DNA from: Stigmatella ashevillena
GTDB lineage: Bacteria; Myxococcota; Myxococcia; Myxococcales; Myxococcaceae
Assembly: GCF_028368975.1 (NCBI RefSeq)
Contig: NZ_JAQNDM010000002.1
Span: 6,752,425 to 6,816,424, forward strand
Direction of reading: 5' to 3'
Length of the DNA stretch: 64,000 nt
Within the stretch, counting starts at the first letter, position 1; each line of letters opens with the position of its first letter. Below are positions 1 through 64,000 of the stretch, in pieces. The position numbers and the translations under genes are program-made. The notes under the pieces are model-generated. The model had not been told where the DNA came from. It saw only the letters and a list, made by a program, of their open reading frames with translations, and ran no database searches.

Positions 1-159
1 GTCCGCGATGGCGCCAATCAACCCGAAGTCCTCGGCCTGGTAGAAGCGGCCTCGGCTCGTGGGCAGCAGCAGCACGGGCTCTCCCGAGTGCCCGTAGAGC
101 AGCACTTCCATGTCCCGGCCCAGGCGCTCGCTGTACCAGCGGTGGTATTCGCGATTCAT
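1..159 (-). CDS. Esterase-family alpha/beta hydrolase, N-terminal part only
   Basis: The first 53 codons of a minus-strand gene that runs off the left window edge. The ATG is at 159. The N-terminus MNREYHRWYSERL, followed by a GHSGEPVLLLPTSRGR-like stretch, resembles the start of the putative esterase family (esterase D/antigen-85-like alpha/beta hydrolases), where a short amphipathic segment precedes the first core strands. The catalytic Ser, Asp and His would lie outside the window, so activity cannot be judged. Family call is from recognition of the N-terminal pattern only. Confidence 0.6.
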   Translation of the reverse strand, partial: MNREYHRWYSERLGRDMEVLLYGHSGEPVLLLPTSRGRFYQAEDFGLIGAIAD

Positions 160-269
160 AGGGACGGAACCTTAAATGTCCGGGCGCGCCCGTCAGCGTC
201 CGAACGCGCGGCGGGAGGCGCGTCCCCCGGAGCGAACGTCCAGCATCGGACATCCGTCCGGCCCTGGCG

Positions 270-860
270 TCAGAAGCGCAGCGTCGGGCCCAGGAGGATG
301 TTGTTGATGGGCTTGCTGCACCGCTTGTCCGCGGCCTGCTCGTACCTCACATCACACCACTGCCAGGAGGTGGCTGCGGTAACTCCCAGGTGGTCTCCCA
401 GCCACCAGTCGAGGCCGAAGCGCACCGCGGCGCTCAGGTTCGCGAACTCCTGGCGGATGAGCTGGCCGAATTCATCCGGCGTCAGGGGCCGGGAGTCGCT
501 GCGGGCCAGCCGCAGGCCCAGCCAGGGAGAGAACATCCGCTCTCGGAAGACTCGGAAGCGCACCTCCAAGCCGATCTGCCGGTAGTCGAGCTGCACGTGG
601 TGGGAGTCGTCCTCTCGAAGATTCTCCACCGCCGCGCCCCAGGTCTCCGCGCCCTCGACGTAGACGCCCAGGGACAGCCCCACGGGAGCCTCCACGCCCA
701 GGTACGCGTTGATGGCGGCGCCCTTCGCGTTCCAGTCACTCAGGTGGTCCAATGCCACCCCTGCCCCCAGGGACAGGTACCCTCGCCACGTTCCTGCCTC
801 GGCGGTCCCCGTGAAGAGCAGCACCCCTGCCAACGCCCCAAGCCTCGATACACGTCGCAT
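270..860 (-). CDS. Outer-membrane beta-barrel-like exported protein
   Basis: 196 aa from the ATG at 860; a GTG one codon upstream is also possible. Residues 1-23 form a Sec signal peptide (MRR, then LGALAGVLLFTGTAEAG) with cleavage after an Ala-x-Ala site. The rest alternates hydrophobic and polar residues in short strands (YLSLGAGVALDHL, AYLGVEAPVGLSLGVYV, QIGLEVRFRVF, MFSPWLGLRLA) and ends in Phe, GPTLRF. A terminal aromatic is typical of outer-membrane barrels recognised by the BAM machinery. Size suits an eight-stranded barrel. Divergent from the MoxR operon across about 100 bp. No specific family recognised. Confidence 0.7.
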   Translation of the reverse strand: MRRVSRLGALAGVLLFTGTAEAGTWRGYLSLGAGVALDHLSDWNAKGAAINAYLGVEAPVGLSLGVYVEGAETWGAAVENLREDDSHHVQLDYRQIGLEVRFRVFRERMFSPWLGLRLARSDSRPLTPDEFGQLIRQEFANLSAAVRFGLDWWLGDHLGVTAATSWQWCDVRYEQAADKRCSKPINNILLGPTLRF

Positions 861-964
861 CACCCCTGAAGCCTAGCCTACCGGCCCCGGGGAGGGTCCA
901 TGGGCCCGCTCCCGTTCAGGTCTCCCTTCGGGATCACGCCTCCATCCCCGTACACTGAGCGTCC
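861..964. promoter_or_regulatory. Divergent intergenic region with possible near-leaderless promoter for the MoxR operon
   Basis: This 104-bp gap separates the outward-reading barrel gene and MoxR gene, so it must hold both promoters. A TACACT element at 951-956 would place transcription start within a few bases of the MoxR ATG at 965. No Shine-Dalgarno sequence precedes that ATG, which fits a leaderless or nearly leaderless message. No convincing -35 element was found, so this is a weak assignment. Confidence 0.3.
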
Positions 965-2137
965 ATGCTCCCTTCCCCGCCTTCCTTCGAGATTGCCGCC
1001 GCCTCCTTCCGGGAGGCCCTCACCGACGCGGGGCAGGGCCTGGTGGAACGCGAGGCCATGGTGGAGCTGGTGGCCCTGTCCGCCGTGGCCGGCGAGCACC
1101 TGCTCGTCATTGGCCCTCCGGGCACCGCCAAGAGCGAGGCGGTGCGCCGCACGGCGCGGGCCCTGGGCGGCAGTTACTTCGAATACCTGCTCGGCCGCTT
1201 CACCGAGCCCTCGGAAATCTTCGGCCCGGTGGACTTGCGCAAGCTGCGCGACGGGCTGGTGGAGACCGAGACGGCGGGCATGCTGCCGGAGGCGGAGGTG
1301 GCGTTCCTGGATGAGGTGTTCCTCGGCTCCACCGCCATCCTCAATACATTGTTGGGCGTGCTCAACGAGCGGGTCTTCCGGCGCGGCCACACGCGCAAGC
1401 CGTGTCCACTGAAGGTGTGTGTGGGCGCCTCCAACGCGTTGCCCGAGGAAGAGTCGCTGGCGGCTTTCGCGGACCGCTTCCTGGCGCGCATCTTCGTGGA
1501 GCCGGTGCCGGATCCCCGGTTGGAAGAGCTGCTGGCGGGGGGCGCTTGGCTGTGGCGGGAGACGGAGGCGCGCGTGGCTTCGCTCGAGGCGCTGGAGGTG
1601 CTCGCGCGCGTGGCCCAGGAGGCGGACCTGGGGCCGGTGCGCCCGCATTTGGCCCACGCCCTGCGCACGCTGCGGGCCGCGGGTATTGGTTTGTCGGACC
1701 GGCGGGCGGTGAAATCCCAGAGGCTCATCGCCGCGGCGGCGGCACTGGCCGGTCGGCGGACGCCGGGCTTGGCGGACCTCTGGCCGCTGCTGTATGTGGT
1801 ACCGACGAAAGAGGGCCAGGAGCTGGCGCGAGAGGTCCTGCGAGAGCTGCTGGCCTCGACAGAGAACCCGGCACTCGCGGCGGCGGCGCTGGAGGCGAGC
1901 GCGGGGCCCCTGGCCCGGGCGCAGCGCATTGCCCGGGAGGGGCGCAAGCTTCTGGCAGCTCCTCCAGCGGAGGGCGCTGCTGGCGAAGTCTCTGCGTGGC
2001 GGCTCAAGCTGGAGGGAGTCGCCCGGGAGATGGACGCAGGCTTCGCCCCCGAGGCATTGCCCCCGGAACTGCAAGCGCTGCGAGAGGAACTCCGCACCCT
2101 GTTGGAGAGCAAAGCCCCTCCTCAGGCGACGGCCTGA
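965..2137 (+). CDS. MoxR-family AAA+ ATPase
   Basis: 390 aa. Walker A is GPPGTAKS at residues 50-57, Walker B is VAFLDEVF near 112-119, and a sensor-type GASNALPEE follows at about 154-162. The large C-terminal helical lid (residues 180-390) is Ala/Leu/Glu rich. MoxR ATPases act as chaperone-like remodellers that normally work with a von Willebrand factor A protein. Here the next genes supply vWA-like and beta-propeller proteins, so this is probably the motor of a MoxR-vWA-propeller ternary system. It is the first gene of a same-strand run to 7073. No ribosome-binding site is visible before the ATG, unlike downstream genes. RavA would be an alternative name, but no ViaA-type partner is seen. 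Confidence 0.88.
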   Translation: MLPSPPSFEIAAASFREALTDAGQGLVEREAMVELVALSAVAGEHLLVIGPPGTAKSEAVRRTARALGGSYFEYLLGRFTEPSEIFGPVDLRKLRDGLVETETAGMLPEAEVAFLDEVFLGSTAILNTLLGVLNERVFRRGHTRKPCPLKVCVGASNALPEEESLAAFADRFLARIFVEPVPDPRLEELLAGGAWLWRETEARVASLEALEVLARVAQEADLGPVRPHLAHALRTLRAAGIGLSDRRAVKSQRLIAAAAALAGRRTPGLADLWPLLYVVPTKEGQELAREVLRELLASTENPALAAAALEASAGPLARAQRIAREGRKLLAAPPAEGAAGEVSAWRLKLEGVAREMDAGFAPEALPPELQALREELRTLLESKAPPQATA

Positions 2138-2197
2138 GGTGTTGCCTGCCCCCGGCTCCTGGGCTGCCCACCGGACAGGCTCTAGACTGGAGGTCCC

Positions 2198-2659
2198 GTG
2201 AACTCCCATCCCCTTGCCAGCGCCACGCCGCGAGTTTCGGTGACCTGGCGCCCCAGGCCGGAGCCGCTGGCCGCGCTCGCCGTCGGAGGCGTGGGGCCCG
2301 TGGCGCTCGCGCTGGCGCGCCGGGCGCTGGCCGCGGATGAGCAGCAACTCACCGCGTGGAGTGGGGTGGCAGGCCCCGGGGTGCTCCTTCTGCTGGGGGA
2401 GACGCACGTGCTGCCCTGGGTGGAGGGGGCGGTCTACCTGGGCAGAGATCCGGCCGCGCCCTCCTTGTTGTTGCCGTGCGTGCTCGCCCCGGACGTGGCG
2501 CCCGTGTTGCTCGAGCGGGCGTTGGCAAGGCAGGCCGTCGCGGAAGGGCCGCTGGCCGTGCTGCCCCGCTCCGGGCACCTTGTGCCGGTGGGAAGTGCAA
2601 GGCCCGTGGCGCGAGAGGTGCTTGCCACGTGGCTGCGCGCGGCGGAGGCCTCCCCATGA
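2198..2659 (+). CDS. Small accessory protein of MoxR/beta-propeller system (bpX-like)
   Basis: 153 aa from a GTG at 2198 preceded by a strong GGAGG five bases upstream. No signal peptide or membrane segment. The sequence is rich in short hydrophobic beta segments (PGVLLLLGETHVLPWV, SLLLPCVLAPDVAP) with an Ala/Arg-rich first helix. I recognise no catalytic motif. Its stop overlaps the next start (ATGA at 2656-2659), so it is translationally coupled to the propeller protein. Position and size suit one of the small bpX domain proteins that accompany MoxR-vWA-beta-propeller systems. The assignment rests on context, not on a recognised motif. Confidence 0.7.
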   Translation: MNSHPLASATPRVSVTWRPRPEPLAALAVGGVGPVALALARRALAADEQQLTAWSGVAGPGVLLLLGETHVLPWVEGAVYLGRDPAAPSLLLPCVLAPDVAPVLLERALARQAVAEGPLAVLPRSGHLVPVGSARPVAREVLATWLRAAEASP

Positions 2660-4446
2660 GCAGCCTGCCTCCCGCCCTGCGCCCGTGGGCCGCGCAGCTC
2701 GCGATCTTTCCCGAGGATCTGGCCCTCAGCCTGGGTCCCCACGTGGCCCGGCTCTCGGCGGTCATTGGTGCCCTGCGGCCCCGGGGAGAGACGCGCGGGG
2801 GCGAGCCCCAGGGCTATGACGGATTGACCCGCCGGGGGCCCTACGAGCGCTTGCTTCTCACCGAGTGGCTCCTCGCCCAGGAGGCCCCCGACGAATTCGT
2901 CCGCCGCGCGGCCTTTGGAGAGCAAGCGTTTCTCCAGCGCTCCTTCCAGTCACCCCAAGGCGCTCGCCGCACGCTGGTGCTGCTGGATGCGGGGCCGGAT
3001 CAGCTCGGCGCGCCGCGCATCGCCCACCTCGCGCTCCTGATGGTCCTGGCCCGGCGTGCCGCGGCCGCAGGCGCTGGGTTCGCTTGGGGCGTGCTTCAGA
3101 CATCTCCGGACCGGGGCTTCTTCACCGAGGTGACGCCCGCCACCGTCCAGTCCTGGCTGGAGGCCCGGAGCACGCAGCCCGCTCAGGCCGAGCACGTGGC
3201 GTGGTGGCGTGAGGCCCTGGCGCCCGGTCCCGCGCCGGAAGATGGATGGCTGGTGGGCAGTGCCTGGCTTGCCCGGCTCCCGGAGGCCGCGGGCCTGTCC
3301 CGAGTGGAAGTCTCCGAAGAGGTGACTCCGAAAAACCCGCGGCTCTCGGTGACGGTGGCGCGGGCCGCCCGTCTTCCCACCACCGTGGTGCTCGAACTGC
3401 CCGCGCCGGAGACGTGCGTCCGCCTCTTGAGAAATCCTTTCTCCGCCCACACCGCCAGGCCGGTGCGCGTGGCGGGGGGAGGACAGATCCAGTCCTTTCG
3501 TTTCTCCGCGGATGGAACCCGCCTTGTGTTCTTCCGCGCCGACGGGAGTGTGGCGGCGCAGCCCGTCCCTCATTCGGCCCGGGCGACCCTTCCCCGGGTC
3601 CGGCGCTTCCCGCTGCCGGTGGGGCACAGGGCCGTGGCGGCGGGGTGGCGCCGCAGTGGCGGCATGCTCGTGCTGTCCCGCGACGACACGACGCTCTGGA
3701 TTCATGGGGGCCTCCAGGGAGGCTCCGTCCGGAAGCCCCAGGGCATTCCCTATGCAGGCCATGAAGGGCTGCTTCCCGATGCACCTGCTGCGGACCAGCC
3801 CCCCGGGGCCGTTCTGGTGCACACCGAGGAAGACCGTGAGCGCGTGCTGGCGCGAGACAACGAAGGCCGCCTCTTCCTGGTCAACCCGCAGGGCCCGGCG
3901 TTGCTGGCCCATCGCGTGACTGCGCTGGCCGAGGTCCGGCGCAAGCCCGTGTTTGTCATGGCCCCGGGAGAGGAGCCTTCGCGGGAGGGGGTCTGGCTGG
4001 GGGTGATGGAGCAACACCAGCAGCGCCACGTGCCCCTGGGGCCGGGCAGTGGTGAGGCCTGCTTTGGCTGTTCGGATATCCTGGGTCATCCGGAGGCGGG
4101 GCTCCTCGCCTTGCGGCTGCGTCCCTCCTGCTGGGAGGTGTTGCTGGCCCGGGAGCGCGTGGAGATCTCCGTCCCCGAGGACTCGCACGTGCTGGGCGTG
4201 GCCATTGCCCGGGCCACTCAGGGACGGCCGGGACTGCTGGTGCTCGGCCCCGACAAGCGCTCCTTCCAACTCGTGAGCCCCTCGGGCACTCACGACGTCA
4301 CCCGGGCCACGGACGACGTGGTCCAGGCCGCCGCCAGCCATGGAATGGCCCTGCTCGCGTGGCTGACCGCCCAAGGTGAACTGGTGGTGTGGAACCTGCA
4401 CGAAGAGGCCGTCGTCTTCCGCGCCGCGCCGGAGGGGGGACGATGA
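2656..4446 (+). CDS. vWA-like plus beta-propeller protein of MoxR ternary system
   Basis: 596 aa. The start ATG at 2656 overlaps the preceding stop, and its own stop overlaps the next start (ATGA at 4443-4446). Residues about 95-180 contain TLVLLDAGPDQLG followed by a long Ala-rich helix, resembling a degenerate vWA/DUF58-like Rossmann fold without the full DxSxS metal site. From about residue 270 to the end there are WD40/YWTD-like blades, for example SFRFSADGTRLVFFRADGS and repeated GLLVLG/ELVVWNLH segments, consistent with a beta-propeller. In characterised-by-genomics MoxR-vWA-propeller systems the propeller is thought to present or sense the target. No signal peptide, so probably cytosolic. 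Confidence 0.75.
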   Translation: MSSLPPALRPWAAQLAIFPEDLALSLGPHVARLSAVIGALRPRGETRGGEPQGYDGLTRRGPYERLLLTEWLLAQEAPDEFVRRAAFGEQAFLQRSFQSPQGARRTLVLLDAGPDQLGAPRIAHLALLMVLARRAAAAGAGFAWGVLQTSPDRGFFTEVTPATVQSWLEARSTQPAQAEHVAWWREALAPGPAPEDGWLVGSAWLARLPEAAGLSRVEVSEEVTPKNPRLSVTVARAARLPTTVVLELPAPETCVRLLRNPFSAHTARPVRVAGGGQIQSFRFSADGTRLVFFRADGSVAAQPVPHSARATLPRVRRFPLPVGHRAVAAGWRRSGGMLVLSRDDTTLWIHGGLQGGSVRKPQGIPYAGHEGLLPDAPAADQPPGAVLVHTEEDRERVLARDNEGRLFLVNPQGPALLAHRVTALAEVRRKPVFVMAPGEEPSREGVWLGVMEQHQQRHVPLGPGSGEACFGCSDILGHPEAGLLALRLRPSCWEVLLARERVEISVPEDSHVLGVAIARATQGRPGLLVLGPDKRSFQLVSPSGTHDVTRATDDVVQAAASHGMALLAWLTAQGELVVWNLHEEAVVFRAAPEGGR

Positions 4447-7073
4447 GCCGCCCTGCGCCGGTGTGCCCCCGTCAGCACGTGCACCGGGGGATCCTCGAGG
4501 TGGCCGCTTTCTGGTTCGACCCCGCGCTGCTGGGGGAGCGGGAGGCGCGAGAGCGCGTGCTGGCCGGGTGGACCTCCGGAGCCAGTGTGTTTGAAGTGGC
4601 GGGAGGTTGGCTGATGCGTCTGGCGCGCCCCCGGAGAGAGGCCTGTGCCACCGCACCCGGTTTGCCCCTCACATTGGAATCAGAGGTGCTCCTGTCCGCG
4701 CCCCTCTCGGGACCTGAGCGGGCGCGGCTGGCGCCTCCCGCGGGTTCGGCCGTGTTGGTCCGGGCCGGACGCGCGGAGATCTTCCCCTTGGATGCCTCCT
4801 GCAGGGTGGATGTGGCGGCGTGGCTGGAGGTCTCGGGATGGAGCCTTCTACGCGTGAAGGGACTGGGCGCTCCCCCGCCGCCTGTCACCGTCCTGGAGCC
4901 GGTCGCCGTCCCTCAACGCAGTGCCTTTGGGCCGGGTCTCCCCGCGCTCGCTCCCGAGGCGCAAAGAATGAGGGCTCGGATGAAGGGGGACGCCGAAGCG
5001 GGAGCGGCCCCACTTGCTCGGAGTGGCAGCGTCCCAGTCCCCTGGTGGACCCGGTGGCGCGCTTGGCTCCAGACCCGATGGCGCCGTGCCGAGCCTCCCC
5101 CAGGTGCTCCCGCCTCAGGGGGGTTCGTGCGGGCGAGCGGAAATGCGGCCAGGAAGCCCCCCTCCCAGGCCCGCAAGCTCTTCTCGCGATTCTCCACGTG
5201 GATGCTGCGCAGCACACCGTTGGGGGCGCTGCTGGGCCAGCGCCAGGCGGAGTACGTGCGACGGCTCTTCGACATGTTCGAGCAGGGAGACCTCCAGGAG
5301 GCGCTGCGCTACGCCATCCCCCTGGGCTCGAAGATGACGGAGCCGGAGCGCGTGGCGTTGGGGCTGCCAGGACCGAGAGAGAGCCTCACCCTCCGGCCGC
5401 GTTCAGGGGGAGCGGCCAGCATGATGGTGGGAGGGACCCAGGTCTATGACGCGCTCAAGGAGCGCTACCGGGCAGCCTTCCAGCGCCTGAAGCGAGAGGG
5501 CCGGATCGACGAGGCGGCCTTCGTTCTCACCGAGCTGTTGGGCGCTCACGAGGAGGCGGTGTCCTTCCTGGAAGAGCACGGCCGGTTGCGGCTGGCGGCG
5601 GAGCTCGCCGAGGGACGCGATCTGCCCCCCGGCTTGGTGGTGCGCCAGTGGTTGCTGGCCAAGGAGCCGGGCCGCGCGGTGGCCATTGCCCGGCGCAGCG
5701 GGGCCTTCGCGGATGCGGTGCTGAGGTTGGAAGCCTCTCGCCATCCCGAGGCGCGCACCCTGCGCCGGCTCTGGGCAGAGACGCTCGCGGAGACGGGAGA
5801 CTTTCTCCGCGCGGTGACGGTGATCTGGCCACTCGAAGAAGAGCATCCCCGGGCCCGCGCGTGGTTGGAGCAGTCCCTCGCGGTGGGGGGCGTAGGAGGC
5901 GCCCGGGCGTTGGCGAGGCTGGTGGCGTTTTTCCCCGAAACCTTCGAGACCGTCCGGGGACCGGTGCTGGCGCTCCTGGAAGACGGCAGCCGGGAGCGGG
6001 CAGCAGAGCGTTCTGCTTTCGCGACGGCCCTGAGCCGAGAAAGCCAGACGGACGCCGCGTCCGGCTTCGAGGGGGCCGTGGTGCGCGCGCTTTTAAGGGA
6101 CAGGGCTGCGGGCCACACGCGCTTGGAGATGGGGACGCTCTCGCCGCTCCTGAAAAAACCGGGATGTGGCCCCCTGCGCACCGATCTGCCCAAGGTGCCT
6201 GCGCCGCCGCGCCCCGCGTGGGGAGAGGACTCGCAGGCGGGGGTGCTCACGGAGTTCCTGGCGGCAGCCGAAGCCGGTCCGTATCCCATTCACGACGCGG
6301 TGGCGTTGTCGGGCCAGCGCACGCTGGTGGCGCTGGGGGAGGCCGGGGTGCGGCTCCTCCGCGCCGATGGCACCCGCGTGGCGCACTTCGACGTGCCAGC
6401 CTTCGCGCTGGTGCCCTCGGTGCACGAAGATCGCCTGGTGGCGCTCGCGCCCCGGGGAGAACTCCAGCGCCTCTCCCGCATCGATCTGGGCACCCGCCGC
6501 GCGGTGCACTGGTGTGACGCCCGGGTGGACGCCTTCGCGCCAACCCATGATGGCAACTGGTGGTTCATCGCCGAGGGCGACACCGTCATGGCGGTGGATG
6601 TGCTGGAGAGCGGCGCCTTCCGTGCGCTCTGGCGAGTCTCCCAACTGGAAGGCCCGGTGGTGGCAGTGGCCGCGGACAGCGAGTGGCTGCGATTCGTGAC
6701 GTGGAATGCCCCGTCCGCTCAATACTGGAACTACACGTTGGAAAACGGCCCCACGTTGCGCTCCCGCCTCGCGCAGCGCTCCGGAGCGAACATGCCGTTG
6801 GTGGCGCTGAACCCAGTGACGGGAAAGGCGGAGCGGGTGAAGAACAGCCTCTTCGCCCTGCCGTGGGTCCTGCGCATCTCGCAGGAGGGGTTGAACCAGG
6901 AAGCATGCCTCTACGGGCAGCATGAGCGCCTCTGGGGGCGGTTCGTCTTCGAGGGAGAAGGGCCCATGGAGGCCCGCTTCTCGGGCGACGAGCTGCTCGT
7001 CTTCGACAAGATGGGGCGGTTGCTGCGGGTGGACCTGACGGAAGGCACGGTGCTGCGGTTGCCCTTGGGTTAG
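4443..7073 (+). CDS. Large bpX6-like / alpha-solenoid / beta-propeller protein
   Basis: 876 aa. Residues 1-160 start with a compact domain (QHVHRGILEVAAFWFDPALL) that resembles the bpX6 N-terminal domain. Residues about 160-240 are a Pro/Ala/Arg-rich linker. Residues 240-600 are helical repeats with TPR/solenoid character (YRAAFQRLKREGRIDEAAFV, GDFLRAVTVIWPLEEEHP). Residues 620-876 have propeller-like blades (LVALGEAGVRLLRADGTRVA, WWFIAEGDTVMAVDVLESG). It is the last gene of the coupled MoxR run. A soluble multidomain scaffold role is inferred: solenoid for assembly, propeller for binding. The bpX6 label is from pattern memory; a profile search against the bpX families would settle it. Confidence 0.7.
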   Translation: MSRPAPVCPRQHVHRGILEVAAFWFDPALLGEREARERVLAGWTSGASVFEVAGGWLMRLARPRREACATAPGLPLTLESEVLLSAPLSGPERARLAPPAGSAVLVRAGRAEIFPLDASCRVDVAAWLEVSGWSLLRVKGLGAPPPPVTVLEPVAVPQRSAFGPGLPALAPEAQRMRARMKGDAEAGAAPLARSGSVPVPWWTRWRAWLQTRWRRAEPPPGAPASGGFVRASGNAARKPPSQARKLFSRFSTWMLRSTPLGALLGQRQAEYVRRLFDMFEQGDLQEALRYAIPLGSKMTEPERVALGLPGPRESLTLRPRSGGAASMMVGGTQVYDALKERYRAAFQRLKREGRIDEAAFVLTELLGAHEEAVSFLEEHGRLRLAAELAEGRDLPPGLVVRQWLLAKEPGRAVAIARRSGAFADAVLRLEASRHPEARTLRRLWAETLAETGDFLRAVTVIWPLEEEHPRARAWLEQSLAVGGVGGARALARLVAFFPETFETVRGPVLALLEDGSRERAAERSAFATALSRESQTDAASGFEGAVVRALLRDRAAGHTRLEMGTLSPLLKKPGCGPLRTDLPKVPAPPRPAWGEDSQAGVLTEFLAAAEAGPYPIHDAVALSGQRTLVALGEAGVRLLRADGTRVAHFDVPAFALVPSVHEDRLVALAPRGELQRLSRIDLGTRRAVHWCDARVDAFAPTHDGNWWFIAEGDTVMAVDVLESGAFRALWRVSQLEGPVVAVAADSEWLRFVTWNAPSAQYWNYTLENGPTLRSRLAQRSGANMPLVALNPVTGKAERVKNSLFALPWVLRISQEGLNQEACLYGQHERLWGRFVFEGEGPMEARFSGDELLVFDKMGRLLRVDLTEGTVLRLPLG

Positions 7074-7232
7074 GAACCAGAAGGGCCTCCACGGTGCTGT
7101 CAGGAGCCAGACCCCTGCCCCGTCGTGTTACGCTGGGGCGCCGCTCGCGGGACTGTGATGCGACTTCCGAAACGAGCCTTTGGAGCTTGACTAGCCAGTC
7201 GTGTCCTCCTTCCCCGAGCGGCGCTTCTTCAT

Positions 7233-7248
7233 CCGGGTCCTGACCCGG
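7233..7248. promoter_or_regulatory. Perfect 7-bp inverted repeat upstream of the TROVE-like vWA gene
   Basis: CCGGGTC-CT-GACCCGG is a perfect palindrome with a 2-bp centre, 20 bp before the ATG at 7269 and just upstream of the GAGGGAGAGG ribosome-binding region. It could be an operator, perhaps for the Fis-like helix-turn-helix protein encoded in the same operon, or an RNA hairpin affecting translation. Which of these applies is not decidable from sequence alone. Confidence 0.45.
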
Positions 7249-7268
7249 CTCACGCGAGGGAGAGGACG

Positions 7269-8738
7269 ATGGACGCGGCAGGGGCTCGTGCGGAGCAAGT
7301 CGCTCGCGAAGATCTGGTGATGTTCGTGAATGCCTGTTTCTCGTGCACCGGACAGCGCGAGTTCTACAACGACGGCCGTGGCCAGGCGGTTTCCATCGAC
7401 TTCCTGCACGCCTATATCCTGGGCAACTACCGCCGCCTCTACTCGCGGACGCTGGCGGCGGGCATCAACCACTTCAACCAGGCGCAGATCATCCTCAACC
7501 TGCTGGCCACCGGGAACCAGACGCGCCCCGAGGACCGGAAGGAAGAGGGGGCGCTCATTGCCATGGCGCTCCGGGTGTTGCCCCCCCAGCGAGCCTACCG
7601 GGTGCTGGAGGTGATGCGGGAGCGACGCATCAACAACCGCCGGGCGCGCGCCATCACCCGGCAGTACCTGTCAGGGCGGCAGGACCTGAACTTCGACGCC
7701 CTCAAGTACCGCCCCAAGCTGCGGGCCGCGGTGGCCCATGGACACCTGAAGCTCCCGGGCGAGCTGAACCCCTTCTTGTTCCAGGGCTGGCGCAAGCGCG
7801 TGTACACCACGCCGCTGCTGGAGAAGTTCCGGAGGGCTCACTACGAGCAGGCCGCCCTCTTCGAGCTGCCCTACACCATCGCTGAGGGGTTTGCCCGCAA
7901 GCACAACATCCCCCGGGATGTCTTCCTGACCCGCATCGGGCCACGCCTCACCGCGGCCGAGCGACTGCGGCTCCAGGGCTCGGCGGCACGCGCGGACACC
8001 ACCCTCTCCATCGATCTGGGACGCACCCCGCTCACGAAGCTGGCGCTCTACGTGCTCTCGTTGAAGATGTACATACGGCGCGAGCGGCGCGCCGAGCTGC
8101 ATGCCGCGCTGGAGCAAGCGGCCACGCGTACCTTGCGCCAGGCCTCGGTGCCGTTAGGCCGGGTGGCGGCCGTGCTGGACAACAGCTATTCCGCCTCGGG
8201 TTCCACCGAGAAGCGCCGGCGCCCCTTGGGCGTGGCCCTGGCCGCGCACTACCTGCTGTCTGCCCTGGCGCGGGAGTACCGCGCATTCTGGACTTGTCCG
8301 GCCGAGGAGCCCCTCTTCCTGGAGGCACGGGGACAGACGGATCTGTCCACGCCCCTGCTCCAGGCGCTGGAGTGGAGGCCGGACGTGGTGGTCGTCGTGT
8401 CCGACGGCTACGACAATGATCCCCCCAACGCGGTGGCCGAGGTGACGCGGATCTTCCGCACGAAGTTGGATCCCTTGCGCCGGACCTCCATCATCCACGC
8501 GAACCCCGTGTTCGCCTCGGAGCTCTTCGCCCCCCGAGGCATTGGGGACCGAGTGCCCACAGTGGGGGTCCGCGACGCGGAGGACCTTCCCACGGTGCTG
8601 GGATTCGCGCGCTTCGCGGAAGGCGCTGCTCCCTTGTCGGAGCTGGAGAACTACCTCGCGGCGCGCGTGCGGCGAATGCTGGATCCGGGGCAGCGGCTCG
8701 AGCAGCTGGTGGAACTCCCCAGTGAGGAGGAGGCGTGA
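7269..8738 (+). CDS. TROVE/Ro60-like helical plus vWA domain protein
   Basis: 489 aa, ATG at 7269 with a good GAGAGG site. Residues 1-260 are all-helical repeats that include the stretch HFNQAQIILNLLATGN and arginine-rich helices (RERRINNRRARAITRQYL), resembling the TROVE HEAT-like ring of Ro60 RNA-binding proteins. Residues about 295-440 are a vWA domain with a complete-looking metal site: LDNSYSAS (DxSxS), a downstream Thr in TDLSTPL and Asp in VVVSDGYDN. Ro60-type proteins bind small structured RNAs. Stop overlaps the next gene (TGATG at 8736-8740). It may be a second module of the MoxR island or an independent system. Homology to TROVE is inferred from fold pattern and domain order. Confidence 0.72.
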   Translation: MDAAGARAEQVAREDLVMFVNACFSCTGQREFYNDGRGQAVSIDFLHAYILGNYRRLYSRTLAAGINHFNQAQIILNLLATGNQTRPEDRKEEGALIAMALRVLPPQRAYRVLEVMRERRINNRRARAITRQYLSGRQDLNFDALKYRPKLRAAVAHGHLKLPGELNPFLFQGWRKRVYTTPLLEKFRRAHYEQAALFELPYTIAEGFARKHNIPRDVFLTRIGPRLTAAERLRLQGSAARADTTLSIDLGRTPLTKLALYVLSLKMYIRRERRAELHAALEQAATRTLRQASVPLGRVAAVLDNSYSASGSTEKRRRPLGVALAAHYLLSALAREYRAFWTCPAEEPLFLEARGQTDLSTPLLQALEWRPDVVVVVSDGYDNDPPNAVAEVTRIFRTKLDPLRRTSIIHANPVFASELFAPRGIGDRVPTVGVRDAEDLPTVLGFARFAEGAAPLSELENYLAARVRRMLDPGQRLEQLVELPSEEEA

Positions 8739-9913
8739 TGGGACAGCTTGCGGTGGAACGAAAGAACATCCTGCCGGTGGGACTGCGGCTCGCGCCTTCC
8801 CAGGTCTGGGGCAGCATTCGCTTGGTGCCGGTGTTGCGGGACAACGTCCCGGGAGACCTGCGCTTCACCCGGCGCAAGTATGACGACGACCTCACCGTCG
8901 TCACGCGCGAGGGCGAGCTGATGGAGCCCGGCATCAAGTACGTCTCCTATGTCCCCCACGGGCTGGTGATGGACTGGGACGACCGGAGCGCGGCCGTGAC
9001 GGTGGACACGCGGCTCCAGACCTCCGAGGGCAAGGCCCTGAAGCGGGGAGCGGCCACCTTGCGGGTGATGCACCGCATGGTGCACCGGGAAGACAGGAAC
9101 CGGCTGCGGCTGCTGCCGCTGCATCTGGCGATGGAGGGTTTTCTCGCCCAGTCCTTCGGCGGGCCCGAGATTGCCTGGAGCGAGTACTCCGCGCAGGCGC
9201 TCTCCGAGGGACTGAACCCGCGCCAGGAGTGGTCTGTGATTGGCTGGGCAAACGCGGCCTTCAACGAAGCCCTGCGCATCTTCGAGATCCACGAGCAGCA
9301 GGTGGGCGTGCTCATCTTCCACGCGGACATGCTGCTGTCGGCCTCCATCGTCTCTCATCCCCAGGACTACCGCGCGCTGCACCGGGCGTTGCTGGAGGAC
9401 TTCTATGGAGACCTGCTGCTCCAGTACGGCTTCCTGGGGGATGTCCCCACGCTGGGGCTCTCCGTGGATGAGCGGAACATCTCCTCCGTGGCGGAACTCC
9501 GGACGGCCATTGATCGCATGCGCCAGGACTGGGCCGAGTTTCACGGAGCCATGGCCGGGGGCCTCCTCGGCGCGGAGGTCTTCGCGAGCACCGTGTACGA
9601 GGCTGGACCGTTCCACCTCCAGCGTTTCGTCACCTCCCTGGTTCCTTCGGAGGAGAACCACATTGGAGAGTTCATCCAACGAGGGGACGGCACGCTCGAG
9701 TACCTCAAGACGTACCGGCTCTCCGCGGCGCAGACCCGGCGGGCCTACTTGCTCAAGCAGCTCGCCGAGGGGGAGTGGAACCTGGATCGCACGGCGGCCC
9801 ACCTGAAGACCACCCGCGATGACCTGATGCTGCGCCTGAAGAACGCGGGCTTCGGCTACCTGCTCAAGGAGCACGTGCTCCAGGACGCGGCGAGGCGCCA
9901 GTCCCGCAAGTAG
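8738..9913 (+). CDS. Conserved protein with C-terminal Fis-like helix-turn-helix (ARPP-like)
   Basis: 391 aa. ATG at 8738 chosen because GGAGGAGG lies 5-10 bases upstream; a GTG at 8735 is an alternative. Residues 1-110 are beta-rich, and residues 120-310 are mixed, with a characteristic HADMLLSAS and DYRALHRALLEDFYGDL. The last 50 residues (AEGEWNLDRTAAHLKTTRDD then LKNAGFGYLL) fit the Fis/HTH_8 fold used by sigma-54 activators for DNA binding. The body resembles the ARPP domains that accompany ADP-ribosyl-glycohydrolase and TROVE-type systems, but I hold that loosely. Coupled to the TROVE-like gene, so it may be its autoregulator. Its 3' end overlaps the convergent CHAT gene by 58 bp. Confidence 0.65.
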   Translation: MGQLAVERKNILPVGLRLAPSQVWGSIRLVPVLRDNVPGDLRFTRRKYDDDLTVVTREGELMEPGIKYVSYVPHGLVMDWDDRSAAVTVDTRLQTSEGKALKRGAATLRVMHRMVHREDRNRLRLLPLHLAMEGFLAQSFGGPEIAWSEYSAQALSEGLNPRQEWSVIGWANAAFNEALRIFEIHEQQVGVLIFHADMLLSASIVSHPQDYRALHRALLEDFYGDLLLQYGFLGDVPTLGLSVDERNISSVAELRTAIDRMRQDWAEFHGAMAGGLLGAEVFASTVYEAGPFHLQRFVTSLVPSEENHIGEFIQRGDGTLEYLKTYRLSAAQTRRAYLLKQLAEGEWNLDRTAAHLKTTRDDLMLRLKNAGFGYLLKEHVLQDAARRQSRK

Positions 9914-12900
9914 GACGTGAGAAGAGAAGAGCTTCTGTCAGTGAGAGTCTCCGGTTGCGGCGTCTGAGGGGAGAGAGGCGCAATGGAACGGAGGGGAGCA
10001 TCGCTGCCCAGAGCGATGAAGGGAGCCCAGGCATGGGGATGGGGGTGGGTGGTGCGCAGAGAGAGCATGGCCTCGCGAAGAGCAGAGGCGCGGCCCAGGC
10101 CTGCTAAGAGGTTGCGGTAATAGAGATCCATGAGAAGGCGAGTGGAGTCGTCATTGACCTTCCAGAGACTGACGAGGAGGGTTTCAGCGCCAGCGGCGAT
10201 GAGAGCCCGGCGAAGGCCATAGACGCCCTGACCGAGGTGGACTTCGCCGCGGCCTGTGTCGCAGGCGGAAAGGACCACGAGCTGAGTGCCCCAGAGGTTG
10301 AGCCCTGCCAGTTCCAGAGCGGTGACGAGGGAGGCTTCGAGAGCAGGAGGAGAAGGCGAGGCCGAGGAGAGAGCACCCGCCAGGACGAGGCCGGAGTTGA
10401 GCAAAGGCTCTTGCTGGGGAGGGGGAGCACTGCCCAATGAATCGACGAAGGCCAAGCCCCGAGACTCGGAGGAGGAGGAGGAATGGCCGAGGAAGAAGCC
10501 ATGGGTGGCCAGGTGAAGAATACCCGGGGTCGAGAGGTTGAGCAGCCGTTGTTTGGAGGCGTCAGGGCCGAGGAGGAGCTGAGCCTGGGGAAGCAGGCGT
10601 TGAATGGAGAGAGCCTCTAGACGAGAGCCTGGAAGAGGAACCCAGGCGCTTCTGGGCAAGTGGGAGGGAGGCAGGGAGAAGAAGCGCTCCAGGGCGTCGG
10701 AGGGAGGAGAGGAAGGCAGAGGGCCGGAAAGAGTCGGAGAGAAGGAAGAGGAAAAGCCAGGGTCGGCGAAGACAAAGACGGAAGAAGAGGGAGGGCTGTC
10801 CAGGGGACGAGGCAGCAGCTCACGGCCGGAGGTGAGGTAGGAGAAATCGAAGGAGTCCAGGAGGAAGGAGTGGCCATCGTGGAGGGCGGCGAATGGGACG
10901 AGGCTGAGCTGGCTATCGGTAGAAAGGAAGATGCGACGGGTAGGGCCGAGGAGGGGAAGCAGGGGTTCAAAGGTGGTTCGGTAGAGTTGCTGAGAAGCGG
11001 TGAGGAAGGAGGCATCTTTGTCAGCCAGAGCATCGCGAAGGCGAGAGGCGGCTTGGTCAATGGGAGAAGCCGGGCCCAAGTCGACGGAGCGGACAGAGGC
11101 ATCCGGGAAGAGAACCAGAGCCAGGTAGCGCAGGGGGCGGACATTCTTGGCAGGGGAAGTGCCAGGTTGAGGAATCAAGGGGCTGTCGTCGTAGGCAATG
11201 AATTCGACGAGAGCGGAGTCCTTGGGGAGTGAAGAGGAGACGCGGTCGACGATGGTGTCGAGGGAAGGAAGAGAGGAGAGGGAGCGAAGGGGAGCAGAGG
11301 TTTTGGCCAGTTCCGCTTCGAGCGCGTCACCTTCTAGGGTGAGGGATTGAAGGCGCTGTTGGTAAATCTCCGAGGAGAGAGCGCCCGGGCCTGAGAAAGA
11401 GAGAGAGGCCAGTTGGGTGCGCAGGCCCCGGAGACGCTCGAAAGTATCGCGATCCTCGGGATTTAGGCTGAAGTAGAGGGTGCGAGAGATGGTGGCGGTC
11501 TCCGAGACGGAGCGGCCCTTGAGAAGGAGCGCGGCGCTGAGGGCGAGGCGTTGAACGCGAGCGTCGTAGGGGTGAGCGCGTAGCAGAGAATAGAGCGATT
11601 GCTCGTCTTTGCGCAGGTGGGAGAGGAAGGAAGAGAGGCGGGACTCGGAGAAGTCGAGAGCCTCATGGCGAAGGCGGCGCTCGGAGATGGAGAAGGACCG
11701 GGAGAAGAGAGGTAATGCGTCAGAGAGGCGATGCTGGGCCAGACGAAGTTTGCCGAACTCGTTGAGAGCTTGAGCGATGTAGGGGTGATTGTTGCCAAGA
11801 AACCTTCCCCAGAGAGAGAGCGAGCGCCGAAAGAGAGGTTCCGCCCGGTCATACAATCCCCGGTTAGAGTAGAGGTTGGCGAGGCTTTCGAGAGAGGCGG
11901 CGACGTCGGGATGGTGCTTGCCGAGGGAGGACTCGCGGATGGCCAGGGCTTGGTGGTAGAGGGGCTCCGCCCGGCCATACAACCCCTGGTCAGAGTAGAG
12001 GAGGGCGAGGTTGTTAAGAGAGCCAGCGACGTCGGGATGGTGCTTGCCGAGGGAGGACTCGCGGATGGCCAGGGCTTGGTGGTAGAGAGGCTCCGCCCGG
12101 CCATACAACCCCTGGTGATAGTAGAGGTTTGCGAGGCTTTCGAGACAGTTAGCGACGAGGGGATGGTTCTTGCCGAGGGAGGCCTCTTGGATGGCCAGAG
12201 CGCGCTGGTAGAGGGGCTCCGCCCGGCCATACAACCCCTGGTCAGAGTAGAGGATGGCGAGGTTGTTGAGAGAATTAGCGACGAGGGGATGGCTCTTGCC
12301 GAGGGAGGCCTCTTGGATGGCCAGAGCGCGCTGGTAGAGGGGCTCCGCCCGGCCATACAACCCCTGGTCAGAGTAGAGGTTGGCGAGGTTGTTGAGAGAG
12401 TTAGCGACGAGGGGATGGCTCTTGCCGAGGGAGGCCTCTTGGATGGCCAGAGCGCGCTGGTAGAGGGGCTCCGCCCGACCATACAACCCCTGGTCAGAGT
12501 AGAGGAGGGCGAGGTTGTTAAGAGAGCCAGCGACGCCGGGATGGTCCTTGCCGAGGGAGGCTTCTTTTATGGCCAGAGCTTGGTGGTAGAGGGGCTCCGC
12601 CCGGCCATACAACCCCTGCTCCAAGTAGAGGCCGGCGAGGTTGTTGAGAGAGTTAGCGACGTCGGGATGGCTCTTGCCGAGGGAGGACTCGCGGATGACC
12701 AGAGCCCGCTGGTGGAGGGGCTCTGCCCGGTCATATAACCCCTGGTCAGAGTAGAGGAGGGCGAGGTTGTTGAGAGAGTTAGCGACGAGGGGATGGCTCT
12801 TGCCGAGGGAAGACTCGCGGATGGCCAGAGCTTGGTGGTAGAGGGGCTCCGCCCGGCCATACAACCCCTGGTCAGAGTAGAGGAGAGCGAGATTGTTGAG

Positions 12901-13257
12901 AGAGTTAGCGACGAGGGGATGGCTCTTGCCGAGGGAGGCCTCGCTGATGGCTAGAGCCCTCTGGAAGAAGGCCTCGGCATGGGCTAGCTCTCCTTTTAGC
13001 CGATAAAGTTTCCCCACCAGATTCAAGCAACTGGCGACGTCAGGATGGATACCCCCAAGGACGGTCTCCCTAATCGAGAGCGCATGCTCCGCCTGTGTAA
13101 GGGCCTCGGGATACTTGCCCGCGTCCATGAGCTTTGTTGCCTCGTCAAAGTTCGCCTGAGCATTTGCCAGCCGCGCATCTGACGTCTCTTCGTTGGCCCT
13201 TCCTTCTGCCGCACAGAAAAAGAATATTGCCATCATCCAGCCGAAGGTCTGACGCAT
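9856..13257 (-). CDS. Exported TPR-CHAT (caspase-like) protein
   Basis: 1133 aa from ATG at 13257. Residues 1-22 are a signal peptide (FGWMMAIFFFCAAEGRA, then NEE). Residues about 30-500 hold eleven 42-residue TPR units of the TPR_10/12 type, most sharing the core NNLALLYSDQGLYGRAEPLY. A helical linker follows, then a C-terminal CHAT domain with His in LHLATHGFF (about residue 918) and Cys in VLSACDTGRGE (about 998), the expected catalytic dyad. CHAT proteases are caspase relatives used in bacterial conflict and regulated proteolysis. The signal peptide is notable because most CHAT effectors are cytosolic. Convergent with the ARPP-like gene with overlapping 3' ends. Confidence 0.88.
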   Translation of the reverse strand: MRQTFGWMMAIFFFCAAEGRANEETSDARLANAQANFDEATKLMDAGKYPEALTQAEHALSIRETVLGGIHPDVASCLNLVGKLYRLKGELAHAEAFFQRALAISEASLGKSHPLVANSLNNLALLYSDQGLYGRAEPLYHQALAIRESSLGKSHPLVANSLNNLALLYSDQGLYDRAEPLHQRALVIRESSLGKSHPDVANSLNNLAGLYLEQGLYGRAEPLYHQALAIKEASLGKDHPGVAGSLNNLALLYSDQGLYGRAEPLYQRALAIQEASLGKSHPLVANSLNNLANLYSDQGLYGRAEPLYQRALAIQEASLGKSHPLVANSLNNLAILYSDQGLYGRAEPLYQRALAIQEASLGKNHPLVANCLESLANLYYHQGLYGRAEPLYHQALAIRESSLGKHHPDVAGSLNNLALLYSDQGLYGRAEPLYHQALAIRESSLGKHHPDVAASLESLANLYSNRGLYDRAEPLFRRSLSLWGRFLGNNHPYIAQALNEFGKLRLAQHRLSDALPLFSRSFSISERRLRHEALDFSESRLSSFLSHLRKDEQSLYSLLRAHPYDARVQRLALSAALLLKGRSVSETATISRTLYFSLNPEDRDTFERLRGLRTQLASLSFSGPGALSSEIYQQRLQSLTLEGDALEAELAKTSAPLRSLSSLPSLDTIVDRVSSSLPKDSALVEFIAYDDSPLIPQPGTSPAKNVRPLRYLALVLFPDASVRSVDLGPASPIDQAASRLRDALADKDASFLTASQQLYRTTFEPLLPLLGPTRRIFLSTDSQLSLVPFAALHDGHSFLLDSFDFSYLTSGRELLPRPLDSPPSSSVFVFADPGFSSSFSPTLSGPLPSSPPSDALERFFSLPPSHLPRSAWVPLPGSRLEALSIQRLLPQAQLLLGPDASKQRLLNLSTPGILHLATHGFFLGHSSSSSESRGLAFVDSLGSAPPPQQEPLLNSGLVLAGALSSASPSPPALEASLVTALELAGLNLWGTQLVVLSACDTGRGEVHLGQGVYGLRRALIAAGAETLLVSLWKVNDDSTRLLMDLYYRNLLAGLGRASALREAMLSLRTTHPHPHAWAPFIALGSDAPLRSIAPLSPQTPQPETLTDRSSSLLTSYLRDWRLAASWSTCSLSR
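11850..13000. repeat. Array of near-identical 126-bp tandem repeats inside the CHAT gene
   Basis: At least eight consecutive 126-bp units encode the central TPRs. The minus-strand coding repeat contains the phrase ccggccatacaacccctggt at a fixed phase (for example near 11972, 12225, 12351, 12601 and 12853). Units differ by only a few bases, mostly in the codons for the HP(L/D/G)VA segment. This homogeneity indicates recent expansion or gene conversion, so copy number probably varies between strains and short-read assemblies may collapse it. Confidence 0.85.
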
Positions 13258-13281
13258 CTCGTTTCACCAGATGAAAAGGGT

Positions 13282-13650
13282 TCAACAGAAGAGTTTGAAT
13301 CTCATTGCATGGAGGGACAGGTCTCGTTGGACCTCGACAAACCTGATTCCGGTGAGCCCCATGGCTTCAATAGCCTCCTTGATGTCGCCGGAGATGATGA
13401 GGGCCACACGCCAAACCCAGGAGCGAAAGACGCGGCAGCCTTCCACTGTGGCTGAATTGATGCGCATCCAATGCACGGCATAGTATTCGCCGAGTTTGTC
13501 TGGCTGGTGGTTTTTGGGAGGCCAGTACAGCTCCGTCAGCGCAAGTGCAGCGTCCGCGATACTTAGGACCGGACTCGCGATGACGATGGTGCCGTCAACG
13601 ACGATATGAGCGGTCGATACCGACTGAAAGGACAGGTCTCTCCATCGCAT
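13282..13650 (-). pseudogene. Imm11-type immunity protein, N-terminally truncated
   Basis: 122 aa. The C-terminal pattern matches the imm11 (MXAN_0049-like) immunity family: ALALTELYWPP, KLGEYYAVHWMRINS, CRVFRSWVWRVALIISGDIK, then GLTGIRFVEV. Full members are usually near 190 residues, so roughly the first 70 are missing. Directly upstream in another frame is a fragment of a myxobacterial polymorphic toxin. This fits one deletion that removed the toxin warhead and the front of its immunity gene. It could still be translated from ATG 13650, but a start of this kind would give half a domain. It ends 24 bp before the CHAT gene start. Confidence 0.6.
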
Positions 13651-13675
13651 AACGAGGAGGGCCCAGGAGTGTCCT

Positions 13676-13906
13676 TAATCCCCCAGGAGGCACCTTGGGT
13701 AGACCCTTGGTGACACCAAAGCTGGCGACAGCGACAAGGACACGGAGGGCAGTGACTCCCAGGGTTTGGCCGAAGCGTTCGGCGACGACCTCTAATTCCT
13801 TCACGGAGAGGGCGACGCTGGCAAGGAACACAGGCGAGCGGAACATCTCTTGGGCCGCATTCCGGATGCCTGGGCCCATGATGCGAGGAGACAACCGAAG
13901 GGCCAT
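13676..13906 (-). pseudogene. Fragment of polymorphic toxin (SitA/AHH-like pre-toxin region)
   Basis: An open stretch reads MALRLSPRIMGPGIRNAAQE, a hydrophobic FLASVALSV segment, then VAERFGQTLGVTALRVLVAV and a GLPKVPPGG linker. This order matches the hydrophobic middle of myxobacterial lipoprotein toxins (SitA/TIGR02269-like), just before the variable toxin tip. No lipoprotein signal lies upstream and no toxin domain follows: after the linker the reading frame runs into the truncated imm11 gene. I read it as a dead toxin remnant with internal deletions. Confidence 0.5.
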
Positions 13907-14080
13907 GAAAAGGGGGCTGTGCTGGGTAGAGTGGGGGAGAGGCAACCGAGCAGTGCCAAGAGGGCTGCGGGATGGGCGCACCGACTCGGCACTGGGCCTT
14001 TCTGCACTCGTGCGCAGCCCTCCCCTGTCCCTGTGCTCTCGCCTATTCGCTCCTGCACTGTCCCTAGCCTTCTTATGCGT

Positions 14081-14203
14081 CAAGTATTCAGGCGTGGATC
14101 GAGCGTAGCAGTAATCATAAGCGTGTATGCACCCTCGGTAGGGGTTCACGATCCAGGTGAAGCAGACGTCCAGGCCGTTGTTGCAGGCCGTCACTGGGTG
14201 CAC
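14081..14203 (-). pseudogene. Fragment of radical-SAM protein (Rv2578c/PA0069-like)
   Basis: About 41 codons encode WIVNPYRGCIHAYDYCYAR followed by STPEYL. Functional members carry NPYRGCxHxCxYCYAR, with three cysteines binding the 4Fe-4S cluster. Here the middle cysteine is Tyr, and similarity stops right after the motif. It is therefore a decayed fragment, not a small working gene. It abuts the toxin remnant, suggesting repeated insertion and decay at this spot. Confidence 0.5.
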
Positions 14204-14253
14204 ACGCTCTCACTGTGGTCCTGGAGGGAGGCCAAGGCTCCAAGGAGGAGGGC

Positions 14254-16716
14254 CTACGGGGAACAATGATACACGTAGGCCGTTATCATCCCTTCACCCA
14301 AGAGCTGGGTCGAAACACCGAGATTTGCCGCAATCGCCGAGATTTTGGGATCGAGGATGGACGAGATATCGACAAACTCAACTGCAGTTGCCTTTCCACT
14401 TGTACAGGCAGGAGTGGTGACTACACAGCCCGTCTTGGGCGTGCTGTAGTCTCCACACATGTTATCGTCTTCGCCAAAGGCGTTGCCATAATCCCAGACG
14501 CCGTAACACGCCAACTGGCCATTCGCCAAGTTCAGACGCGGACGCGTACTGCACTTCATCGCGTTCGAGCGAGGGTACTGTTCCACGTCGGAGTAGATAA
14601 CCACACGGCCATGGCTTCCAGCGCCGCCTTGGCCCCCCATGCCAATTCCGGCCGAGTAATCCATGTCCAGCATTCCGCCCGTGTTGCGGCCTCTGCCGGA
14701 GAGGATGCTTCCATAAGGGACGGAACTGGAACCACCACCTCCTCCTCCCGCCGCCCCACCGCTCGTGTCACCACCGCCTGCGCCACCGCCGTAATACCCG
14801 CCGCCCCCTCCGCCGCCGTCGCCGGACCACCACTCCGCCGACGCGTCACCGCCCTTGTATTGCGTGCCAGACTTGGCCGTATAGGTAGTGCCCACGCTTG
14901 TTCCTCCGGCGCCGCCAGCGTAATGGGTTCCTCCCTTGCCTCGTAGTCCGTAAGTGCCGTCGGCTGGAGCGCCATCCTTGCCATCGAGCCCACTGTCTCC
15001 TCCAGGGCCGCCATCGCTGTAGGTGCCATCCGCGTCCGAACCGGCTCCACCCCCTCCGCCTACGGTGCTGAGGTCGTAGGATGGCCTGCGAATTGCCGAA
15101 CGCCCACCTCCCCCCGCCCCGCCCTGCACACCGTACGCACCGCCTCCGCCATAAGCCGAGACGGGAGTGCCGAGATATGACCCCATGGAACCGCCGCCTC
15201 CGACAACCACCGCAAGCGTCTCACCCGGATAGACCTCAAGGAAGGTGTCGCCAAACGCACCTCCCCCACCGTAACCACTGCTATTGAATGTTGTGCCGCC
15301 ACCGCCCGCGCCCCACAGTTTGACGCGAATGCGGTTCACATGGGTGGGAACCGTCCATGACTGGTCGGCCCCGGTGTAACTAAACAACTTTCGGCTACCT
15401 GCCGGAGGCGGACAGGAGGGCAATCCAGTGACTTGGAATGTGGTGGTGTCGGACAAGCCGTAACTGTTGGTGGCGGTGGCGGTGATGGAGGGAACGCCGC
15501 CCGAGAGCACACAGGTGGGGGCGATCCAGGTATTTCTGCTGCTCGTGCCCCCGTTCGTGGCCGTGCCAAGTTGCCCCGCATTGGCCCACCATAGGAAGGA
15601 CAGCGTGCTGTTCTGAGGATCCCGGGCGTCTACTTGGAAGCTGAGGTTCTGGGACGGGCTGGCGGTCGGCGAGGACTGGTAGGCACGGATGATGGATGGC
15701 GGGAACCGGGTGGGCACGGTGGACACCACACACAGACTCAAGTTTCCGGTGTTTTTGCCTCCACGTCCGTCGGAGACGGCGACGGTCACTTGGCAGTTGT
15801 TACACGAACTCGACGGCAGGGACGAAGGGGTGAAACTCGCAGTGCTGGATGTTGCGTTGGTCCAAGTCCCACTGCAAGTCGCCGACCACTGGTACGTAAG
15901 GGGATCGTTGTCGCTATCGGAGGCCGAGAGGGTCATCACGGCGGCTTGCCCAACGTTCACACGGGCGGACGAACTGCTGACGCGGGAGACGATGGGGGTG
16001 TTATTGAACTGCACGTCGATTGCGGCGCGGCCTTCCTCTGTTCCATTGGTGACGTTGATGGAGAGAGTCACCGCCACTGCTGTGCTCTGCGAGTCCGTCA
16101 CGACAAGGGTAAGCGGGACAATGCCGACCGATGACGGTGCAGTCCAGGTTGTGGAGGCATCGGAAGGCTTGGCGAAGGCGCCAGCGGCTGCCGTCCAAGC
16201 ATAAGTCAGCGTATCTGCAGGATTGGGATCTGAAGCGCTTGCGCTCAATGAGATCGTTTTCCCAATCTGTACCGTAATCGGGGTGGCAACCACGGAGCCA
16301 ATGACGGGGGCCGCGTTGGAGAATGGAGGAGGAGGCGTCACCTCTTGAAGCGTGGTGGCCACTAGGGTCGTTTGGTTGGCAGTGATGGTGACGCCAGAAC
16401 TCTGGCCTTTGTAGAGCAAAGTCCCACCAGAATTGAAGGCTTGGACCACAAAGCTCCGGTCAACACCAGCGGGCACGTCGGTGACAATGCCACCCCACTT
16501 ACCATGGGTGAGAGAGAGCGTCTGCGTGACTGAGGGGATGTCCGGCCCTGACGACGTGATGGTCATCCGGGCCACATCGCTGGTGCTCAACGATTGACCG
16601 AGCGAAACCGCGAATTGGACTGTTCCCGTGGGGCTGTCTGGCTGGGGCTGACATCCAATAACGATGATGAGTCCGAGCTTCAACCAAAGTGATAGGGATT
16701 CGCTGGTTTTCATCAT
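14254..16716 (-). CDS. Ig-domain lipoprotein with glycine-rich C-terminal domain
   Basis: 820 aa from the ATG at 16716, preceded by AAAGGAG at good spacing. A lipobox-like LIIVIGC lies at residues 15-21. Residues 30-130 hold a beta module, followed by three Ig/PKD-like domains (TYAWTAAAGAF, LTYQWSATCSGTW, LSFLWWANAG; each with Trp and TAP or TP loops). Residues about 455-740 are an extreme glycine-rich domain opening with QSWTVPTHVNRIRVKLWGAG. A short Cys-containing tail (about 745-820) ends the protein. Probably surface exposed. The first 430 residues closely parallel the lipoprotein at 42833, which carries kelch repeats instead of the Gly-rich part. Confidence 0.8.
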   Translation of the reverse strand: MMKTSESLSLWLKLGLIIVIGCQPQPDSPTGTVQFAVSLGQSLSTSDVARMTITSSGPDIPSVTQTLSLTHGKWGGIVTDVPAGVDRSFVVQAFNSGGTLLYKGQSSGVTITANQTTLVATTLQEVTPPPPFSNAAPVIGSVVATPITVQIGKTISLSASASDPNPADTLTYAWTAAAGAFAKPSDASTTWTAPSSVGIVPLTLVVTDSQSTAVAVTLSINVTNGTEEGRAAIDVQFNNTPIVSRVSSSSARVNVGQAAVMTLSASDSDNDPLTYQWSATCSGTWTNATSSTASFTPSSLPSSSCNNCQVTVAVSDGRGGKNTGNLSLCVVSTVPTRFPPSIIRAYQSSPTASPSQNLSFQVDARDPQNSTLSFLWWANAGQLGTATNGGTSSRNTWIAPTCVLSGGVPSITATATNSYGLSDTTTFQVTGLPSCPPPAGSRKLFSYTGADQSWTVPTHVNRIRVKLWGAGGGGTTFNSSGYGGGGAFGDTFLEVYPGETLAVVVGGGGSMGSYLGTPVSAYGGGGAYGVQGGAGGGGRSAIRRPSYDLSTVGGGGGAGSDADGTYSDGGPGGDSGLDGKDGAPADGTYGLRGKGGTHYAGGAGGTSVGTTYTAKSGTQYKGGDASAEWWSGDGGGGGGGYYGGGAGGGDTSGGAAGGGGGGSSSVPYGSILSGRGRNTGGMLDMDYSAGIGMGGQGGAGSHGRVVIYSDVEQYPRSNAMKCSTRPRLNLANGQLACYGVWDYGNAFGEDDNMCGDYSTPKTGCVVTTPACTSGKATAVEFVDISSILDPKISAIAANLGVSTQLLGEGMITAYVYHCSP

Positions 16717-17369
16717 GCTGCTTCTCCTTTGTGCTGCCTTGGATTGCCGGAGCGGGATGTCTAAGCCAGTGGAGGCAAGTGCGGTCACGGGGGCAGTTCA
16801 GAGGAGCCCCGATTTCTCGGCTTTAGCGACGCAGCCTCCTGACAGAACTGACTTCCCATGGCTTAAGTTGTCTGGAGTCTGTATGACTACGTCTTCGATC
16901 GCTTTGAGAGCCATCAGAGATCGAATGGGCTTCAGTCCATCCAAACAGTGCGAGCAAAAAGAGAGCTATCTCGGTTGAAAGAGTCCGAAGAGAAGCGAGC
17001 TATGCATAAAAAAGTAATCCAGCTCCGAATATAATTACCGGATATTCAGGCTAGGATATTCAGGCTAATTGTTTAATGCGGGTCTCGCTGGTTTCGGCTG
17101 TTGAGCTTCAGCAACTTCATACGAGGGCAATGATCAGGGATTCCTCTAGGGATGCGCCCATCTTACCGGCGTATACATATCCCTTCATGCCACGGCTGAG
17201 ACATCTCGATAGGTAGGAAATGGCTTCGCCTTGGCTGCAGCGGCGACGTTTCTGTCAACAGCATCCGCACGAGATGCCGGACGTCCTGGATGCATCCGAC
17301 CTGAAGAGAGGGGCTGACGCGAGGTAACCCCCTGGGTAGGATACAGGAAGGCCCTTCAGGAGGTCCACA
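16717..17369. other. 650-bp intergenic region without a gene
   Basis: This divergent gap is lower in GC than its surroundings. I see no credible gene in it. It has a perfect TATAAT at 17030-17035 on the plus strand but no matching -35 at 16-18 bp, and immediately after it a perfect 14-bp tandem duplication (17040-17067). It must contain promoters for the lipoprotein (minus) and the kinase (plus). The kinase has an AGGAGG ribosome-binding site at 17360-17365. Confidence 0.6.
17040..17067. repeat. Perfect 14-bp tandem duplication GGATATTCAGGCTA
   Basis: Two head-to-tail identical copies occupy 17040-17053 and 17054-17067, five bases after a TATAAT element. A direct-repeat operator or a replication-slippage product are both possible. 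No other copy was noticed in the window. Confidence 0.7.
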
Positions 17370-18731
17370 ATGGACACGCTGTCCCCCGAAGCACTCCCGG
17401 ACGGGACCCGGCTGGGCCCCTGGCGGGTGGAAGGCCGCGCGGGGTACGGCACCTATGGCGCAGTCTACCGGGTGCGCCGGACGCGGAGGCTCTTTCCCCC
17501 ACTCGTGGCCCTCAAGCTGGCGCGCTACCCGAATGACTTGCGGTTCGAGCGTGAGGCGGAGCTCCTCACCCGGATTCAGCACCCCAGCGTCCCTCGCCTG
17601 CTGGGACAGGGCACCTGGAAGGCGAGCCCCCACGGTGACACACATCCCTATGTGGTGATGCAGTGGGTGGAGGGCCTCCGGCTGTATGACTGGGGGAAAG
17701 AGCGGTCCTTCACGTCCCGCCAGATGCTGCGGCTGCTGGCCCAGGTGGCGCGGGCGCTGGAGGCAACCCACGCCCGCCAGGGGCTTCACCGGGACGTAAA
17801 AGGTGACAACATCCTGGTGAGCCCCGAGGGGAAGGCCTTCCTCATGGACTTCGGGTGTGGCACCTGGGCCGGGGCGCCGCCGCTCACCGAGGGGCTGCTG
17901 GCCCCCGGCACGAAGCCCTACCGCAGCCCCCAGGCCCTGCGCTTCCAGTGGGACCACCGCCGCGGGGCCCACACCCCCTACCGCGCCACACCTGCGGATG
18001 ACGTGTACGCGCTGGGGGTGACGGCCTACCGCCTGTGCACGGGAATCTACCCTCCCCCGGCGACGGACCCATCGCTGGTGGGCGATGATGCGCAGGACAC
18101 CCTGGAGGTGATGAAGCCTCCAGGGCAGCTTCAGCCGCTGGCGCCCCTGTTGGAATCGCTCATCCTCCGCATGCTTTCCGAGAATCCCCAGGATCGAAGC
18201 AACGCCGGTGAGTTGGCCGCAGCCATGGAGGCAGCAGCGGAGGCCGCCGGGCCCGAGGCTGATGTTCCGATGTGTCCGAACGGCTCGCGAGGGGGCGCAG
18301 AGGGCGTCAGGCGGCCCGTCTCCGAGTCTCGCGGAGGATGTCTGGGGCCTGCGGTGCTGATGTCCTGGGCCGCTTGGCTCATCATTCTGATCGCGGGGAA
18401 CTTGAACCTGGCGGAGTTCATCGATTCCCCCTCCAGCCTGGAGGATGGCGGGACCACGGGTGTGGTCGATGCATCCTTGGAAGAGGCGCCGGTGTCCAGC
18501 GTGGCACGAGAGCCCGAGCCTAGTGGATTGGCGCTGGAGATGCCCAAAGCGCCTCTGCCCGGCCAACGCCGTCCGCCGTGCGATCGATTTCAGATCAACA
18601 TCCAGGGAGGCTGCTGGCTCGAGATTCTTCAAGCCTCCCCGCCCTGCGGTGAGAGTTATTACGACTGGAAAGGGTCTTGTTACTACCCAGTCGCTGCGCC
18701 CCCAAGAACCAGCACGTCAGAAAAGCCTTGA
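17370..18731 (+). CDS. Membrane-anchored Ser/Thr protein kinase
   Basis: 453 aa. Kinase domain at residues about 16-285: Gly-rich loop GRAGYGTYGAVY, Lys in LVALKLAR, catalytic HRDVKGDN and DFG in LMDFGCG. One transmembrane helix at about 330-350 (SWAAWLIILIAGNLNL) follows a charged linker. The extracytoplasmic tail ends in a Cys/Trp-rich module (CDRFQINIQGGCW, PPCGES, WKGSCYYP) seen at the end of several myxobacterial kinases. It is expected to signal from the envelope to cytoplasmic targets. ATG 17370 is supported by AGGAGG six bases upstream. Monocistronic; the next gene is convergent. Confidence 0.9.
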   Translation: MDTLSPEALPDGTRLGPWRVEGRAGYGTYGAVYRVRRTRRLFPPLVALKLARYPNDLRFEREAELLTRIQHPSVPRLLGQGTWKASPHGDTHPYVVMQWVEGLRLYDWGKERSFTSRQMLRLLAQVARALEATHARQGLHRDVKGDNILVSPEGKAFLMDFGCGTWAGAPPLTEGLLAPGTKPYRSPQALRFQWDHRRGAHTPYRATPADDVYALGVTAYRLCTGIYPPPATDPSLVGDDAQDTLEVMKPPGQLQPLAPLLESLILRMLSENPQDRSNAGELAAAMEAAAEAAGPEADVPMCPNGSRGGAEGVRRPVSESRGGCLGPAVLMSWAAWLIILIAGNLNLAEFIDSPSSLEDGGTTGVVDASLEEAPVSSVAREPEPSGLALEMPKAPLPGQRRPPCDRFQINIQGGCWLEILQASPPCGESYYDWKGSCYYPVAAPPRTSTSEKP

Positions 18732-18746
18732 AGCGCAGTCAGCCGA

Positions 18747-19586
18747 TCAGGACAGCCGCGAGCCCGTCATCTCCAGAATCGAATCGCCCGTGATGTCTTT
18801 GTACTTCTGTCCGGCGATCCCGCGGATCACCTCGGAGGTGGCATAGCGGAAGTGGGGCGTTTGGGCCGTGGCGGCCTCGACAATCACCTTCGCCACGTCA
18901 TCGCTGCTCTGGGCCACCTGCGCATACGCGCCCATGGCCGCGCGGATGTAGGCATCCAACATGGGCCGATACTCCTCGGAGACCGCAGGCCCTCCGGGCT
19001 TACGCCCCTGGACTGTGGCGACGAACTCGGTGGTCACCGCCCCGGGCTCAATGGCCACCAAGTGGATGCCCAGCCTCTTCGCCACAGGGGCGAGGCTCTC
19101 CAAGAACCCCTCGCAGGCGAACTTGGCAGCGCAGTACGCGTCGTTGAAGGGTTGGCCAATCAGTCCTCCCACGCTCGTGACGGTGAGGATGCGTCCCGAG
19201 CGGGCCTGGCGCATGGAGGGGAACACGGCCTGGGTCGTCCGCCACACGCCGAAGAAATTCACTTCCATCGTCTGACGCAGCTCCTCCTGAGTGGTCTGCT
19301 CCAGCGAGCCGAGATGACCCGCGCCCGCGTTGTTGACGAGCACGTCGATTCTTCCGTACTTCGCGAGCACCGCTTGGACGCATGCCTGGACCGAGGCGTC
19401 GCTCTGAACATCCAGCGGCAGGATGTCGAGCGTGACGCCCTCGTCACGGGCGCGGGCCTGCAAGGGCCCCGCCTTGCCGGTGTCCCGGAGTGTCGCGACC
19501 ACTTGAAAGCCGGCCTTGGCCAGATGGATGGCGGAGCTGAGCCCGATGCCCGAGGAGGTTCCCGTGATGAGGGCGATGCCAGACAT
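18747..19586 (-). CDS. Short-chain dehydrogenase/reductase
   Basis: 279 aa from the ATG at 19586 with a GGGAG site. Classical SDR features: cofactor motif TGTSSGIG (residues 8-15), NNAG, catalytic Ser in VTSVGG, and YCAAK as the YxxxK pair. The R in TLRDTG after the second strand suggests NADPH preference. Substrate unknown. It is on the same strand as the natural-product cluster but separated by a small secreted-protein gene and 120 bp, so membership is doubtful. It resembles generic oxidoreductases of the SDR type often annotated as retinol-dehydrogenase-like. Confidence 0.85.
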   Translation of the reverse strand: MSGIALITGTSSGIGLSSAIHLAKAGFQVVATLRDTGKAGPLQARARDEGVTLDILPLDVQSDASVQACVQAVLAKYGRIDVLVNNAGAGHLGSLEQTTQEELRQTMEVNFFGVWRTTQAVFPSMRQARSGRILTVTSVGGLIGQPFNDAYCAAKFACEGFLESLAPVAKRLGIHLVAIEPGAVTTEFVATVQGRKPGGPAVSEEYRPMLDAYIRAAMGAYAQVAQSSDDVAKVIVEAATAQTPHFRYATSEVIRGIAGQKYKDITGDSILEMTGSRLS

Positions 19587-19706
19587 GATTCTTCTCCCTG
19601 CGCTGTGTGGGTGCCGTCGAAGCTCATACCTCAATTCCCCGCGCCGGGTGGGGGTCCCTCCGCAAGCATGGCCAACGGCGGCCCCAGGCCTGAGTCGGCG
19701 GCTGAG

Positions 19707-20312
19707 TCAGGGACTGAAATCAGGCAGTGGCGTGGGGAGGGGCTCTTGCTCTGGAGCCGGTTCTGGCTCCGGTTCTGGAGCGGATTCGGGTGGGGTTGCG
19801 GCGGTGCTGACCGCCATGACCGCGTCCACACGGTAGGCGGTCGCCAACCCGCCCTTCAGTCGCACGTACCGGTAGGGTGTCATCAACCCACTGTACTTCA
19901 CCACCGTGATTTCATTGCCGCTCCGGATCTTGGCGAACTGCAACAAGTGCTTGCTGATGACCGTGCCGTCTGCTCGCAGAAACTCCACCTGCGTCACGAG
20001 CGCGATGGATACACCACTGTAATAGACCCTCAGGTCGCCCGTGCCTTCTTCGCCCTCGCCCATGTCAAGGACCAGCGAGGCACTGGGCAGCCCCAGGACG
20101 GTAGCGGAATTCGTATCGGGAGGGCCAATGGCGCTCTCGGCATTGAGGACATGGGCATTCTCTTCCAGAGACGTGGCATTGGCGTACAGGGCGCTGGGAG
20201 GGAACTCCTCCGTGGCCGGAGAGTGTCCTGTGGCCAAGGCACTGGCGTACCCTGTCAGCACCAGCCACATCCCGAGCAGGCGATGCGCAACGAAACCTCG
20301 ATTTCGGTTCAT
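19707..20312 (-). CDS. Small secreted protein with beta-sandwich-like domain and Pro/Glu-rich tail
   Basis: 201 aa. N-terminal signal peptide (HRLLGMWLVLTGYASALA). Residues about 38-165 form one beta-rich domain with SLVLDMGEGEEGTGDLRVYY and PYRYVRLKGG, reminiscent of discoidin/galactose-binding-like sandwiches found in surface proteins. The last 25 residues are an alternating Pro/Glu repeat (APEPEPEPAPEQEP), a likely wall-spanning or flexible tail. No enzyme motif. Lies directly downstream of the methyltransferase gene on the same strand, but nothing ties it to biosynthesis. Confidence 0.7.
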   Translation of the reverse strand: MNRNRGFVAHRLLGMWLVLTGYASALATGHSPATEEFPPSALYANATSLEENAHVLNAESAIGPPDTNSATVLGLPSASLVLDMGEGEEGTGDLRVYYSGVSIALVTQVEFLRADGTVISKHLLQFAKIRSGNEITVVKYSGLMTPYRYVRLKGGLATAYRVDAVMAVSTAATPPESAPEPEPEPAPEQEPLPTPLPDFSP

Positions 20313-20431
20313 CCCGTAATCCCCCCGTCTGGAGACCTTTTATTCTCGGCGTCTCAATCAAATACAATCCTGAATGGAGCCAAAGAAGAGGAATCAACAG
20401 TTGTTGCTGGCCAGTGGCCTGAAGGGGCGGC

Positions 20432-21388
20432 TCAGGTGCGTCTCAAAACACAGCTCCGGCCTCCAGTCCGCAGGTTGATGGCAGGCAGCCGTGAGAGCGG
20501 TACCTCGAAGCCTGCGGCCTCGGCCTCCTCGCGCGAGAAGGGGATGGGGAACATGACGTTCTCCAGCACCACGAAGCCCCCGGGTGCTGTCAGCTCGTGG
20601 AAGCGCCGCAGGACGGCGGGCGAGTTGTTCTTCGCGTCGGAGTCCGGTTCGCCACGGGCGCACGAGCTCGACTCGAAGACCGCGGTCGCGACGATGAGCT
20701 CGAAAGGTCCAGGCAGCGCGGTGTGCAGAAAGTCGCCTTGAACAAGCCGGGGGTGTTCGATTTGCGGCCCCAGGTCGATCCCCAAGGCATCCGCGCCCAG
20801 CCGGATCAACTCGAGGAGCAGGCCGCCTTCCTGGGGGCCTACTTCGAGGATCTTGCGGCCCTGGAGAGGGCCCAGCAGGGCCTCTGCCCGGGTGAGCGCC
20901 TGGACTTGAAGAATGTGAAGGGAGCCGCCGAGACGGGTTTTCATGGCGGGCAACCGCGAGAGCAAGGAAGCCGCTTCCTCGGCGATGGCGTTCAGCTCGG
21001 CCCCCAGCGCGCGTGCCGCCTGGACTGAGCCCTCTTCAGAGGCCTGAAGCGCCCGGAGGTGGGCTTCCGCCCAGCCGCTGTCGATCAGCGCCTGAGACAG
21101 GGGCTGGTGAAAGCGGGCGTCTTCCGGGAAGACGGCCGTGTATTCCTGGAGGTGGAGGGGGAGCCACTTGGACCATTTGGGATCCGCGTGGTGCGCCGTG
21201 AGCTGGGTGCGTGCCGCGGGGCTGCCCGCCTCATGGACCGCAAGCTCCGTCAAAGCGCTGGCCGGGTTCGGCGCGGCGAGCAGGGTCTCCAGCAGGACGT
21301 CTCGCGCGGCCACCTGTCCCGCCGAGAGGTCCCGGAGTGCCTTCCACAGTTTCGGGTTCTGCTCCAGAGGTTCGGCTGTGCCCGTCAT
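20432..21388 (-). CDS. SAM-dependent methyltransferase of the natural-product cluster
   Basis: 318 aa from the ATG at 21388 (GGGAG seven bases upstream). The C-terminal half holds a class I methyltransferase fold: motif I ILEVGPQEGG near residue 183, an acidic DLG after the second strand, and FELIVATAVFES as motif II. The first 170 residues are a helical extension of unknown role. It begins 87 bp after the megasynthase stop on the same strand and probably methylates the released or carrier-bound product, for example the beta-amine or alpha-hydroxyl. That target is inferred: related microginins are often N-methylated, but no motif here fixes N versus O. Confidence 0.75.
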   Translation of the reverse strand: MTGTAEPLEQNPKLWKALRDLSAGQVAARDVLLETLLAAPNPASALTELAVHEAGSPAARTQLTAHHADPKWSKWLPLHLQEYTAVFPEDARFHQPLSQALIDSGWAEAHLRALQASEEGSVQAARALGAELNAIAEEAASLLSRLPAMKTRLGGSLHILQVQALTRAEALLGPLQGRKILEVGPQEGGLLLELIRLGADALGIDLGPQIEHPRLVQGDFLHTALPGPFELIVATAVFESSSCARGEPDSDAKNNSPAVLRRFHELTAPGGFVVLENVMFPIPFSREEAEAAGFEVPLSRLPAINLRTGGRSCVLRRT

Positions 21389-21475
21389 GGTTTCTCCCGC
21401 CCGCCGCAATCCACTTCCGAGGGCAGACCATTGTCTCACCCCCGTTGGACAGCATCCAGCGCAAGACCGGGACTT

Positions 21476-24400
21476 CTATGCGCGGTGCGTCCGGCTCTCC
21501 GAGAGGCAGCGGTTGACGTGGCCTGTGAGCACCTCCACGTTCGGAGAGTGAAACAGGCTGCCGTGGTCTCCGGGGACGAAGTGAACGTCCAGCGGCCCGG
21601 TGATGTGCCGCCGCACGTGCTCCAGAGCGGTCTTCAGCGACTCGTCGGTGTAGTCCTCGCGCGTCTGATCTGAAATCAGGAGGGTGACCGGGTGGGGGTA
21701 GACCGGCGGCTCATAGCGCAGAAGGATCCGGCTCATGACCTCTTCGTTGTTCCGCTTGGCCTCGAAGAGGCGCCGGAGCTCCCGCGGCTCCGTGCTGGCC
21801 GCCACGGCCTTAGACTCCTTCAGCTTCCGCAAAGCCAGGGTCCAACGCTCCTCGGGGGAGAGCGGCTCCAACTCGCTGTAGAGCGCCTGCAAGTCCCAAC
21901 CGGTTCCCCAGCCAATGTCCCGGCCCAGGAACCACACCATGTCGGCGAGGGCGGCGTCATACCGGGAAGGACCCGGCGGCACGGCATCGCCTCCGATGGG
22001 AGGATCCAGGAGCACGAGTCGGGCGATGGTCTGTCCCTGGGCCAGCAAGTGCTTCGCGATCTCGAACGCGAGCAGGCTTCCGGAGCAGAACCCTCCCAGG
22101 AAATAGGGACCCGTGGGCTGAATCTCCTGAAGCGCGCGCACGCAGTCCTGCACCACGCGGTGGAAGTTCTTCCAGTCGTAGCTCCAGCCGTCGAGCGCGA
22201 GGGCTCCCCCCGCCGTGCCTACCTCGATCAGCTCGGGGACGAGCGCGGGGGCCTGCAACCCATAGAGGGGCTGCTCTGGCTCCAGGCCCCTCGCCATGTT
22301 GAGGATTCCCACCACGACGTTGGAGGGGAAGATGCCACCGAGCTGTGCCGCGAAGAACAGGGGGCTGCGGCCTCCCTCCGGACGCACTTTCACGAGCGGC
22401 GTCTTGTCCTGTCCGGGGGCTACTGGGGCCTGGGTGAGGTTCTGCTGCGAGATGAACTGGGCGAGGTGGTCGATGGTCGGCTCCTCGAGCAGGATCGACA
22501 GCGGAACTTCCTGGCCGAGGCTCCGGCGGATCCGCGTCATGAGCCTCACCCCGAGCAGGGAGTTGCCGCCCAATTGGAAGAAATTGTCCGTCACGCCGAC
22601 GGGCCGGGTGCCGAGCACCTCTTCCCAGAGCTGCGCGAGTTCGGCCTCCAAGGGCGTGCGCGGGGCGACATAGACTTTCGAGAGCCACCGGCCCACGTCC
22701 AGCGCCGCCAAAGCCTTGCGGTCCACCTTGCCATTGGGCGTGAGCGGCAGTTCCTCCACGGCGATGATGGCGCCGGGGATCATGTAGCCCGGGAGCTTGT
22801 TCTGAAGGAACTGGGTCAGCTCTTCGGTGGGCGCGGCCTGCTCTCGCTGGAAGACGACATAGGCGAAGAGGCGTGAATCTCCCGGCTTCACTTCGCGGGC
22901 GATGAGCGCCACGTTGGCGACCGCTGGATGCTGGGACAGCGCGGCTTCGATGGCGCCCAACTCGATGCGGAACCCCCGGATCTTCACCTGGAAATCCGTG
23001 CGGCCGAAGAACTCGAGCGCGCCGTCCGGCCGGTAGCGCACCAGATCTCCTGTCCGGTAGAGGCGCGCTCCGGGCTGACCACTGAACGGATCGGGGACGA
23101 ACTTCTCTGCCGTCAACGAGGGCTGACTCAGGTAGCTCCGGGCCAGGCCCAGTCCCCCGATGAAGAGCTCTCCCGTGACTCCGAGGGGAACGGGTTGGAG
23201 GTGGGGGCTCAGGACGTAGAGCTGGGTGTTCGCGAGGGGCTGACCGAGGGGCTCCGAAGCATCTGCCCGCTCTGGGCCATGCTGGCCGGGTTGGACTCGG
23301 TGCGCGGAGGACCAGATCGTCGTCTCCGTGGGCCCATAGAGGTTCCAGACGCGCTTGCCCCGTGGGAGCAACTGGGCGGAGAGCTCCTTGCGCAGGGCTT
23401 CTCCCCCGCAGAGGATGTCCAGCTTCGGGTCGCCTTCCCAGCCGGCCTCGATGAGCATCCGCCACGTCGCGGGCGTTGCTTGCATCAAGGTGGGGCTTAT
23501 CCGGGCCATCTCGCGCTTCAGCAACTCGCCATCGGCCACGGTCTCGTGGTCCGCCACAGCCAACTGGGCACCCACGAGCAGCGGGAGGTAGAGCTCGAGC
23601 GCCGCGATATCGAACGAAATCGTCGTCACCGCCAAGAGGACATCCCGATCCGAGGGGCCAAGCAGGTCCCGCATGGATTCGAGCAAGTTGGTGACGGCGC
23701 CATGGAGAACCTGGATTCCCTTGGGCGTTCCCGTGGAGCCCGAGGTGTACATCACATACGCCACGTCCTCCGTCCCGGCGCCCCCTTCCAGGTTCTCCGT
23801 GGAGAGGGCGGACAGGGCCGCGTGCTCGTCGAGCAGCAGCCTCCGCACGTCGCCCTTGGGCAGGACGCCCACGGTCTTCCCGTGCGCCAGGAGCAGGGAC
23901 AGCCGCGAGTGGTCGAGCATGTGGGCCAGACGCTCGGCGGGGAAGGAGGGATCGAGCGGCACGTATGCCGCGCCGGACTTGAGGATGCCCAGAAGCCCAA
24001 TCACCATCTCCGGCGAGCGCTCGACACAGATGCCCACGAGCGAGCCGCGCCCAGCCCCCTGGGCGCGGAGGTGATGCGCGACCTGATTCGCCCGCGCGTT
24101 CAGCTCGCTGTAGGTCAGGCGCTTGTCCCCGAAGGTGAGTGCGGGCGCACGCGGTGTCCGCTGGACCTGGGCTTCAAACAGGCGGTGCACACACGCGCGG
24201 CCGTGGCGGGGGACGGCGGTGCGGTTCCACGCCGCCAGAAGCGCCTGCTCTTCTTCGAGAAGCAGAGGCACATCGCATAGTCGCTGGTCGGGCGCCGCGA
24301 CGATGCCCTCCAGCAACTTGTGGAAGTGGGCCACCATCCGCTGGATCGTCCCGGCATCGAACAGATCCGTGTTGTAGTCCCAGTCGAGGCTCATCTCGCC

Positions 24401-27400
24401 CCGCAGCTCGACGATGCTCAGGCCCAGTTCGGCCACCGCGAAGCTGATGGGCCGGGGGAGCCAGTCTGTCTCCAGCCCGGACATGGCGGGCGCGGCGACC
24501 GGGCGGTCCAGGTTGAAGGCCACCGTGACGAGGGGCGAGATGCTTGGATCTCTCGGCAGGCGCAGCTTCTCCAGCAGCGTGGCGAAGCGGTAGGCCTGGT
24601 GCTCGTAGCCGTCGAGGAGAACGCTCTTGATGGCCGCGAGATGCTCGGTAAATCGCGACTCACCGCGCACCTGCGTCCGGATGGGCAACAGGTTCGCGCA
24701 ATGGCCCACCATGCCCGCGCTGCCCTCGATGCTCCGGCCGGACGAGGGAACCCCGACGATGATGTCCTCCTGCCCCGTCACCCGGTGGAGCAGGCCGACA
24801 TAGGCGGCGAAGAGCGTCATGAAGGGGGTGGTGCCGTACCGCTGGCCCAGCTTCTTCAATGCCAGGCACAGCTCTGGGCCGACCCGGACGGTTAACCGGT
24901 TTGCCTGGAAGGATTTGACTGGGGGCCTGGGCCGGTCCGTGGGCAGTTGCAGCACGGGGAGCTGGCCGGAGAACTTCCCGAGCCAGTAGGCCTCATGCGC
25001 GGCCATCACCTCTCCCTGCATCTGCTGGTTTTGCCGCTCGACGAACTGGCGGAACTGCATGGGCGCGGGCAGCTCCGCGCGAGTCCCCTGGCAGGCGGCC
25101 GTGTAGAGCGCGCCAAGCTCATCGAGGATGACGGCCATCGACTGCCCATCACAGAAGATGTGGTGCGTGGCCAGACTCAGGATGTGCAGCCGGTCATGCA
25201 GCTTGAGCACCTGGGCCCGGAACAGCGGCCCGTTCACCAGATCAAAGCCGCTTTGGCTCTGATCGTCGAACCACCGGAGCACCTCCCGCTCGCGGGCTTC
25301 TTCCGTCACGTGGGAGAAGTCGACCTGGGAGAGGTCCACCTGGATGGAGCGATGGACGCGCTGGCGGTCGCCCTCGGCATTGATGGTGGTTCGCAGGGCT
25401 TCGTGCCGGTCCACGATGGACTGGACCGCCGTGCCCAAGGCGTGCAGGTGGAGGGGCCCCGTGAGTTTCAGGGCAATGGCTTGGTGTCCCCCCATCGAGT
25501 CCTCGTCCGCGGTCATCTGCGCGACGATCAGGAATTCCTGCTGTGACTCGGTCAGGGCGACGGTAACGTCTTCCGAGGGATTCGAAGGCCCGTCATCGCC
25601 TCCCCCCTTGGGAGAGGGGCCTCCCCCGCCGCCTTTCGGGCGGAACCGGTCCTTCAGTGCCACGAGCGAGGGCATGCTCGCCATCACCGAGCGCGGGTCC
25701 ACGCCGAAGTCCACGAAACAGGCGATCTCGTTGACCCCGAGCCCCTGCACGTGGCGGATGATCTCCGCGCAGGAGTCCGGCGTTCCAATCAAGGCGCTCG
25801 TGCGGACGTAGCGGTCGTACGCCATCGACAACATGTATTGCTTGTCTTCGGCCGTCAGCTTGTCCAGGTTGACGGGCAGCCCCTGGCTCTTGGCCAGGTT
25901 CTGGAAGAGCGAGAAGTGCGCTCCGAGGTAATCGCAGAAGGGGCCCCGAGCGGTGTTCCGGACGGTCTCGAGATCCTCTCCGAGGAAGGTGTGCATCAGG
26001 ACCGTGACCGTGCCGGACTGGGGATCATGGCCATGCTCGGCCAGGGCCTTCCGGTAGAGAGCGATGTTGCGCTCCAGGTCTTCGAGCGTCTGGCCCATCA
26101 GGTTGGTCAGGATGTGGGCGCCGATCTGTCCTGCCCGGACATACGTCTCTGGGTTGTTCACGACCGTGACCCAGAAGGGCAACTCGGATTGCTTCGGCAG
26201 CGGGAAGCAACTGACGTTGATCTCGTTCTTTCCACCGCCGCGCACCCGGATGGACTCTCCGCGCCACAGCTTTTGGATTGTCTCGATGCCCTGGTACATC
26301 AGCTCCCGGTGGTTGCCGAAGGCATCCGGCGCGAACACGAAATCATCCGGATGCCAACCGGACGCGAACGAGAGGCCCACCCGTCCCTTGGACAGGTTGT
26401 CCACCACGGACCATTCCTCCGCGACGCGGAGCGGGTGGTGCAGGGGCACGACGACGCTGCCCGCGCGCAACTTCAGGTGTTTCGTCTCCCGGGCCAGCGC
26501 GGAGCAGATGACGGAGGGGTTCGGAGAGAAGCCTCCGAACGGGTGGAAGTGGCGCTCTGGAACCCAGAGTGAGGAGAAGCCGTGCGCGTCGGCGAAGCGA
26601 GCGCTCTCGAACAGCAGGTCATACTTGTCGTCGCGGTACGCGGCCTCGTACTTGCCGAAGAAGTAGAGGCTGAACTCCATTCCCCTGTCGCGCACCGCGT
26701 CGAGTGGCCGGGCGCTTTTGGCCGACTCTTGCCCTCCGTCCGGAGACGAAGGCTTGGCGCGCTTGCGTTCCCAGATCTCTGTCCTCTGCCGCGCCTCCTG
26801 CGCGGGCGCACTGCTGGAGGCTGGGGGCTCGTTGCTGACAGGGCGAGGAGGAGCCGCCGGGGTGACCCAAGGGGGCGGTGACACGCCGGGCGGAAGCTCG
26901 GGCAGGAATCCGCCCTGGCGCAGCTCCTCCACGCTGCCCTGGACAGCTTGGAGGATGTGCTCGATGTCCGCCTCGGTGTGAGCCGTGGAGAGGAAGCACG
27001 TGCGCCCTTCCCAGACGTACACGCCCCGGTTGACCAGGTGGAAGAAGAACAGATCGAGGTTGCCCTTCAGCACGAACCGGAAGAGCGAGCCGAAGGAGAC
27101 CACCTGGATGGGAGCGCGTTGCGCCTCGAAGAAGGCGTTCAGCGTCGCGACGAGACGGGCTGTGCGCGCGTTCAGCTTCTCCTGGAGCTGAGGGCCTTGC
27201 TCCTTCAGGTGCGTGAGCACTGCCAGGGCGGTGGCGAGCGAGAGGGGGGGCTTGTTGAAGGTCCCCGCGAAGAACGTCCGTTCGGCTTCGGGATACGAGT
27301 CATCTCCGTAGCTCCACTGGCCTCCATCGATGCCATCCATGAAGCGCCGTTTCCCCGCCACGGCGGCCAAGGGCATGCCCCCCCCTGGAATCTTCCCGTA

Positions 27401-30400
27401 CGTCGAGAGGTCTGCCTGGATGCCGAAGTGGGCCTGGGCGCCGCCGGGGTGGACCCGGAAGCCCGTGACGATCTCATCGAAGATCAGCGCTGTTCCCGAG
27501 GCGAGCGTGAGCGCGCGCACCTCTTGGAGGAAGGCCCGGGGTTGCAGGTCCGGCCGACGGCTCTGCACGGGCTCTACCAGCACGGCGGCCAGCTCATGGG
27601 CGTGCTGCTTCAGGTAATCGATGGCGCTCTGCTCGCCGTAGTCGAGGACCACCACATCCCGGACGGCGCCCTTCGAGATTCCCGGAGCCACCGGGATGGC
27701 CTCATCGTCGCTGCCCTGGGAGCGCGCGAGGACGCCGTCATAGTGCCCATGGAACGAGCCCTTGAAGAGGACGATCCGCTCGCGGCCGGTGGCATTGCGA
27801 GCCAGGCGCAACGCGGTCATCACCGATTCGGTGCCCGACTGGCAGAAGGTGACCCGCTCGGTGCCGGTCAGCTCCGTGAAGAGTTCGGCGAGTTGACCGG
27901 CGCGCTCCGGCTGCGGCCCCACGCCGAAGCCACGCTCGAGCTGCTGCGCAATGGCTTGCTGGATGAATGGCGCGCTGTGGCCGAAGAGGTGAACCCCGAA
28001 CCCCATGGCGAGGTCGACGTATTCGTTGCCATCCACGTCCCAGATCCGGGCCCCCTGGTAGCGCGAGCCCACAATGGGATAGCTGATCTCCTTGATGGGC
28101 ATCCGGAACCCGGCCAGTGCCCGGTTGTCCGCGAGGGCGGGACGGTGTTTCTGGGCCCACGTTTTCGACCCCTGCGTCCGTTGTGCATAGCGCTCCATGA
28201 ACGCGTGCAGGTGCCGTTGCTGCCGCTGGTTCAACTCTCCCCCTGCGTCACCGGTCAATCGCGCGGCCGGGACAGGTGCATGGGGAGGTGCCGTCACCGG
28301 AGGGGCTTCGGCTCGCCGGGGACTCGGAGGAGGCGGGGCCTCGATGATCTCAGGCGCTGGGCTTTGCTCCTCCACTTCCATGGCAGGCGGCGTGGGTGCC
28401 GGGCTTGTCCCGGCTCTGTCCCGGAGCAGATCGAGCTGCTTGGAGACGATCTCAAGTTGCTGCGAGAAGAGCCGCTCGAGAGAACCCTCGGGAGCGGCTG
28501 GCAAGATCGGCCGGAGCGGGTGAGAGGGCGAGGAGTGGACGCCATTCGTCCCTGCGATGCCATTCTTGATCCGTGGTGCACCGTTGCTTGGCACCTCGTT
28601 TCGGGGTTGCTCCGCCTTCGCGACCAGAGGGTTCGGGGCACGGGAGATGGAGCAAGCGGCGGCCGGGGCCGACTCCAGCTTCAGTGTCGCCACGGCCGTG
28701 GGGGCGGGCCTGGAGATGGACTCTGCCGGAGGGAGAGCGGCTGCGGGGGCGGGCGGCTCGGCGTGCTCGGGAGGGAGGTGCTGTTCGATGTGGACCGCCA
28801 GCGCCTCGATGGTGGGCAGCTCCTCGAAGAGCTGCCGCATGGACAGCTTGAGCTTGTAATCGGCTTCGATCAGCCGGATGGCCTCGATGAGGGAGATGGA
28901 GTCCGCCCCCAGCTCCAGGAAAGAGGCCTGCGGATCGAGCTCGGATGGGGCGGCCCTGAGCAGGTTCGCCACCATCTTTCGCACCGCGCTCACGATGGAA
29001 TCCAACCGCTTCGGTTTGGCGGGCTCGGCGGCCTGGGGCTTGGACACGGTTTCTCCTGCCTCTGACTTGCTCACCTGAGGTGGCTCTTCGTTGAACCAGT
29101 AGTGCTTCCGCTCGAAGGGATAGTTGGGCAGGGAAACGCGCTGCCTCGGGTAATCCCTGTCAAAGCCCTTCCAGTCGATCTCCACCCCGCCTGCGTACAG
29201 AGAGCAGAGGGAGTCGAGCATCACGTCCCAATCGCCGCGCTTTTCGATCAGCGAGGGCAACCAGCCGGTTTTCACCTCCGGCAAGCACCGCGCGCCCAAG
29301 TGTGTCAGCAGAGGCTTGGGACCTATCTCCAGGAACAGCTCGCACCCTTGGGCTTGCAGGGCGCGGATGCCTTCCAGGAAGCGCACTGGCGCACGGGTGT
29401 GTCTCCTCCAGTAGGCGGCATCGGGGGCTTGCCCGGCGGGCAACGCCTCGCCCGTCACGTTCGAGATGAAGGGGATCCGGGGAGCCTGAGCCCGGATGCT
29501 CCCTGCCGTCCGCTCCAGGGGGGCGAGGACCGGCTCGATCAAGGGAGAGTGAAACGCGTGAGACACCCGGAGGGGCTGGCTCCTCACGCCTTCCGCCTCC
29601 AGGGCCGCCACGGCCGCTTCGAGCGCCTCCTTGCGCCCGGAGATGACAATGCTCTCCGGCCCATTGATGGCGGCGATGGCGAGCACGTCGGAGAACTTCT
29701 CGATCGCGGCGGCAACCCGGGACTCAGGGGCAAGAATGGCCGCCATGGCGCCATTCTGGGGGAGCGCCTGCATCAGGCGCGCGCGCTCGGCGGTGAGGCG
29801 CAGGCCGTCCTCCAGCCGGAACACGCCAGCGACACACGCGGCGGCCAGCTCTCCCACGCTGTGTCCGAGCACCGCCGCGGGCTCGACCCCCCAGGAACGC
29901 CACAGCTCGGCGAGCGCATACTCCAGTGCGAACAAAGCAGGCTGGGTGTAGGCGGTCTCATCGAGCGGTGAGGCCTGCCCCGGTTCGGGGTAGAGCACCT
30001 GGAGCAGTCTCTGGCCGAGGAGCGGACGGAGGATCTTGTCACACCGGTCGAGGGCATCCCGGAAGGTGGGCTGCGTCTCATAGAGCTGGCGCCCCATGCC
30101 GGGGTACTGGGCGCCCTGGCCTGTGAACAGGAAGGCCACCTTGGGGCGCTTGCGGCGGTTGACCTGGGCGTAGGCCGCTTCCGGTGCCTGTCCGCGGGCG
30201 AAGGCCTCCAGCCGCTCGCTCAGCTCCGAGGATGAACCGAAGGGCACGGCCAGCCGGTGGGCGAAGTTCGAGCGCCCCGTGTTGGCGCTGTAGCCGAGGT
30301 CACCCGGCGACACCCCAGGCTGTCCGGCGAGGTGCTCGTGGTGGCGGTGGGCCATCTCTCGGAGCGCGCCCTCGCTCTTCGCGCTCAAGGTGAGCACGTG

Positions 30401-31729
30401 CCGGGGTCTCTCCGGTATGTCGTCCTCGGCTTGCTGCGCCGCGGGAGCCCCTTCCAGGACCAGGTGGGCATTGGTTCCCCCGAAGCCGAACGAGCTCACT
30501 CCTGCCAGCGCGGGTCCAGACACCTCTGGCCACGGTTGGAGGGACTGCTGGACCCGGAGGGGGATCTTGTCGAAGTGGATGTACGGGTTGGGCTCGTTGA
30601 AGTGGAGGCTGGGAGGCAGGTGCCGGTGCTTCAGAGACAGCGCCACTTTGATCAGCCCCGCGATGCCGGCCGCGGCTTCCAGGTGACCAATGTTGGTCTT
30701 GACCGAGCCCAGCGCGCAGACGTTCCCGGCAGGGCGGCCCTGGCCCACCACCGAGGCGAGTGACTTCACCTCGATGGGGTCCCCGAGCTTCGTTCCCGTC
30801 CCATGGGCCTCGATGTACTGCACCTGGGAGGGGGCGACCCGGGCATCCTCGTAGGCTTGTCGAAGCACGGCCTCCTGGGCCGCCGGGTTCGGCGCGGTGA
30901 GCCCATTGCTGCGGCCATCCTGGTTGACCGCTCCACCGCGCACGAGGGCGTAGATGGAATCGCCATCCTCCAGTGCCTTGGACAGCAGCTTCAGCACCAC
31001 GATGCCGGCGCCCTCACTGCGGACGTACCCATTGGCCTTCGCGTCGAACGCCTTGCAGCGGCCATCCGCGGCCATGAAACCGGACTTCGAGTAGCCCACC
31101 GTCACCCAGGGTGACAGCACGAGCTGGACCCCGCCCGCGACGGCGAGGGCCGAGTCTCCGCTCCACAGGCTTTTGCAGGCCAGGTGCACGGCGACGAGCG
31201 AGGACGAGCACGCCGTGTCCACCACCAGGCTGGGGCCCTGGAAGTCGAACAGGTACGAGATGCGGTTCGCGGCGATGCAGTTCGTGTTGCCCGTTCCCAC
31301 GTGTGCATCGATGTTCCGCGTGTCCCGGCACAGCAGCGTGTAGTAGTCGTAGCTGGACATCCCGACGAAGACGCCGGTCTTCGTTCCCCCGAGCCGCTCC
31401 GGGGCCTGTCCCGCATCCTCCAGCGCCTCCCAGGTGACCTCCAGCAGCAGCCGCTGCTGGGGATCCATGGTCGTCACCTCTCGCGGGGCGATTCCGAAGA
31501 ACTGGGGATCGAACTGATCCACCTGCTCCAGGAACCCGCCCCAACGGGTGCTCATCTTTCCGGGGGCGGCGGGGTCCGGATCATAGAACGCGTCGATGTC
31601 CCACCGGCCGGGGGGGACCGGCGTGATGGCATCCACACCGTCGTGGAGTAGTTTCCAGAATGCCCTCGGGTCCTTGGCACCCGGAAAACGGCATCCCAGA
31701 CCGATGATCGCTACGGGCTCGCGGTTCAT
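21476..31729 (-). CDS. Hybrid PKS-NRPS megasynthase KS-AT-ACP-AMT-MOX-C-A-PCP-TE
   Basis: 3417 aa. KS 1-430 (Cys in DTACSSS near 173, EAHGTGT, NIGHLE). AT about 530-830 (GHSVGE near 622; HAFH, so malonyl-CoA). ACP Ser in LGADSIS near 943; no KR/DH/ER. Class III aminotransferase 1200-1590 with PLP lysine in YGKIPGGG near 1446. Luciferase-like FMN monooxygenase 1680-2025 (MEFSLYFFGKYE, VPERHFHPFGG). C 2060-2490 (HHIFCDG). A 2530-3010 (YTSGSTGTPKG; code read as DILQLGLIWK, glycine-like). PCP LGGNS near 3055. TE with GFCSG near 3215, Cys at the nucleophile position. It would extend an acyl chain with malonate, transaminate the beta-keto group, hydroxylate the alpha carbon and join glycine. ATG 31729; 26 bp after the P450 gene. 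Confidence 0.95.
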   Translation of the reverse strand: MNREPVAIIGLGCRFPGAKDPRAFWKLLHDGVDAITPVPPGRWDIDAFYDPDPAAPGKMSTRWGGFLEQVDQFDPQFFGIAPREVTTMDPQQRLLLEVTWEALEDAGQAPERLGGTKTGVFVGMSSYDYYTLLCRDTRNIDAHVGTGNTNCIAANRISYLFDFQGPSLVVDTACSSSLVAVHLACKSLWSGDSALAVAGGVQLVLSPWVTVGYSKSGFMAADGRCKAFDAKANGYVRSEGAGIVVLKLLSKALEDGDSIYALVRGGAVNQDGRSNGLTAPNPAAQEAVLRQAYEDARVAPSQVQYIEAHGTGTKLGDPIEVKSLASVVGQGRPAGNVCALGSVKTNIGHLEAAAGIAGLIKVALSLKHRHLPPSLHFNEPNPYIHFDKIPLRVQQSLQPWPEVSGPALAGVSSFGFGGTNAHLVLEGAPAAQQAEDDIPERPRHVLTLSAKSEGALREMAHRHHEHLAGQPGVSPGDLGYSANTGRSNFAHRLAVPFGSSSELSERLEAFARGQAPEAAYAQVNRRKRPKVAFLFTGQGAQYPGMGRQLYETQPTFRDALDRCDKILRPLLGQRLLQVLYPEPGQASPLDETAYTQPALFALEYALAELWRSWGVEPAAVLGHSVGELAAACVAGVFRLEDGLRLTAERARLMQALPQNGAMAAILAPESRVAAAIEKFSDVLAIAAINGPESIVISGRKEALEAAVAALEAEGVRSQPLRVSHAFHSPLIEPVLAPLERTAGSIRAQAPRIPFISNVTGEALPAGQAPDAAYWRRHTRAPVRFLEGIRALQAQGCELFLEIGPKPLLTHLGARCLPEVKTGWLPSLIEKRGDWDVMLDSLCSLYAGGVEIDWKGFDRDYPRQRVSLPNYPFERKHYWFNEEPPQVSKSEAGETVSKPQAAEPAKPKRLDSIVSAVRKMVANLLRAAPSELDPQASFLELGADSISLIEAIRLIEADYKLKLSMRQLFEELPTIEALAVHIEQHLPPEHAEPPAPAAALPPAESISRPAPTAVATLKLESAPAAACSISRAPNPLVAKAEQPRNEVPSNGAPRIKNGIAGTNGVHSSPSHPLRPILPAAPEGSLERLFSQQLEIVSKQLDLLRDRAGTSPAPTPPAMEVEEQSPAPEIIEAPPPPSPRRAEAPPVTAPPHAPVPAARLTGDAGGELNQRQQRHLHAFMERYAQRTQGSKTWAQKHRPALADNRALAGFRMPIKEISYPIVGSRYQGARIWDVDGNEYVDLAMGFGVHLFGHSAPFIQQAIAQQLERGFGVGPQPERAGQLAELFTELTGTERVTFCQSGTESVMTALRLARNATGRERIVLFKGSFHGHYDGVLARSQGSDDEAIPVAPGISKGAVRDVVVLDYGEQSAIDYLKQHAHELAAVLVEPVQSRRPDLQPRAFLQEVRALTLASGTALIFDEIVTGFRVHPGGAQAHFGIQADLSTYGKIPGGGMPLAAVAGKRRFMDGIDGGQWSYGDDSYPEAERTFFAGTFNKPPLSLATALAVLTHLKEQGPQLQEKLNARTARLVATLNAFFEAQRAPIQVVSFGSLFRFVLKGNLDLFFFHLVNRGVYVWEGRTCFLSTAHTEADIEHILQAVQGSVEELRQGGFLPELPPGVSPPPWVTPAAPPRPVSNEPPASSSAPAQEARQRTEIWERKRAKPSSPDGGQESAKSARPLDAVRDRGMEFSLYFFGKYEAAYRDDKYDLLFESARFADAHGFSSLWVPERHFHPFGGFSPNPSVICSALARETKHLKLRAGSVVVPLHHPLRVAEEWSVVDNLSKGRVGLSFASGWHPDDFVFAPDAFGNHRELMYQGIETIQKLWRGESIRVRGGGKNEINVSCFPLPKQSELPFWVTVVNNPETYVRAGQIGAHILTNLMGQTLEDLERNIALYRKALAEHGHDPQSGTVTVLMHTFLGEDLETVRNTARGPFCDYLGAHFSLFQNLAKSQGLPVNLDKLTAEDKQYMLSMAYDRYVRTSALIGTPDSCAEIIRHVQGLGVNEIACFVDFGVDPRSVMASMPSLVALKDRFRPKGGGGGPSPKGGGDDGPSNPSEDVTVALTESQQEFLIVAQMTADEDSMGGHQAIALKLTGPLHLHALGTAVQSIVDRHEALRTTINAEGDRQRVHRSIQVDLSQVDFSHVTEEAREREVLRWFDDQSQSGFDLVNGPLFRAQVLKLHDRLHILSLATHHIFCDGQSMAVILDELGALYTAACQGTRAELPAPMQFRQFVERQNQQMQGEVMAAHEAYWLGKFSGQLPVLQLPTDRPRPPVKSFQANRLTVRVGPELCLALKKLGQRYGTTPFMTLFAAYVGLLHRVTGQEDIIVGVPSSGRSIEGSAGMVGHCANLLPIRTQVRGESRFTEHLAAIKSVLLDGYEHQAYRFATLLEKLRLPRDPSISPLVTVAFNLDRPVAAPAMSGLETDWLPRPISFAVAELGLSIVELRGEMSLDWDYNTDLFDAGTIQRMVAHFHKLLEGIVAAPDQRLCDVPLLLEEEQALLAAWNRTAVPRHGRACVHRLFEAQVQRTPRAPALTFGDKRLTYSELNARANQVAHHLRAQGAGRGSLVGICVERSPEMVIGLLGILKSGAAYVPLDPSFPAERLAHMLDHSRLSLLLAHGKTVGVLPKGDVRRLLLDEHAALSALSTENLEGGAGTEDVAYVMYTSGSTGTPKGIQVLHGAVTNLLESMRDLLGPSDRDVLLAVTTISFDIAALELYLPLLVGAQLAVADHETVADGELLKREMARISPTLMQATPATWRMLIEAGWEGDPKLDILCGGEALRKELSAQLLPRGKRVWNLYGPTETTIWSSAHRVQPGQHGPERADASEPLGQPLANTQLYVLSPHLQPVPLGVTGELFIGGLGLARSYLSQPSLTAEKFVPDPFSGQPGARLYRTGDLVRYRPDGALEFFGRTDFQVKIRGFRIELGAIEAALSQHPAVANVALIAREVKPGDSRLFAYVVFQREQAAPTEELTQFLQNKLPGYMIPGAIIAVEELPLTPNGKVDRKALAALDVGRWLSKVYVAPRTPLEAELAQLWEEVLGTRPVGVTDNFFQLGGNSLLGVRLMTRIRRSLGQEVPLSILLEEPTIDHLAQFISQQNLTQAPVAPGQDKTPLVKVRPEGGRSPLFFAAQLGGIFPSNVVVGILNMARGLEPEQPLYGLQAPALVPELIEVGTAGGALALDGWSYDWKNFHRVVQDCVRALQEIQPTGPYFLGGFCSGSLLAFEIAKHLLAQGQTIARLVLLDPPIGGDAVPPGPSRYDAALADMVWFLGRDIGWGTGWDLQALYSELEPLSPEERWTLALRKLKESKAVAASTEPRELRRLFEAKRNNEEVMSRILLRYEPPVYPHPVTLLISDQTREDYTDESLKTALEHVRRHITGPLDVHFVPGDHGSLFHSPNVEVLTGHVNRCLSESRTHRA

Positions 31730-31755
31730 CTTGTCTCGTCTCTGAGGCAGAGCGT

Positions 31756-32976
31756 TCAGGGATTGAGGAGAACGGGGAGCGTCTGCGGCCCCCGGAAGAT
31801 GATCTCCTTCTGCCAGTCGATCGTTCCAGGCACGAGCGCCATGTCAGGGAACTCCCGGACGAGCGTGCTGATGGCGATCTGTCCCTCGATGAGGGCCAAC
31901 GCGGCCCCGAGGCAGTAGTGGATGCCTCCGGAGAAGGCGAGGTGGCGGTTGTCCTTGCGGGTGATGTCGAACCGGTCCGGCTCCGGGAACTGAGAGGGAT
32001 CCCGGTTCGCCGAGCCGAGCGAGAAGTAGATCAAATCCCCTGCCGGGATGGTTTTCCCGTGGAGGGTGATGTCCTTTTTGGGCACCCGCGTGTTGAGCTG
32101 CACCGGGCTGTCGTAGCGGAGAATCTCATCGATGGCGCCGCGGATGAGCGAGGGGTCCTGCTTCAGTCGCTCGAACTCATCCCGGTTGCGCAGCAGCGCG
32201 AGCACGCCGTTGCTGATGAGGTTCACCGTCGTCTTCTCGCCCGCGATAAACAGCAGCATGCAGACCGAGAGCATCTCGTCCTCGGTGAGCTTGTCGCCCT
32301 GATCCGTGACGGCGATGAGGCTGCTGATGAGGTCATCCTGGGGGTTGCGGCGGCGCTCCGCGAAGAGCTGCCGGAAGTATTCCAGGAACTCCTGGGCCAC
32401 GCGGTTCATCTCCGCGTACTGCTCGAGCGACCGGAGCGGATCCAGAACGCGGGACAAGCCATCGGCCCATCGCGTGACGGAGCCGTGCGCCTCCTCCGGC
32501 ACCCCGAGCATGCTCGCAATCATGGTGACCGCCAGCGGGCAGGCCAGCTCCCCGACGATCTCCATCTTGCCGGTGCTCCTCACCCGGGCGATGAGCCGGT
32601 CCACCATCTCCTGCACGCGGGGACGCAGGGACTCGACGGCGCTGGGGGTGAACGAGCGGTTGACCAGCCCCCGGAGCCGGGTGTGGTCGGGTGGATCGCA
32701 CAGCATGAGCCAGCGGCGCATCGCCTGGGCGAGCGTGCGCAGCTCGCCGGTCTTGTTTCGCTCGAGGAACTGGCTCTTGCGCTCGATGCGCGTCGGGATG
32801 TCGAAGACGCCGAAGGTGTTGTCCCGCAGGAGGACCTTGATGTCGGCGTAGCGGGTGATGACCCAGGCGCCCATGACGGTCCGGTGGACCGGCTCCTCGT
32901 CGCGAAGGCGCGTGTAGACCGGGTAAGGGTCTGCGTGGAAGGCGGGATCAAACAGGTTGAACTTGATGGGATTCAA
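31756..32976 (-). CDS. Cytochrome P450 of the natural-product cluster
   Basis: 406 aa from a TTG at 32976, whose bases overlap the preceding stop (TTGA). The next Met in frame is too deep to preserve the fold, so TTG is the only reasonable start. P450 hallmarks: I-helix AGEKTT, K-helix ExxR in EILR, and haem ligand loop FSGGIHYCLG with Cys near residue 350. Soluble, typical bacterial class I length. It needs external ferredoxin partners, none encoded nearby. Sandwiched and coupled between the acyl ligase and the megasynthase, so it probably oxidises the fatty chain or the finished product. Confidence 0.93.
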   Translation of the reverse strand: MNPIKFNLFDPAFHADPYPVYTRLRDEEPVHRTVMGAWVITRYADIKVLLRDNTFGVFDIPTRIERKSQFLERNKTGELRTLAQAMRRWLMLCDPPDHTRLRGLVNRSFTPSAVESLRPRVQEMVDRLIARVRSTGKMEIVGELACPLAVTMIASMLGVPEEAHGSVTRWADGLSRVLDPLRSLEQYAEMNRVAQEFLEYFRQLFAERRRNPQDDLISSLIAVTDQGDKLTEDEMLSVCMLLFIAGEKTTVNLISNGVLALLRNRDEFERLKQDPSLIRGAIDEILRYDSPVQLNTRVPKKDITLHGKTIPAGDLIYFSLGSANRDPSQFPEPDRFDITRKDNRHLAFSGGIHYCLGAALALIEGQIAISTLVREFPDMALVPGTIDWQKEIIFRGPQTLPVLLNP

Positions 32977-35021
32977 GGCTTCAGCTCGTTCACGAGGTGC
33001 CGGGCCAGAATCTCCGCGCTGGGATGCTCCCAGAACAGGGTGGGCTCGAACTCCCGGCCCAGCCAGCCCGCCAGTTCGCCCGTGAGGCTCACGGCGACCG
33101 CGGAGTCCAGGCCGTAGCGCTCGAAGGGATCCTTGATGTCGATGTCCTCCGCCTTGATGCCCAGGTACTGGGCCATTCGGCCGAGGATCCAGTTCTGGAT
33201 GTCCTCCTCGGTACGTCCGGTCTGGGACGCCGTCCATGCCGGGTCCGCCGCGATGTCTTCTTGGAGGTTCTCCACCCACTGGCCCACGGCGTTCAGACTC
33301 TTGTCGCGGAAGCCATTGCGGCAGGCATGGCGCTGGATCTTCCCGCTGGAGGTCTTCGGGATGCTGCTCGTCTTGAGGAGCACCACCGCGTGCACATGCA
33401 ACTCGTGAGACTCCGACACGGCCTGCCGGATGCACCCCACCACGTCGTCGACGTCGAGGTTGCGCAGGTAGCTGCGCTCCACTTCCTGGACGATGACCAG
33501 GCGCTCCTCGTCCTCCACCGTGACGGAGAACGCGGCGCCGCCGCTCGCCTTCAGCGCCGGATGGCACTCCTCCACCGTCTGCTCGATGTCCTGGGGGTAG
33601 TGGTTGCGCCCCCGGATGATGATGATGTCCTTCAGGCGGCCGGTGATGACGAGGTCCTCCCCGCGGAAGAACCCGAGATCCCCCGTGCGCAGGAACGGAC
33701 CCTCGCCCGTGTCCTGGAGGTAGGCGCGGAACGTCTCCTCTGTCTGAACAGGCCGGTTCCAGTACCCTTGGGCCACGCTGGCGCTGGAGACCCAGATCTC
33801 TCCGACTTGGTTTCTCTCGCACACGGTCCGGTGCGTGGGCTCCACGATGCGGACCTTCTCGAGCCAGGTGCGGCCCGAATACACGAGCGCGTGCGTTCCA
33901 TCCCCACCGGGACCGGCCGGTCCGCCGTCCACCTCGACGATGCGGCCTTGCTCCAGTGCATCCGCCTGGACGTTGCAGATGAAAGGCTTTTGCTTGGGAA
34001 TGCCACCCGAGACCACCAGCGTGGTCTCCGCCATGCCGTAGCAGGGATAGAGGGCCTCGGGTTTCAGGCCATAGTCCTTGAAGGTCTCCATGAAGCGCAG
34101 GACGGTGGTGGCGCGGATGGGCTCGGCACCATTGAAGGCCACCTCCCAACTGCTGAGGTCCAGCCCCATTCGCTGCTCGGGAGACACTTTTCGGGCGCAC
34201 AAGTCATAGGCGAAGTTCGGCCCACCGCTCGTGGTCGCCCGGTAGCGGGAAATCGCATGCAGCCAGCGCGCCGGCTTCTGGATGAACGCCGCGGGGGGCA
34301 TCAGCACGGACTGGATGCCCAGATAGAGCGGCTGCAACACATTGCCGATGAGCCCCATGTCGTGAAACAGCGGCAGCCAGCCGACGAAGACCGTCCGCTC
34401 GCTGTGACCGAAGGTCTGCTGAATGATCCGCTCGTTGTGCAGCACGTTCCCATGGGAGACCATCACGCCCTTGGGGGTACCGGTCGAACCCGAGGTGTAT
34501 TGGAGAAACGCCAGGGTATCGCCGTGGACGTCCGGCGCCTTCCACGTGTCCTGCGACTCCACGGGGATGTTGTCGGTCGAGAGCCAGCGCATCTTGCCCA
34601 GCTCCGGCACGCGCTCGAAGAGGACCTCCAGGTTGGACAGCAGGGGAGAGGTGGTGAGCACCCATTCCGCGCCCGCGTCCTCGATGACGGTCTTCAGCCG
34701 GCGAAGGTTTTGATTGGTCCGAGGCGGGTAGGCGGGAACGGCCACCACGCGGGCATAGAGACACCCCAGAAACGCGACAATGAACTCCAGCCCCGGCGGA
34801 TACAGGAGCAGCGCCCGTTGATTCGCGGCCCCCAGCGCTTGCAGCCGGGCTGCGACCGCACGCACGCGCTGCTCGAGCTGGCCGAAGGTCAGGACTTGGG
34901 ATTCGTTCTCCCCATCGTCCAGGAAGATGAAGGCCGTCCTGTCGGGGTGACGGGCGGCGCGCTCTCGCAGCAACGCGATCAGTGTGGGGAACTCAGCGGC
35001 TTCAATCGGTTGAGCAGACAT
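32973..35021 (-). CDS. Fatty-acyl-AMP ligase with fused acyl carrier protein
   Basis: 682 aa from the ATG at 35021; the open frame extends further upstream but without a better start. Residues 1-580 are an adenylate-forming ligase (LQYTSGSTGTPKGVMVSHGN, GRLKDIIIIRGRNHYPQDIE), with the sequence style of FAALs, which load fatty acids on carriers instead of CoA. Residues about 600-682 are a carrier domain with Ser in YGLDSAVAV. It should activate a medium or long fatty acid and hold it on its own ACP for the KS of the megasynthase. First gene of the cluster; promoter and operator-like repeat lie about 140-175 bp upstream. Confidence 0.93.
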   Translation of the reverse strand: MSAQPIEAAEFPTLIALLRERAARHPDRTAFIFLDDGENESQVLTFGQLEQRVRAVAARLQALGAANQRALLLYPPGLEFIVAFLGCLYARVVAVPAYPPRTNQNLRRLKTVIEDAGAEWVLTTSPLLSNLEVLFERVPELGKMRWLSTDNIPVESQDTWKAPDVHGDTLAFLQYTSGSTGTPKGVMVSHGNVLHNERIIQQTFGHSERTVFVGWLPLFHDMGLIGNVLQPLYLGIQSVLMPPAAFIQKPARWLHAISRYRATTSGGPNFAYDLCARKVSPEQRMGLDLSSWEVAFNGAEPIRATTVLRFMETFKDYGLKPEALYPCYGMAETTLVVSGGIPKQKPFICNVQADALEQGRIVEVDGGPAGPGGDGTHALVYSGRTWLEKVRIVEPTHRTVCERNQVGEIWVSSASVAQGYWNRPVQTEETFRAYLQDTGEGPFLRTGDLGFFRGEDLVITGRLKDIIIIRGRNHYPQDIEQTVEECHPALKASGGAAFSVTVEDEERLVIVQEVERSYLRNLDVDDVVGCIRQAVSESHELHVHAVVLLKTSSIPKTSSGKIQRHACRNGFRDKSLNAVGQWVENLQEDIAADPAWTASQTGRTEEDIQNWILGRMAQYLGIKAEDIDIKDPFERYGLDSAVAVSLTGELAGWLGREFEPTLFWEHPSAEILARHLVNELKP

Positions 35022-35162
35022 GGCTACACACTCTCGCGAAACAGGTGAGCTTTGCCTACATACGCATGGCGGTGACAAGGACACGGACAAGGCAGGGGCC
35101 ACTGCCGAGGACAGCGTGGGTGCCCCTTCACCCTTCCCGTATGGACGGCTTTGTTGACTGAC

Positions 35163-35191
35163 AGCATACAAACCCATCAGGTCACTGACAA
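35163..35191 (-). promoter_or_regulatory. Candidate sigma-70 promoter of the PKS-NRPS cluster
   Basis: On the minus strand, TTGTCA (35191-35186) and TATGCT (35168-35163) are separated by exactly 17 bp. The first matches TTGACA at five of six positions, the second TATAAT at four of six. Transcription would start near 35156, leaving a leader of about 135 bases before the ligase ATG. No other comparably good element was seen in the 242-bp gap. Confidence 0.55.
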
Positions 35192-35198
35192 CCAGTGA
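35182..35198. promoter_or_regulatory. Inverted repeat overlapping the cluster -35 box (putative operator)
   Basis: TCACTG-ACAAC-CAGTGA is a perfect 6-bp inverted repeat with a 5-bp spacer. It covers the proposed -35 element, an ideal place for a repressor. No regulator gene lies adjacent, so the factor would be encoded elsewhere. Confidence 0.5.
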
Positions 35199-35263
35199 AC
35201 TGTGGATTTACACGTGTCGCGAGATGGCTTGTCGGCGAAGGGGAGGTGAGTCAGGGGCGCGGC

Positions 35264-36055
35264 TCAGCGAGAGCGGGCCATCAGCGAGGCGGGGACATTG
35301 GTTGCCGTGAGTCCCCCGTCCACCGCGAGGTCCTGCCCGGTGATGAAGGAAGCCTTGTCACTGAGGAGGAAGGCGACGAGCCCGGCCACCTCCTGGGGGA
35401 CTCCCACGCGGTGCATGGGTTGGAACGAGGAGGCGAAGGCGCGGCCCATGCGATCATCGAGCCGCCAGCCAGCGGTGGCCATCTCGGACTCGACGATGCC
35501 AGGGCTCACCGTGTTGGCGCGGATGTTCTTCTGGGCGTACTCCACCGCCACCCCCCGTGTGAGGGCGGCAAGCCCCGCCTTGGAGGCGCTGTAGGCGGCA
35601 AGCCCCGGCATGGCGCGCACCGCGCTGACGGAGGCACAGTTGACGATGGCGCCTCCGCCTCCCGCGAGCATGGCCTTGAGCTGGTATTTCATGCACCAGA
35701 AGGCACTGCGCACGTTGGTGGCCATGACGGTGTCGTACTCGTCGGTGCTCATCTCGATGAACGCCTTCGAGAGACTGGTGCCCGCGTTGTTGAAGGCGCA
35801 GTCCAACCGCCCGTAGGTGGTGAGGGCGGTCTGGACCAGCGCCTCGACATCGCGCTCGGCAAGGACATCGGCCGTGACCCAGGTGGCCTCGCCCCCTTGG
35901 GCCTGGATGAGGGCGATGAGCTCCCGGCCTTTGTCCTCGCGCCGTGCGCCCGCGACGATCTTAGCCCCCTCGGCGGCCAGGGTGAGGGCCGTGGCCCAGC
36001 CGATGCCCGAGCTCGCGCCCGTCACGAGGGCGACTTTGTCCTGGAGGATGCCCAT
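35264..36055 (-). CDS. Short-chain dehydrogenase/reductase
   Basis: 263 aa from ATG 36055 with AGGAG upstream. SDR motifs: TGASSGIG (residues 12-19), NNAG, Ser in NCASVSA, YSASK as YxxxK, and the PGIVES loop. ARR after the second strand suggests NADP(H). The C-terminal [11 protein letters not shown] is typical of the FabG-like classical group. Same strand as and 242 bp upstream of the acyl ligase promoter. It could supply a redox step to the cluster, but its own ribosome-binding site and the intervening promoter make independent function equally likely. Confidence 0.85.
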
Positions 36056-36124
36056 GTCACTGCTCCTGTGGCGGGAGAGAGGGCCCACCCCGGGTGAGGG
36101 GGCGGGCGCAGGGCATTGAACCTG

Positions 36125-38215
36125 CTACTTCGCGCCCGTGGAAGGGGGCACGCTGGGGGTGCCGCTGTCCAGGAAGGCGCGATAGGCCTCGAAGCTGTAC
36201 GGACGGCCGAGGAAGTTCTTCACGAGCTCGGCGGCGGGCTGGGCCCCTCCGGGTTCGAGCACCGCGCGGCGGTACTTCATCGCGGTGTCCGAGTTCAGGT
36301 AGCCGCTCTTCTGGAACTCGGTCTCCAGGTCCTTCGCGATGACCGAAGACCAAAGGTAGGTGTAGTACGCCGCCGAGTAGCCATCCAGGTGACCGAAGGC
36401 GAGCTCGAAGTGGGTGCCGTCCCGGTACTCGTGCCGGAAGGGGCTCATCTGTTTCTGGATCTCCGCCATCACCGCCGTGGTGTCGAAGCCCGGCGGGCGC
36501 GAGTAGTACTGAAGGCTCACGGCGGACAGGAAGAGCTGGCGCCGGGCCCACAGCCCTTGGCCGAACTCCTTCGAGGCCCGGAGCTTCTCCACCAGCTCCG
36601 CGGGAATCGGCTCGTTCGTCTGGAAGTGCCGGGCGAACTCCTTCATCACCTCGGGCTGCTTGGCCCACTGCTGCAACAGCATGGAGGGGGTCTCCACGAA
36701 GTCCCACTCCGTCTTGATGCCGGTGATGCCGCTCCACCGCTGGTGGCCCGAGAAGATGGCGTGCATCAGGTGCCCGAACTCGTGGAAGAACGTCTCCACC
36801 TCATCGTGCGTCATCAGCTCGCCGGGGCGCGCGAAGTTGCACACCAGCACGCCCTCCGGGAGGCGCTTGCCGACCTGGCCCGCCACGAGATCAAACTGCG
36901 CCGCGTGCTTGTACTTGTCATCCCGGGGGTGCATGTCCAGGTAGATGCGGCCCAGGGACTGACCGCCCTCCACCACGTCATAGGCCTCCACTTCGGGGTG
37001 CCACACCGGGGCGTCCTTCACGGGCTGGAAGGTGACGCCCCAGAGGCGGGAAGTGATGCCCATCACCCCTTCCTTCATGCGCGCATACTCGAGGTAGGGG
37101 CGCACGGCCTGGGAGTCGAACCCGAAGCGCTCCGCCCGCAGCCGGTCCTCGTAGTGGTCCTGCTCCCACGGCTCCACGGTGGTGGCGCCCTTCACATCCT
37201 TCTTCTTGCGCTCCAGCAACTCCGCCATCTCCCGCTGGGCCCGTGCCTCGGTGACGCCCGCGAGCTGGTCGATGAAGCCGGCCGCCACCTGCGGCGTGCG
37301 CGTCATCCGGGTCTCGGTGTTGTAGGTCGCCCAGTTCGCATAGCCCAGCAGCGTCGCCAGCTCGTGCCGCTTCGCGATGAGCTGCGCCAGGACGGGCTGG
37401 TTCTTGGGGAAGGCGCGCTGCCGGTAGGTGCGCCACAGCTTCTCGCGCGTCTTGGCGTTCTTGGCGTACGTCATCAGCGGGAAGTAGTCCGGGTAGTTGG
37501 TCGTGATGACCACCTTGCCGTCCTTGCCCGGTGCGTGCGCGCTCAGGTAGTCCGCCGGCAGTCCCTCCAGCTCCTTGGGCGTGAAGGAGACGGTGCGCAC
37601 GTCCTCGGAGATGTTCTTGCCGAACTGCTGGCCGAGCTTGAGGATCTCCTCGTTGAGCGCCTTCACCTGGGCCCGGGTGGCGTCGTCCCGGTCCACGCCT
37701 GCGCGGCGGAAGTCGAGCAGCGTGCGCTGCATCCAGTAGCGCGTGGCGTCATCCTCTCGCGAGAGGTCCACCGCGGACAGGGCGTCATAGAGGCCACGGT
37801 CCTGGGAGATCGCCACGTTGGCGGCATCCACCTGCTGCTCGCACTCGCGGGCCGCATCCCGCAGGGCCCCGTCCGGGTGCACTTCGCGGCCCAGGCTGGA
37901 GCGGCTGGCGGCGTTGGAGAGCGAAGCCATGGCCTCGTCATACGCGGCGAGCACGCCGGCCCCGTCCGCCTTCACGTCGAGCTTCTTCAGGGAAGCCACC
38001 TGGGCATGCGCCCGCTCGATGTCGGCGGTGCACGCGGCGGTGAAGGCCGCGGGGGTGCCCGTGAGCAGCTCCGAGCCCTTCGGGGGAGGCAGGGGCTGCT
38101 TTGCCGCCGCGGGCGTTTGGGGGGAAGCCTCAGGGGGGGGGACCGCGGGGGCACGGCCCGTCGAGCAACCCGTCACGGCCAGGGTGGCCGAAAGGGCGAA
38201 AGTGGCGAGTCTCAA
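36125..38215 (-). CDS. M3-family zinc metallopeptidase lipoprotein (oligopeptidase F/thimet-like)
   Basis: 696 aa from a TTG at 38215 with GGAGG six to seven bases upstream. The N-terminus has a lipobox (ATLAVTGC) and a Pro-rich linker, so it should be a periplasm-facing lipoprotein. The catalytic motif TFFHEFGHLMH gives the zinc HExxH near residue 475, and the surrounding helical body is that of M3 peptidases, which cut short peptides. Lipidated M3 enzymes are common in myxobacteria. It neighbours a predicted aminopeptidase-inhibitor cluster, but M3 enzymes are endopeptidases, so a resistance role is only a guess. Confidence 0.92.
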   Translation of the reverse strand: MRLATFALSATLAVTGCSTGRAPAVPPPEASPQTPAAAKQPLPPPKGSELLTGTPAAFTAACTADIERAHAQVASLKKLDVKADGAGVLAAYDEAMASLSNAASRSSLGREVHPDGALRDAARECEQQVDAANVAISQDRGLYDALSAVDLSREDDATRYWMQRTLLDFRRAGVDRDDATRAQVKALNEEILKLGQQFGKNISEDVRTVSFTPKELEGLPADYLSAHAPGKDGKVVITTNYPDYFPLMTYAKNAKTREKLWRTYRQRAFPKNQPVLAQLIAKRHELATLLGYANWATYNTETRMTRTPQVAAGFIDQLAGVTEARAQREMAELLERKKKDVKGATTVEPWEQDHYEDRLRAERFGFDSQAVRPYLEYARMKEGVMGITSRLWGVTFQPVKDAPVWHPEVEAYDVVEGGQSLGRIYLDMHPRDDKYKHAAQFDLVAGQVGKRLPEGVLVCNFARPGELMTHDEVETFFHEFGHLMHAIFSGHQRWSGITGIKTEWDFVETPSMLLQQWAKQPEVMKEFARHFQTNEPIPAELVEKLRASKEFGQGLWARRQLFLSAVSLQYYSRPPGFDTTAVMAEIQKQMSPFRHEYRDGTHFELAFGHLDGYSAAYYTYLWSSVIAKDLETEFQKSGYLNSDTAMKYRRAVLEPGGAQPAAELVKNFLGRPYSFEAYRAFLDSGTPSVPPSTGAK

Positions 38216-38299
38216 GAATGTCCTCCAGGGGGTCTGCGAAACGCGGGACCGTCATGCCACATCCCGGCCCGCTTGGCCCGTCTGGCGGAGGGCCCGCCG

Positions 38300-39022
38300 T
38301 CACGCGAGGTTGTGGAAGACCCGCTGCACGTCCTCGTCCTGCTCGAGCGCATCCACCACCTTGAGGATGTCGGTGGCCTTGTCCTCGGGCAACTCGATGG
38401 GGTTCAGGGGGATGTACTCGGACTCGGCGGAGATGACCTTGAGGCCGCGCTCCTCGATGGCCGTCTGGAGATGCCCGAAGTCGTTGAAGGCGCAGCGGAT
38501 GATGATCTGCTTTTCCCCCTTTTCGCCGGCGCCCTCGCCCATCTCCTGGAGTCCATGGTCGATGAGCTCCAACTCGATGGCGTCGAGATCCAACCCCTCG
38601 GGAGACAGCCGGAAGACGCCCATGCGTTGGAAGAGGTAGGCGACGCTGCCGGTGGTTCCCAGGTTGCCGCCGCCGTCCTTGAGGTGCATGCGGACGTTCG
38701 CCACGGTGCGCACGACGTTGTCGGTCGCCGTCTCGACGAGCACCGCGATGCCGTGGGGCCCATACCCTTCGTAAAGAACGACTTCGTAGTCCTTCGTGTC
38801 CTCGCCGCTGGCGCGCTTGATGGCGGCCTCGATCTTGTCCTTCGGCATGTTGCCGACACGGGCGTTGTGCAGGGCGCGGCGGAGGGCCGGGTTGTGGTCC
38901 GGGCTGGAGCCTCCAGCCTTGACGGCGATGACGATGTCCTTGCTGATTCGCGTGAACAGCTTCGCCATCTTGTTCCAGCGGGCGAACATCGTGGTCTTGC
39001 GTGTCTCGAAGATTCGTCCCAT
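38300..39022 (-). CDS. YebC/PmpR-family regulator (TACO1-like)
   Basis: 240 aa. The start [21 protein letters not shown] and the motifs [25 protein letters not shown] and [13 protein letters not shown] are diagnostic of the YebC family, at the usual length. Family members act as transcription regulators or as translation factors helping ribosomes through proline stretches, related to mitochondrial TACO1. All three structural domains appear intact. Divergent from the prolyl-oligopeptidase gene, with 144 bp between. Confidence 0.95.
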
Positions 39023-39166
39023 GACCGGTGTTTGGAAGGGTGTGGTGCGAAGAATGGTCAGGCCTGCGCGTGTTCCGCAAGCACCACGGCGAGCCCGTGG
39101 GGTCAGTGTCGAAGGATGGATAGCGCCTGGAAATAAAGGGGTTTCGGCTTAAGTTCGCCCCCCACT

Positions 39167-41275
39167 TTGGGAACTCTCTTGCGTCATTTCATCCTCCTGG
39201 CCGCCGTGGCCGCGGCCGAAGACCCCTATCTCTGGCTCGAGGACGTCGAAGGCCCCCGCGCCTTGGACCAGGTGCGTCAGTGGAACGCCGCCACCGCCGC
39301 GATTCTCGAGAAAGCACCGGACTTCGAGGCGTACAAGGCGCGCGGTGCGGCCATCCTCAATGACGAGGCGCAGATCGCCTTTCCGGGGGCCGTCCAGAAT
39401 GACCGCGTCACCAACTTCTGGCAGGACGCCAGCCACGTGCGCGGTCTGTGGCGTGTGGCGAGCATCGACCGCTTCATCGCCGGCCAGCCCGAGTGGCGCA
39501 CGCTGATCGATCTCGACGCACTGGCGAAGAGCGAGGGCAAGAACTGGGTGTGGAAGGGGGCCCTCTGTCTGCGTCCGGCCTATGACCGCTGCCTCATCGC
39601 CTTGTCGGACGGGGGCAAGGATGCGCACTTGTGGCGCGAGTTCGACACGGTCTCCGGCCAGTTCGTCGAGCAGGGGTTCGTGACGCCGGTGGCCAAGAAC
39701 AACGTGAGCTGGCTCGACCGGGACACGTTGCTCATCCGCTCCGACTTTGGTCCGGAGACGCTCACCACGTCGGGCTACGGCCGACAGGTGCGCCAGTGGA
39801 AGCGGGGCACGCCCCTGACTCAAGCGCCGGTCGTCTTCGAGGCGCAGAGCAGCGATGTGGGGGCCATGACCATGACCGACATCGAAGAGGGGCATGCCTA
39901 TCCGCTGATCCAGCGAGACATCACCTCCTGGACCTCCGAGATCCACCACCTGACGCCCAGCGGGACGCTGGTGCGCTCGCCCTTGCCCGAGGATGCCGAG
40001 GTGGAGGGCGTGCTCGAAGGCCGGTTGATCGCGCGCATCTATGCCCCATGGAAGCACGGCGGAAAGACCTACAAGGCCGGCTCGCTGGTGGCGTATGCCA
40101 TCGCCCCACTGCTCGAAGGAAAGGCGCCCGCGATCGAGGCTGTCTATCAGCCCTCCGCGCGCGAGGCGATCGAGGAGGTGGCTCTGGGCAAACAGGCGCT
40201 CTACATCAAGCTGCTCGACAACGTCGCGGGCAAGCTCGTGCTGCTGACCCGGAGCGCTCAGGGCCGCTGGACGCCGAAGCCGGTGCCGCTCGCCGCGAAG
40301 AGTGTCATCCACCTGGTCTCTGTGGGGGGCAGCTCCGACACGGCCTTCGTCTCGGTCGAGGGGCTGACGGCGCCCGAGGCCCTGTTCGCCATTCAGCCTG
40401 GAACCGCGCCGGTGCAGATCGCCGCGCTCCCGGCCCGCTTCGATGCCTCGAAGATGGAGGTCCACCAGCGCTTTGCCACCTCGAAGGACGGCACGCGCAT
40501 TCCGTATTTCGTCGTCCGCCCCAAGGGGGTGAAGGGCCCTGTGCCGACGCTGATGCATGCCTATGGCGGCTTCCGCGTGGCGACCAGCCCCACCTACCTG
40601 TCGAAGAATCCGTTGCGCCTTGGCCCCCTGGGGCAGTTCTGGGTCGAGGAGGGCAATGCCTTCGTGCTCGCCAACATCCGGGGAGGAGGAGAGTTCGGGC
40701 CGAAGTGGCACGAGAGTGTGCTCAAGGCCAACCGCCAGAAGGCCTATGACGACTTTCACGCCGTCGCCGAGGATCTGTTCCGGGCTGGCATCGCGAAGAA
40801 GGGAGCGCTTGGCATTTCCGGACGTTCGAATGGAGGCTTGCTGGTGGGGGTCGCCTACACGCAGCGGCCCGAGCTCTACGCCGCGGTGCTGATGGGGGTG
40901 CCCCTGGCCGACATGAAGCGCTACAGCCATCTGCTGGCCGGGGCGTCATGGATGGGAGAGTACGGAGACCCGGACAAGCCCGAAGAATGGGCATTCATCT
41001 CGAAGTACTCGCCCTACCAGAACCTGAAGAAGGGCGCCGCCTACCCCAAGGTGATGTTCTACACCTCGACCAAGGATGACCGTGTCCATCCCGCGCACGC
41101 CCGGAAGATGGCCGCGCGCATGGCCGAGCTGGGCTACCCCTTCTATTATTATGAGAACATCGATGGCGGGCACGCCGGCTCGGCCAACCGGAACGAAGAG
41201 GCCTACCGGGCCGCCTTGATGATGGTCTACCTCAACCGGGAACTGCGCGGCCTTGGCGCCCCCACCCCGGAGTAG
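39167..41275 (+). CDS. S9 prolyl oligopeptidase-family serine peptidase
   Basis: 702 aa using the TTG at 39167; a TTG at 39179 is equally possible and neither has a clear ribosome-binding site. The first 20 residues (HFILLAAVAAAEDP) look like a short signal peptide. Residues about 20-400 form the seven-blade propeller gate (DPYLWLEDVEG at its start). The C-terminal alpha/beta hydrolase domain has the nucleophile in GRSNGG near 547, Asp in TKDDRVHP and His in DGGHAG. S9A enzymes cut small proline-containing peptides. It faces away from the cluster. Confidence 0.9.
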   Translation: MGTLLRHFILLAAVAAAEDPYLWLEDVEGPRALDQVRQWNAATAAILEKAPDFEAYKARGAAILNDEAQIAFPGAVQNDRVTNFWQDASHVRGLWRVASIDRFIAGQPEWRTLIDLDALAKSEGKNWVWKGALCLRPAYDRCLIALSDGGKDAHLWREFDTVSGQFVEQGFVTPVAKNNVSWLDRDTLLIRSDFGPETLTTSGYGRQVRQWKRGTPLTQAPVVFEAQSSDVGAMTMTDIEEGHAYPLIQRDITSWTSEIHHLTPSGTLVRSPLPEDAEVEGVLEGRLIARIYAPWKHGGKTYKAGSLVAYAIAPLLEGKAPAIEAVYQPSAREAIEEVALGKQALYIKLLDNVAGKLVLLTRSAQGRWTPKPVPLAAKSVIHLVSVGGSSDTAFVSVEGLTAPEALFAIQPGTAPVQIAALPARFDASKMEVHQRFATSKDGTRIPYFVVRPKGVKGPVPTLMHAYGGFRVATSPTYLSKNPLRLGPLGQFWVEEGNAFVLANIRGGGEFGPKWHESVLKANRQKAYDDFHAVAEDLFRAGIAKKGALGISGRSNGGLLVGVAYTQRPELYAAVLMGVPLADMKRYSHLLAGASWMGEYGDPDKPEEWAFISKYSPYQNLKKGAAYPKVMFYTSTKDDRVHPAHARKMAARMAELGYPFYYYENIDGGHAGSANRNEEAYRAALMMVYLNRELRGLGAPTPE

Positions 41276-41382
41276 GAGCCCCCGAGCGCTTCGGACACGC
41301 CGCCAGCCAGTCAAGCCGCGTGCCAGCGATTGGCGCCTGCGCCTGGGGTGAGCAAGTTGAGCCCCATGTCAGGGGGCAGCGC

Positions 41383-42702
41383 ATGAATCGGTGGAGGTGG
41401 GCGTTGGGGTGTGGACTGTGGATGGCCCTGGTGGGGTGTGGCTCCGCGAGCAAGGAGCCGGGTTCCCCCGGAGGCACGCCTCCCATGGACGAGGGCCGTC
41501 CTCCCCCGGCAGGGGGCACAGGGCCCGCGGATGGTGGGATGCCTTCCTCGGGAGGGGACGCTCCCTCCGAGGAGGAGGGCGCACCGCCCCCGGACAGCGG
41601 GGTTCCCACGTCACCTCCCCGCCCTCCGTCCACCCCCTCGGAGCTGAACGGGGGGCCCTCTCTCGCCGCTGCGGCCTGCGTGCCGTGGACGCAGCCCGTT
41701 CCGCCCCAGAGTGCAACCGCTTGTGAGGTGCTCTCCGAATTCGAGGGTTCCCAGCGTCCCGATACCCGCCAGGTGGCCCGGTATGACGCGGAAGGCCAGT
41801 TGCTGGAGCGGCGCACCTTCCAGGAGGACGGGTCGCCGTTCTCGCTGGAGAGGCATTCCTGGTTTCGCGGACGCGAGACCTCCCGCTTGATCGAGCGCTA
41901 CGTCCAGGACCCGACATCGGACCTGACGGTGTGGACCTACGATCCGCAGGGCAGGATTCAACAGCGGACAGAGCGGAGTGCCCGCAAGCCAGGCACGGTG
42001 TCTCAGTACCAGTACACCGCGCAGGGCCGCCTCGAGCGGATTGACCGCACCTCCGAGGCGGGGGGGGCGCTGCAACCCATCCTTTACAGGTACTCCGCAG
42101 GGGGCCAGTTGGAGTCCATCCAGACCGGTGGCACCTGTGGCCAGCACGTCTCCGCCGAGTGTGAGGAATTCACGTATTGGAGCAATGGCAAGCTGCGCAA
42201 CGCCTACCGCCAGCACGGTGTGTCGAAGTTCGAAAGCGAGGACTATGACGCGCAGGGACGGCTCACGGGAATGCTCTGGGAACAGCCTGGGCTCACGGGA
42301 GAGGCTGGGCGTTCCTACGACTCGGCGGGGCGCCTGGTTCGGACCTGGGAGAAGGTGAGCAGCGCCAGTGCTCCCCATGAGGCGGTCATCACCTACAGTT
42401 ATGATGTGAATGATCTGCTTCAGGTGGAACGGTTCGCCCAGGACATTCTGGCCACGCCTGAGGATGTTTCTGGGGGAACGCCTGCCGTGGCTCGCCAGCG
42501 CGTCACCCGCCGCGTCACCTATCTTTGTGGCACGCCGATCGTCTGGCTCGAGGAGTGGGATGCCAACGAGGACGGTGTGGTCGACGCCCGGCGCACGCAC
42601 GAGCGGGATGCCCAAGGCAGGCTGACTCACGAGGAGTACTCGGGAGTTCCTGGACTCGGTGGAGGGCCCATCCGTCAGGATTTCAAATACGAATGCAACT
42701 GA
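41383..42702 (+). CDS. Lipoprotein with YD/RHS-like repeats
   Basis: 439 aa from ATG 41383 (AGGGGG upstream). Lipobox GLWMALVGCG at residues 12-21, then a Pro/Gly-rich spacer of about 90 residues that would lift the domain off the membrane. Residues 130-430 contain loosely repeated units of the YD/RHS type: ARYDAEGQLLERR, WTYDPQGRIQQRT, YQYTAQGRLERID, EDYDAQGRLTGML, RSYDSAGRLVRTW. RHS-type repeats fold into beta shells in toxins and adhesins, but there is no toxin domain here. Probably a surface-displayed structural or binding protein. Confidence 0.8.
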   Translation: MNRWRWALGCGLWMALVGCGSASKEPGSPGGTPPMDEGRPPPAGGTGPADGGMPSSGGDAPSEEEGAPPPDSGVPTSPPRPPSTPSELNGGPSLAAAACVPWTQPVPPQSATACEVLSEFEGSQRPDTRQVARYDAEGQLLERRTFQEDGSPFSLERHSWFRGRETSRLIERYVQDPTSDLTVWTYDPQGRIQQRTERSARKPGTVSQYQYTAQGRLERIDRTSEAGGALQPILYRYSAGGQLESIQTGGTCGQHVSAECEEFTYWSNGKLRNAYRQHGVSKFESEDYDAQGRLTGMLWEQPGLTGEAGRSYDSAGRLVRTWEKVSSASAPHEAVITYSYDVNDLLQVERFAQDILATPEDVSGGTPAVARQRVTRRVTYLCGTPIVWLEEWDANEDGVVDARRTHERDAQGRLTHEEYSGVPGLGGGPIRQDFKYECN

Positions 42703-42832
42703 CGTGGGGACGTATCAGGTGAGCGTGCCCCTCTCTTGATTCATGTGTCAATTTGTGGACATTTTGGGATGAGGGGGTACCTTGGCCACGGCTGTCTGTC
42801 TCAGACCGCCGTCACCCTCTCCAACCCCCCCA

Positions 42833-45172
42833 ATGTTTATGAACGTTTCCAAGACGAGGGCCTCCGGGCCCTTGCTCGCCGTCGTGTTCCTTGCCCTTGC
42901 CGCGATGGGCTGCGGCCCAACAGCCACGCCTGAGACGCAAGAGCCGGAAAAGGGGGCCGCGAGTCTCGTGGCCCACATGAATCAGGCGCTGGCGGGGCAG
43001 CTCTCGCGCGTGACCGTGACCCTCACCGCCGCGGGTGTCCCCACCACCACGGTGGCATTGACGCTCTCGGGCGGCACCTGGGGCGGGACGATGTTCAACA
43101 TCCCGGTGGGGGCGAACAGGACCTTCACGGGCGAGGCGTTTGATGCCCAGGGACAGCTGTTGTTTCGAGGCGTCGCGTCCGGTGTCACCATCACCGAGGG
43201 CGAGACCGCCGTGGTGGCCCTGACGCTGCAATCCCTGGTGTCGGAGCCTTCCTTCGAGAACACCGCGCCGTGCATCGACTCGCTGGTGGCTTCCTCCAGC
43301 ACCGTGAGGGCGGGGGGAACCATCATCCTGCAGGCCACCGCGCATGATCCGGACATGGGAGATTCGATCAGCTATGCATGGTCCGCTCCCGCGGGAAGCT
43401 TCTCCGCCACGGCCGCGGCGGCGACGGTTTGGACGGCGCCGCAGGCGGCGGGGCCCGTGATGCTCACCCTGACCGTGACGGACTCGCGCGGCGCTTTCTC
43501 GACCGCCAGCATCACCCTCACCGTGCTGCCCACGAACGGTGCTGGCCAGGGCGCTGCCACCTTCACGGTTTCCTTCAACTTCGCTCCCTCCGTGCAGAAC
43601 ATCACCTCCTCGGTGTCGCCCGTTCGGCTGGGGGAGAGCACCACCGTCACGGCGTCCGCCGCGGACGCGGATGGCGACACGCTGTCCTACGCCTGGAGCG
43701 CGAGCTGCGCAGGCACCTGGACGAACCCGTCTTCACGCATTGCCAGCTTCACCCCGAGCGCGGTGCCTCCCGGAGAGTCCTGTGGCAACTGTGCCCTCAC
43801 CGTCGCCGTCACCGACGGCAAGGGGGGCGGAAACACGGGAACCCTGCGCCTGTGTGTCAAAGGTCCTGGCAATGAGGGGCCGACGTTCCCCCCGCACATT
43901 CTCCAGGTCTATCAGTCCGCGCAGTCCGTGGTGGGCGGCAGCCCCGTCACCATGCGCATCCTCGCGGAGGATGGGGATGGCCAGGCCTTGACCTTCTCCT
44001 GGAGCGCGGCCAGTGGCACCCTGGCGACGCCCAAGCACAGCTACACCTCAAGCGAGGTGGTGTGGACCGCCCCCCGCTGTGTCCCTTCGGCGGAGGCTGT
44101 CTTCATCACGGCCACCGTGACCAATGCGCTGGGTTTCTCCGCCTCTCATCGGTTCAGCGTCACGGTCGTGAATGCAGCGGACTGTGGAGGGGGGGAGGGG
44201 CCGCAGCCGCCGGCGTCCACCTGGAGCCTCACGGGGGGGATGACCACACCTCGGTACTACCACCAAGCGGTGCTCCTGCCTTCCGGCAAGGTGTTGGTGA
44301 CGGCAGGTTATAACACGGCATGGCTGGATACCGCGGAGGTCTATGATCCGGCTTCTGGCACCTGGGCACCCGCGGGACGCATGCAGCAGGCCCGCAACCA
44401 GGGCTACGCGTTGACGGTGCTGCCCTCCGGCAAAGTGCTCGTGACGGGAGGCTTGCAGGGCAGCACAGCCCTCAGAAGCGTGGAAATCTACGATCCCGCC
44501 ACGAACAGTTGGAAGGCCGCTGCGCCCATGACCTTCGTGCGAAATACCCACTCCGCGACGGTGCTGCCTTCCGGCAAGGTGCTGGTCATCGGCGGGAACA
44601 CCGATGCAACATCCGGCAGGATTCCCGAAATCTACGACCCTGCTTCGGACACGTGGCTGCCGTTGGCGCCCTCTGCCAATCTTCATCGCGCCCATCAGAC
44701 GCTGATTCTGGCATCAGGGGATGTGCTGGTGCTGGGGGGCATCGGGGTGCCCGAGCTGTATCACCCGGCGACGGACTCCTGGACGGTGGTCACGGGCGTG
44801 CCAAACGTTGCGTGGGGCGAGGCCTGGCTGCTGGCCCCCAACAAGATTCTCCTTCAGGGAGGACGGTCCTTGGCGTTCTATGATCCCATTCAAGGCACGG
44901 ACATCTCTGGCGACGCTTTTGTCTACACACGCTCCGAGAACACGGTCACCCGGCTGGCCTCCGGAAAGATCATGGTGACAGGAGGCAGCGAGACCATCAG
45001 CCCCATCACGGAGCTGTATGATCCGGTGACGCGTGGGGTGAGCGTGACGCTGAGCATGCCCGCAGGGCGTTACCGCCACACCGCCACGCTTCTTCCGTCT
45101 GGTCAGGTGCTGGTGGTAGGGGGCCTCGTGGCGAACATCCCCAGCGCCCAATCGTTGCTCTTCACCCCCTGA
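42833..45172 (+). CDS. Ig-domain lipoprotein with C-terminal kelch repeats
   Basis: 779 aa from ATG 42833; ATG 42839 is an alternative. A TTG at 42782 has a better Shine-Dalgarno but gives an overlong signal region. Lipobox LAAMGCG. Residues 45-140 and three Ig/PKD-like domains follow (ISYAWSAPAGSF, LSYAWSASCAGTW, LTFSWSAASG). From about residue 470, six kelch blades share LPSGKVLVTGG-type strands and YDPASGTW turns, giving a beta-propeller. The N-terminal scaffold matches the 14254 gene almost feature for feature. Likely a surface adhesion or recognition protein. Confidence 0.85.
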   Translation: MFMNVSKTRASGPLLAVVFLALAAMGCGPTATPETQEPEKGAASLVAHMNQALAGQLSRVTVTLTAAGVPTTTVALTLSGGTWGGTMFNIPVGANRTFTGEAFDAQGQLLFRGVASGVTITEGETAVVALTLQSLVSEPSFENTAPCIDSLVASSSTVRAGGTIILQATAHDPDMGDSISYAWSAPAGSFSATAAAATVWTAPQAAGPVMLTLTVTDSRGAFSTASITLTVLPTNGAGQGAATFTVSFNFAPSVQNITSSVSPVRLGESTTVTASAADADGDTLSYAWSASCAGTWTNPSSRIASFTPSAVPPGESCGNCALTVAVTDGKGGGNTGTLRLCVKGPGNEGPTFPPHILQVYQSAQSVVGGSPVTMRILAEDGDGQALTFSWSAASGTLATPKHSYTSSEVVWTAPRCVPSAEAVFITATVTNALGFSASHRFSVTVVNAADCGGGEGPQPPASTWSLTGGMTTPRYYHQAVLLPSGKVLVTAGYNTAWLDTAEVYDPASGTWAPAGRMQQARNQGYALTVLPSGKVLVTGGLQGSTALRSVEIYDPATNSWKAAAPMTFVRNTHSATVLPSGKVLVIGGNTDATSGRIPEIYDPASDTWLPLAPSANLHRAHQTLILASGDVLVLGGIGVPELYHPATDSWTVVTGVPNVAWGEAWLLAPNKILLQGGRSLAFYDPIQGTDISGDAFVYTRSENTVTRLASGKIMVTGGSETISPITELYDPVTRGVSVTLSMPAGRYRHTATLLPSGQVLVVGGLVANIPSAQSLLFTP

Positions 45173-45212
45173 GAAACGGGATGGGCTGAAGACGCGCTAC
45201 GATGCGCGCGGC

Positions 45213-45995
45213 ATGAAGGCGATAGTCACCGGCGCAAGCGGAACGATCGGCTCGAAGCTGTGCGCGCATTTGCGGCACCAGGGCAGCCACGTGGTGCCCT
45301 GGGATCGCCGCCAGGTTCCCGTCAACGATTACGGGGCCATGGAGCGGTTCGTGCGCGAGGTGGCCCCGGACGTGGTGTTCCACCTCGGCGCGATCTCCCA
45401 GCCCTCGGAATGGTCTGACGAGGGTTGGGGAAGCAATTATGAGTGGGCCAGTGAGCTGGCCTGGCTTACCCGGACGTTGGGCGTGCGCTTCCTGTTCGCC
45501 AGCACGTCCATGGTGTTCTCGAGCTCGGCGCGGGGGCCCTTCACGTGCAGCTCCCGGCCGGATGCCTCGGAGGGTTACGGGTACGCGAAAAGGCTGGCCG
45601 AGGAGCGCGTCCTCTCCCAGAACCCCGAGGCCCGTGTCGTCCGCTTGGGGTGGCAGATCGGCGAGCAGCCCACGGGCAACAACATGGTGGCCTTCCTGGA
45701 GGAGCGAATGCGCCAGGAGGGCCGTGTGGCCGCCAGCACCCAGTGGTTTCCCGCCTGCGTCCTGCTGGAGGACACCGTGCGGTTGCTCCCGGCCCTCGCC
45801 TGGGCGGAGCCGGGAGTCTTCATGCTCGATGCGAACGAGCGGTGGTCCTTCTACGAGATCGCCCTCGCCTTGAACGCCCGGCACGGAGGGCGGTGGCGTG
45901 TGGAAGCCTCGGAGCACCCCGTGCTCGACCAGCGGATGCAAGATGACCGGGTGGCCGTGCCATCGTTGAAGGAGCGGCTGCCCGGGTTGCGGTAA
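45213..45995 (+). CDS. NAD(P)-dependent epimerase/reductase (extended SDR, RmlD-like)
   Basis: 260 aa. Nucleotide-binding GASGTIG at residues 7-13, VVFHLGA and the catalytic YGYAK (Tyr-x-x-x-Lys), with Ser/Thr in FASTSMVF just before. Short for the extended-SDR family and closest in style to RmlD-like sugar reductases; substrate cannot be deduced. Start ATG 45213 lies 40 bp after the kelch gene, so they may be cotranscribed. Only 8 bp separate its stop from that of the convergent methyltransferase gene. Confidence 0.82.
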   Translation: MKAIVTGASGTIGSKLCAHLRHQGSHVVPWDRRQVPVNDYGAMERFVREVAPDVVFHLGAISQPSEWSDEGWGSNYEWASELAWLTRTLGVRFLFASTSMVFSSSARGPFTCSSRPDASEGYGYAKRLAEERVLSQNPEARVVRLGWQIGEQPTGNNMVAFLEERMRQEGRVAASTQWFPACVLLEDTVRLLPALAWAEPGVFMLDANERWSFYEIALALNARHGGRWRVEASEHPVLDQRMQDDRVAVPSLKERLPGLR

Positions 45996-46003
45996 ACGCT
46001 GCT

Positions 46004-46774
46004 TCAGCGCGGCTTGACGAACTTCAGGGCGAAGCGATCGCTCGTGCCGCGGCGTGCGCCCGCGGCCTGGGGGCTGGCGTTCCAGTCGCGCGCATCCTGG
46101 GGGTTGCGCCAGACGTTGCTCTCCTCGGCGAGTTGGAATCCGCTGGCCACCACCTCGGAGCGGACGACCTGCTCGTCGATGCGGTGCAGCGTCTGGGTGT
46201 CGGCCACGCCGGTGCCGGGCTTCGCGCTGGAGTCGATGACGACGTAGACGCCCCCGGGCTTGAGGGCCCGGAAGATGGCCGCGTTCATCTTCGCGCGGTC
46301 TGCCTGGAGCGACACCACGTCGTGGTAGACGATGTTGCTGACCACCGCATCCAGGTCCGTCACCTCGGGGGGCAGCGGCTCATTGAGCTCCCGGTCGACC
46401 CGGACCACCTTCTGGTTCACGGGGAGCGCGAGCCGCTCGCTCCAGGGCTTCTCGGCGAAGAGGTCGAGGACGAACTTCGGGTTCTCACCGTAGACCACGC
46501 CGTCCGGACCCACGGCGCGGGCCAGCAGTTCAGTGGTGTAGCCCCCACCGGCGACCAGCTCGGCGACCTTCATGCCCGGGCGGACCCCTACGAACTCAAG
46601 CAGGGCCGCAGGGTGGCGCCCCGCGTCGATGGCACGATCGGCCTCGGCGCGGTCCGGGGCGTCGACGATGGCTTGGGCAGAGAAGGAGGTCTCCGAAGAA
46701 GAAGGAGTGGTGGAGGCAGGGGTGTGGCTACAGCCCGCCAGGAGGAGTCCCGCAGTCAGGAAAAGAGAGCGCAT
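46004..46774 (-). CDS. Exported lipoprotein with class I methyltransferase fold
   Basis: 256 aa from ATG 46774, chosen because it begins a clean lipoprotein signal (MRSLFLTAGLLLAGC). An upstream ATG at 46804 would only lengthen the n-region. The mature part reads like a SAM-methyltransferase: VAELVAGGGYTTELLA as motif I, LDAVVSNIVYHDV as motif II, and LKPGGVYVVID. Such lipidated methyltransferase-like proteins are widespread in Proteobacteria, but SAM is not normally present outside the cytoplasm, so a changed function is possible. Confidence 0.83.
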   Translation of the reverse strand: MRSLFLTAGLLLAGCSHTPASTTPSSSETSFSAQAIVDAPDRAEADRAIDAGRHPAALLEFVGVRPGMKVAELVAGGGYTTELLARAVGPDGVVYGENPKFVLDLFAEKPWSERLALPVNQKVVRVDRELNEPLPPEVTDLDAVVSNIVYHDVVSLQADRAKMNAAIFRALKPGGVYVVIDSSAKPGTGVADTQTLHRIDEQVVRSEVVASGFQLAEESNVWRNPQDARDWNASPQAAGARRGTSDRFALKFVKPR

Positions 46775-46824
46775 GGCGCTGTCATAACCCCAGCGGCCTT
46801 TCATCTCCACCTGAGAAATTCCGC

Positions 46825-48006
46825 TTAGAAGTCCAGCCGGAAGATGTCCGCGAAAACACCGCAAGGGCCATAGCGGCGAGAGGGCGCAGGGTCGTCGTAG
46901 ACGACGAGCACGCTGTCGGACTCACCGAAATAACTGAAGTTGGCCACCCCCTCCGCATGGTCCTGCTTGCCGGACTGGGGGATGTCGAAGAGGGGTTCCA
47001 GGACGCCCTTTTCCTGCTTCAACAGGCTGTCGCCCCGGAGCGTCTGGAATTTGCGGAGCCGGAAGAGGCGGATGGGGGCTTGCACGGGCAGGGTGGGGCC
47101 CGCCAGCACGAGCAGATCCTCTCCGTGCACGCACAGCTCCCGGATGCCCAGCCCATCCAGATCGAGGAAGTGCTTGGAATAGCGGGCGCCGTGGCGTCCT
47201 GGCTTGGGTTCCAAAAGGCCATTGCCGACATCGGCCAGGCGCATGTCCAGCAGCGCCGAGTAGCCTCGCAGCACGGGCCCGCGCAGGCCGAGAAACACCC
47301 GGTCCGTGTCCGTCACCACCAGCCCTTCGATGTCCAGGCCATTGTCCTTGCTGGGAATGGGCAGCGCACCGCCGCCTTTGACAGCGGGACGTGCCAGGAA
47401 GGGGCCGAAGTGAGGGTCCTCCCGCAGCAGCTCCATCAGCAGGTTTTCGCCGGGGAGGGACGTTTTGGAGCGCGTGGCCGGTGTCTTCGTGGGCTGGGTC
47501 TTCCGGCCCTTGTCCCGTTCCTGGCCCTGGGCGGGCTTCACCCGGGCCGCCGCGTGCGAGCGCTTCGAGGCGCCCCGGGTCTTCAGCTCCACGGCAAGCT
47601 CCCCATTCACGAAGGGAATCCGGGCAAGCATGAAGCGCTCCGGCGAGTGCTCCACGGTGGCCAGCCGGGCCATGTCGTCCGCCACCCCCTTGCCCTTGGG
47701 CTTCTTGCGCTTGGCGCTGTGACTGCCGACCAGCCAGAGGTAGTCGGCGTGTGCATCCAACGCCTCGATGTCAATCTCCGCGTTCCGGTCCGCCGTGTCG
47801 AGGAAGTCCGCCACCTGGAAGCGCGTGTGGTGGCCGTAGATGCGTGCCTCCGAGGGGGTGAGCCGCTCCACGACTCCCGCCTCGTCCGCCGCGACCCAGA
47901 GGTTTCCGTCCGAGCCGCGCACGGCGGCGGACAGATCCTCGGGGACCTCGGCCGCATTCGAGTCGAATTGCAGCAGCAAACGTCCCAGGAGCTGGCCCGC
48001 TTCCAT
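46825..48006 (-). CDS. DUF3616 family protein
   Basis: 393 aa, ATG 48006 with AGGAAGG upstream. Diagnostic DUF3616 phrases: LSAAVRGSDGNLWVAADE, GLDIEGLVVTDTDRVFLGLR and GPVLRGYSALL, consistent with a beta-propeller of unknown function. A basic, low-complexity insertion at about 140-190 (Lys/Arg/Thr-rich) interrupts the fold. No signal peptide. Same strand as the lipoprotein methyltransferase, 50 bp upstream, so possibly one transcript. Confidence 0.85.
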   Translation of the reverse strand: MEAGQLLGRLLLQFDSNAAEVPEDLSAAVRGSDGNLWVAADEAGVVERLTPSEARIYGHHTRFQVADFLDTADRNAEIDIEALDAHADYLWLVGSHSAKRKKPKGKGVADDMARLATVEHSPERFMLARIPFVNGELAVELKTRGASKRSHAAARVKPAQGQERDKGRKTQPTKTPATRSKTSLPGENLLMELLREDPHFGPFLARPAVKGGGALPIPSKDNGLDIEGLVVTDTDRVFLGLRGPVLRGYSALLDMRLADVGNGLLEPKPGRHGARYSKHFLDLDGLGIRELCVHGEDLLVLAGPTLPVQAPIRLFRLRKFQTLRGDSLLKQEKGVLEPLFDIPQSGKQDHAEGVANFSYFGESDSVLVVYDDPAPSRRYGPCGVFADIFRLDF

Positions 48007-48114
48007 GAATCCTTCCTCTTCCCGTGTGGTTCGGTTGGCGCAGGGACAATGGGGCGCCCTGTCGCCGTGTGCCAGGGGGGACCTGGGAAATCCTTCGCAG
48101 GATGGCGAGGCCCG

Positions 48115-48951
48115 TCACGCCACGGAAGGGGAGGGTTTCTCCGGCGGAGGCAGTCCCGGCGTTCCCAGCCGCGGATCCTTCACGGTGTCGACGATGGCCA
48201 CCGCGTCCTTCACCTGAAGTGCGTCATAGAGGGCGATGATGTCTGTGTTGCCGTGGCGAATGCATCCATGCGAGACGTCCTCGCCCAGCTTGTCGGGGGC
48301 ATTGGTGCCGTGAAGTTCCTCTCCCGAGCGTGAGCCGTCCGCCCAGGACAGGTCGATGAGGCGAGGGCCATAGACAGGTCCCCCCCACAGCTTCTGGCCC
48401 AGGGCATATGCGTCGGCCCGGCCCAGCTTGCCACTGACCTGTTTCAAGCCCTTGTCCGTCGGGGAAGAGCCCGCGCCCACGGCGTTGCCGAAGATGCCCT
48501 GCAACTGGCCCTGCGCATCGAAGAGAAAGGTGCGGTGCTCGTTCTTCACCACCACCACGCGCACCGGGGTGCCGTCATAGCGGGGCACCGGGAGGTTCTG
48601 GGTCTGTCCTGTCTGCTTGGGGGCGGGGGCGAGCGCATCCAGGGCCTGGAGGGTGGCGGCATCCACCCCGCCGGTGACCTTCACGCCGGGAAACGCGGAC
48701 TGGGCATGCACCTGGAAGTTGCGCACCGCCTTGGCGGACTGCTTGCCAAAGGCACCGTCGGCGCCGCCCGGCAGGCTGAAGCCCATGGCCAGCAGGGCCT
48801 CCTGAAGGGCTCTCACTCCGGTTCCCCGGGCGCCCGAGCCGAGTGTTCCCTTGCCCGAGAGGACGTCCACCAGGCTGGGTTGCCCACTGAAGCGCTTGTT
48901 GCGGAGCGGGTCGGCCGCTGTGGAGAGAGAAGCTGGGGGAGAAGAGGACAT
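48115..48951 (-). CDS. L,D-transpeptidase with peptidoglycan-binding domain
   Basis: 278 aa from ATG 48951; ATG 48984 is also possible. Residues about 40-110 are a PG_binding_1-type helical domain (VRALQEALLAMGF, DGAFGKQSAKAVRNFQ). Residues 140-255 hold a YkuD catalytic domain with HGTNAP and SHGCIR, placing the nucleophile Cys in the expected His-x14-17-[S/T]-HGCxR pattern. It would crosslink peptidoglycan 3-3 or attach proteins. No obvious classical signal peptide, which is odd for a periplasmic enzyme; the start may be misplaced or export atypical. Confidence 0.85.
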   Translation of the reverse strand: MSSSPPASLSTAADPLRNKRFSGQPSLVDVLSGKGTLGSGARGTGVRALQEALLAMGFSLPGGADGAFGKQSAKAVRNFQVHAQSAFPGVKVTGGVDAATLQALDALAPAPKQTGQTQNLPVPRYDGTPVRVVVVKNEHRTFLFDAQGQLQGIFGNAVGAGSSPTDKGLKQVSGKLGRADAYALGQKLWGGPVYGPRLIDLSWADGSRSGEELHGTNAPDKLGEDVSHGCIRHGNTDIIALYDALQVKDAVAIVDTVKDPRLGTPGLPPPEKPSPSVA

Positions 48952-49076
48952 GGGAGGCCTCGCGCTGAGCAACAGCCCCGGCATCCCAGCACAGGCTGCC
49001 GGGCCATGGGGAGGAAGACAGGAGGCGCTTGGAGCGAATGCACGGGCACCTGTATCCTCGTTGACAGGAGACCCCT

Positions 49077-49301
49077 GTGAGTTCCCTCATCATCCGTGTG
49101 GTTTGTGGGCTGCTCTTCGCCGCCTTGGTGCTCGGAGTCGTGGCCCGTCCGCCGGCCAATCTCACCCAGGGATTGGGGATGCTGCTGCCAGGAGCCTTCC
49201 TGCTGAACTTCGCCCTCCGGGGGACCGGCCGCTCGCGCCTGCCCCGGAAGCGCGCTCCCGCTCCCAGTGAGCCTCCGTCCTCCGGAACCGCTCCTCCGTG
49301 A
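49077..49301 (+). CDS. Small membrane protein, two hydrophobic segments
   Basis: 74 aa from a GTG at 49077 with AGGAGA five bases upstream. Two hydrophobic helices, at about 5-22 (IIRVVCGLLFAALVLGVV) and about 32-46 (LGMLLPGAFLLNFAL), are followed by a basic then Pro/Ser-rich cytosolic tail. Function unknown. Start strength and hydrophobic pattern argue it is real despite its size. Confidence 0.65.
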   Translation: MSSLIIRVVCGLLFAALVLGVVARPPANLTQGLGMLLPGAFLLNFALRGTGRSRLPRKRAPAPSEPPSSGTAPP

Positions 49302-49655
49302 GAGGGACCTTGGGGCCAGGACTCCCAGGCTGAGCCAATCCCATCCATCGAGTGTTCATTGCAATACATGAATTGGCAGCGAATCCAGGTAGGGCATTGG
49401 GTACCCAGGGGAGGGAGCGGTGCTCCTGGGAGCAAGAAGGGAAAGAGAAGTGGCTCGCCTGTTCCCTTGCTCTCCGGGACGTCTGGGAATGGCGGATTAA
49501 TTCAGTAGGCCCGACTTAATTTCGTTCGGAGTTGAAAAGTGCGATGGGATTTCGAGGAGGGGCTAGGACTGGCTGTGCTATAAGCCTCCATCGGTTGTTG
49601 GACGATTGAGAATTGGGGGCCGGCTCTGGGACTGAATAACGTTGTCGGAAGTGGT
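49302..49655. other. 354-bp intergenic region without a gene
   Basis: No coding signal seen on either strand. A TATAAG at 49579-49584 could be a -10 box for the kinase operon, but no -35 sits at proper distance. A small hairpin (TGCTCC-TG-GGAGCA) occurs near 49416-49429. Local composition is more AT-rich from 49490 to 49600. Confidence 0.5.
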
Positions 49656-52630
<2,975 letters not shown>

Positions 52631-52634
<4 letters not shown>

Positions 52635-53653
52635 GGAAGACCCTGCGTTGCGGAGAGTTTTGGTTCACGACCCTTCTGGTCTGCGTGTCTCTTTGGACAG
52701 TTCCCGTATGGGCGCAGAAGCCTGCCCCTTCCCTCGCAAGTCGGCCCGCATGGGCGCAGAATGTTACTCCTGCGCAGCAGAAGGTGGCGTCCGACCTGCT
52801 TGAGCAGGGAAACAGCTTGCTGAAGGATTCCGTCTTCGTTGAGGCGGAGAAGAAGTATGTCGAGGCACTCAAACACTGGAAACATCCCGCCATTTACTAC
52901 AATTTGGCTTTGGCGTTGCTCAACCTCGACCGTCCATCCGAAGTCTATGAGTACATGGTGGCGTCTACCAAATATGGTGAAGCGCCTCTCGGGGAAGAGC
53001 GGTTCAAGCATGCGCGGAAATACATTGAGCGTATCGAGAAGGAGAGTGCGTGGGTGAACATCACCTGCGCATCTGATACCACCGCGACGTTGAAGCGAGA
53101 TGGCGAGCTCACGCCCATCAACTGCGCTCAATTCGAGCAGATGCTGCGCCCCGGGAGCTACACGATCAGTTCGTTTGATAACGGAGAGCCTGTCCCTGAC
53201 ACAACGCTCACGCTGGCGGCGGGGGAACGGGCCAATTACCGACTTGAAATTGGGTCCGGACGCCGCTGGTCAGCATGGAAGCCTTGGGCCGTCGTGGGCG
53301 CAGGAGTGGCTCTGGCCGTGGGGGGAAGGCTTGTTCATACGAAGGCCCGTGATGAGTACAAAGCCTTCGATGACGAAGTGTCTCGCTGCTTCACCGCGAA
53401 GGACAATGGAAATCGGAGTTGTGAAGTGTCTTCTGAACTTGGATCCATGCGCAGACGTGCCGATACATTACAACGGGTTGCGGTGGGTACCTTTGTCGTT
53501 GGAGGTGCCGCACTCATTACGGGTGGGCTCATGCTGTACGTCAATCGCGCCTACCCTCAAACCAGTCTCATTCTTCTTCAGGATAAAAAGTTGTCAGTCG
53601 CGCCTGTCGTGAAGAGAGGTGAGAACGGCATTTTGGCATCCCTTCAGTTCTGA
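52631..53653 (+). CDS. Exported TPR-type protein with two C-terminal membrane helices
   Basis: 340 aa, translationally coupled to the kinase (ATGA at 52631-52634). Signal peptide at 1-28 (FWFTTLLVCVSLWTVPVWA). Residues 48-135 hold two TPR-like units (EQGNSLLKDSVFVEAEKKYV, YYNLALALLNLDRPSEVYEY). Residues 140-210 are beta-rich with a Cys pair. Hydrophobic segments at about 220-235 and 283-303 anchor it. Such TPR/PEGA-like partners commonly sit behind myxobacterial kinase genes and may bind the kinase's extracytoplasmic part. That pairing is inferred from coupling. Confidence 0.75.
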
Positions 53654-53660
53654 GGCTCTT

Positions 53661-55274
53661 TTGAATAGAACCATCGACGAGTTGACTCGCAGTATTTCCA
53701 TTATTGGAATGCTTTCATTGTCGGCTCTTTTCTTTTTCTCCTGCTACAAGTCCGAGGCTACCACGTGTAGCTCAGGCCGGGTTTGCCCTGCCCCCTTAAC
53801 TTGTTCGCTGGAGGGCGATAAGTGCGTTACTGTTGGCGAGTGCGGTGATGGAGTGAAGCAGGCGGATGAGAAGTGTGACGATGAGAATAAAAATGACGGC
53901 GATGGATGTAGTGCAGATTGCTTGTCGTTAGAGATGTGTGGCGATCGTGTGAGAAATTATGGCAAAGTGATTAATGTTCGCAACGAGCCGGTAAGTTTTT
54001 ATGAGCTTTGTGATGATGGGGGCAATGTGTCTGGCGATGGATGTAGTGCGGATTGTCTCTCGCTAGAGATTTGTGGGAATGGAATCATAGATGTAGCCGT
54101 AGGCGAGGTTTGTGATCAAATAGGCAATACAGAAGATGGCGATGGATGTAGTGGTGATTGCAAGTCGAAGGAGCTTTGTGGTGATGGGATTGTAAATAAG
54201 AGCAAGGGGGAGACTTGTGATTCCTCCGATAGAACTCAGTGTAGCCCTAATTGTAGGGCCATTGGGGGTTGTCGGAATGGATTAAGAGAGGGTAGTGAGG
54301 AATGTGATGATGGAAATGACGTCGATGATGATGGTTGTCGTAATAACTGTACTGCTGCTAGGTGCGGCGATGGAGTCAAGGCTCCTTTCGAAGAGTGTGA
54401 CCCAAGTCTTAATGATGACGACAGTATGAATAATCCTGAGAAATGCAGGGCAGACTGTAGAGCCTCTGAGTGTAAGGATTTTATTGTTAATCCTCATGAT
54501 GGCGAAGAGTGTGATTCCGGCGGTGTTGATAGTCGTTATTGTAGGGCTGACTGTAAGGCTACGGTTTGTGGCGATGGCTATGTTAACAAAGAGGCAGGTG
54601 AGGAGTGTGACTCCAAGGGAGCGTCTGGGAGTTGCTCTATTGATTGCAAAGAGATTGATCTCGGCAGCTGTGGAAATGGCTCACGGGCTTGGTGGGAGGC
54701 GTGTGATGACGGGAACGATAACGCATGCGGTTCCTGTAGCGCTGGTTGCTGGGTGTCTCAGCCCATAGAGTCGGCTGTTGGAAAAATTGAGATCGTTGGT
54801 GATGTGACAGATGGTGTGATGGGTATTGAGGATGGTTGGCAGTTTCATATCGATAGTGGCAGAATTTTGGTGGTGTTCGAGTTTGATAGGAATGATAAAT
54901 GGACTGCTGGTACAGCGAGGCTTAATATCGGAGATACCAATGATGCGAAGGTTGTTGCGGATGAGATTGTTCGTGTGATTGGACTTTTGCGCAATACGCT
55001 CCAAGTTGAGGCTGAGAAAACAGGTGATAGCGTTGTGATTCTTACGAATAAAGCAGAAGTGGGAGTTCTTGGGAATCAAGCGCTTCGCGCGAGGCCGACG
55101 ACTGAGGCTGGTGTTTATTTGAAGCTGACGGGGATGGCAGGTGGCCGTGGTAAAGACTGCGGGAAAGGTGTTGGATGCAGCGGTCCAATGTCCTTGGACT
55201 GTTTGTCTGGGCTTGAGTGCAAGGCGGTACCGGGGGGGAAGTTCAAATGTTGTAGTGGTAATGACTGTGGCTGA
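53661..55274 (+). CDS. Cys-rich DUF4215-repeat lipoprotein, AT-rich relative to neighbours
   Basis: 537 aa from TTG 53661, five bases after GAGG; ATG 53709 is a shorter alternative. Lipobox at SALFFFSC. Residues about 45-390 contain around nine Cys-rich units of the DUF4215/myxococcal disulfide-repeat type, each like CGDGVKQADEKCDDENKN then DGDGCSADC. The last 150 residues mix a beta domain and a final Cys cluster (CGKGVGC, CLSGLECK, CCSGNDCG). Disulfide-stabilised surface protein expected. Base composition is visibly lower in GC and third-codon A/T is common, unlike flanking genes, suggesting foreign origin or relaxed codon selection. Confidence 0.82.
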   Translation: MNRTIDELTRSISIIGMLSLSALFFFSCYKSEATTCSSGRVCPAPLTCSLEGDKCVTVGECGDGVKQADEKCDDENKNDGDGCSADCLSLEMCGDRVRNYGKVINVRNEPVSFYELCDDGGNVSGDGCSADCLSLEICGNGIIDVAVGEVCDQIGNTEDGDGCSGDCKSKELCGDGIVNKSKGETCDSSDRTQCSPNCRAIGGCRNGLREGSEECDDGNDVDDDGCRNNCTAARCGDGVKAPFEECDPSLNDDDSMNNPEKCRADCRASECKDFIVNPHDGEECDSGGVDSRYCRADCKATVCGDGYVNKEAGEECDSKGASGSCSIDCKEIDLGSCGNGSRAWWEACDDGNDNACGSCSAGCWVSQPIESAVGKIEIVGDVTDGVMGIEDGWQFHIDSGRILVVFEFDRNDKWTAGTARLNIGDTNDAKVVADEIVRVIGLLRNTLQVEAEKTGDSVVILTNKAEVGVLGNQALRARPTTEAGVYLKLTGMAGGRGKDCGKGVGCSGPMSLDCLSGLECKAVPGGKFKCCSGNDCG

Positions 55275-55307
55275 TGGTAGCTAAATCCTGTTGCAGGAGG
55301 CGGCATG

Positions 55308-55337
55308 CCGAAGCGATCTCTTGGCTTTCGGTTGTTT
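55308..55337 (+). terminator. Possible intrinsic terminator of the kinase operon
   Basis: CCGAAGC (55308-55314) can pair with GCTTTCGG (55324-55331), leaving one bulged T, and is followed by TTGTTT. It lies 33 bp after the lipoprotein stop. The U-tract is short, so confidence is modest. A perfect CGGCATGCCG palindrome overlaps at 55301-55310. Confidence 0.4.
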
Positions 55338-55437
55338 GCTCCCCGGCTCCGCAGGCGAATGCAGCGCACTTTCAGGTGTGCTGCTATGGGCTCGCGCTTG
55401 AGGGGTCGCCTCTCTGCTGAAGTGCGAAGTTCGAACT

Positions 55438-55471
55438 CAGAACGTTCTTCTCTACAGAATGTTCTTCTCTA
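55438..55471. repeat. Tandem 17-bp repeat containing AGAACGTTCT palindrome
   Basis: Two adjacent copies of CAGAAYGTTCTTCTCTA differ at one base. The first contains the perfect palindrome AGAACGTTCT, the second AGAATGTTCT. It sits between convergent genes, so an operator role would be unexpected; a protein-binding array or repeat remnant is possible. Confidence 0.6.
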
Positions 55472-55500
55472 GGGGATGTCTGTTTGTAGTGAAAAGAAAT

Positions 55501-56427
55501 TTATGGGGCAGGAAAAGTTACTCCGTGAAGGGTCACGGTTCGCGCGCCTCCCGCCTCCCAGAGTTTGAGGGTGTAGGAGCCCTGGAGGTCATCAGGGGCC
55601 TTCACTTCAACCACCAGGATGCTGTCTTCTGCGCTGTTCTCGATGGGACGAGGTTGCCACACCGTCAAGACCCTCAGCCCCATGCCATTTTTGCCTTCTC
55701 GCGTCAGGGTCGCGCTTTCGGCTGTCCACGGTGCCATGCCTGCTTTGTTCGCCAACATCAGCATGAGCGCCGCCCTGTTGGCTGCACGGTAGCTGACCAA
55801 TCCTGTTGCGGAGAGCGCGTTAGTCGGGGCCTCCACAAAGTTTTTATGGAGCAGCTTGGAGGAAATACCGTCATCGGAGAGGAGACCTAGCATGAAGAGT
55901 TCAGCGAGCCCCCCTGGCCCGGTGCTTTCCACCTGAAGCCGAGTGTTCTCCTCTATGCATTTTTGGAGCTCTTCGTTTTTGGTCTTCAGTTCCTGCTGGT
56001 AGGACTCCACTGTTCGTGTCTCGCGAAGAACGCTCACGAACGGAACGGCTTGGGCGACATGCACCCCAAGCAAGAGGGTCACACTGGAAGGGGCTGCGGT
56101 GTCCTTGAACCGAACGGTTAGTCTAAGATGATCGCCCGGTCGGAGTTTCTCGGAAGGGATCAACTTCACGGTGCTAGCACCGAACTCCACCTTGGTGAAA
56201 CGCTCCGCCCCATCCAGAGTCATTGAGTCCATCGCGAGGTCCGCATCGAAGTTGATGACAGTGGTCTGACCCGGACTGATGCACACCAGCGCAAGCTTTT
56301 CCCTGGGCACCGGTGGCACTTCCAGATGCTGTATGCCCATTGAGCATGTACCGAGAGCAGGCTGCTCAACTGCTGGTGTTGTCAGGAGCACCCACGTTAC
56401 GAGGGCGGTGGAAGGTGAAGCAATCAC
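55501..56427 (-). CDS. DUF2381 family exported protein
   Basis: 308 aa from GTG 56427, preceded by GGAG; the start opens a signal peptide (ALVTWVLLTTPAV). The pattern of the myxobacterial DUF2381/TIGR02268 family is visible: the VCISPGQTTVINFDADL beta strand, VKLIPSEKLRPGDHLRLTVRF, a central coiled coil (ESYQQELKTKNEELQKCIE) and a C-terminal sandwich. Function unknown. These proteins are usually encoded next to a Ser/Thr kinase, as here (kinase stop 78 bp upstream on the same strand), suggesting joint work in envelope sensing. Confidence 0.85.
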   Translation of the reverse strand: MIASPSTALVTWVLLTTPAVEQPALGTCSMGIQHLEVPPVPREKLALVCISPGQTTVINFDADLAMDSMTLDGAERFTKVEFGASTVKLIPSEKLRPGDHLRLTVRFKDTAAPSSVTLLLGVHVAQAVPFVSVLRETRTVESYQQELKTKNEELQKCIEENTRLQVESTGPGGLAELFMLGLLSDDGISSKLLHKNFVEAPTNALSATGLVSYRAANRAALMLMLANKAGMAPWTAESATLTREGKNGMGLRVLTVWQPRPIENSAEDSILVVEVKAPDDLQGSYTLKLWEAGGARTVTLHGVTFPAP

Positions 56428-56505
56428 GGGTGGAGTCTCCTGAGCGGCGTGGCCTGTCTTGACTGTCGTGGGGCGGCGGGTTCGCAAACTCCGCGCAGGG
56501 ATGGT

Positions 56506-58299
56506 TCATTCGAAGGTGCTCACGGTCTTGAATCCCAGGGTTGAGTAGACCGTGACAGCATTGGGGTCGTCATTGGCTTCACGGATGAGTCCACGTCCGC
56601 GCTCCTCGACGTCTCTCATCTCCACGCATATGGGAATATCCTGGCCTTGAAAATGTGCTTGCGTGAGTCGGCCGTAGACACGGTTGCCGAAGATGAGCCG
56701 ACCCGATAGAACGGTACCTGTGGGTAAATCCCCAAGTTTTCGGCCAATGAGCCTGACCGACGTCCATCCCTCCTGGACGTTGATTTTGCGGACCCCTCCA
56801 ACGGGGAAGAACGCCGCGTAGCCTGTCTCTCCGATCCGGATATTGAGTTTCTTCATGGTCTCCAAGGCTCCGGCTGGGCAGGGTTCTGGATAGGCCTTGG
56901 GGTACACCTGTGCTCCGGGACAGCCGGCCAGCGCGGTGCAGGCTGCGATGGCGAGTGCCTTGCCGACGGTGCCTTTGTCTCTCTGTGGGGGGGACGGCTT
57001 GCTGGCATTCTTCGGTGTCTTCACGGGGACCGGTTCCTTGGAGGGCATGGGTGTTTCAGCTTCTGGTGGCTTCTCCAAGAGCGCCACTTCCTGCCCCTTC
57101 TGCTGTATGGGGGAAGGTTCCGCAGGCATGCCTTGGGGCACGCGGACCATCCACCATGCCAAGGCCATGGCGCTTATCAGCAGTGCGCACGCCATGGTTG
57201 TCTTCACGGCTTTTTGGACCCGTTGCTTCTGCTGCGGAGGCTCCGTGTCCGTCGAGTCTTCCTCGGCCTGCTCCTGCTCCTGGTCCCAGGCTGCTTGGAG
57301 GTTTTTCTCCTCGTCGCGCTGGCGCTCCGCGTGCTCCTCCTCCGTCATGGGGGCGGGGCCACTCTCAGGTAGATCCAGCGGGACCTTCCAGGTGCTCGAT
57401 GTGCGCTCCTTGGCGGCTTCCCACAGTGCCTGGAACAGGCTCTCCGCGCTCGCGAACCGGTCCTCGGGCCGCTTCGACAGCAGCTTCAGGGTGATGGCAC
57501 TCAGGCTCTCGGGAACCTTGGGATTCACCCGGTGTGGCGGGCGTGGCGAGCGCAGCATGATGACCGTGGCCAGTCGCTCCAGGGAGAGCTTCGGGTTGAA
57601 GGGGTACCCGTCTGTGAGTGCCTGATAGAGCAGCACGCCGATCGCATAGAGGTCTGCGGTGGCCCCCCCATCGAAGCGCGCTGTCTCCCCGTGGGCGCAG
57701 GCGTGCCGCAGGGCTTCCGGAGGCAGGACGGGCAGGGCCACCGGGGGGAGACCCTTTGTCAGCGTCGTCACCCCCGGGAGGCGCGCGCTGCCGAAGTCCA
57801 GCAGGCAGGGCCGCCCGTCCTCCCGGCGGATGAGGATGTTGTGGGCGTTGAGGTCCCGGTGATGGATGCCTGCCTTGTGCAGTTCCGCCACCACACGGAC
57901 GATTTCCAGCACCACATCCACCAGCTGGGCCGCCGTGGGATGCACCGCCTCGCGCCAGTCGTGGAAGCGCCAGCCGTCCACGTACTCCGTGACGATGTAG
58001 AGGAAGCCCTGCTCTGCATCGGGCCACCGTCCCACGGCATGGAGGCAGGGCAGATTCGGATGCGGGGTGCGCTCGCGCAGGGCGGTGGCTTCCCGCTGGC
58101 ACCGGCCGTCGATGTCCTCTTCTCCGGGCGCCTTCTGGCCCGGCAGGCGCGTGGCCATCTTCAGCGCGTAGAGCTTCCCGTCCTGCTCGGCCTTGAAGAC
58201 GCGTCCGAAGCCGCCCGCGCCCAGCAGCTCCAGGATGTTCCAGGGCCCCACGCTGCTGCCGGGCCCCAGCTTGTCCGGGTGGAGGATGTCCGTCGTCAC
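56506..58299 (-). CDS. Ser/Thr protein kinase with extracytoplasmic C-terminal domain
   Basis: 597 aa, GTG start at 58299. Kinase domain at residues 20-300: GAGGFGRVFKAE, ALKMA, HRDLNAHN, LLDFGSA. A Glu/Gln-rich charged linker leads to a transmembrane helix at about 367-388 (MACALLISAMALAWWMV). The outer part has a Pro-rich spacer, then ALAIAACTALAGC, which looks exactly like an internal lipobox, and a final domain of about 130 residues. The internal lipobox suggests the tail derives from a once separate lipoprotein gene. Forms a pair with the downstream DUF2381 gene. Confidence 0.9.
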   Translation of the reverse strand: MTTDILHPDKLGPGSSVGPWNILELLGAGGFGRVFKAEQDGKLYALKMATRLPGQKAPGEEDIDGRCQREATALRERTPHPNLPCLHAVGRWPDAEQGFLYIVTEYVDGWRFHDWREAVHPTAAQLVDVVLEIVRVVAELHKAGIHHRDLNAHNILIRREDGRPCLLDFGSARLPGVTTLTKGLPPVALPVLPPEALRHACAHGETARFDGGATADLYAIGVLLYQALTDGYPFNPKLSLERLATVIMLRSPRPPHRVNPKVPESLSAITLKLLSKRPEDRFASAESLFQALWEAAKERTSSTWKVPLDLPESGPAPMTEEEHAERQRDEEKNLQAAWDQEQEQAEEDSTDTEPPQQKQRVQKAVKTTMACALLISAMALAWWMVRVPQGMPAEPSPIQQKGQEVALLEKPPEAETPMPSKEPVPVKTPKNASKPSPPQRDKGTVGKALAIAACTALAGCPGAQVYPKAYPEPCPAGALETMKKLNIRIGETGYAAFFPVGGVRKINVQEGWTSVRLIGRKLGDLPTGTVLSGRLIFGNRVYGRLTQAHFQGQDIPICVEMRDVEERGRGLIREANDDPNAVTVYSTLGFKTVSTFE

Positions 58300-58364
58300 G
58301 TCCTCAGGCTATCACCCTACCCAACAGGTTCCCAACCCCTCGTTTCATCCACCCAGGTTGTCGC

Positions 58365-58748
58365 TCATTCAGGGCGGGCGGCCAGATAGCGGCCATCTGC
58401 CAAGTACAGGCGTATCCCATCCCAGCCCTGGAAGAATTTTGGATCTCGCAAGGAGTGCGTATCCAACGCTCCAGGCGTGTTCAGCCTCATCTTGCCTTTG
58501 AACCAAACTTCACCTGTGGAGTCGTAATAGATCACCACGTCGTAAGTAGGATGGGGCGTAGGGGGTCCCTGGGTGACCCGTAGAAACACTCCGCCATCGG
58601 CGCCTCCGGCCCAGATCGCAGAGGCGGGCACTCCGGCGGGTCTGGCGGGAACCGCTGGCGCAGAACTGCAGCCCAGGAGTGCCATCACGGCGAACATCAT
58701 GAGGAGTAAAGCGGGCATCCGCCTCCCTGTGTTTCTTGGGGATGACAT
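58365..58748 (-). CDS. Small lipoprotein
   Basis: 127 aa from ATG 58748 (an ATG at 58718 with GGGAGG is an alternative). Lipobox VMALLGCSSAP. The mature part has beta strands and aromatic residues (YDVVIYYDSTGEVWFKGKM, WDGIRLYLADGRYL). No family recognised. It begins 8 bp after the response-regulator stop on the same strand, so it may be cotranscribed with it. Confidence 0.7.
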   Translation of the reverse strand: MSSPRNTGRRMPALLLMMFAVMALLGCSSAPAVPARPAGVPASAIWAGGADGGVFLRVTQGPPTPHPTYDVVIYYDSTGEVWFKGKMRLNTPGALDTHSLRDPKFFQGWDGIRLYLADGRYLAARPE

Positions 58749-58756
58749 CCTCCCTG

Positions 58757-59434
58757 CTACATGCGAGGCAGGTAGGTCGGGATGATCAGCGAGGTCGCGG
58801 TGAGCGTGCATGCCGCCTCGTCGATCTCGAGCACCATCCGCACCCCCTCCACCGTCACCAGCAGCGAGGGGGGATCTCCGGGCAGCGCCATGAGCCAGGT
58901 GGACATCATCGGCAGCCCGGTCCGGAGCAGCTCCGCCGCGCGGTACATGTGCAGACGCACCGCGTGGCGCAGCGACGGAGGCAGCGAGTGCAGCAAGATG
59001 GACGTGTCCTCCGTGAGGCGCACCGCGTAGGTGCCCACGGACGGCGGTTCCACGGCGGGCTCGGTGAACCCGCGCAGCCGTTCCCGGAACTGGTGGATGA
59101 CCGGCTCGGGCGAGGGCGTCTTGTGCAGGAAGCCTACGATGCCCCCCAGCTTCGGGTCCTGGGCGGTCGTCGACGAGAGCATCAGCACGGGGATGGTGCG
59201 CAGTTGTTGATCCACGCGCATCCGTCCGTACACCTCCCACCCGTCCATCCGGGGCAGGAGCAGATCCAGCACGACGAGGTGGGGCCGGGGTTGGGAGTCA
59301 CCGCTCAGCCGCTTCAGTGCTTCCTCTCCGTCGGACACCAGGGTGACGTCACACCCCTCGGAGTGTGCGACGTCTTCCAAGCGCCTCTGCCAGGAAGGAT
59401 CGTCCTCGACGACGAGCAGCCGGTGTACGGTCAT
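58757..59434 (-). CDS. Response regulator with PilZ-like or unknown output domain
   Basis: 225 aa from ATG 59434. Receiver at residues 1-118: acidic pair VVEDD, phosphoacceptor Asp in LVVLDLLLP, and Lys in LHKTPSP. The output region, about 120-225, is not a known DNA-binding domain. It contains YAVRLTEDTSILLHSLPPSL and ends with TLTATSLIIPTYL, alpha/beta in character. No HTH is visible, so output is probably protein-protein. Divergent from the small gene and histidine kinase at 59594-62346, which makes that kinase a likely partner. Confidence 0.85.
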   Translation of the reverse strand: MTVHRLLVVEDDPSWQRRLEDVAHSEGCDVTLVSDGEEALKRLSGDSQPRPHLVVLDLLLPRMDGWEVYGRMRVDQQLRTIPVLMLSSTTAQDPKLGGIVGFLHKTPSPEPVIHQFRERLRGFTEPAVEPPSVGTYAVRLTEDTSILLHSLPPSLRHAVRLHMYRAAELLRTGLPMMSTWLMALPGDPPSLLVTVEGVRMVLEIDEAACTLTATSLIIPTYLPRM

Positions 59435-59593
59435 GGGGTTGGGCGGAATCCAACCAGTTCCATGTTTTTCAGGCAACCTGGATGCGCGGGCAGTGAACAC
59501 TTGGGAGGGCCTTCCACCCGCGCAAGGGCTCGTTGAGGGAGCGGTGCCTGGTGGCTTGCTGAGGCAGCGAAGAGTGTCCAGTTTGAGGGCATC

Positions 59594-59869
59594 ATGGCTT
59601 TCCGACTCCAGCTTGCCCCCCAGACGGTGGGTCTCCTTTCCAGTTGCCAGGCGACGGTGCGCGAGCGCGTCCTGAACGAGCTGGGAGAAGTGTTCTCGGG
59701 GCCCTTGCTGCGTGCCGGGAAGCCCGTGTCGGGGACGACCACCGGAGGTGACTTCACCCTGCCTTGCGGCTTCCATGTGCGGTATGCGCTCGACCGGGGC
59801 CATGGTCTGTTGCACCTGCTGGAGCTTCGCGCACCCGCCGCGGAGGCTTCCGGCGCCCAGGCGTTTTGA
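59594..59869 (+). CDS. Small conserved protein coupled to histidine kinase (ParE/RelE-like size)
   Basis: 91 aa, ATG 59594 with GAGGGC upstream. Sequence AFRLQLAPQTVGLLSSCQAT, FTLPCGFHVRYALD and GLLHLLELRA resembles the layout of a RelE/ParE-fold protein (beta-alpha-alpha-beta-beta), but no antitoxin gene is present. Its stop overlaps the TTG start of the kinase (TTGA), so the two are coupled. Could be a kinase modulator. Function unproven. Confidence 0.6.
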   Translation: MAFRLQLAPQTVGLLSSCQATVRERVLNELGEVFSGPLLRAGKPVSGTTTGGDFTLPCGFHVRYALDRGHGLLHLLELRAPAAEASGAQAF

Positions 59870-62346
59870 GCTCCTCGTCCGGGGGTTCCGTCTCCTCTGA
59901 CGCGCACGTGTCGCATCGGCTGGCAGACTTTTTGCGCCATCACCGGGACGCCATCTTGGAGGCGTGGGAGGCGGAGGTCCGGGAGCTTCCCGCCGCCCGT
60001 GCCCTGTCCCAGGTCGCGCTCAGAGACCATCTGCCCCTGCTGCTGGAGGCCATCGCGGACATGATGGTCCAGGCCGCCCCGGCCCATGTGGAAGATGCCC
60101 TCGGCAGCGTGCCGGATGTGCACGCCCTGGAGCGGCTGGGCGAGGGCTTTGATCTGCGGCAGGTGGTGACGGAGTACCGGCTGTTGCGCCGGTGTGTGCT
60201 GCGGTTGTGGGCCGCCCAGGGCATCGAGGCCGCCCTGGACGCCACGGCCGTCTTCCACGATGCCGTGGACGAGGCGGTGACCGCCTCCGTCACCCGCTAC
60301 ATGCGCGCCCGGGAGCGCACCTTTCAGGCGCTGGACAGCATCTCCGCCGCGGCCATTGGCAGTCCGGATGTTTCCACCTTCCTGCCTCGGCTTCTCCAGG
60401 TGTTGCAGGAGACGGTGCAGGTGGTGGACGCGGTGGTGGTGCTGGTGCGCGAAGGGGACGAGCTCCGGGTGGAGAGCGCAGTGGGGCTCCGCGTGGAGAA
60501 GAACCTGCGGGTCCGCGTGGGCGAGGGGCTGGCCGGTAAGGTGGCCGCCACCCGCCAGCCCCTGCTCGTGCATGAGCCTGCCACGGGCCCCCCGCGGCTC
60601 GCCCCCGTGTTGCTCGAGAACGGCCTGCGGGCCGTCTACGGGGTGCCCTTGTTGCTGGAGGGGACGTTGCTGGGGGTGGCGCTCATGGGCAGCCGCACCA
60701 GCCAGGAGTTCTCCGGAGAAGACTTGCTGCTCTTCCGCACCATGGCGGCGCGCACCACCTCCATGTTGGCCCGGGCCCATGCCCATGCGCGGGAGCAGGC
60801 GGCCCGCGCCGAGTCCGAGCAGTCCCGGGTCCGGCTTCGCGCCAGCGAGGAGCGGCGCAAGCGCTGGGAGGAGATCTTCACCCACCTGGGTGTGGGGGTG
60901 GTGCTCATCCGCGTGCAGGACGGGCTCCTGGAGGATGTGAACCCGGCCTTCGCGCGGATGCATGGCTTTACCCGCGAGGAGCTCGTGGGGCGGCCGCTGG
61001 AGGACACCGTTGCCCCCGAGTCACGCGGCGCCCTGGTCCGGCACATGGGGGTGGCGGACTCCAAGCCCCATCACGAGTACGAGTCCATCCACCTGCGCAA
61101 GGATGGCAGCCGCTTTCCCGTCCTCACCCACGTCACGTCCTTCCGCGACGAGGCGGGCCAGGTGGTGCAGCGCGCGTGCGCCTTCCTGGACATCACCCAG
61201 CGCCGCGTCGCGGAGGCCGAGCGTCAGCGGCTGCTGGCCGACATGGAGGCCGAGCGCTCCCGGCTCGCCGCGGTGCTGGATCAGCTTCCCGCCGGCGTCA
61301 TCCTGGCCGAGGCCCCTCAGGGTCGGCAGGTGCTGGGCAACCGGCAAGTGGAGCGGCTTCTGGGAGCCCCCTTTACCCCGGCCGAGAGTCTCGGAGAGTA
61401 CGGCGCCTATACCGGCTTTCATTTGGATGGACGGCCCTACCGGCCCGAGGAGTGGCCCCTGGCGCGCTCGTTGCTCCAGGGCGAGGTGGTGGAGGGGGAG
61501 GAGCTCGACATGCAGCGCGCGGATGGCACCCGCGTCAGCGTGCTGGCCTCCAGCGCGCCCATCCGGAACCGGGAGGGCACCATCCTCGCGGGCGTCCTGG
61601 CGTTCGTGGACGTGACGCCGCTGCGCCGCGCGGAGGCCGCCGCGCGCCAGGCCGCCGAGTTCGGCGGGAAGCTCATCGGCATCGTCAGCCACGATCTGCG
61701 AAACCCCCTCAACGCCATCCACCTGTCCGTCACCCAGTTGCTGCACAGCGAAGCCCTGCCGCCCCGGGAGCAGCGCGCCGCGGTTCGCATCGCCAAGGCC
61801 GGGGAGCGGATGAAGCGGATGATCGAAGAGTTGCTGGATTTCACCCGGGGGCGCCTGGGCGGGGGCATCCCCATTCAGCGCCAGCCGGGGGATCTGCGCG
61901 CCGTGGTGCGCCAGGGGGTGGAGGAACTGGAGGCAGCTTGGCCGGAGCGCCAGGTGCTCTTGCAGGTGGAGCCCGGGCGTTACGAGGGCGAGTGGGACGC
62001 GGGACGGCTCGTGCAGGTGGTGAGCAACCTGGGAGGCAACGCGCTCCAGTACAGTCCTGCCGAGTCTCCCATCACCTTCCGGCTCGAGGACGCCGGGGAG
62101 GCGGTGGTGCTGGAGGTGCACAACCTGGGGACGCCGATTCCATCCGAGGCCCTTCCGCACCTGTTTGATCCCTTCCGCCGCGCCGTCTCGCAGGGCAACG
62201 GCCTGGGGCTGGGGCTCTACATCGTCGAGCAGGTGGTGAAGGGGCACCAGGGCCACCTGTCGGTGGCCTCCCAAGCGCAGGAGGGCACCACCTTCCGGGT
62301 GCGCCTGCCCCGCCACGTGCCCCAGGCACCTGCCGGGCGGAGATGA
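59866..62346 (+). CDS. Multi-sensor histidine kinase (RsbRD_N-GAF-PAS-PAS-HisKA-HATPase)
   Basis: 826 aa from TTG 59866, coupled to the preceding stop. Residues 15-160 resemble the RsbRD N-terminal helical sensor (LADFLRHHRDAILEAWEAEV). GAF at about 170-320 (VRVGEGLAGKVAATRQPLLV), PAS at about 335-455 (EEIFTHLGVGVVLIRVQDGL), PAS at about 465-590. The phospho-His lies in GIVSHDLRNPLNAIHLS near 608. HATPase has N-box NLGGNALQYSP and G-boxes GNGLGLGLYIV. No membrane segment, so it senses a cytosolic signal. A single-domain response regulator faces it, 4 bp from its stop. Confidence 0.93.
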   Translation: MSSSSGGSVSSDAHVSHRLADFLRHHRDAILEAWEAEVRELPAARALSQVALRDHLPLLLEAIADMMVQAAPAHVEDALGSVPDVHALERLGEGFDLRQVVTEYRLLRRCVLRLWAAQGIEAALDATAVFHDAVDEAVTASVTRYMRARERTFQALDSISAAAIGSPDVSTFLPRLLQVLQETVQVVDAVVVLVREGDELRVESAVGLRVEKNLRVRVGEGLAGKVAATRQPLLVHEPATGPPRLAPVLLENGLRAVYGVPLLLEGTLLGVALMGSRTSQEFSGEDLLLFRTMAARTTSMLARAHAHAREQAARAESEQSRVRLRASEERRKRWEEIFTHLGVGVVLIRVQDGLLEDVNPAFARMHGFTREELVGRPLEDTVAPESRGALVRHMGVADSKPHHEYESIHLRKDGSRFPVLTHVTSFRDEAGQVVQRACAFLDITQRRVAEAERQRLLADMEAERSRLAAVLDQLPAGVILAEAPQGRQVLGNRQVERLLGAPFTPAESLGEYGAYTGFHLDGRPYRPEEWPLARSLLQGEVVEGEELDMQRADGTRVSVLASSAPIRNREGTILAGVLAFVDVTPLRRAEAAARQAAEFGGKLIGIVSHDLRNPLNAIHLSVTQLLHSEALPPREQRAAVRIAKAGERMKRMIEELLDFTRGRLGGGIPIQRQPGDLRAVVRQGVEELEAAWPERQVLLQVEPGRYEGEWDAGRLVQVVSNLGGNALQYSPAESPITFRLEDAGEAVVLEVHNLGTPIPSEALPHLFDPFRRAVSQGNGLGLGLYIVEQVVKGHQGHLSVASQAQEGTTFRVRLPRHVPQAPAGRR

Positions 62347-62350
62347 GGGC

Positions 62351-62743
62351 TCAGCGCCCGCCGGACGCCGTCCGCCGACTCCGAGGCCATACCTGGGCGA
62401 GAGTTTCCATCAGCACCTGCAAGTCCAGGGGCTTGGGGATGGAGGCGAGGATGCCGGAGGGCACCGGACGCGTGGCGCCCGCGCCCGAGACGACAATGAC
62501 CGGAATGCGCTGGATCTGCGGTTCCTCCTCCAGGCGCTCCATCAGCTCCCACCCCGTCATCACCGGCATCATCAGGTCCAGGATCATCACCCCGGGGGGG
62601 GGCTCCCGCCTCAGCCGCTCCAGCGCCTCGAGGCCGTTGACGGCGGTCTCCACCGTGAAGCCCTGTTCGGTCAGGTACTCCTCCAGCATTTCGCGGCTGT
62701 CGACATGGTCCTCGACGAGGAGGATGCGGCGGGGGTCCGGCAT
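62351..62743 (-). CDS. Single-domain response regulator (CheY-like)
   Basis: 130 aa from ATG 62743. Receiver only: VEDH acidic site, Asp in VMILDLMMPVM near residue 55, Thr/Ser switch in VIVVSGAG, and Lys in SIPKPLD. No output domain, so it works by protein contact or as a phosphate sink. Convergent with the histidine kinase gene. Confidence 0.93.
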   Translation of the reverse strand: MPDPRRILLVEDHVDSREMLEEYLTEQGFTVETAVNGLEALERLRREPPPGVMILDLMMPVMTGWELMERLEEEPQIQRIPVIVVSGAGATRPVPSGILASIPKPLDLQVLMETLAQVWPRSRRTASGGR

Positions 62744-62848
62744 GGGCTCTTCCTCGACGGGGTGAGGCTCCCCGTCAAGGCCGAAGCGTCCAACGAAGCC
62801 AGGCCCGGTAAAAGGGGCCCCGGGGCGGGGTGTTGGCTACCAGATGGA

Positions 62849-63997
62849 TCAGCGCCGGCGCGGGAGGCCCCGAGGCCGGGCGGCCCGCTGGCTGGCCGGT
62901 GTGCGCGGGCCTTGCTGCGATTGCTCGGGAAGCAGGCGTTCCTGGAGCGCGTCGCCTGGATCCTCCCCCGACTCCACGCGCAGGGCGACGTAGTGGAGCG
63001 TCACCAGCTCCGCCAGAGCCTCCTGGCGGCCGAAGTGCTGTCCGGTGACGCGCAGGTGCTCGCGCAGCGCGTCGGCCAGGTGGGCGCAGGAGAGGAAGCG
63101 ATCCCCCGGGTCGGGCGCGAGCGCGCGGTGCACGGTGGCGCGCAGGGCCTCGGGCACCGCGCGCGTGGCCGCCTCCCGGTCTGCCTTGGAGTAGTTCCGG
63201 ATGCGCCCGAGCAGCTCCTGGGCGCATTGGCGCTGGGCGGCATCGGGCGGAAGGGCCTGCCGCTGCCGCGCGTCGAAGGCCTCGGCCCCCTCGAAGAGGT
63301 GCTTGCCGGTGAGCAGTTGGAGCAGGACGATGCCCAGGGAGAATTGATCCGCGCGCGCATCCAGGGCGATGCCCTGTGCGAGCTCGGGGGCGGCGTAGGC
63401 CAGGCTGCCCTGCCACTCGGAGCCCTCGCTGCCCAGGCGCCCGGACAGCCGGGACCAGGCCGCGCCGAACTCCAGCAGCTTCACCGCCCCGTGCTCGCTG
63501 ATGAGGAGGTTGTGGGGCGTCACGTCGCGGTGGACGATGCCCAGCGCGCGCCCGTGCTCGTCGGTGAGCGAGTGGGCGTGGTGGAGGGCCTCGGCCACCT
63601 CCGCCACCACGTAGCAGGCGAAGGCCTCCGAGAGGGGCTGCCGGGCCCGTTCCGAGGCGGCCAGCACCGCCTCCAGCCGGTGTTTCGGCACGTGCTCCAG
63701 CAGCAGGAGGGGCGCGTCCTCCGAGTCCTTGAGCGGGAGGATGGCCAGGATGTTGGGGTGGCTCAGCTGTGAGGTGACGCGGGCTTCCTCCACCAGCCGA
63801 CGCCGCGCCTCCTCGCTGCCAGTCGGCGAGGGGCGCTTGATGACGGCGTAGCCGCCAAAGGCCACGCCATACCGGCGGCGCACGAGGATCAGCTCGCCAT
63901 GGCGGGCCGGTCCCAACCACTGGACGAATTCGTAAGACGTGTGCCCGGACCGCAGCAACACCTGGGGCGGGTGGGGCTCGGTGGGCGGGGATGACAT
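62849..63997 (-). CDS. Ser/Thr kinase-like protein with EFG in place of DFG
   Basis: 382 aa from ATG 63997. Kinase fold at residues about 20-300: VIKRP gives the ATP-binding Lys, HRDVTPHN the catalytic loop, and APE in AYAAPELAQG. The magnesium-binding DFG is LLEFGAA, Asp to Glu, confirmed as a GAG codon. The Gly-rich loop is also weak (LGPARHGELILV). It may bind nucleotide poorly or act as a pseudokinase scaffold. The last 80 residues are Arg/Gln-rich with no membrane helix, so it should be cytosolic. Complete in the window, just inside the right edge. Confidence 0.85.
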   Translation of the reverse strand: MSSPPTEPHPPQVLLRSGHTSYEFVQWLGPARHGELILVRRRYGVAFGGYAVIKRPSPTGSEEARRRLVEEARVTSQLSHPNILAILPLKDSEDAPLLLLEHVPKHRLEAVLAASERARQPLSEAFACYVVAEVAEALHHAHSLTDEHGRALGIVHRDVTPHNLLISEHGAVKLLEFGAAWSRLSGRLGSEGSEWQGSLAYAAPELAQGIALDARADQFSLGIVLLQLLTGKHLFEGAEAFDARQRQALPPDAAQRQCAQELLGRIRNYSKADREAATRAVPEALRATVHRALAPDPGDRFLSCAHLADALREHLRVTGQHFGRQEALAELVTLHYVALRVESGEDPGDALQERLLPEQSQQGPRTPASQRAARPRGLPRRR

Positions 63998-64000
63998 GGG

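Follow-up and report, generated by a model that had tools for sequence, protein, structure and literature searches.

What product would a PKS-NRPS assembly line release that has a single glycine module behind an aminotransferase and a monooxygenase? A locus of Stigmatella ashevillena raises this question; we analyzed it in a window of 64,000 nucleotides, i.e., the whole stretch of DNA considered here. From the domain content we predict, at a probability of roughly 0.7, that the chain on the PCP is 3-amino-2-hydroxyacyl-glycyl, irrespective of the mode of release.

The largest gene (21476..31729; minus strand, like all cluster genes and domains given here) encodes a PKS-NRPS hybrid of 3417 aa. 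Domain profiles and motifs yielded the order KS-AT-ACP-AmT-LLM-C-A-PCP-TE. The AT domain (aa 533–818, 29276..30133) carries a HAFHS motif, which we take to indicate the malonyl type. Further downstream, a profile identified a class-III aminotransferase (AmT) domain (aa 1218–1572, 27014..28078), and the luciferase-like monooxygenase (LLM) domain (aa 1686–2025, 25655..26674) matched TIGR04020. Toward the C terminus lie the A domain (aa 2518–3001, 22727..24178) and the thioesterase domain (aa 3188–3404, 21518..22168). The motifs looked for in this protein were intact, i.e., the KS Cys and His, GHSVGE...HAFHS in the AT, two carrier serines, the AmT Lys and HHxxxDG in the C domain. A cytochrome P450 of 406 aa (31756..32976; Pfam p450) starts with TTG and overlaps the stop of the FAAL gene by 4 bases; PksS, CYP267B1 and the BioI chain of 3ejb are among its closest solved relatives. 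The FAAL-ACP loading protein (682 aa, 32973..35021) contains AMP-binding, AMP-dom_DIP2-like and PP-binding domains. We set its start at MSAQPIEAAEF, with an in-frame ATG upstream at 35177, and the NCBIfam FAAL models matched it with scores below their cut-offs. The first gene of the cluster encodes an SDR oxidoreductase of 263 aa (35264..36055; Pfam adh_short_C2). FAAL-ACP, P450 and the single large protein were thus all found in the order given in the preliminary description.

A second KS-AT, AmT, LLM, C, A-PCP or TE was not found in the 64-kb window (tblastn, E 1e-5), the sole exception in this search being a cross-match of the A domain with the FAAL at 27%. The claim of one NRPS module only is hence borne out, as the window held no second C or A-PCP. 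The line might nevertheless be incomplete alone, with a trans-acting module elsewhere adding residues or with glycine added repeatedly, as suggested for the acinetin 505 cluster, where a Gly-adding adenylation domain would act iteratively (PMC5376624, excerpt). We consider this improbable, as the TE is fused behind the sole PCP and the rest of the window gave no other PKS/NRPS domain match. Also, no PKS/NRPS domains were found in the flanks of the related clusters in genomes G050, G064, G070, G069 and G006 (1.7–21.8 kb per side, tblastn E 1e-5).

The cluster spans 21476–36055 and has four genes, i.e., SDR, FAAL-ACP, P450 and PKS-NRPS; these limits follow from an empty site in the congeneric genomes G001 and G004. 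Limits of 20432–35021 had been claimed previously and were wrong at both ends. The methyltransferase (318 aa, 20432..21388, minus strand) is a flanking chromosomal gene outside the cluster. We rejected it as a tailoring gene because in G001 and G004 it directly follows an M3 peptidase gene, without an intervening cluster. It had no match in the flanks of the five clusters located at other sites (G006, G050, G064, G070, G069), and it stands beside the cluster in G005, where the cluster occupies the same site as in the window. The SDR gene at 35264–36055, left out earlier, belongs to the cluster: in G001 and G004, a search of the 20 kb surrounding the empty site gave no match to it, and it lies upstream of the FAAL in every one of the six clusters that share the A code, with 70–94% aa identity in the other five.

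Two further neighbors were considered. Microginins inhibit zinc peptidases, and we therefore examined the upstream M3 peptidase as a self-resistance target; it was rejected, as its gene also adjoins the empty site. A downstream SDR (18747–19634) was left out as well: it is kept in G005, gave only 33–58% matches around the G050 and G006 clusters and had no match around those of G064, G070 and G069. Around clusters in three genera, the flanks shared no gene except weak SDR matches (blastp; pairs kept at E ≤1e-12, >30% identity and >80 aligned residues).

SDR, FAAL-ACP, P450 and PKS-NRPS occur in identical order in five further genomes (G005, G050, G064, G070, G069), and dN/dS against G005 was 0.11–0.13 for all four genes. 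The recurrence of this order together with the low dN/dS is more than chance. Tblastn comparisons of the clusters kept matches of >28% or ≥36% identity, and flanks were searched again without an identity limit. In G069, a frameshift within the monooxygenase splits the large gene. The P450 is present in all six clusters sharing the A code and also, at 55%, in G006. In G006, the A pocket differs and an unrelated Ser hydrolase stands at the end of the cluster; the product class therefore varies. Outside the family, 16 genomes of the same taxonomic order gave no full-length match among the matches listed. In support of a myxobacterial host, the Stigmatella ashevillena genome contained 13 MYXO-CTERM matches, and 14 control genomes contained none.

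Judged by domain identity, the FAAL would adenylate a free fatty acid and load it onto the fused ACP, and the P450, possibly together with the SDR, would oxidize the acyl chain. KS-AT-ACP would then add one malonyl unit and leave the 3-keto group in place, which the AmT would convert to a 3-amine; the LLM would place a hydroxyl at C2. C-A-PCP would attach glycine, and the Cys thioesterase may release the product as a free acid or a ring.

For the glycine step we analyzed the A pocket, using positions that we take to be those of the Stachelhaus scheme. They read D-I-L-Q-L-G-L-I-W, are identical in all six clusters and equal the nine positions of DhbF 5u89 (by eye from the alignment); the tenth, the Lys of NGKVDR, is present. 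The pocket was aligned to two solved domains, DhbF 5u89 and AB3403 4zxh. Both are listed as activating Gly, the former in PMC11253843 (excerpt). As the code string had no match in the literature searched, the assignment rests on these solved domains. Glycine is therefore a well supported prediction for the A-domain substrate, in agreement with the earlier claim that it is the sole amino acid.

The 2-hydroxyl depends on the LLM. This domain is of the MupA/Atu3671 type, its score of 525 bits exceeding the cut-off of 244. In a tree of 33 rows, a branch (93/99, slightly below the starred level) had all 14 AmT-linked LLMs on the same side, and the window group adjoined Cylindrospermum and Microcystis (95/87, starred). 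This tree was built without L050, where the LLM is cut at the locus end, and without L001, L002 and L004, which repeat L007–L009. The AmT tree had 83 rows, only matches over >380 positions being kept; G050, G064, G070 and G069 were in neither tree. The window AmT fell among assembly-line AmTs, including those of Bacillus and Microcystis. Neither tree thus placed its domain outside the clade expected in the preliminary description, and with both domains present and the LLM grouping with AmT-linked ones, the proposed logic for a 3-amino-2-hydroxyacyl group is supported. The nearest relative of the window AmT was, however, a Brasilonema AmT without LLM (SH-aLRT 98), and AmTs with LLM did not group together (8 changes along the tree). 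The AmT therefore gives no independent support for 2-hydroxylation.

Iturin and laxaphycin carry 3-amino starters. If the LLM were inactive or acted elsewhere, the product would be a plain 3-aminoacyl-glycine resembling these starters or that of cystomanamide. This would agree with the closest AmTs, which come from cyanobacterial proteins without LLM, and with cystomanamide from Cystobacter, which contains 3-amino-9-methyldecanoic acid (PMC9581180, excerpt). We regard it as unlikely in view of the LLM score and of its grouping with the Microcystis and Cylindrospermum LLMs. Moreover, an LLM serving no purpose could have been lost, since such loss occurs: the AmT of Microcystis viridis locus L056 shares 97.6% identity with that of Microcystis locus L043, and L056 has no LLM. 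Iturin-type lines differ in that no LLM accompanies the AmT preceding the C domain, and in the Bacillus loci L062 and L064 we likewise found an AmT without LLM in frame. For the 3-amino-2-hydroxyacyl reading, precedent comes from puwainaphycin (PMC4219810, excerpt) and from Floridanema peptides with NMR structures (PMC13252402, preprint, excerpt), where this acyl group was assigned to the same kind of AmT-monooxygenase pair. In contrast, the excerpt of a review on microsclerodermin (PMC6163206) assigns to the pair an oxidation of the 3-hydroxyl to the 3-keto group followed by amination, and this other role weakens our reading.

The thioesterase nucleophile is C3215 (GGFCSGS), and it is Cys (GxCxG) in all six clusters. 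By comparison, Ser was found in 17 of the 18 readable PF00975 family matches of the Stigmatella ashevillena genome (21 matches, three without a readable motif by a pattern allowing Ser or Cys only; three of the 18 below the family cut-off). Because the Cys departs from the Ser of these 17 matches, cyclization is a serious rival to release as a free acid. Three routes to a cyclic lipodipeptide are conceivable: the 3-amine may attack the glycyl thioester to give a seven-membered diazepanedione, the 2-hydroxyl may do so to give a six-membered morpholinedione, or ring closure may involve a hydroxyl introduced by the P450 and give a larger lactone. SulM, which forms a beta-lactam, likewise has a Cys nucleophile (PMC11298585, excerpt). 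However, Cys by itself is no proof. AB3403 (4zxh), the closest solved thioesterase relative, aligns with the window domain at the Cys, at the Asp in LLD and at the His. According to the excerpt of the SulM paper (PMC11298585), AB3403 is uncharacterized and has, along with its Cys, the Asp at the usual place, whereas in ObiF and SulM the Asp position is shifted. In the window domain, the Asp at LLD is the one matched in the alignment, and another candidate Asp (LLISD) lies further on. We hold cyclization instead of hydrolysis to be possible, with the odds against it. A shade more doubtful is the full proposal that in a conserved myxobacterial pathway the Cys thioesterase closes a P450-oxidized 3-amino-2-hydroxyacyl-glycine into a small ring, which would give a cyclic lipodipeptide class with a microginin head.

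Among known systems, microginin lines (mic; Microcystis, Planktothrix) share FAAL and ACP loading, the KS-AT-ACP-AmT-LLM order in one protein (as in L043, presumed from its layout alone to be the microginin locus), the LLM group and a tailoring enzyme between loading and PKS. Microginin-type products are linear peptides with an N-terminal 3-amino-2-hydroxydecanoyl group. As described in the excerpt of PMC12250027, mic has 2–6 NRPS modules and its own methyltransferase, and a dimetal halogenase modifies the loaded acyl chain. Here we found one Gly module with TE, a P450 in place of the halogenase, no methyltransferase of its own, and in addition an SDR and a Cys thioesterase; no halogenase family was detected among the scanned proteins. 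Puwainaphycin PuwE also unites a PKS module, aminotransferase, monooxygenase and one NRPS module, but starts with Val and feeds into another NRPS line; moreover, FAAL and ACP are separate and an extra reducing and methylating PKS is present (PMC4219810, excerpt). In myxobacteria, microsclerodermin (Jahnella, Sorangium) has the aminotransferase-monooxygenase pair in its first NRPS module, but by description uses a phenylacetate starter, several PKS genes and Asn at that module, and is a cyclic hexapeptide (PMC6163206, excerpt). Cystomanamide (ctm, Cystobacter fuscus) is a lipopeptide with a 3-amino fatty acid, in contrast named without a 2-hydroxyl, and has five NRPS modules (PMC9581180, excerpt). 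The AB3403 module resembles ours in its C-A-PCP-TE composition, its listed Gly substrate and its Cys nucleophile (the last from PMC11298585, excerpt), and it was the best solved match of both thioesterase and A-pocket region; it differs in having no PKS, AmT or LLM.

In myxobacteria, the pair and the 3-amino fatty acid have thus been reported already, in microsclerodermin (PMC6163206, excerpt) and cystomanamide (PMC9581180, excerpt), and the one-module glycine form of the AmT-LLM line was not found in the literature searched. This locus would be a very short assembly line of that logic, i.e., head group, one glycine and release.

Microginin and bestatin bind zinc through a 3-amino-2-hydroxyacyl head. 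The product appears to resemble the active end of known peptidase inhibitors, and given this head group, metallo-aminopeptidase inhibition is the first candidate activity. If the reading is true, the product would show whether a 3-amino-2-hydroxyacyl head with one glycine suffices for peptidase inhibition, and the cluster would offer a small model for studying the AmT-LLM step and the way in which Cys thioesterases release their products. As related species retain this set of four genes as a unit, the product can be sought.

The cluster comprises four minus-strand genes, encoding an oxidoreductase (SDR, 36055-35264), a loading protein (FAAL-ACP, 35021-32973), a P450 (32976-31756) and a PKS-NRPS (31729-21476) of domain order KS-AT-ACP-AmT-LLM-C-A-PCP-TE, i.e., with a class-III aminotransferase (AmT) followed by a luciferase-like monooxygenase (LLM) of MupA/Atu3671 type. 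All motifs sought in the PKS-NRPS protein were found. Elsewhere in the 64-kb window there was no extra match to KS-AT, AmT, LLM, C, A-PCP or TE, except for a 27% cross-match between the A domain and FAAL. The P450 matches many solved P450s, among the best of them PksS, CYP267B1 and, from the acyl-ACP complex 3ejb, the BioI chain. From these relatives and the position of its gene, the P450 may act on the ACP-bound chain.

The host genome (10.95 Mb, two contigs) gave 13 matches to MYXO-CTERM (TIGR03901) compared with none in 14 control genomes, and a myxobacterial host is well supported. It encodes three more MupA/Atu3671-type LLMs over the cut-off (L007, L008, L009), none sharing its frame with an AmT of the cluster type. 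The window also contains a gene for a 1133-aa TPR-CHAT protein (9856-13257), where both GC skew (0.352) and AT skew (0.291) are strong at 10001-12000. A 551-aa cysteine-rich repeat protein with a CGDGxxxxxExCDDGN-like pattern, recognized by eye, is encoded at 53619-55274, where GC content drops strongly (0.515 at 54001-56000) and GC skew is 0.27.

We analyzed the A domain pocket by eye from alignments to DhbF (5u89) and AB3403 (4zxh), with nine positions placed by the Stachelhaus scheme. The resulting D-I-L-Q-L-G-L-I-W is identical to DhbF and differs from AB3403 at two positions. A review lists both proteins, 4zxh under the name AB3404, as activating Gly (PMC11253843). The nine letters and the Lys of NGKVDR are present in all six clusters with this code, i.e., in the window, in its congener G005, in G050, G064 and G070 of genus g12, and in G069 of g8.

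The thioesterase, whose best solved match is AB3403, carries the nucleophile motif GGFCSGS with Cys at residue 3215. Such a Cys thioesterase could release the product as a ring instead of a free acid, which we regard as rather unlikely. Ring release is favored by the conservation of Cys in 6/6 clusters versus Ser in 17 of 18 readable PF00975 matches of the own genome (three more were unreadable), and by ObiF, where Cys favors ring closure and a Ser mutant chiefly hydrolyzes (PMC6668435). The chain assembled is probably a 3-amino-2-hydroxyacyl-glycine. No one-module product of this kind from myxobacteria was described in the accessible parts of the literature searched. A review counts seven PKS-NRPS clusters in a "C." species, and the four-gene cluster may be among those in its supplement.

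Among the matches listed, the whole AmT-LLM query was found in four of 39 genomes, i.e., the own genome, G005 (95% identity), G006 (70%) and G009 (52%), the G009 cluster being cut because its contig spans only 5.4 kb. G006 holds a related one-module cluster (L031, 7481-18211) whose A pocket has other letters; it ends in an unrelated Ser hydrolase and precedes an ABC transporter gene. A second AmT-containing PKS-NRPS (L034, 383-1651) lies about 48 kb from it. A family survey of 58 genomes gave seven matches at E 1e-180 or better, including the own genome. Due to a frameshift inside the LLM (L164, 13953-15085), the G069 match was limited to residues 1-544; the rest of this cluster is complete, and the frameshift is either a sequencing error or a broken gene.

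In G050, G064, G070 and G069, all four genes occur in the same order as in the window, with cluster pieces of 69-88% identity (59% where the LLM of G069 begins, a broken piece). The methyltransferase gene flanking the window's cluster was absent from the flanks fetched around these four clusters. Over 1.7 to 14.3 kb per side, the flanks in g1, g8 and g12 had no gene in common except for a 33% SDR match. In the window and G005, the cluster is placed between the M3 peptidase and methyltransferase genes. In G001 and G004, of the same genus, genes for S9 peptidase, YebC, M3 peptidase, methyltransferase and a hypothetical protein adjoin without the cluster, with 71 bases between M3 stop and methyltransferase ATG in G004 (hand count). 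Occupied and empty sites reflect either insertion, or loss in G001 and G004. G002, G003 and G006 each carry an M3 relative at 53-56% identity; in the stretches fetched (only 6.7 kb for G003), no neighbor gene from the window lay next to it. Nei-Gojobori dN/dS values between window and G005 were 0.11 for SDR, P450 and PKS-NRPS, 0.13 for FAAL and 0.10 for the flanking methyltransferase; compared with G050, values were 0.17-0.27.

A scan of named genomes with two AmT patterns yielded at least 577 stretches encoding a relative, from which 80 loci were kept. In eleven of these (L042-L051 and L072), a single frame encodes both AmT and LLM, the LLM of L050 being cut off. In the LLM tree (33 rows), a branch (93/99, not starred) has all 14 AmT-linked LLMs to one side, and those of the window, G005 and G006 adjoin Cylindrospermum and Microcystis (95/87, starred). 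In the AmT tree (83 rows, quick method), the AmTs of the window, G005 and G006 join Brasilonema L052 (98), which has no LLM, and AmTs having an LLM require eight changes. From both tree positions, the AmT supports 3-amination, and 2-hydroxylation draws its support from the LLM only.

Microginins 99-A and 99-B are both chlorinated and contain Ada, a 3-aminodecanoyl residue without the hydroxyl. Neither inhibited leucine aminopeptidase at 100 μg/mL (PMC12250027). At Microcystis viridis locus L056 (10001-12676), the AmT shares 97.6% identity with its counterpart in L043, a Microcystis locus taken for the microginin cluster mic from its layout; in L056 the C domain directly adjoins the AmT, with no LLM between them. 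Together with the leucine aminopeptidase result for 99-A and 99-B, L056 and L043 may offer a lead as a natural comparison.
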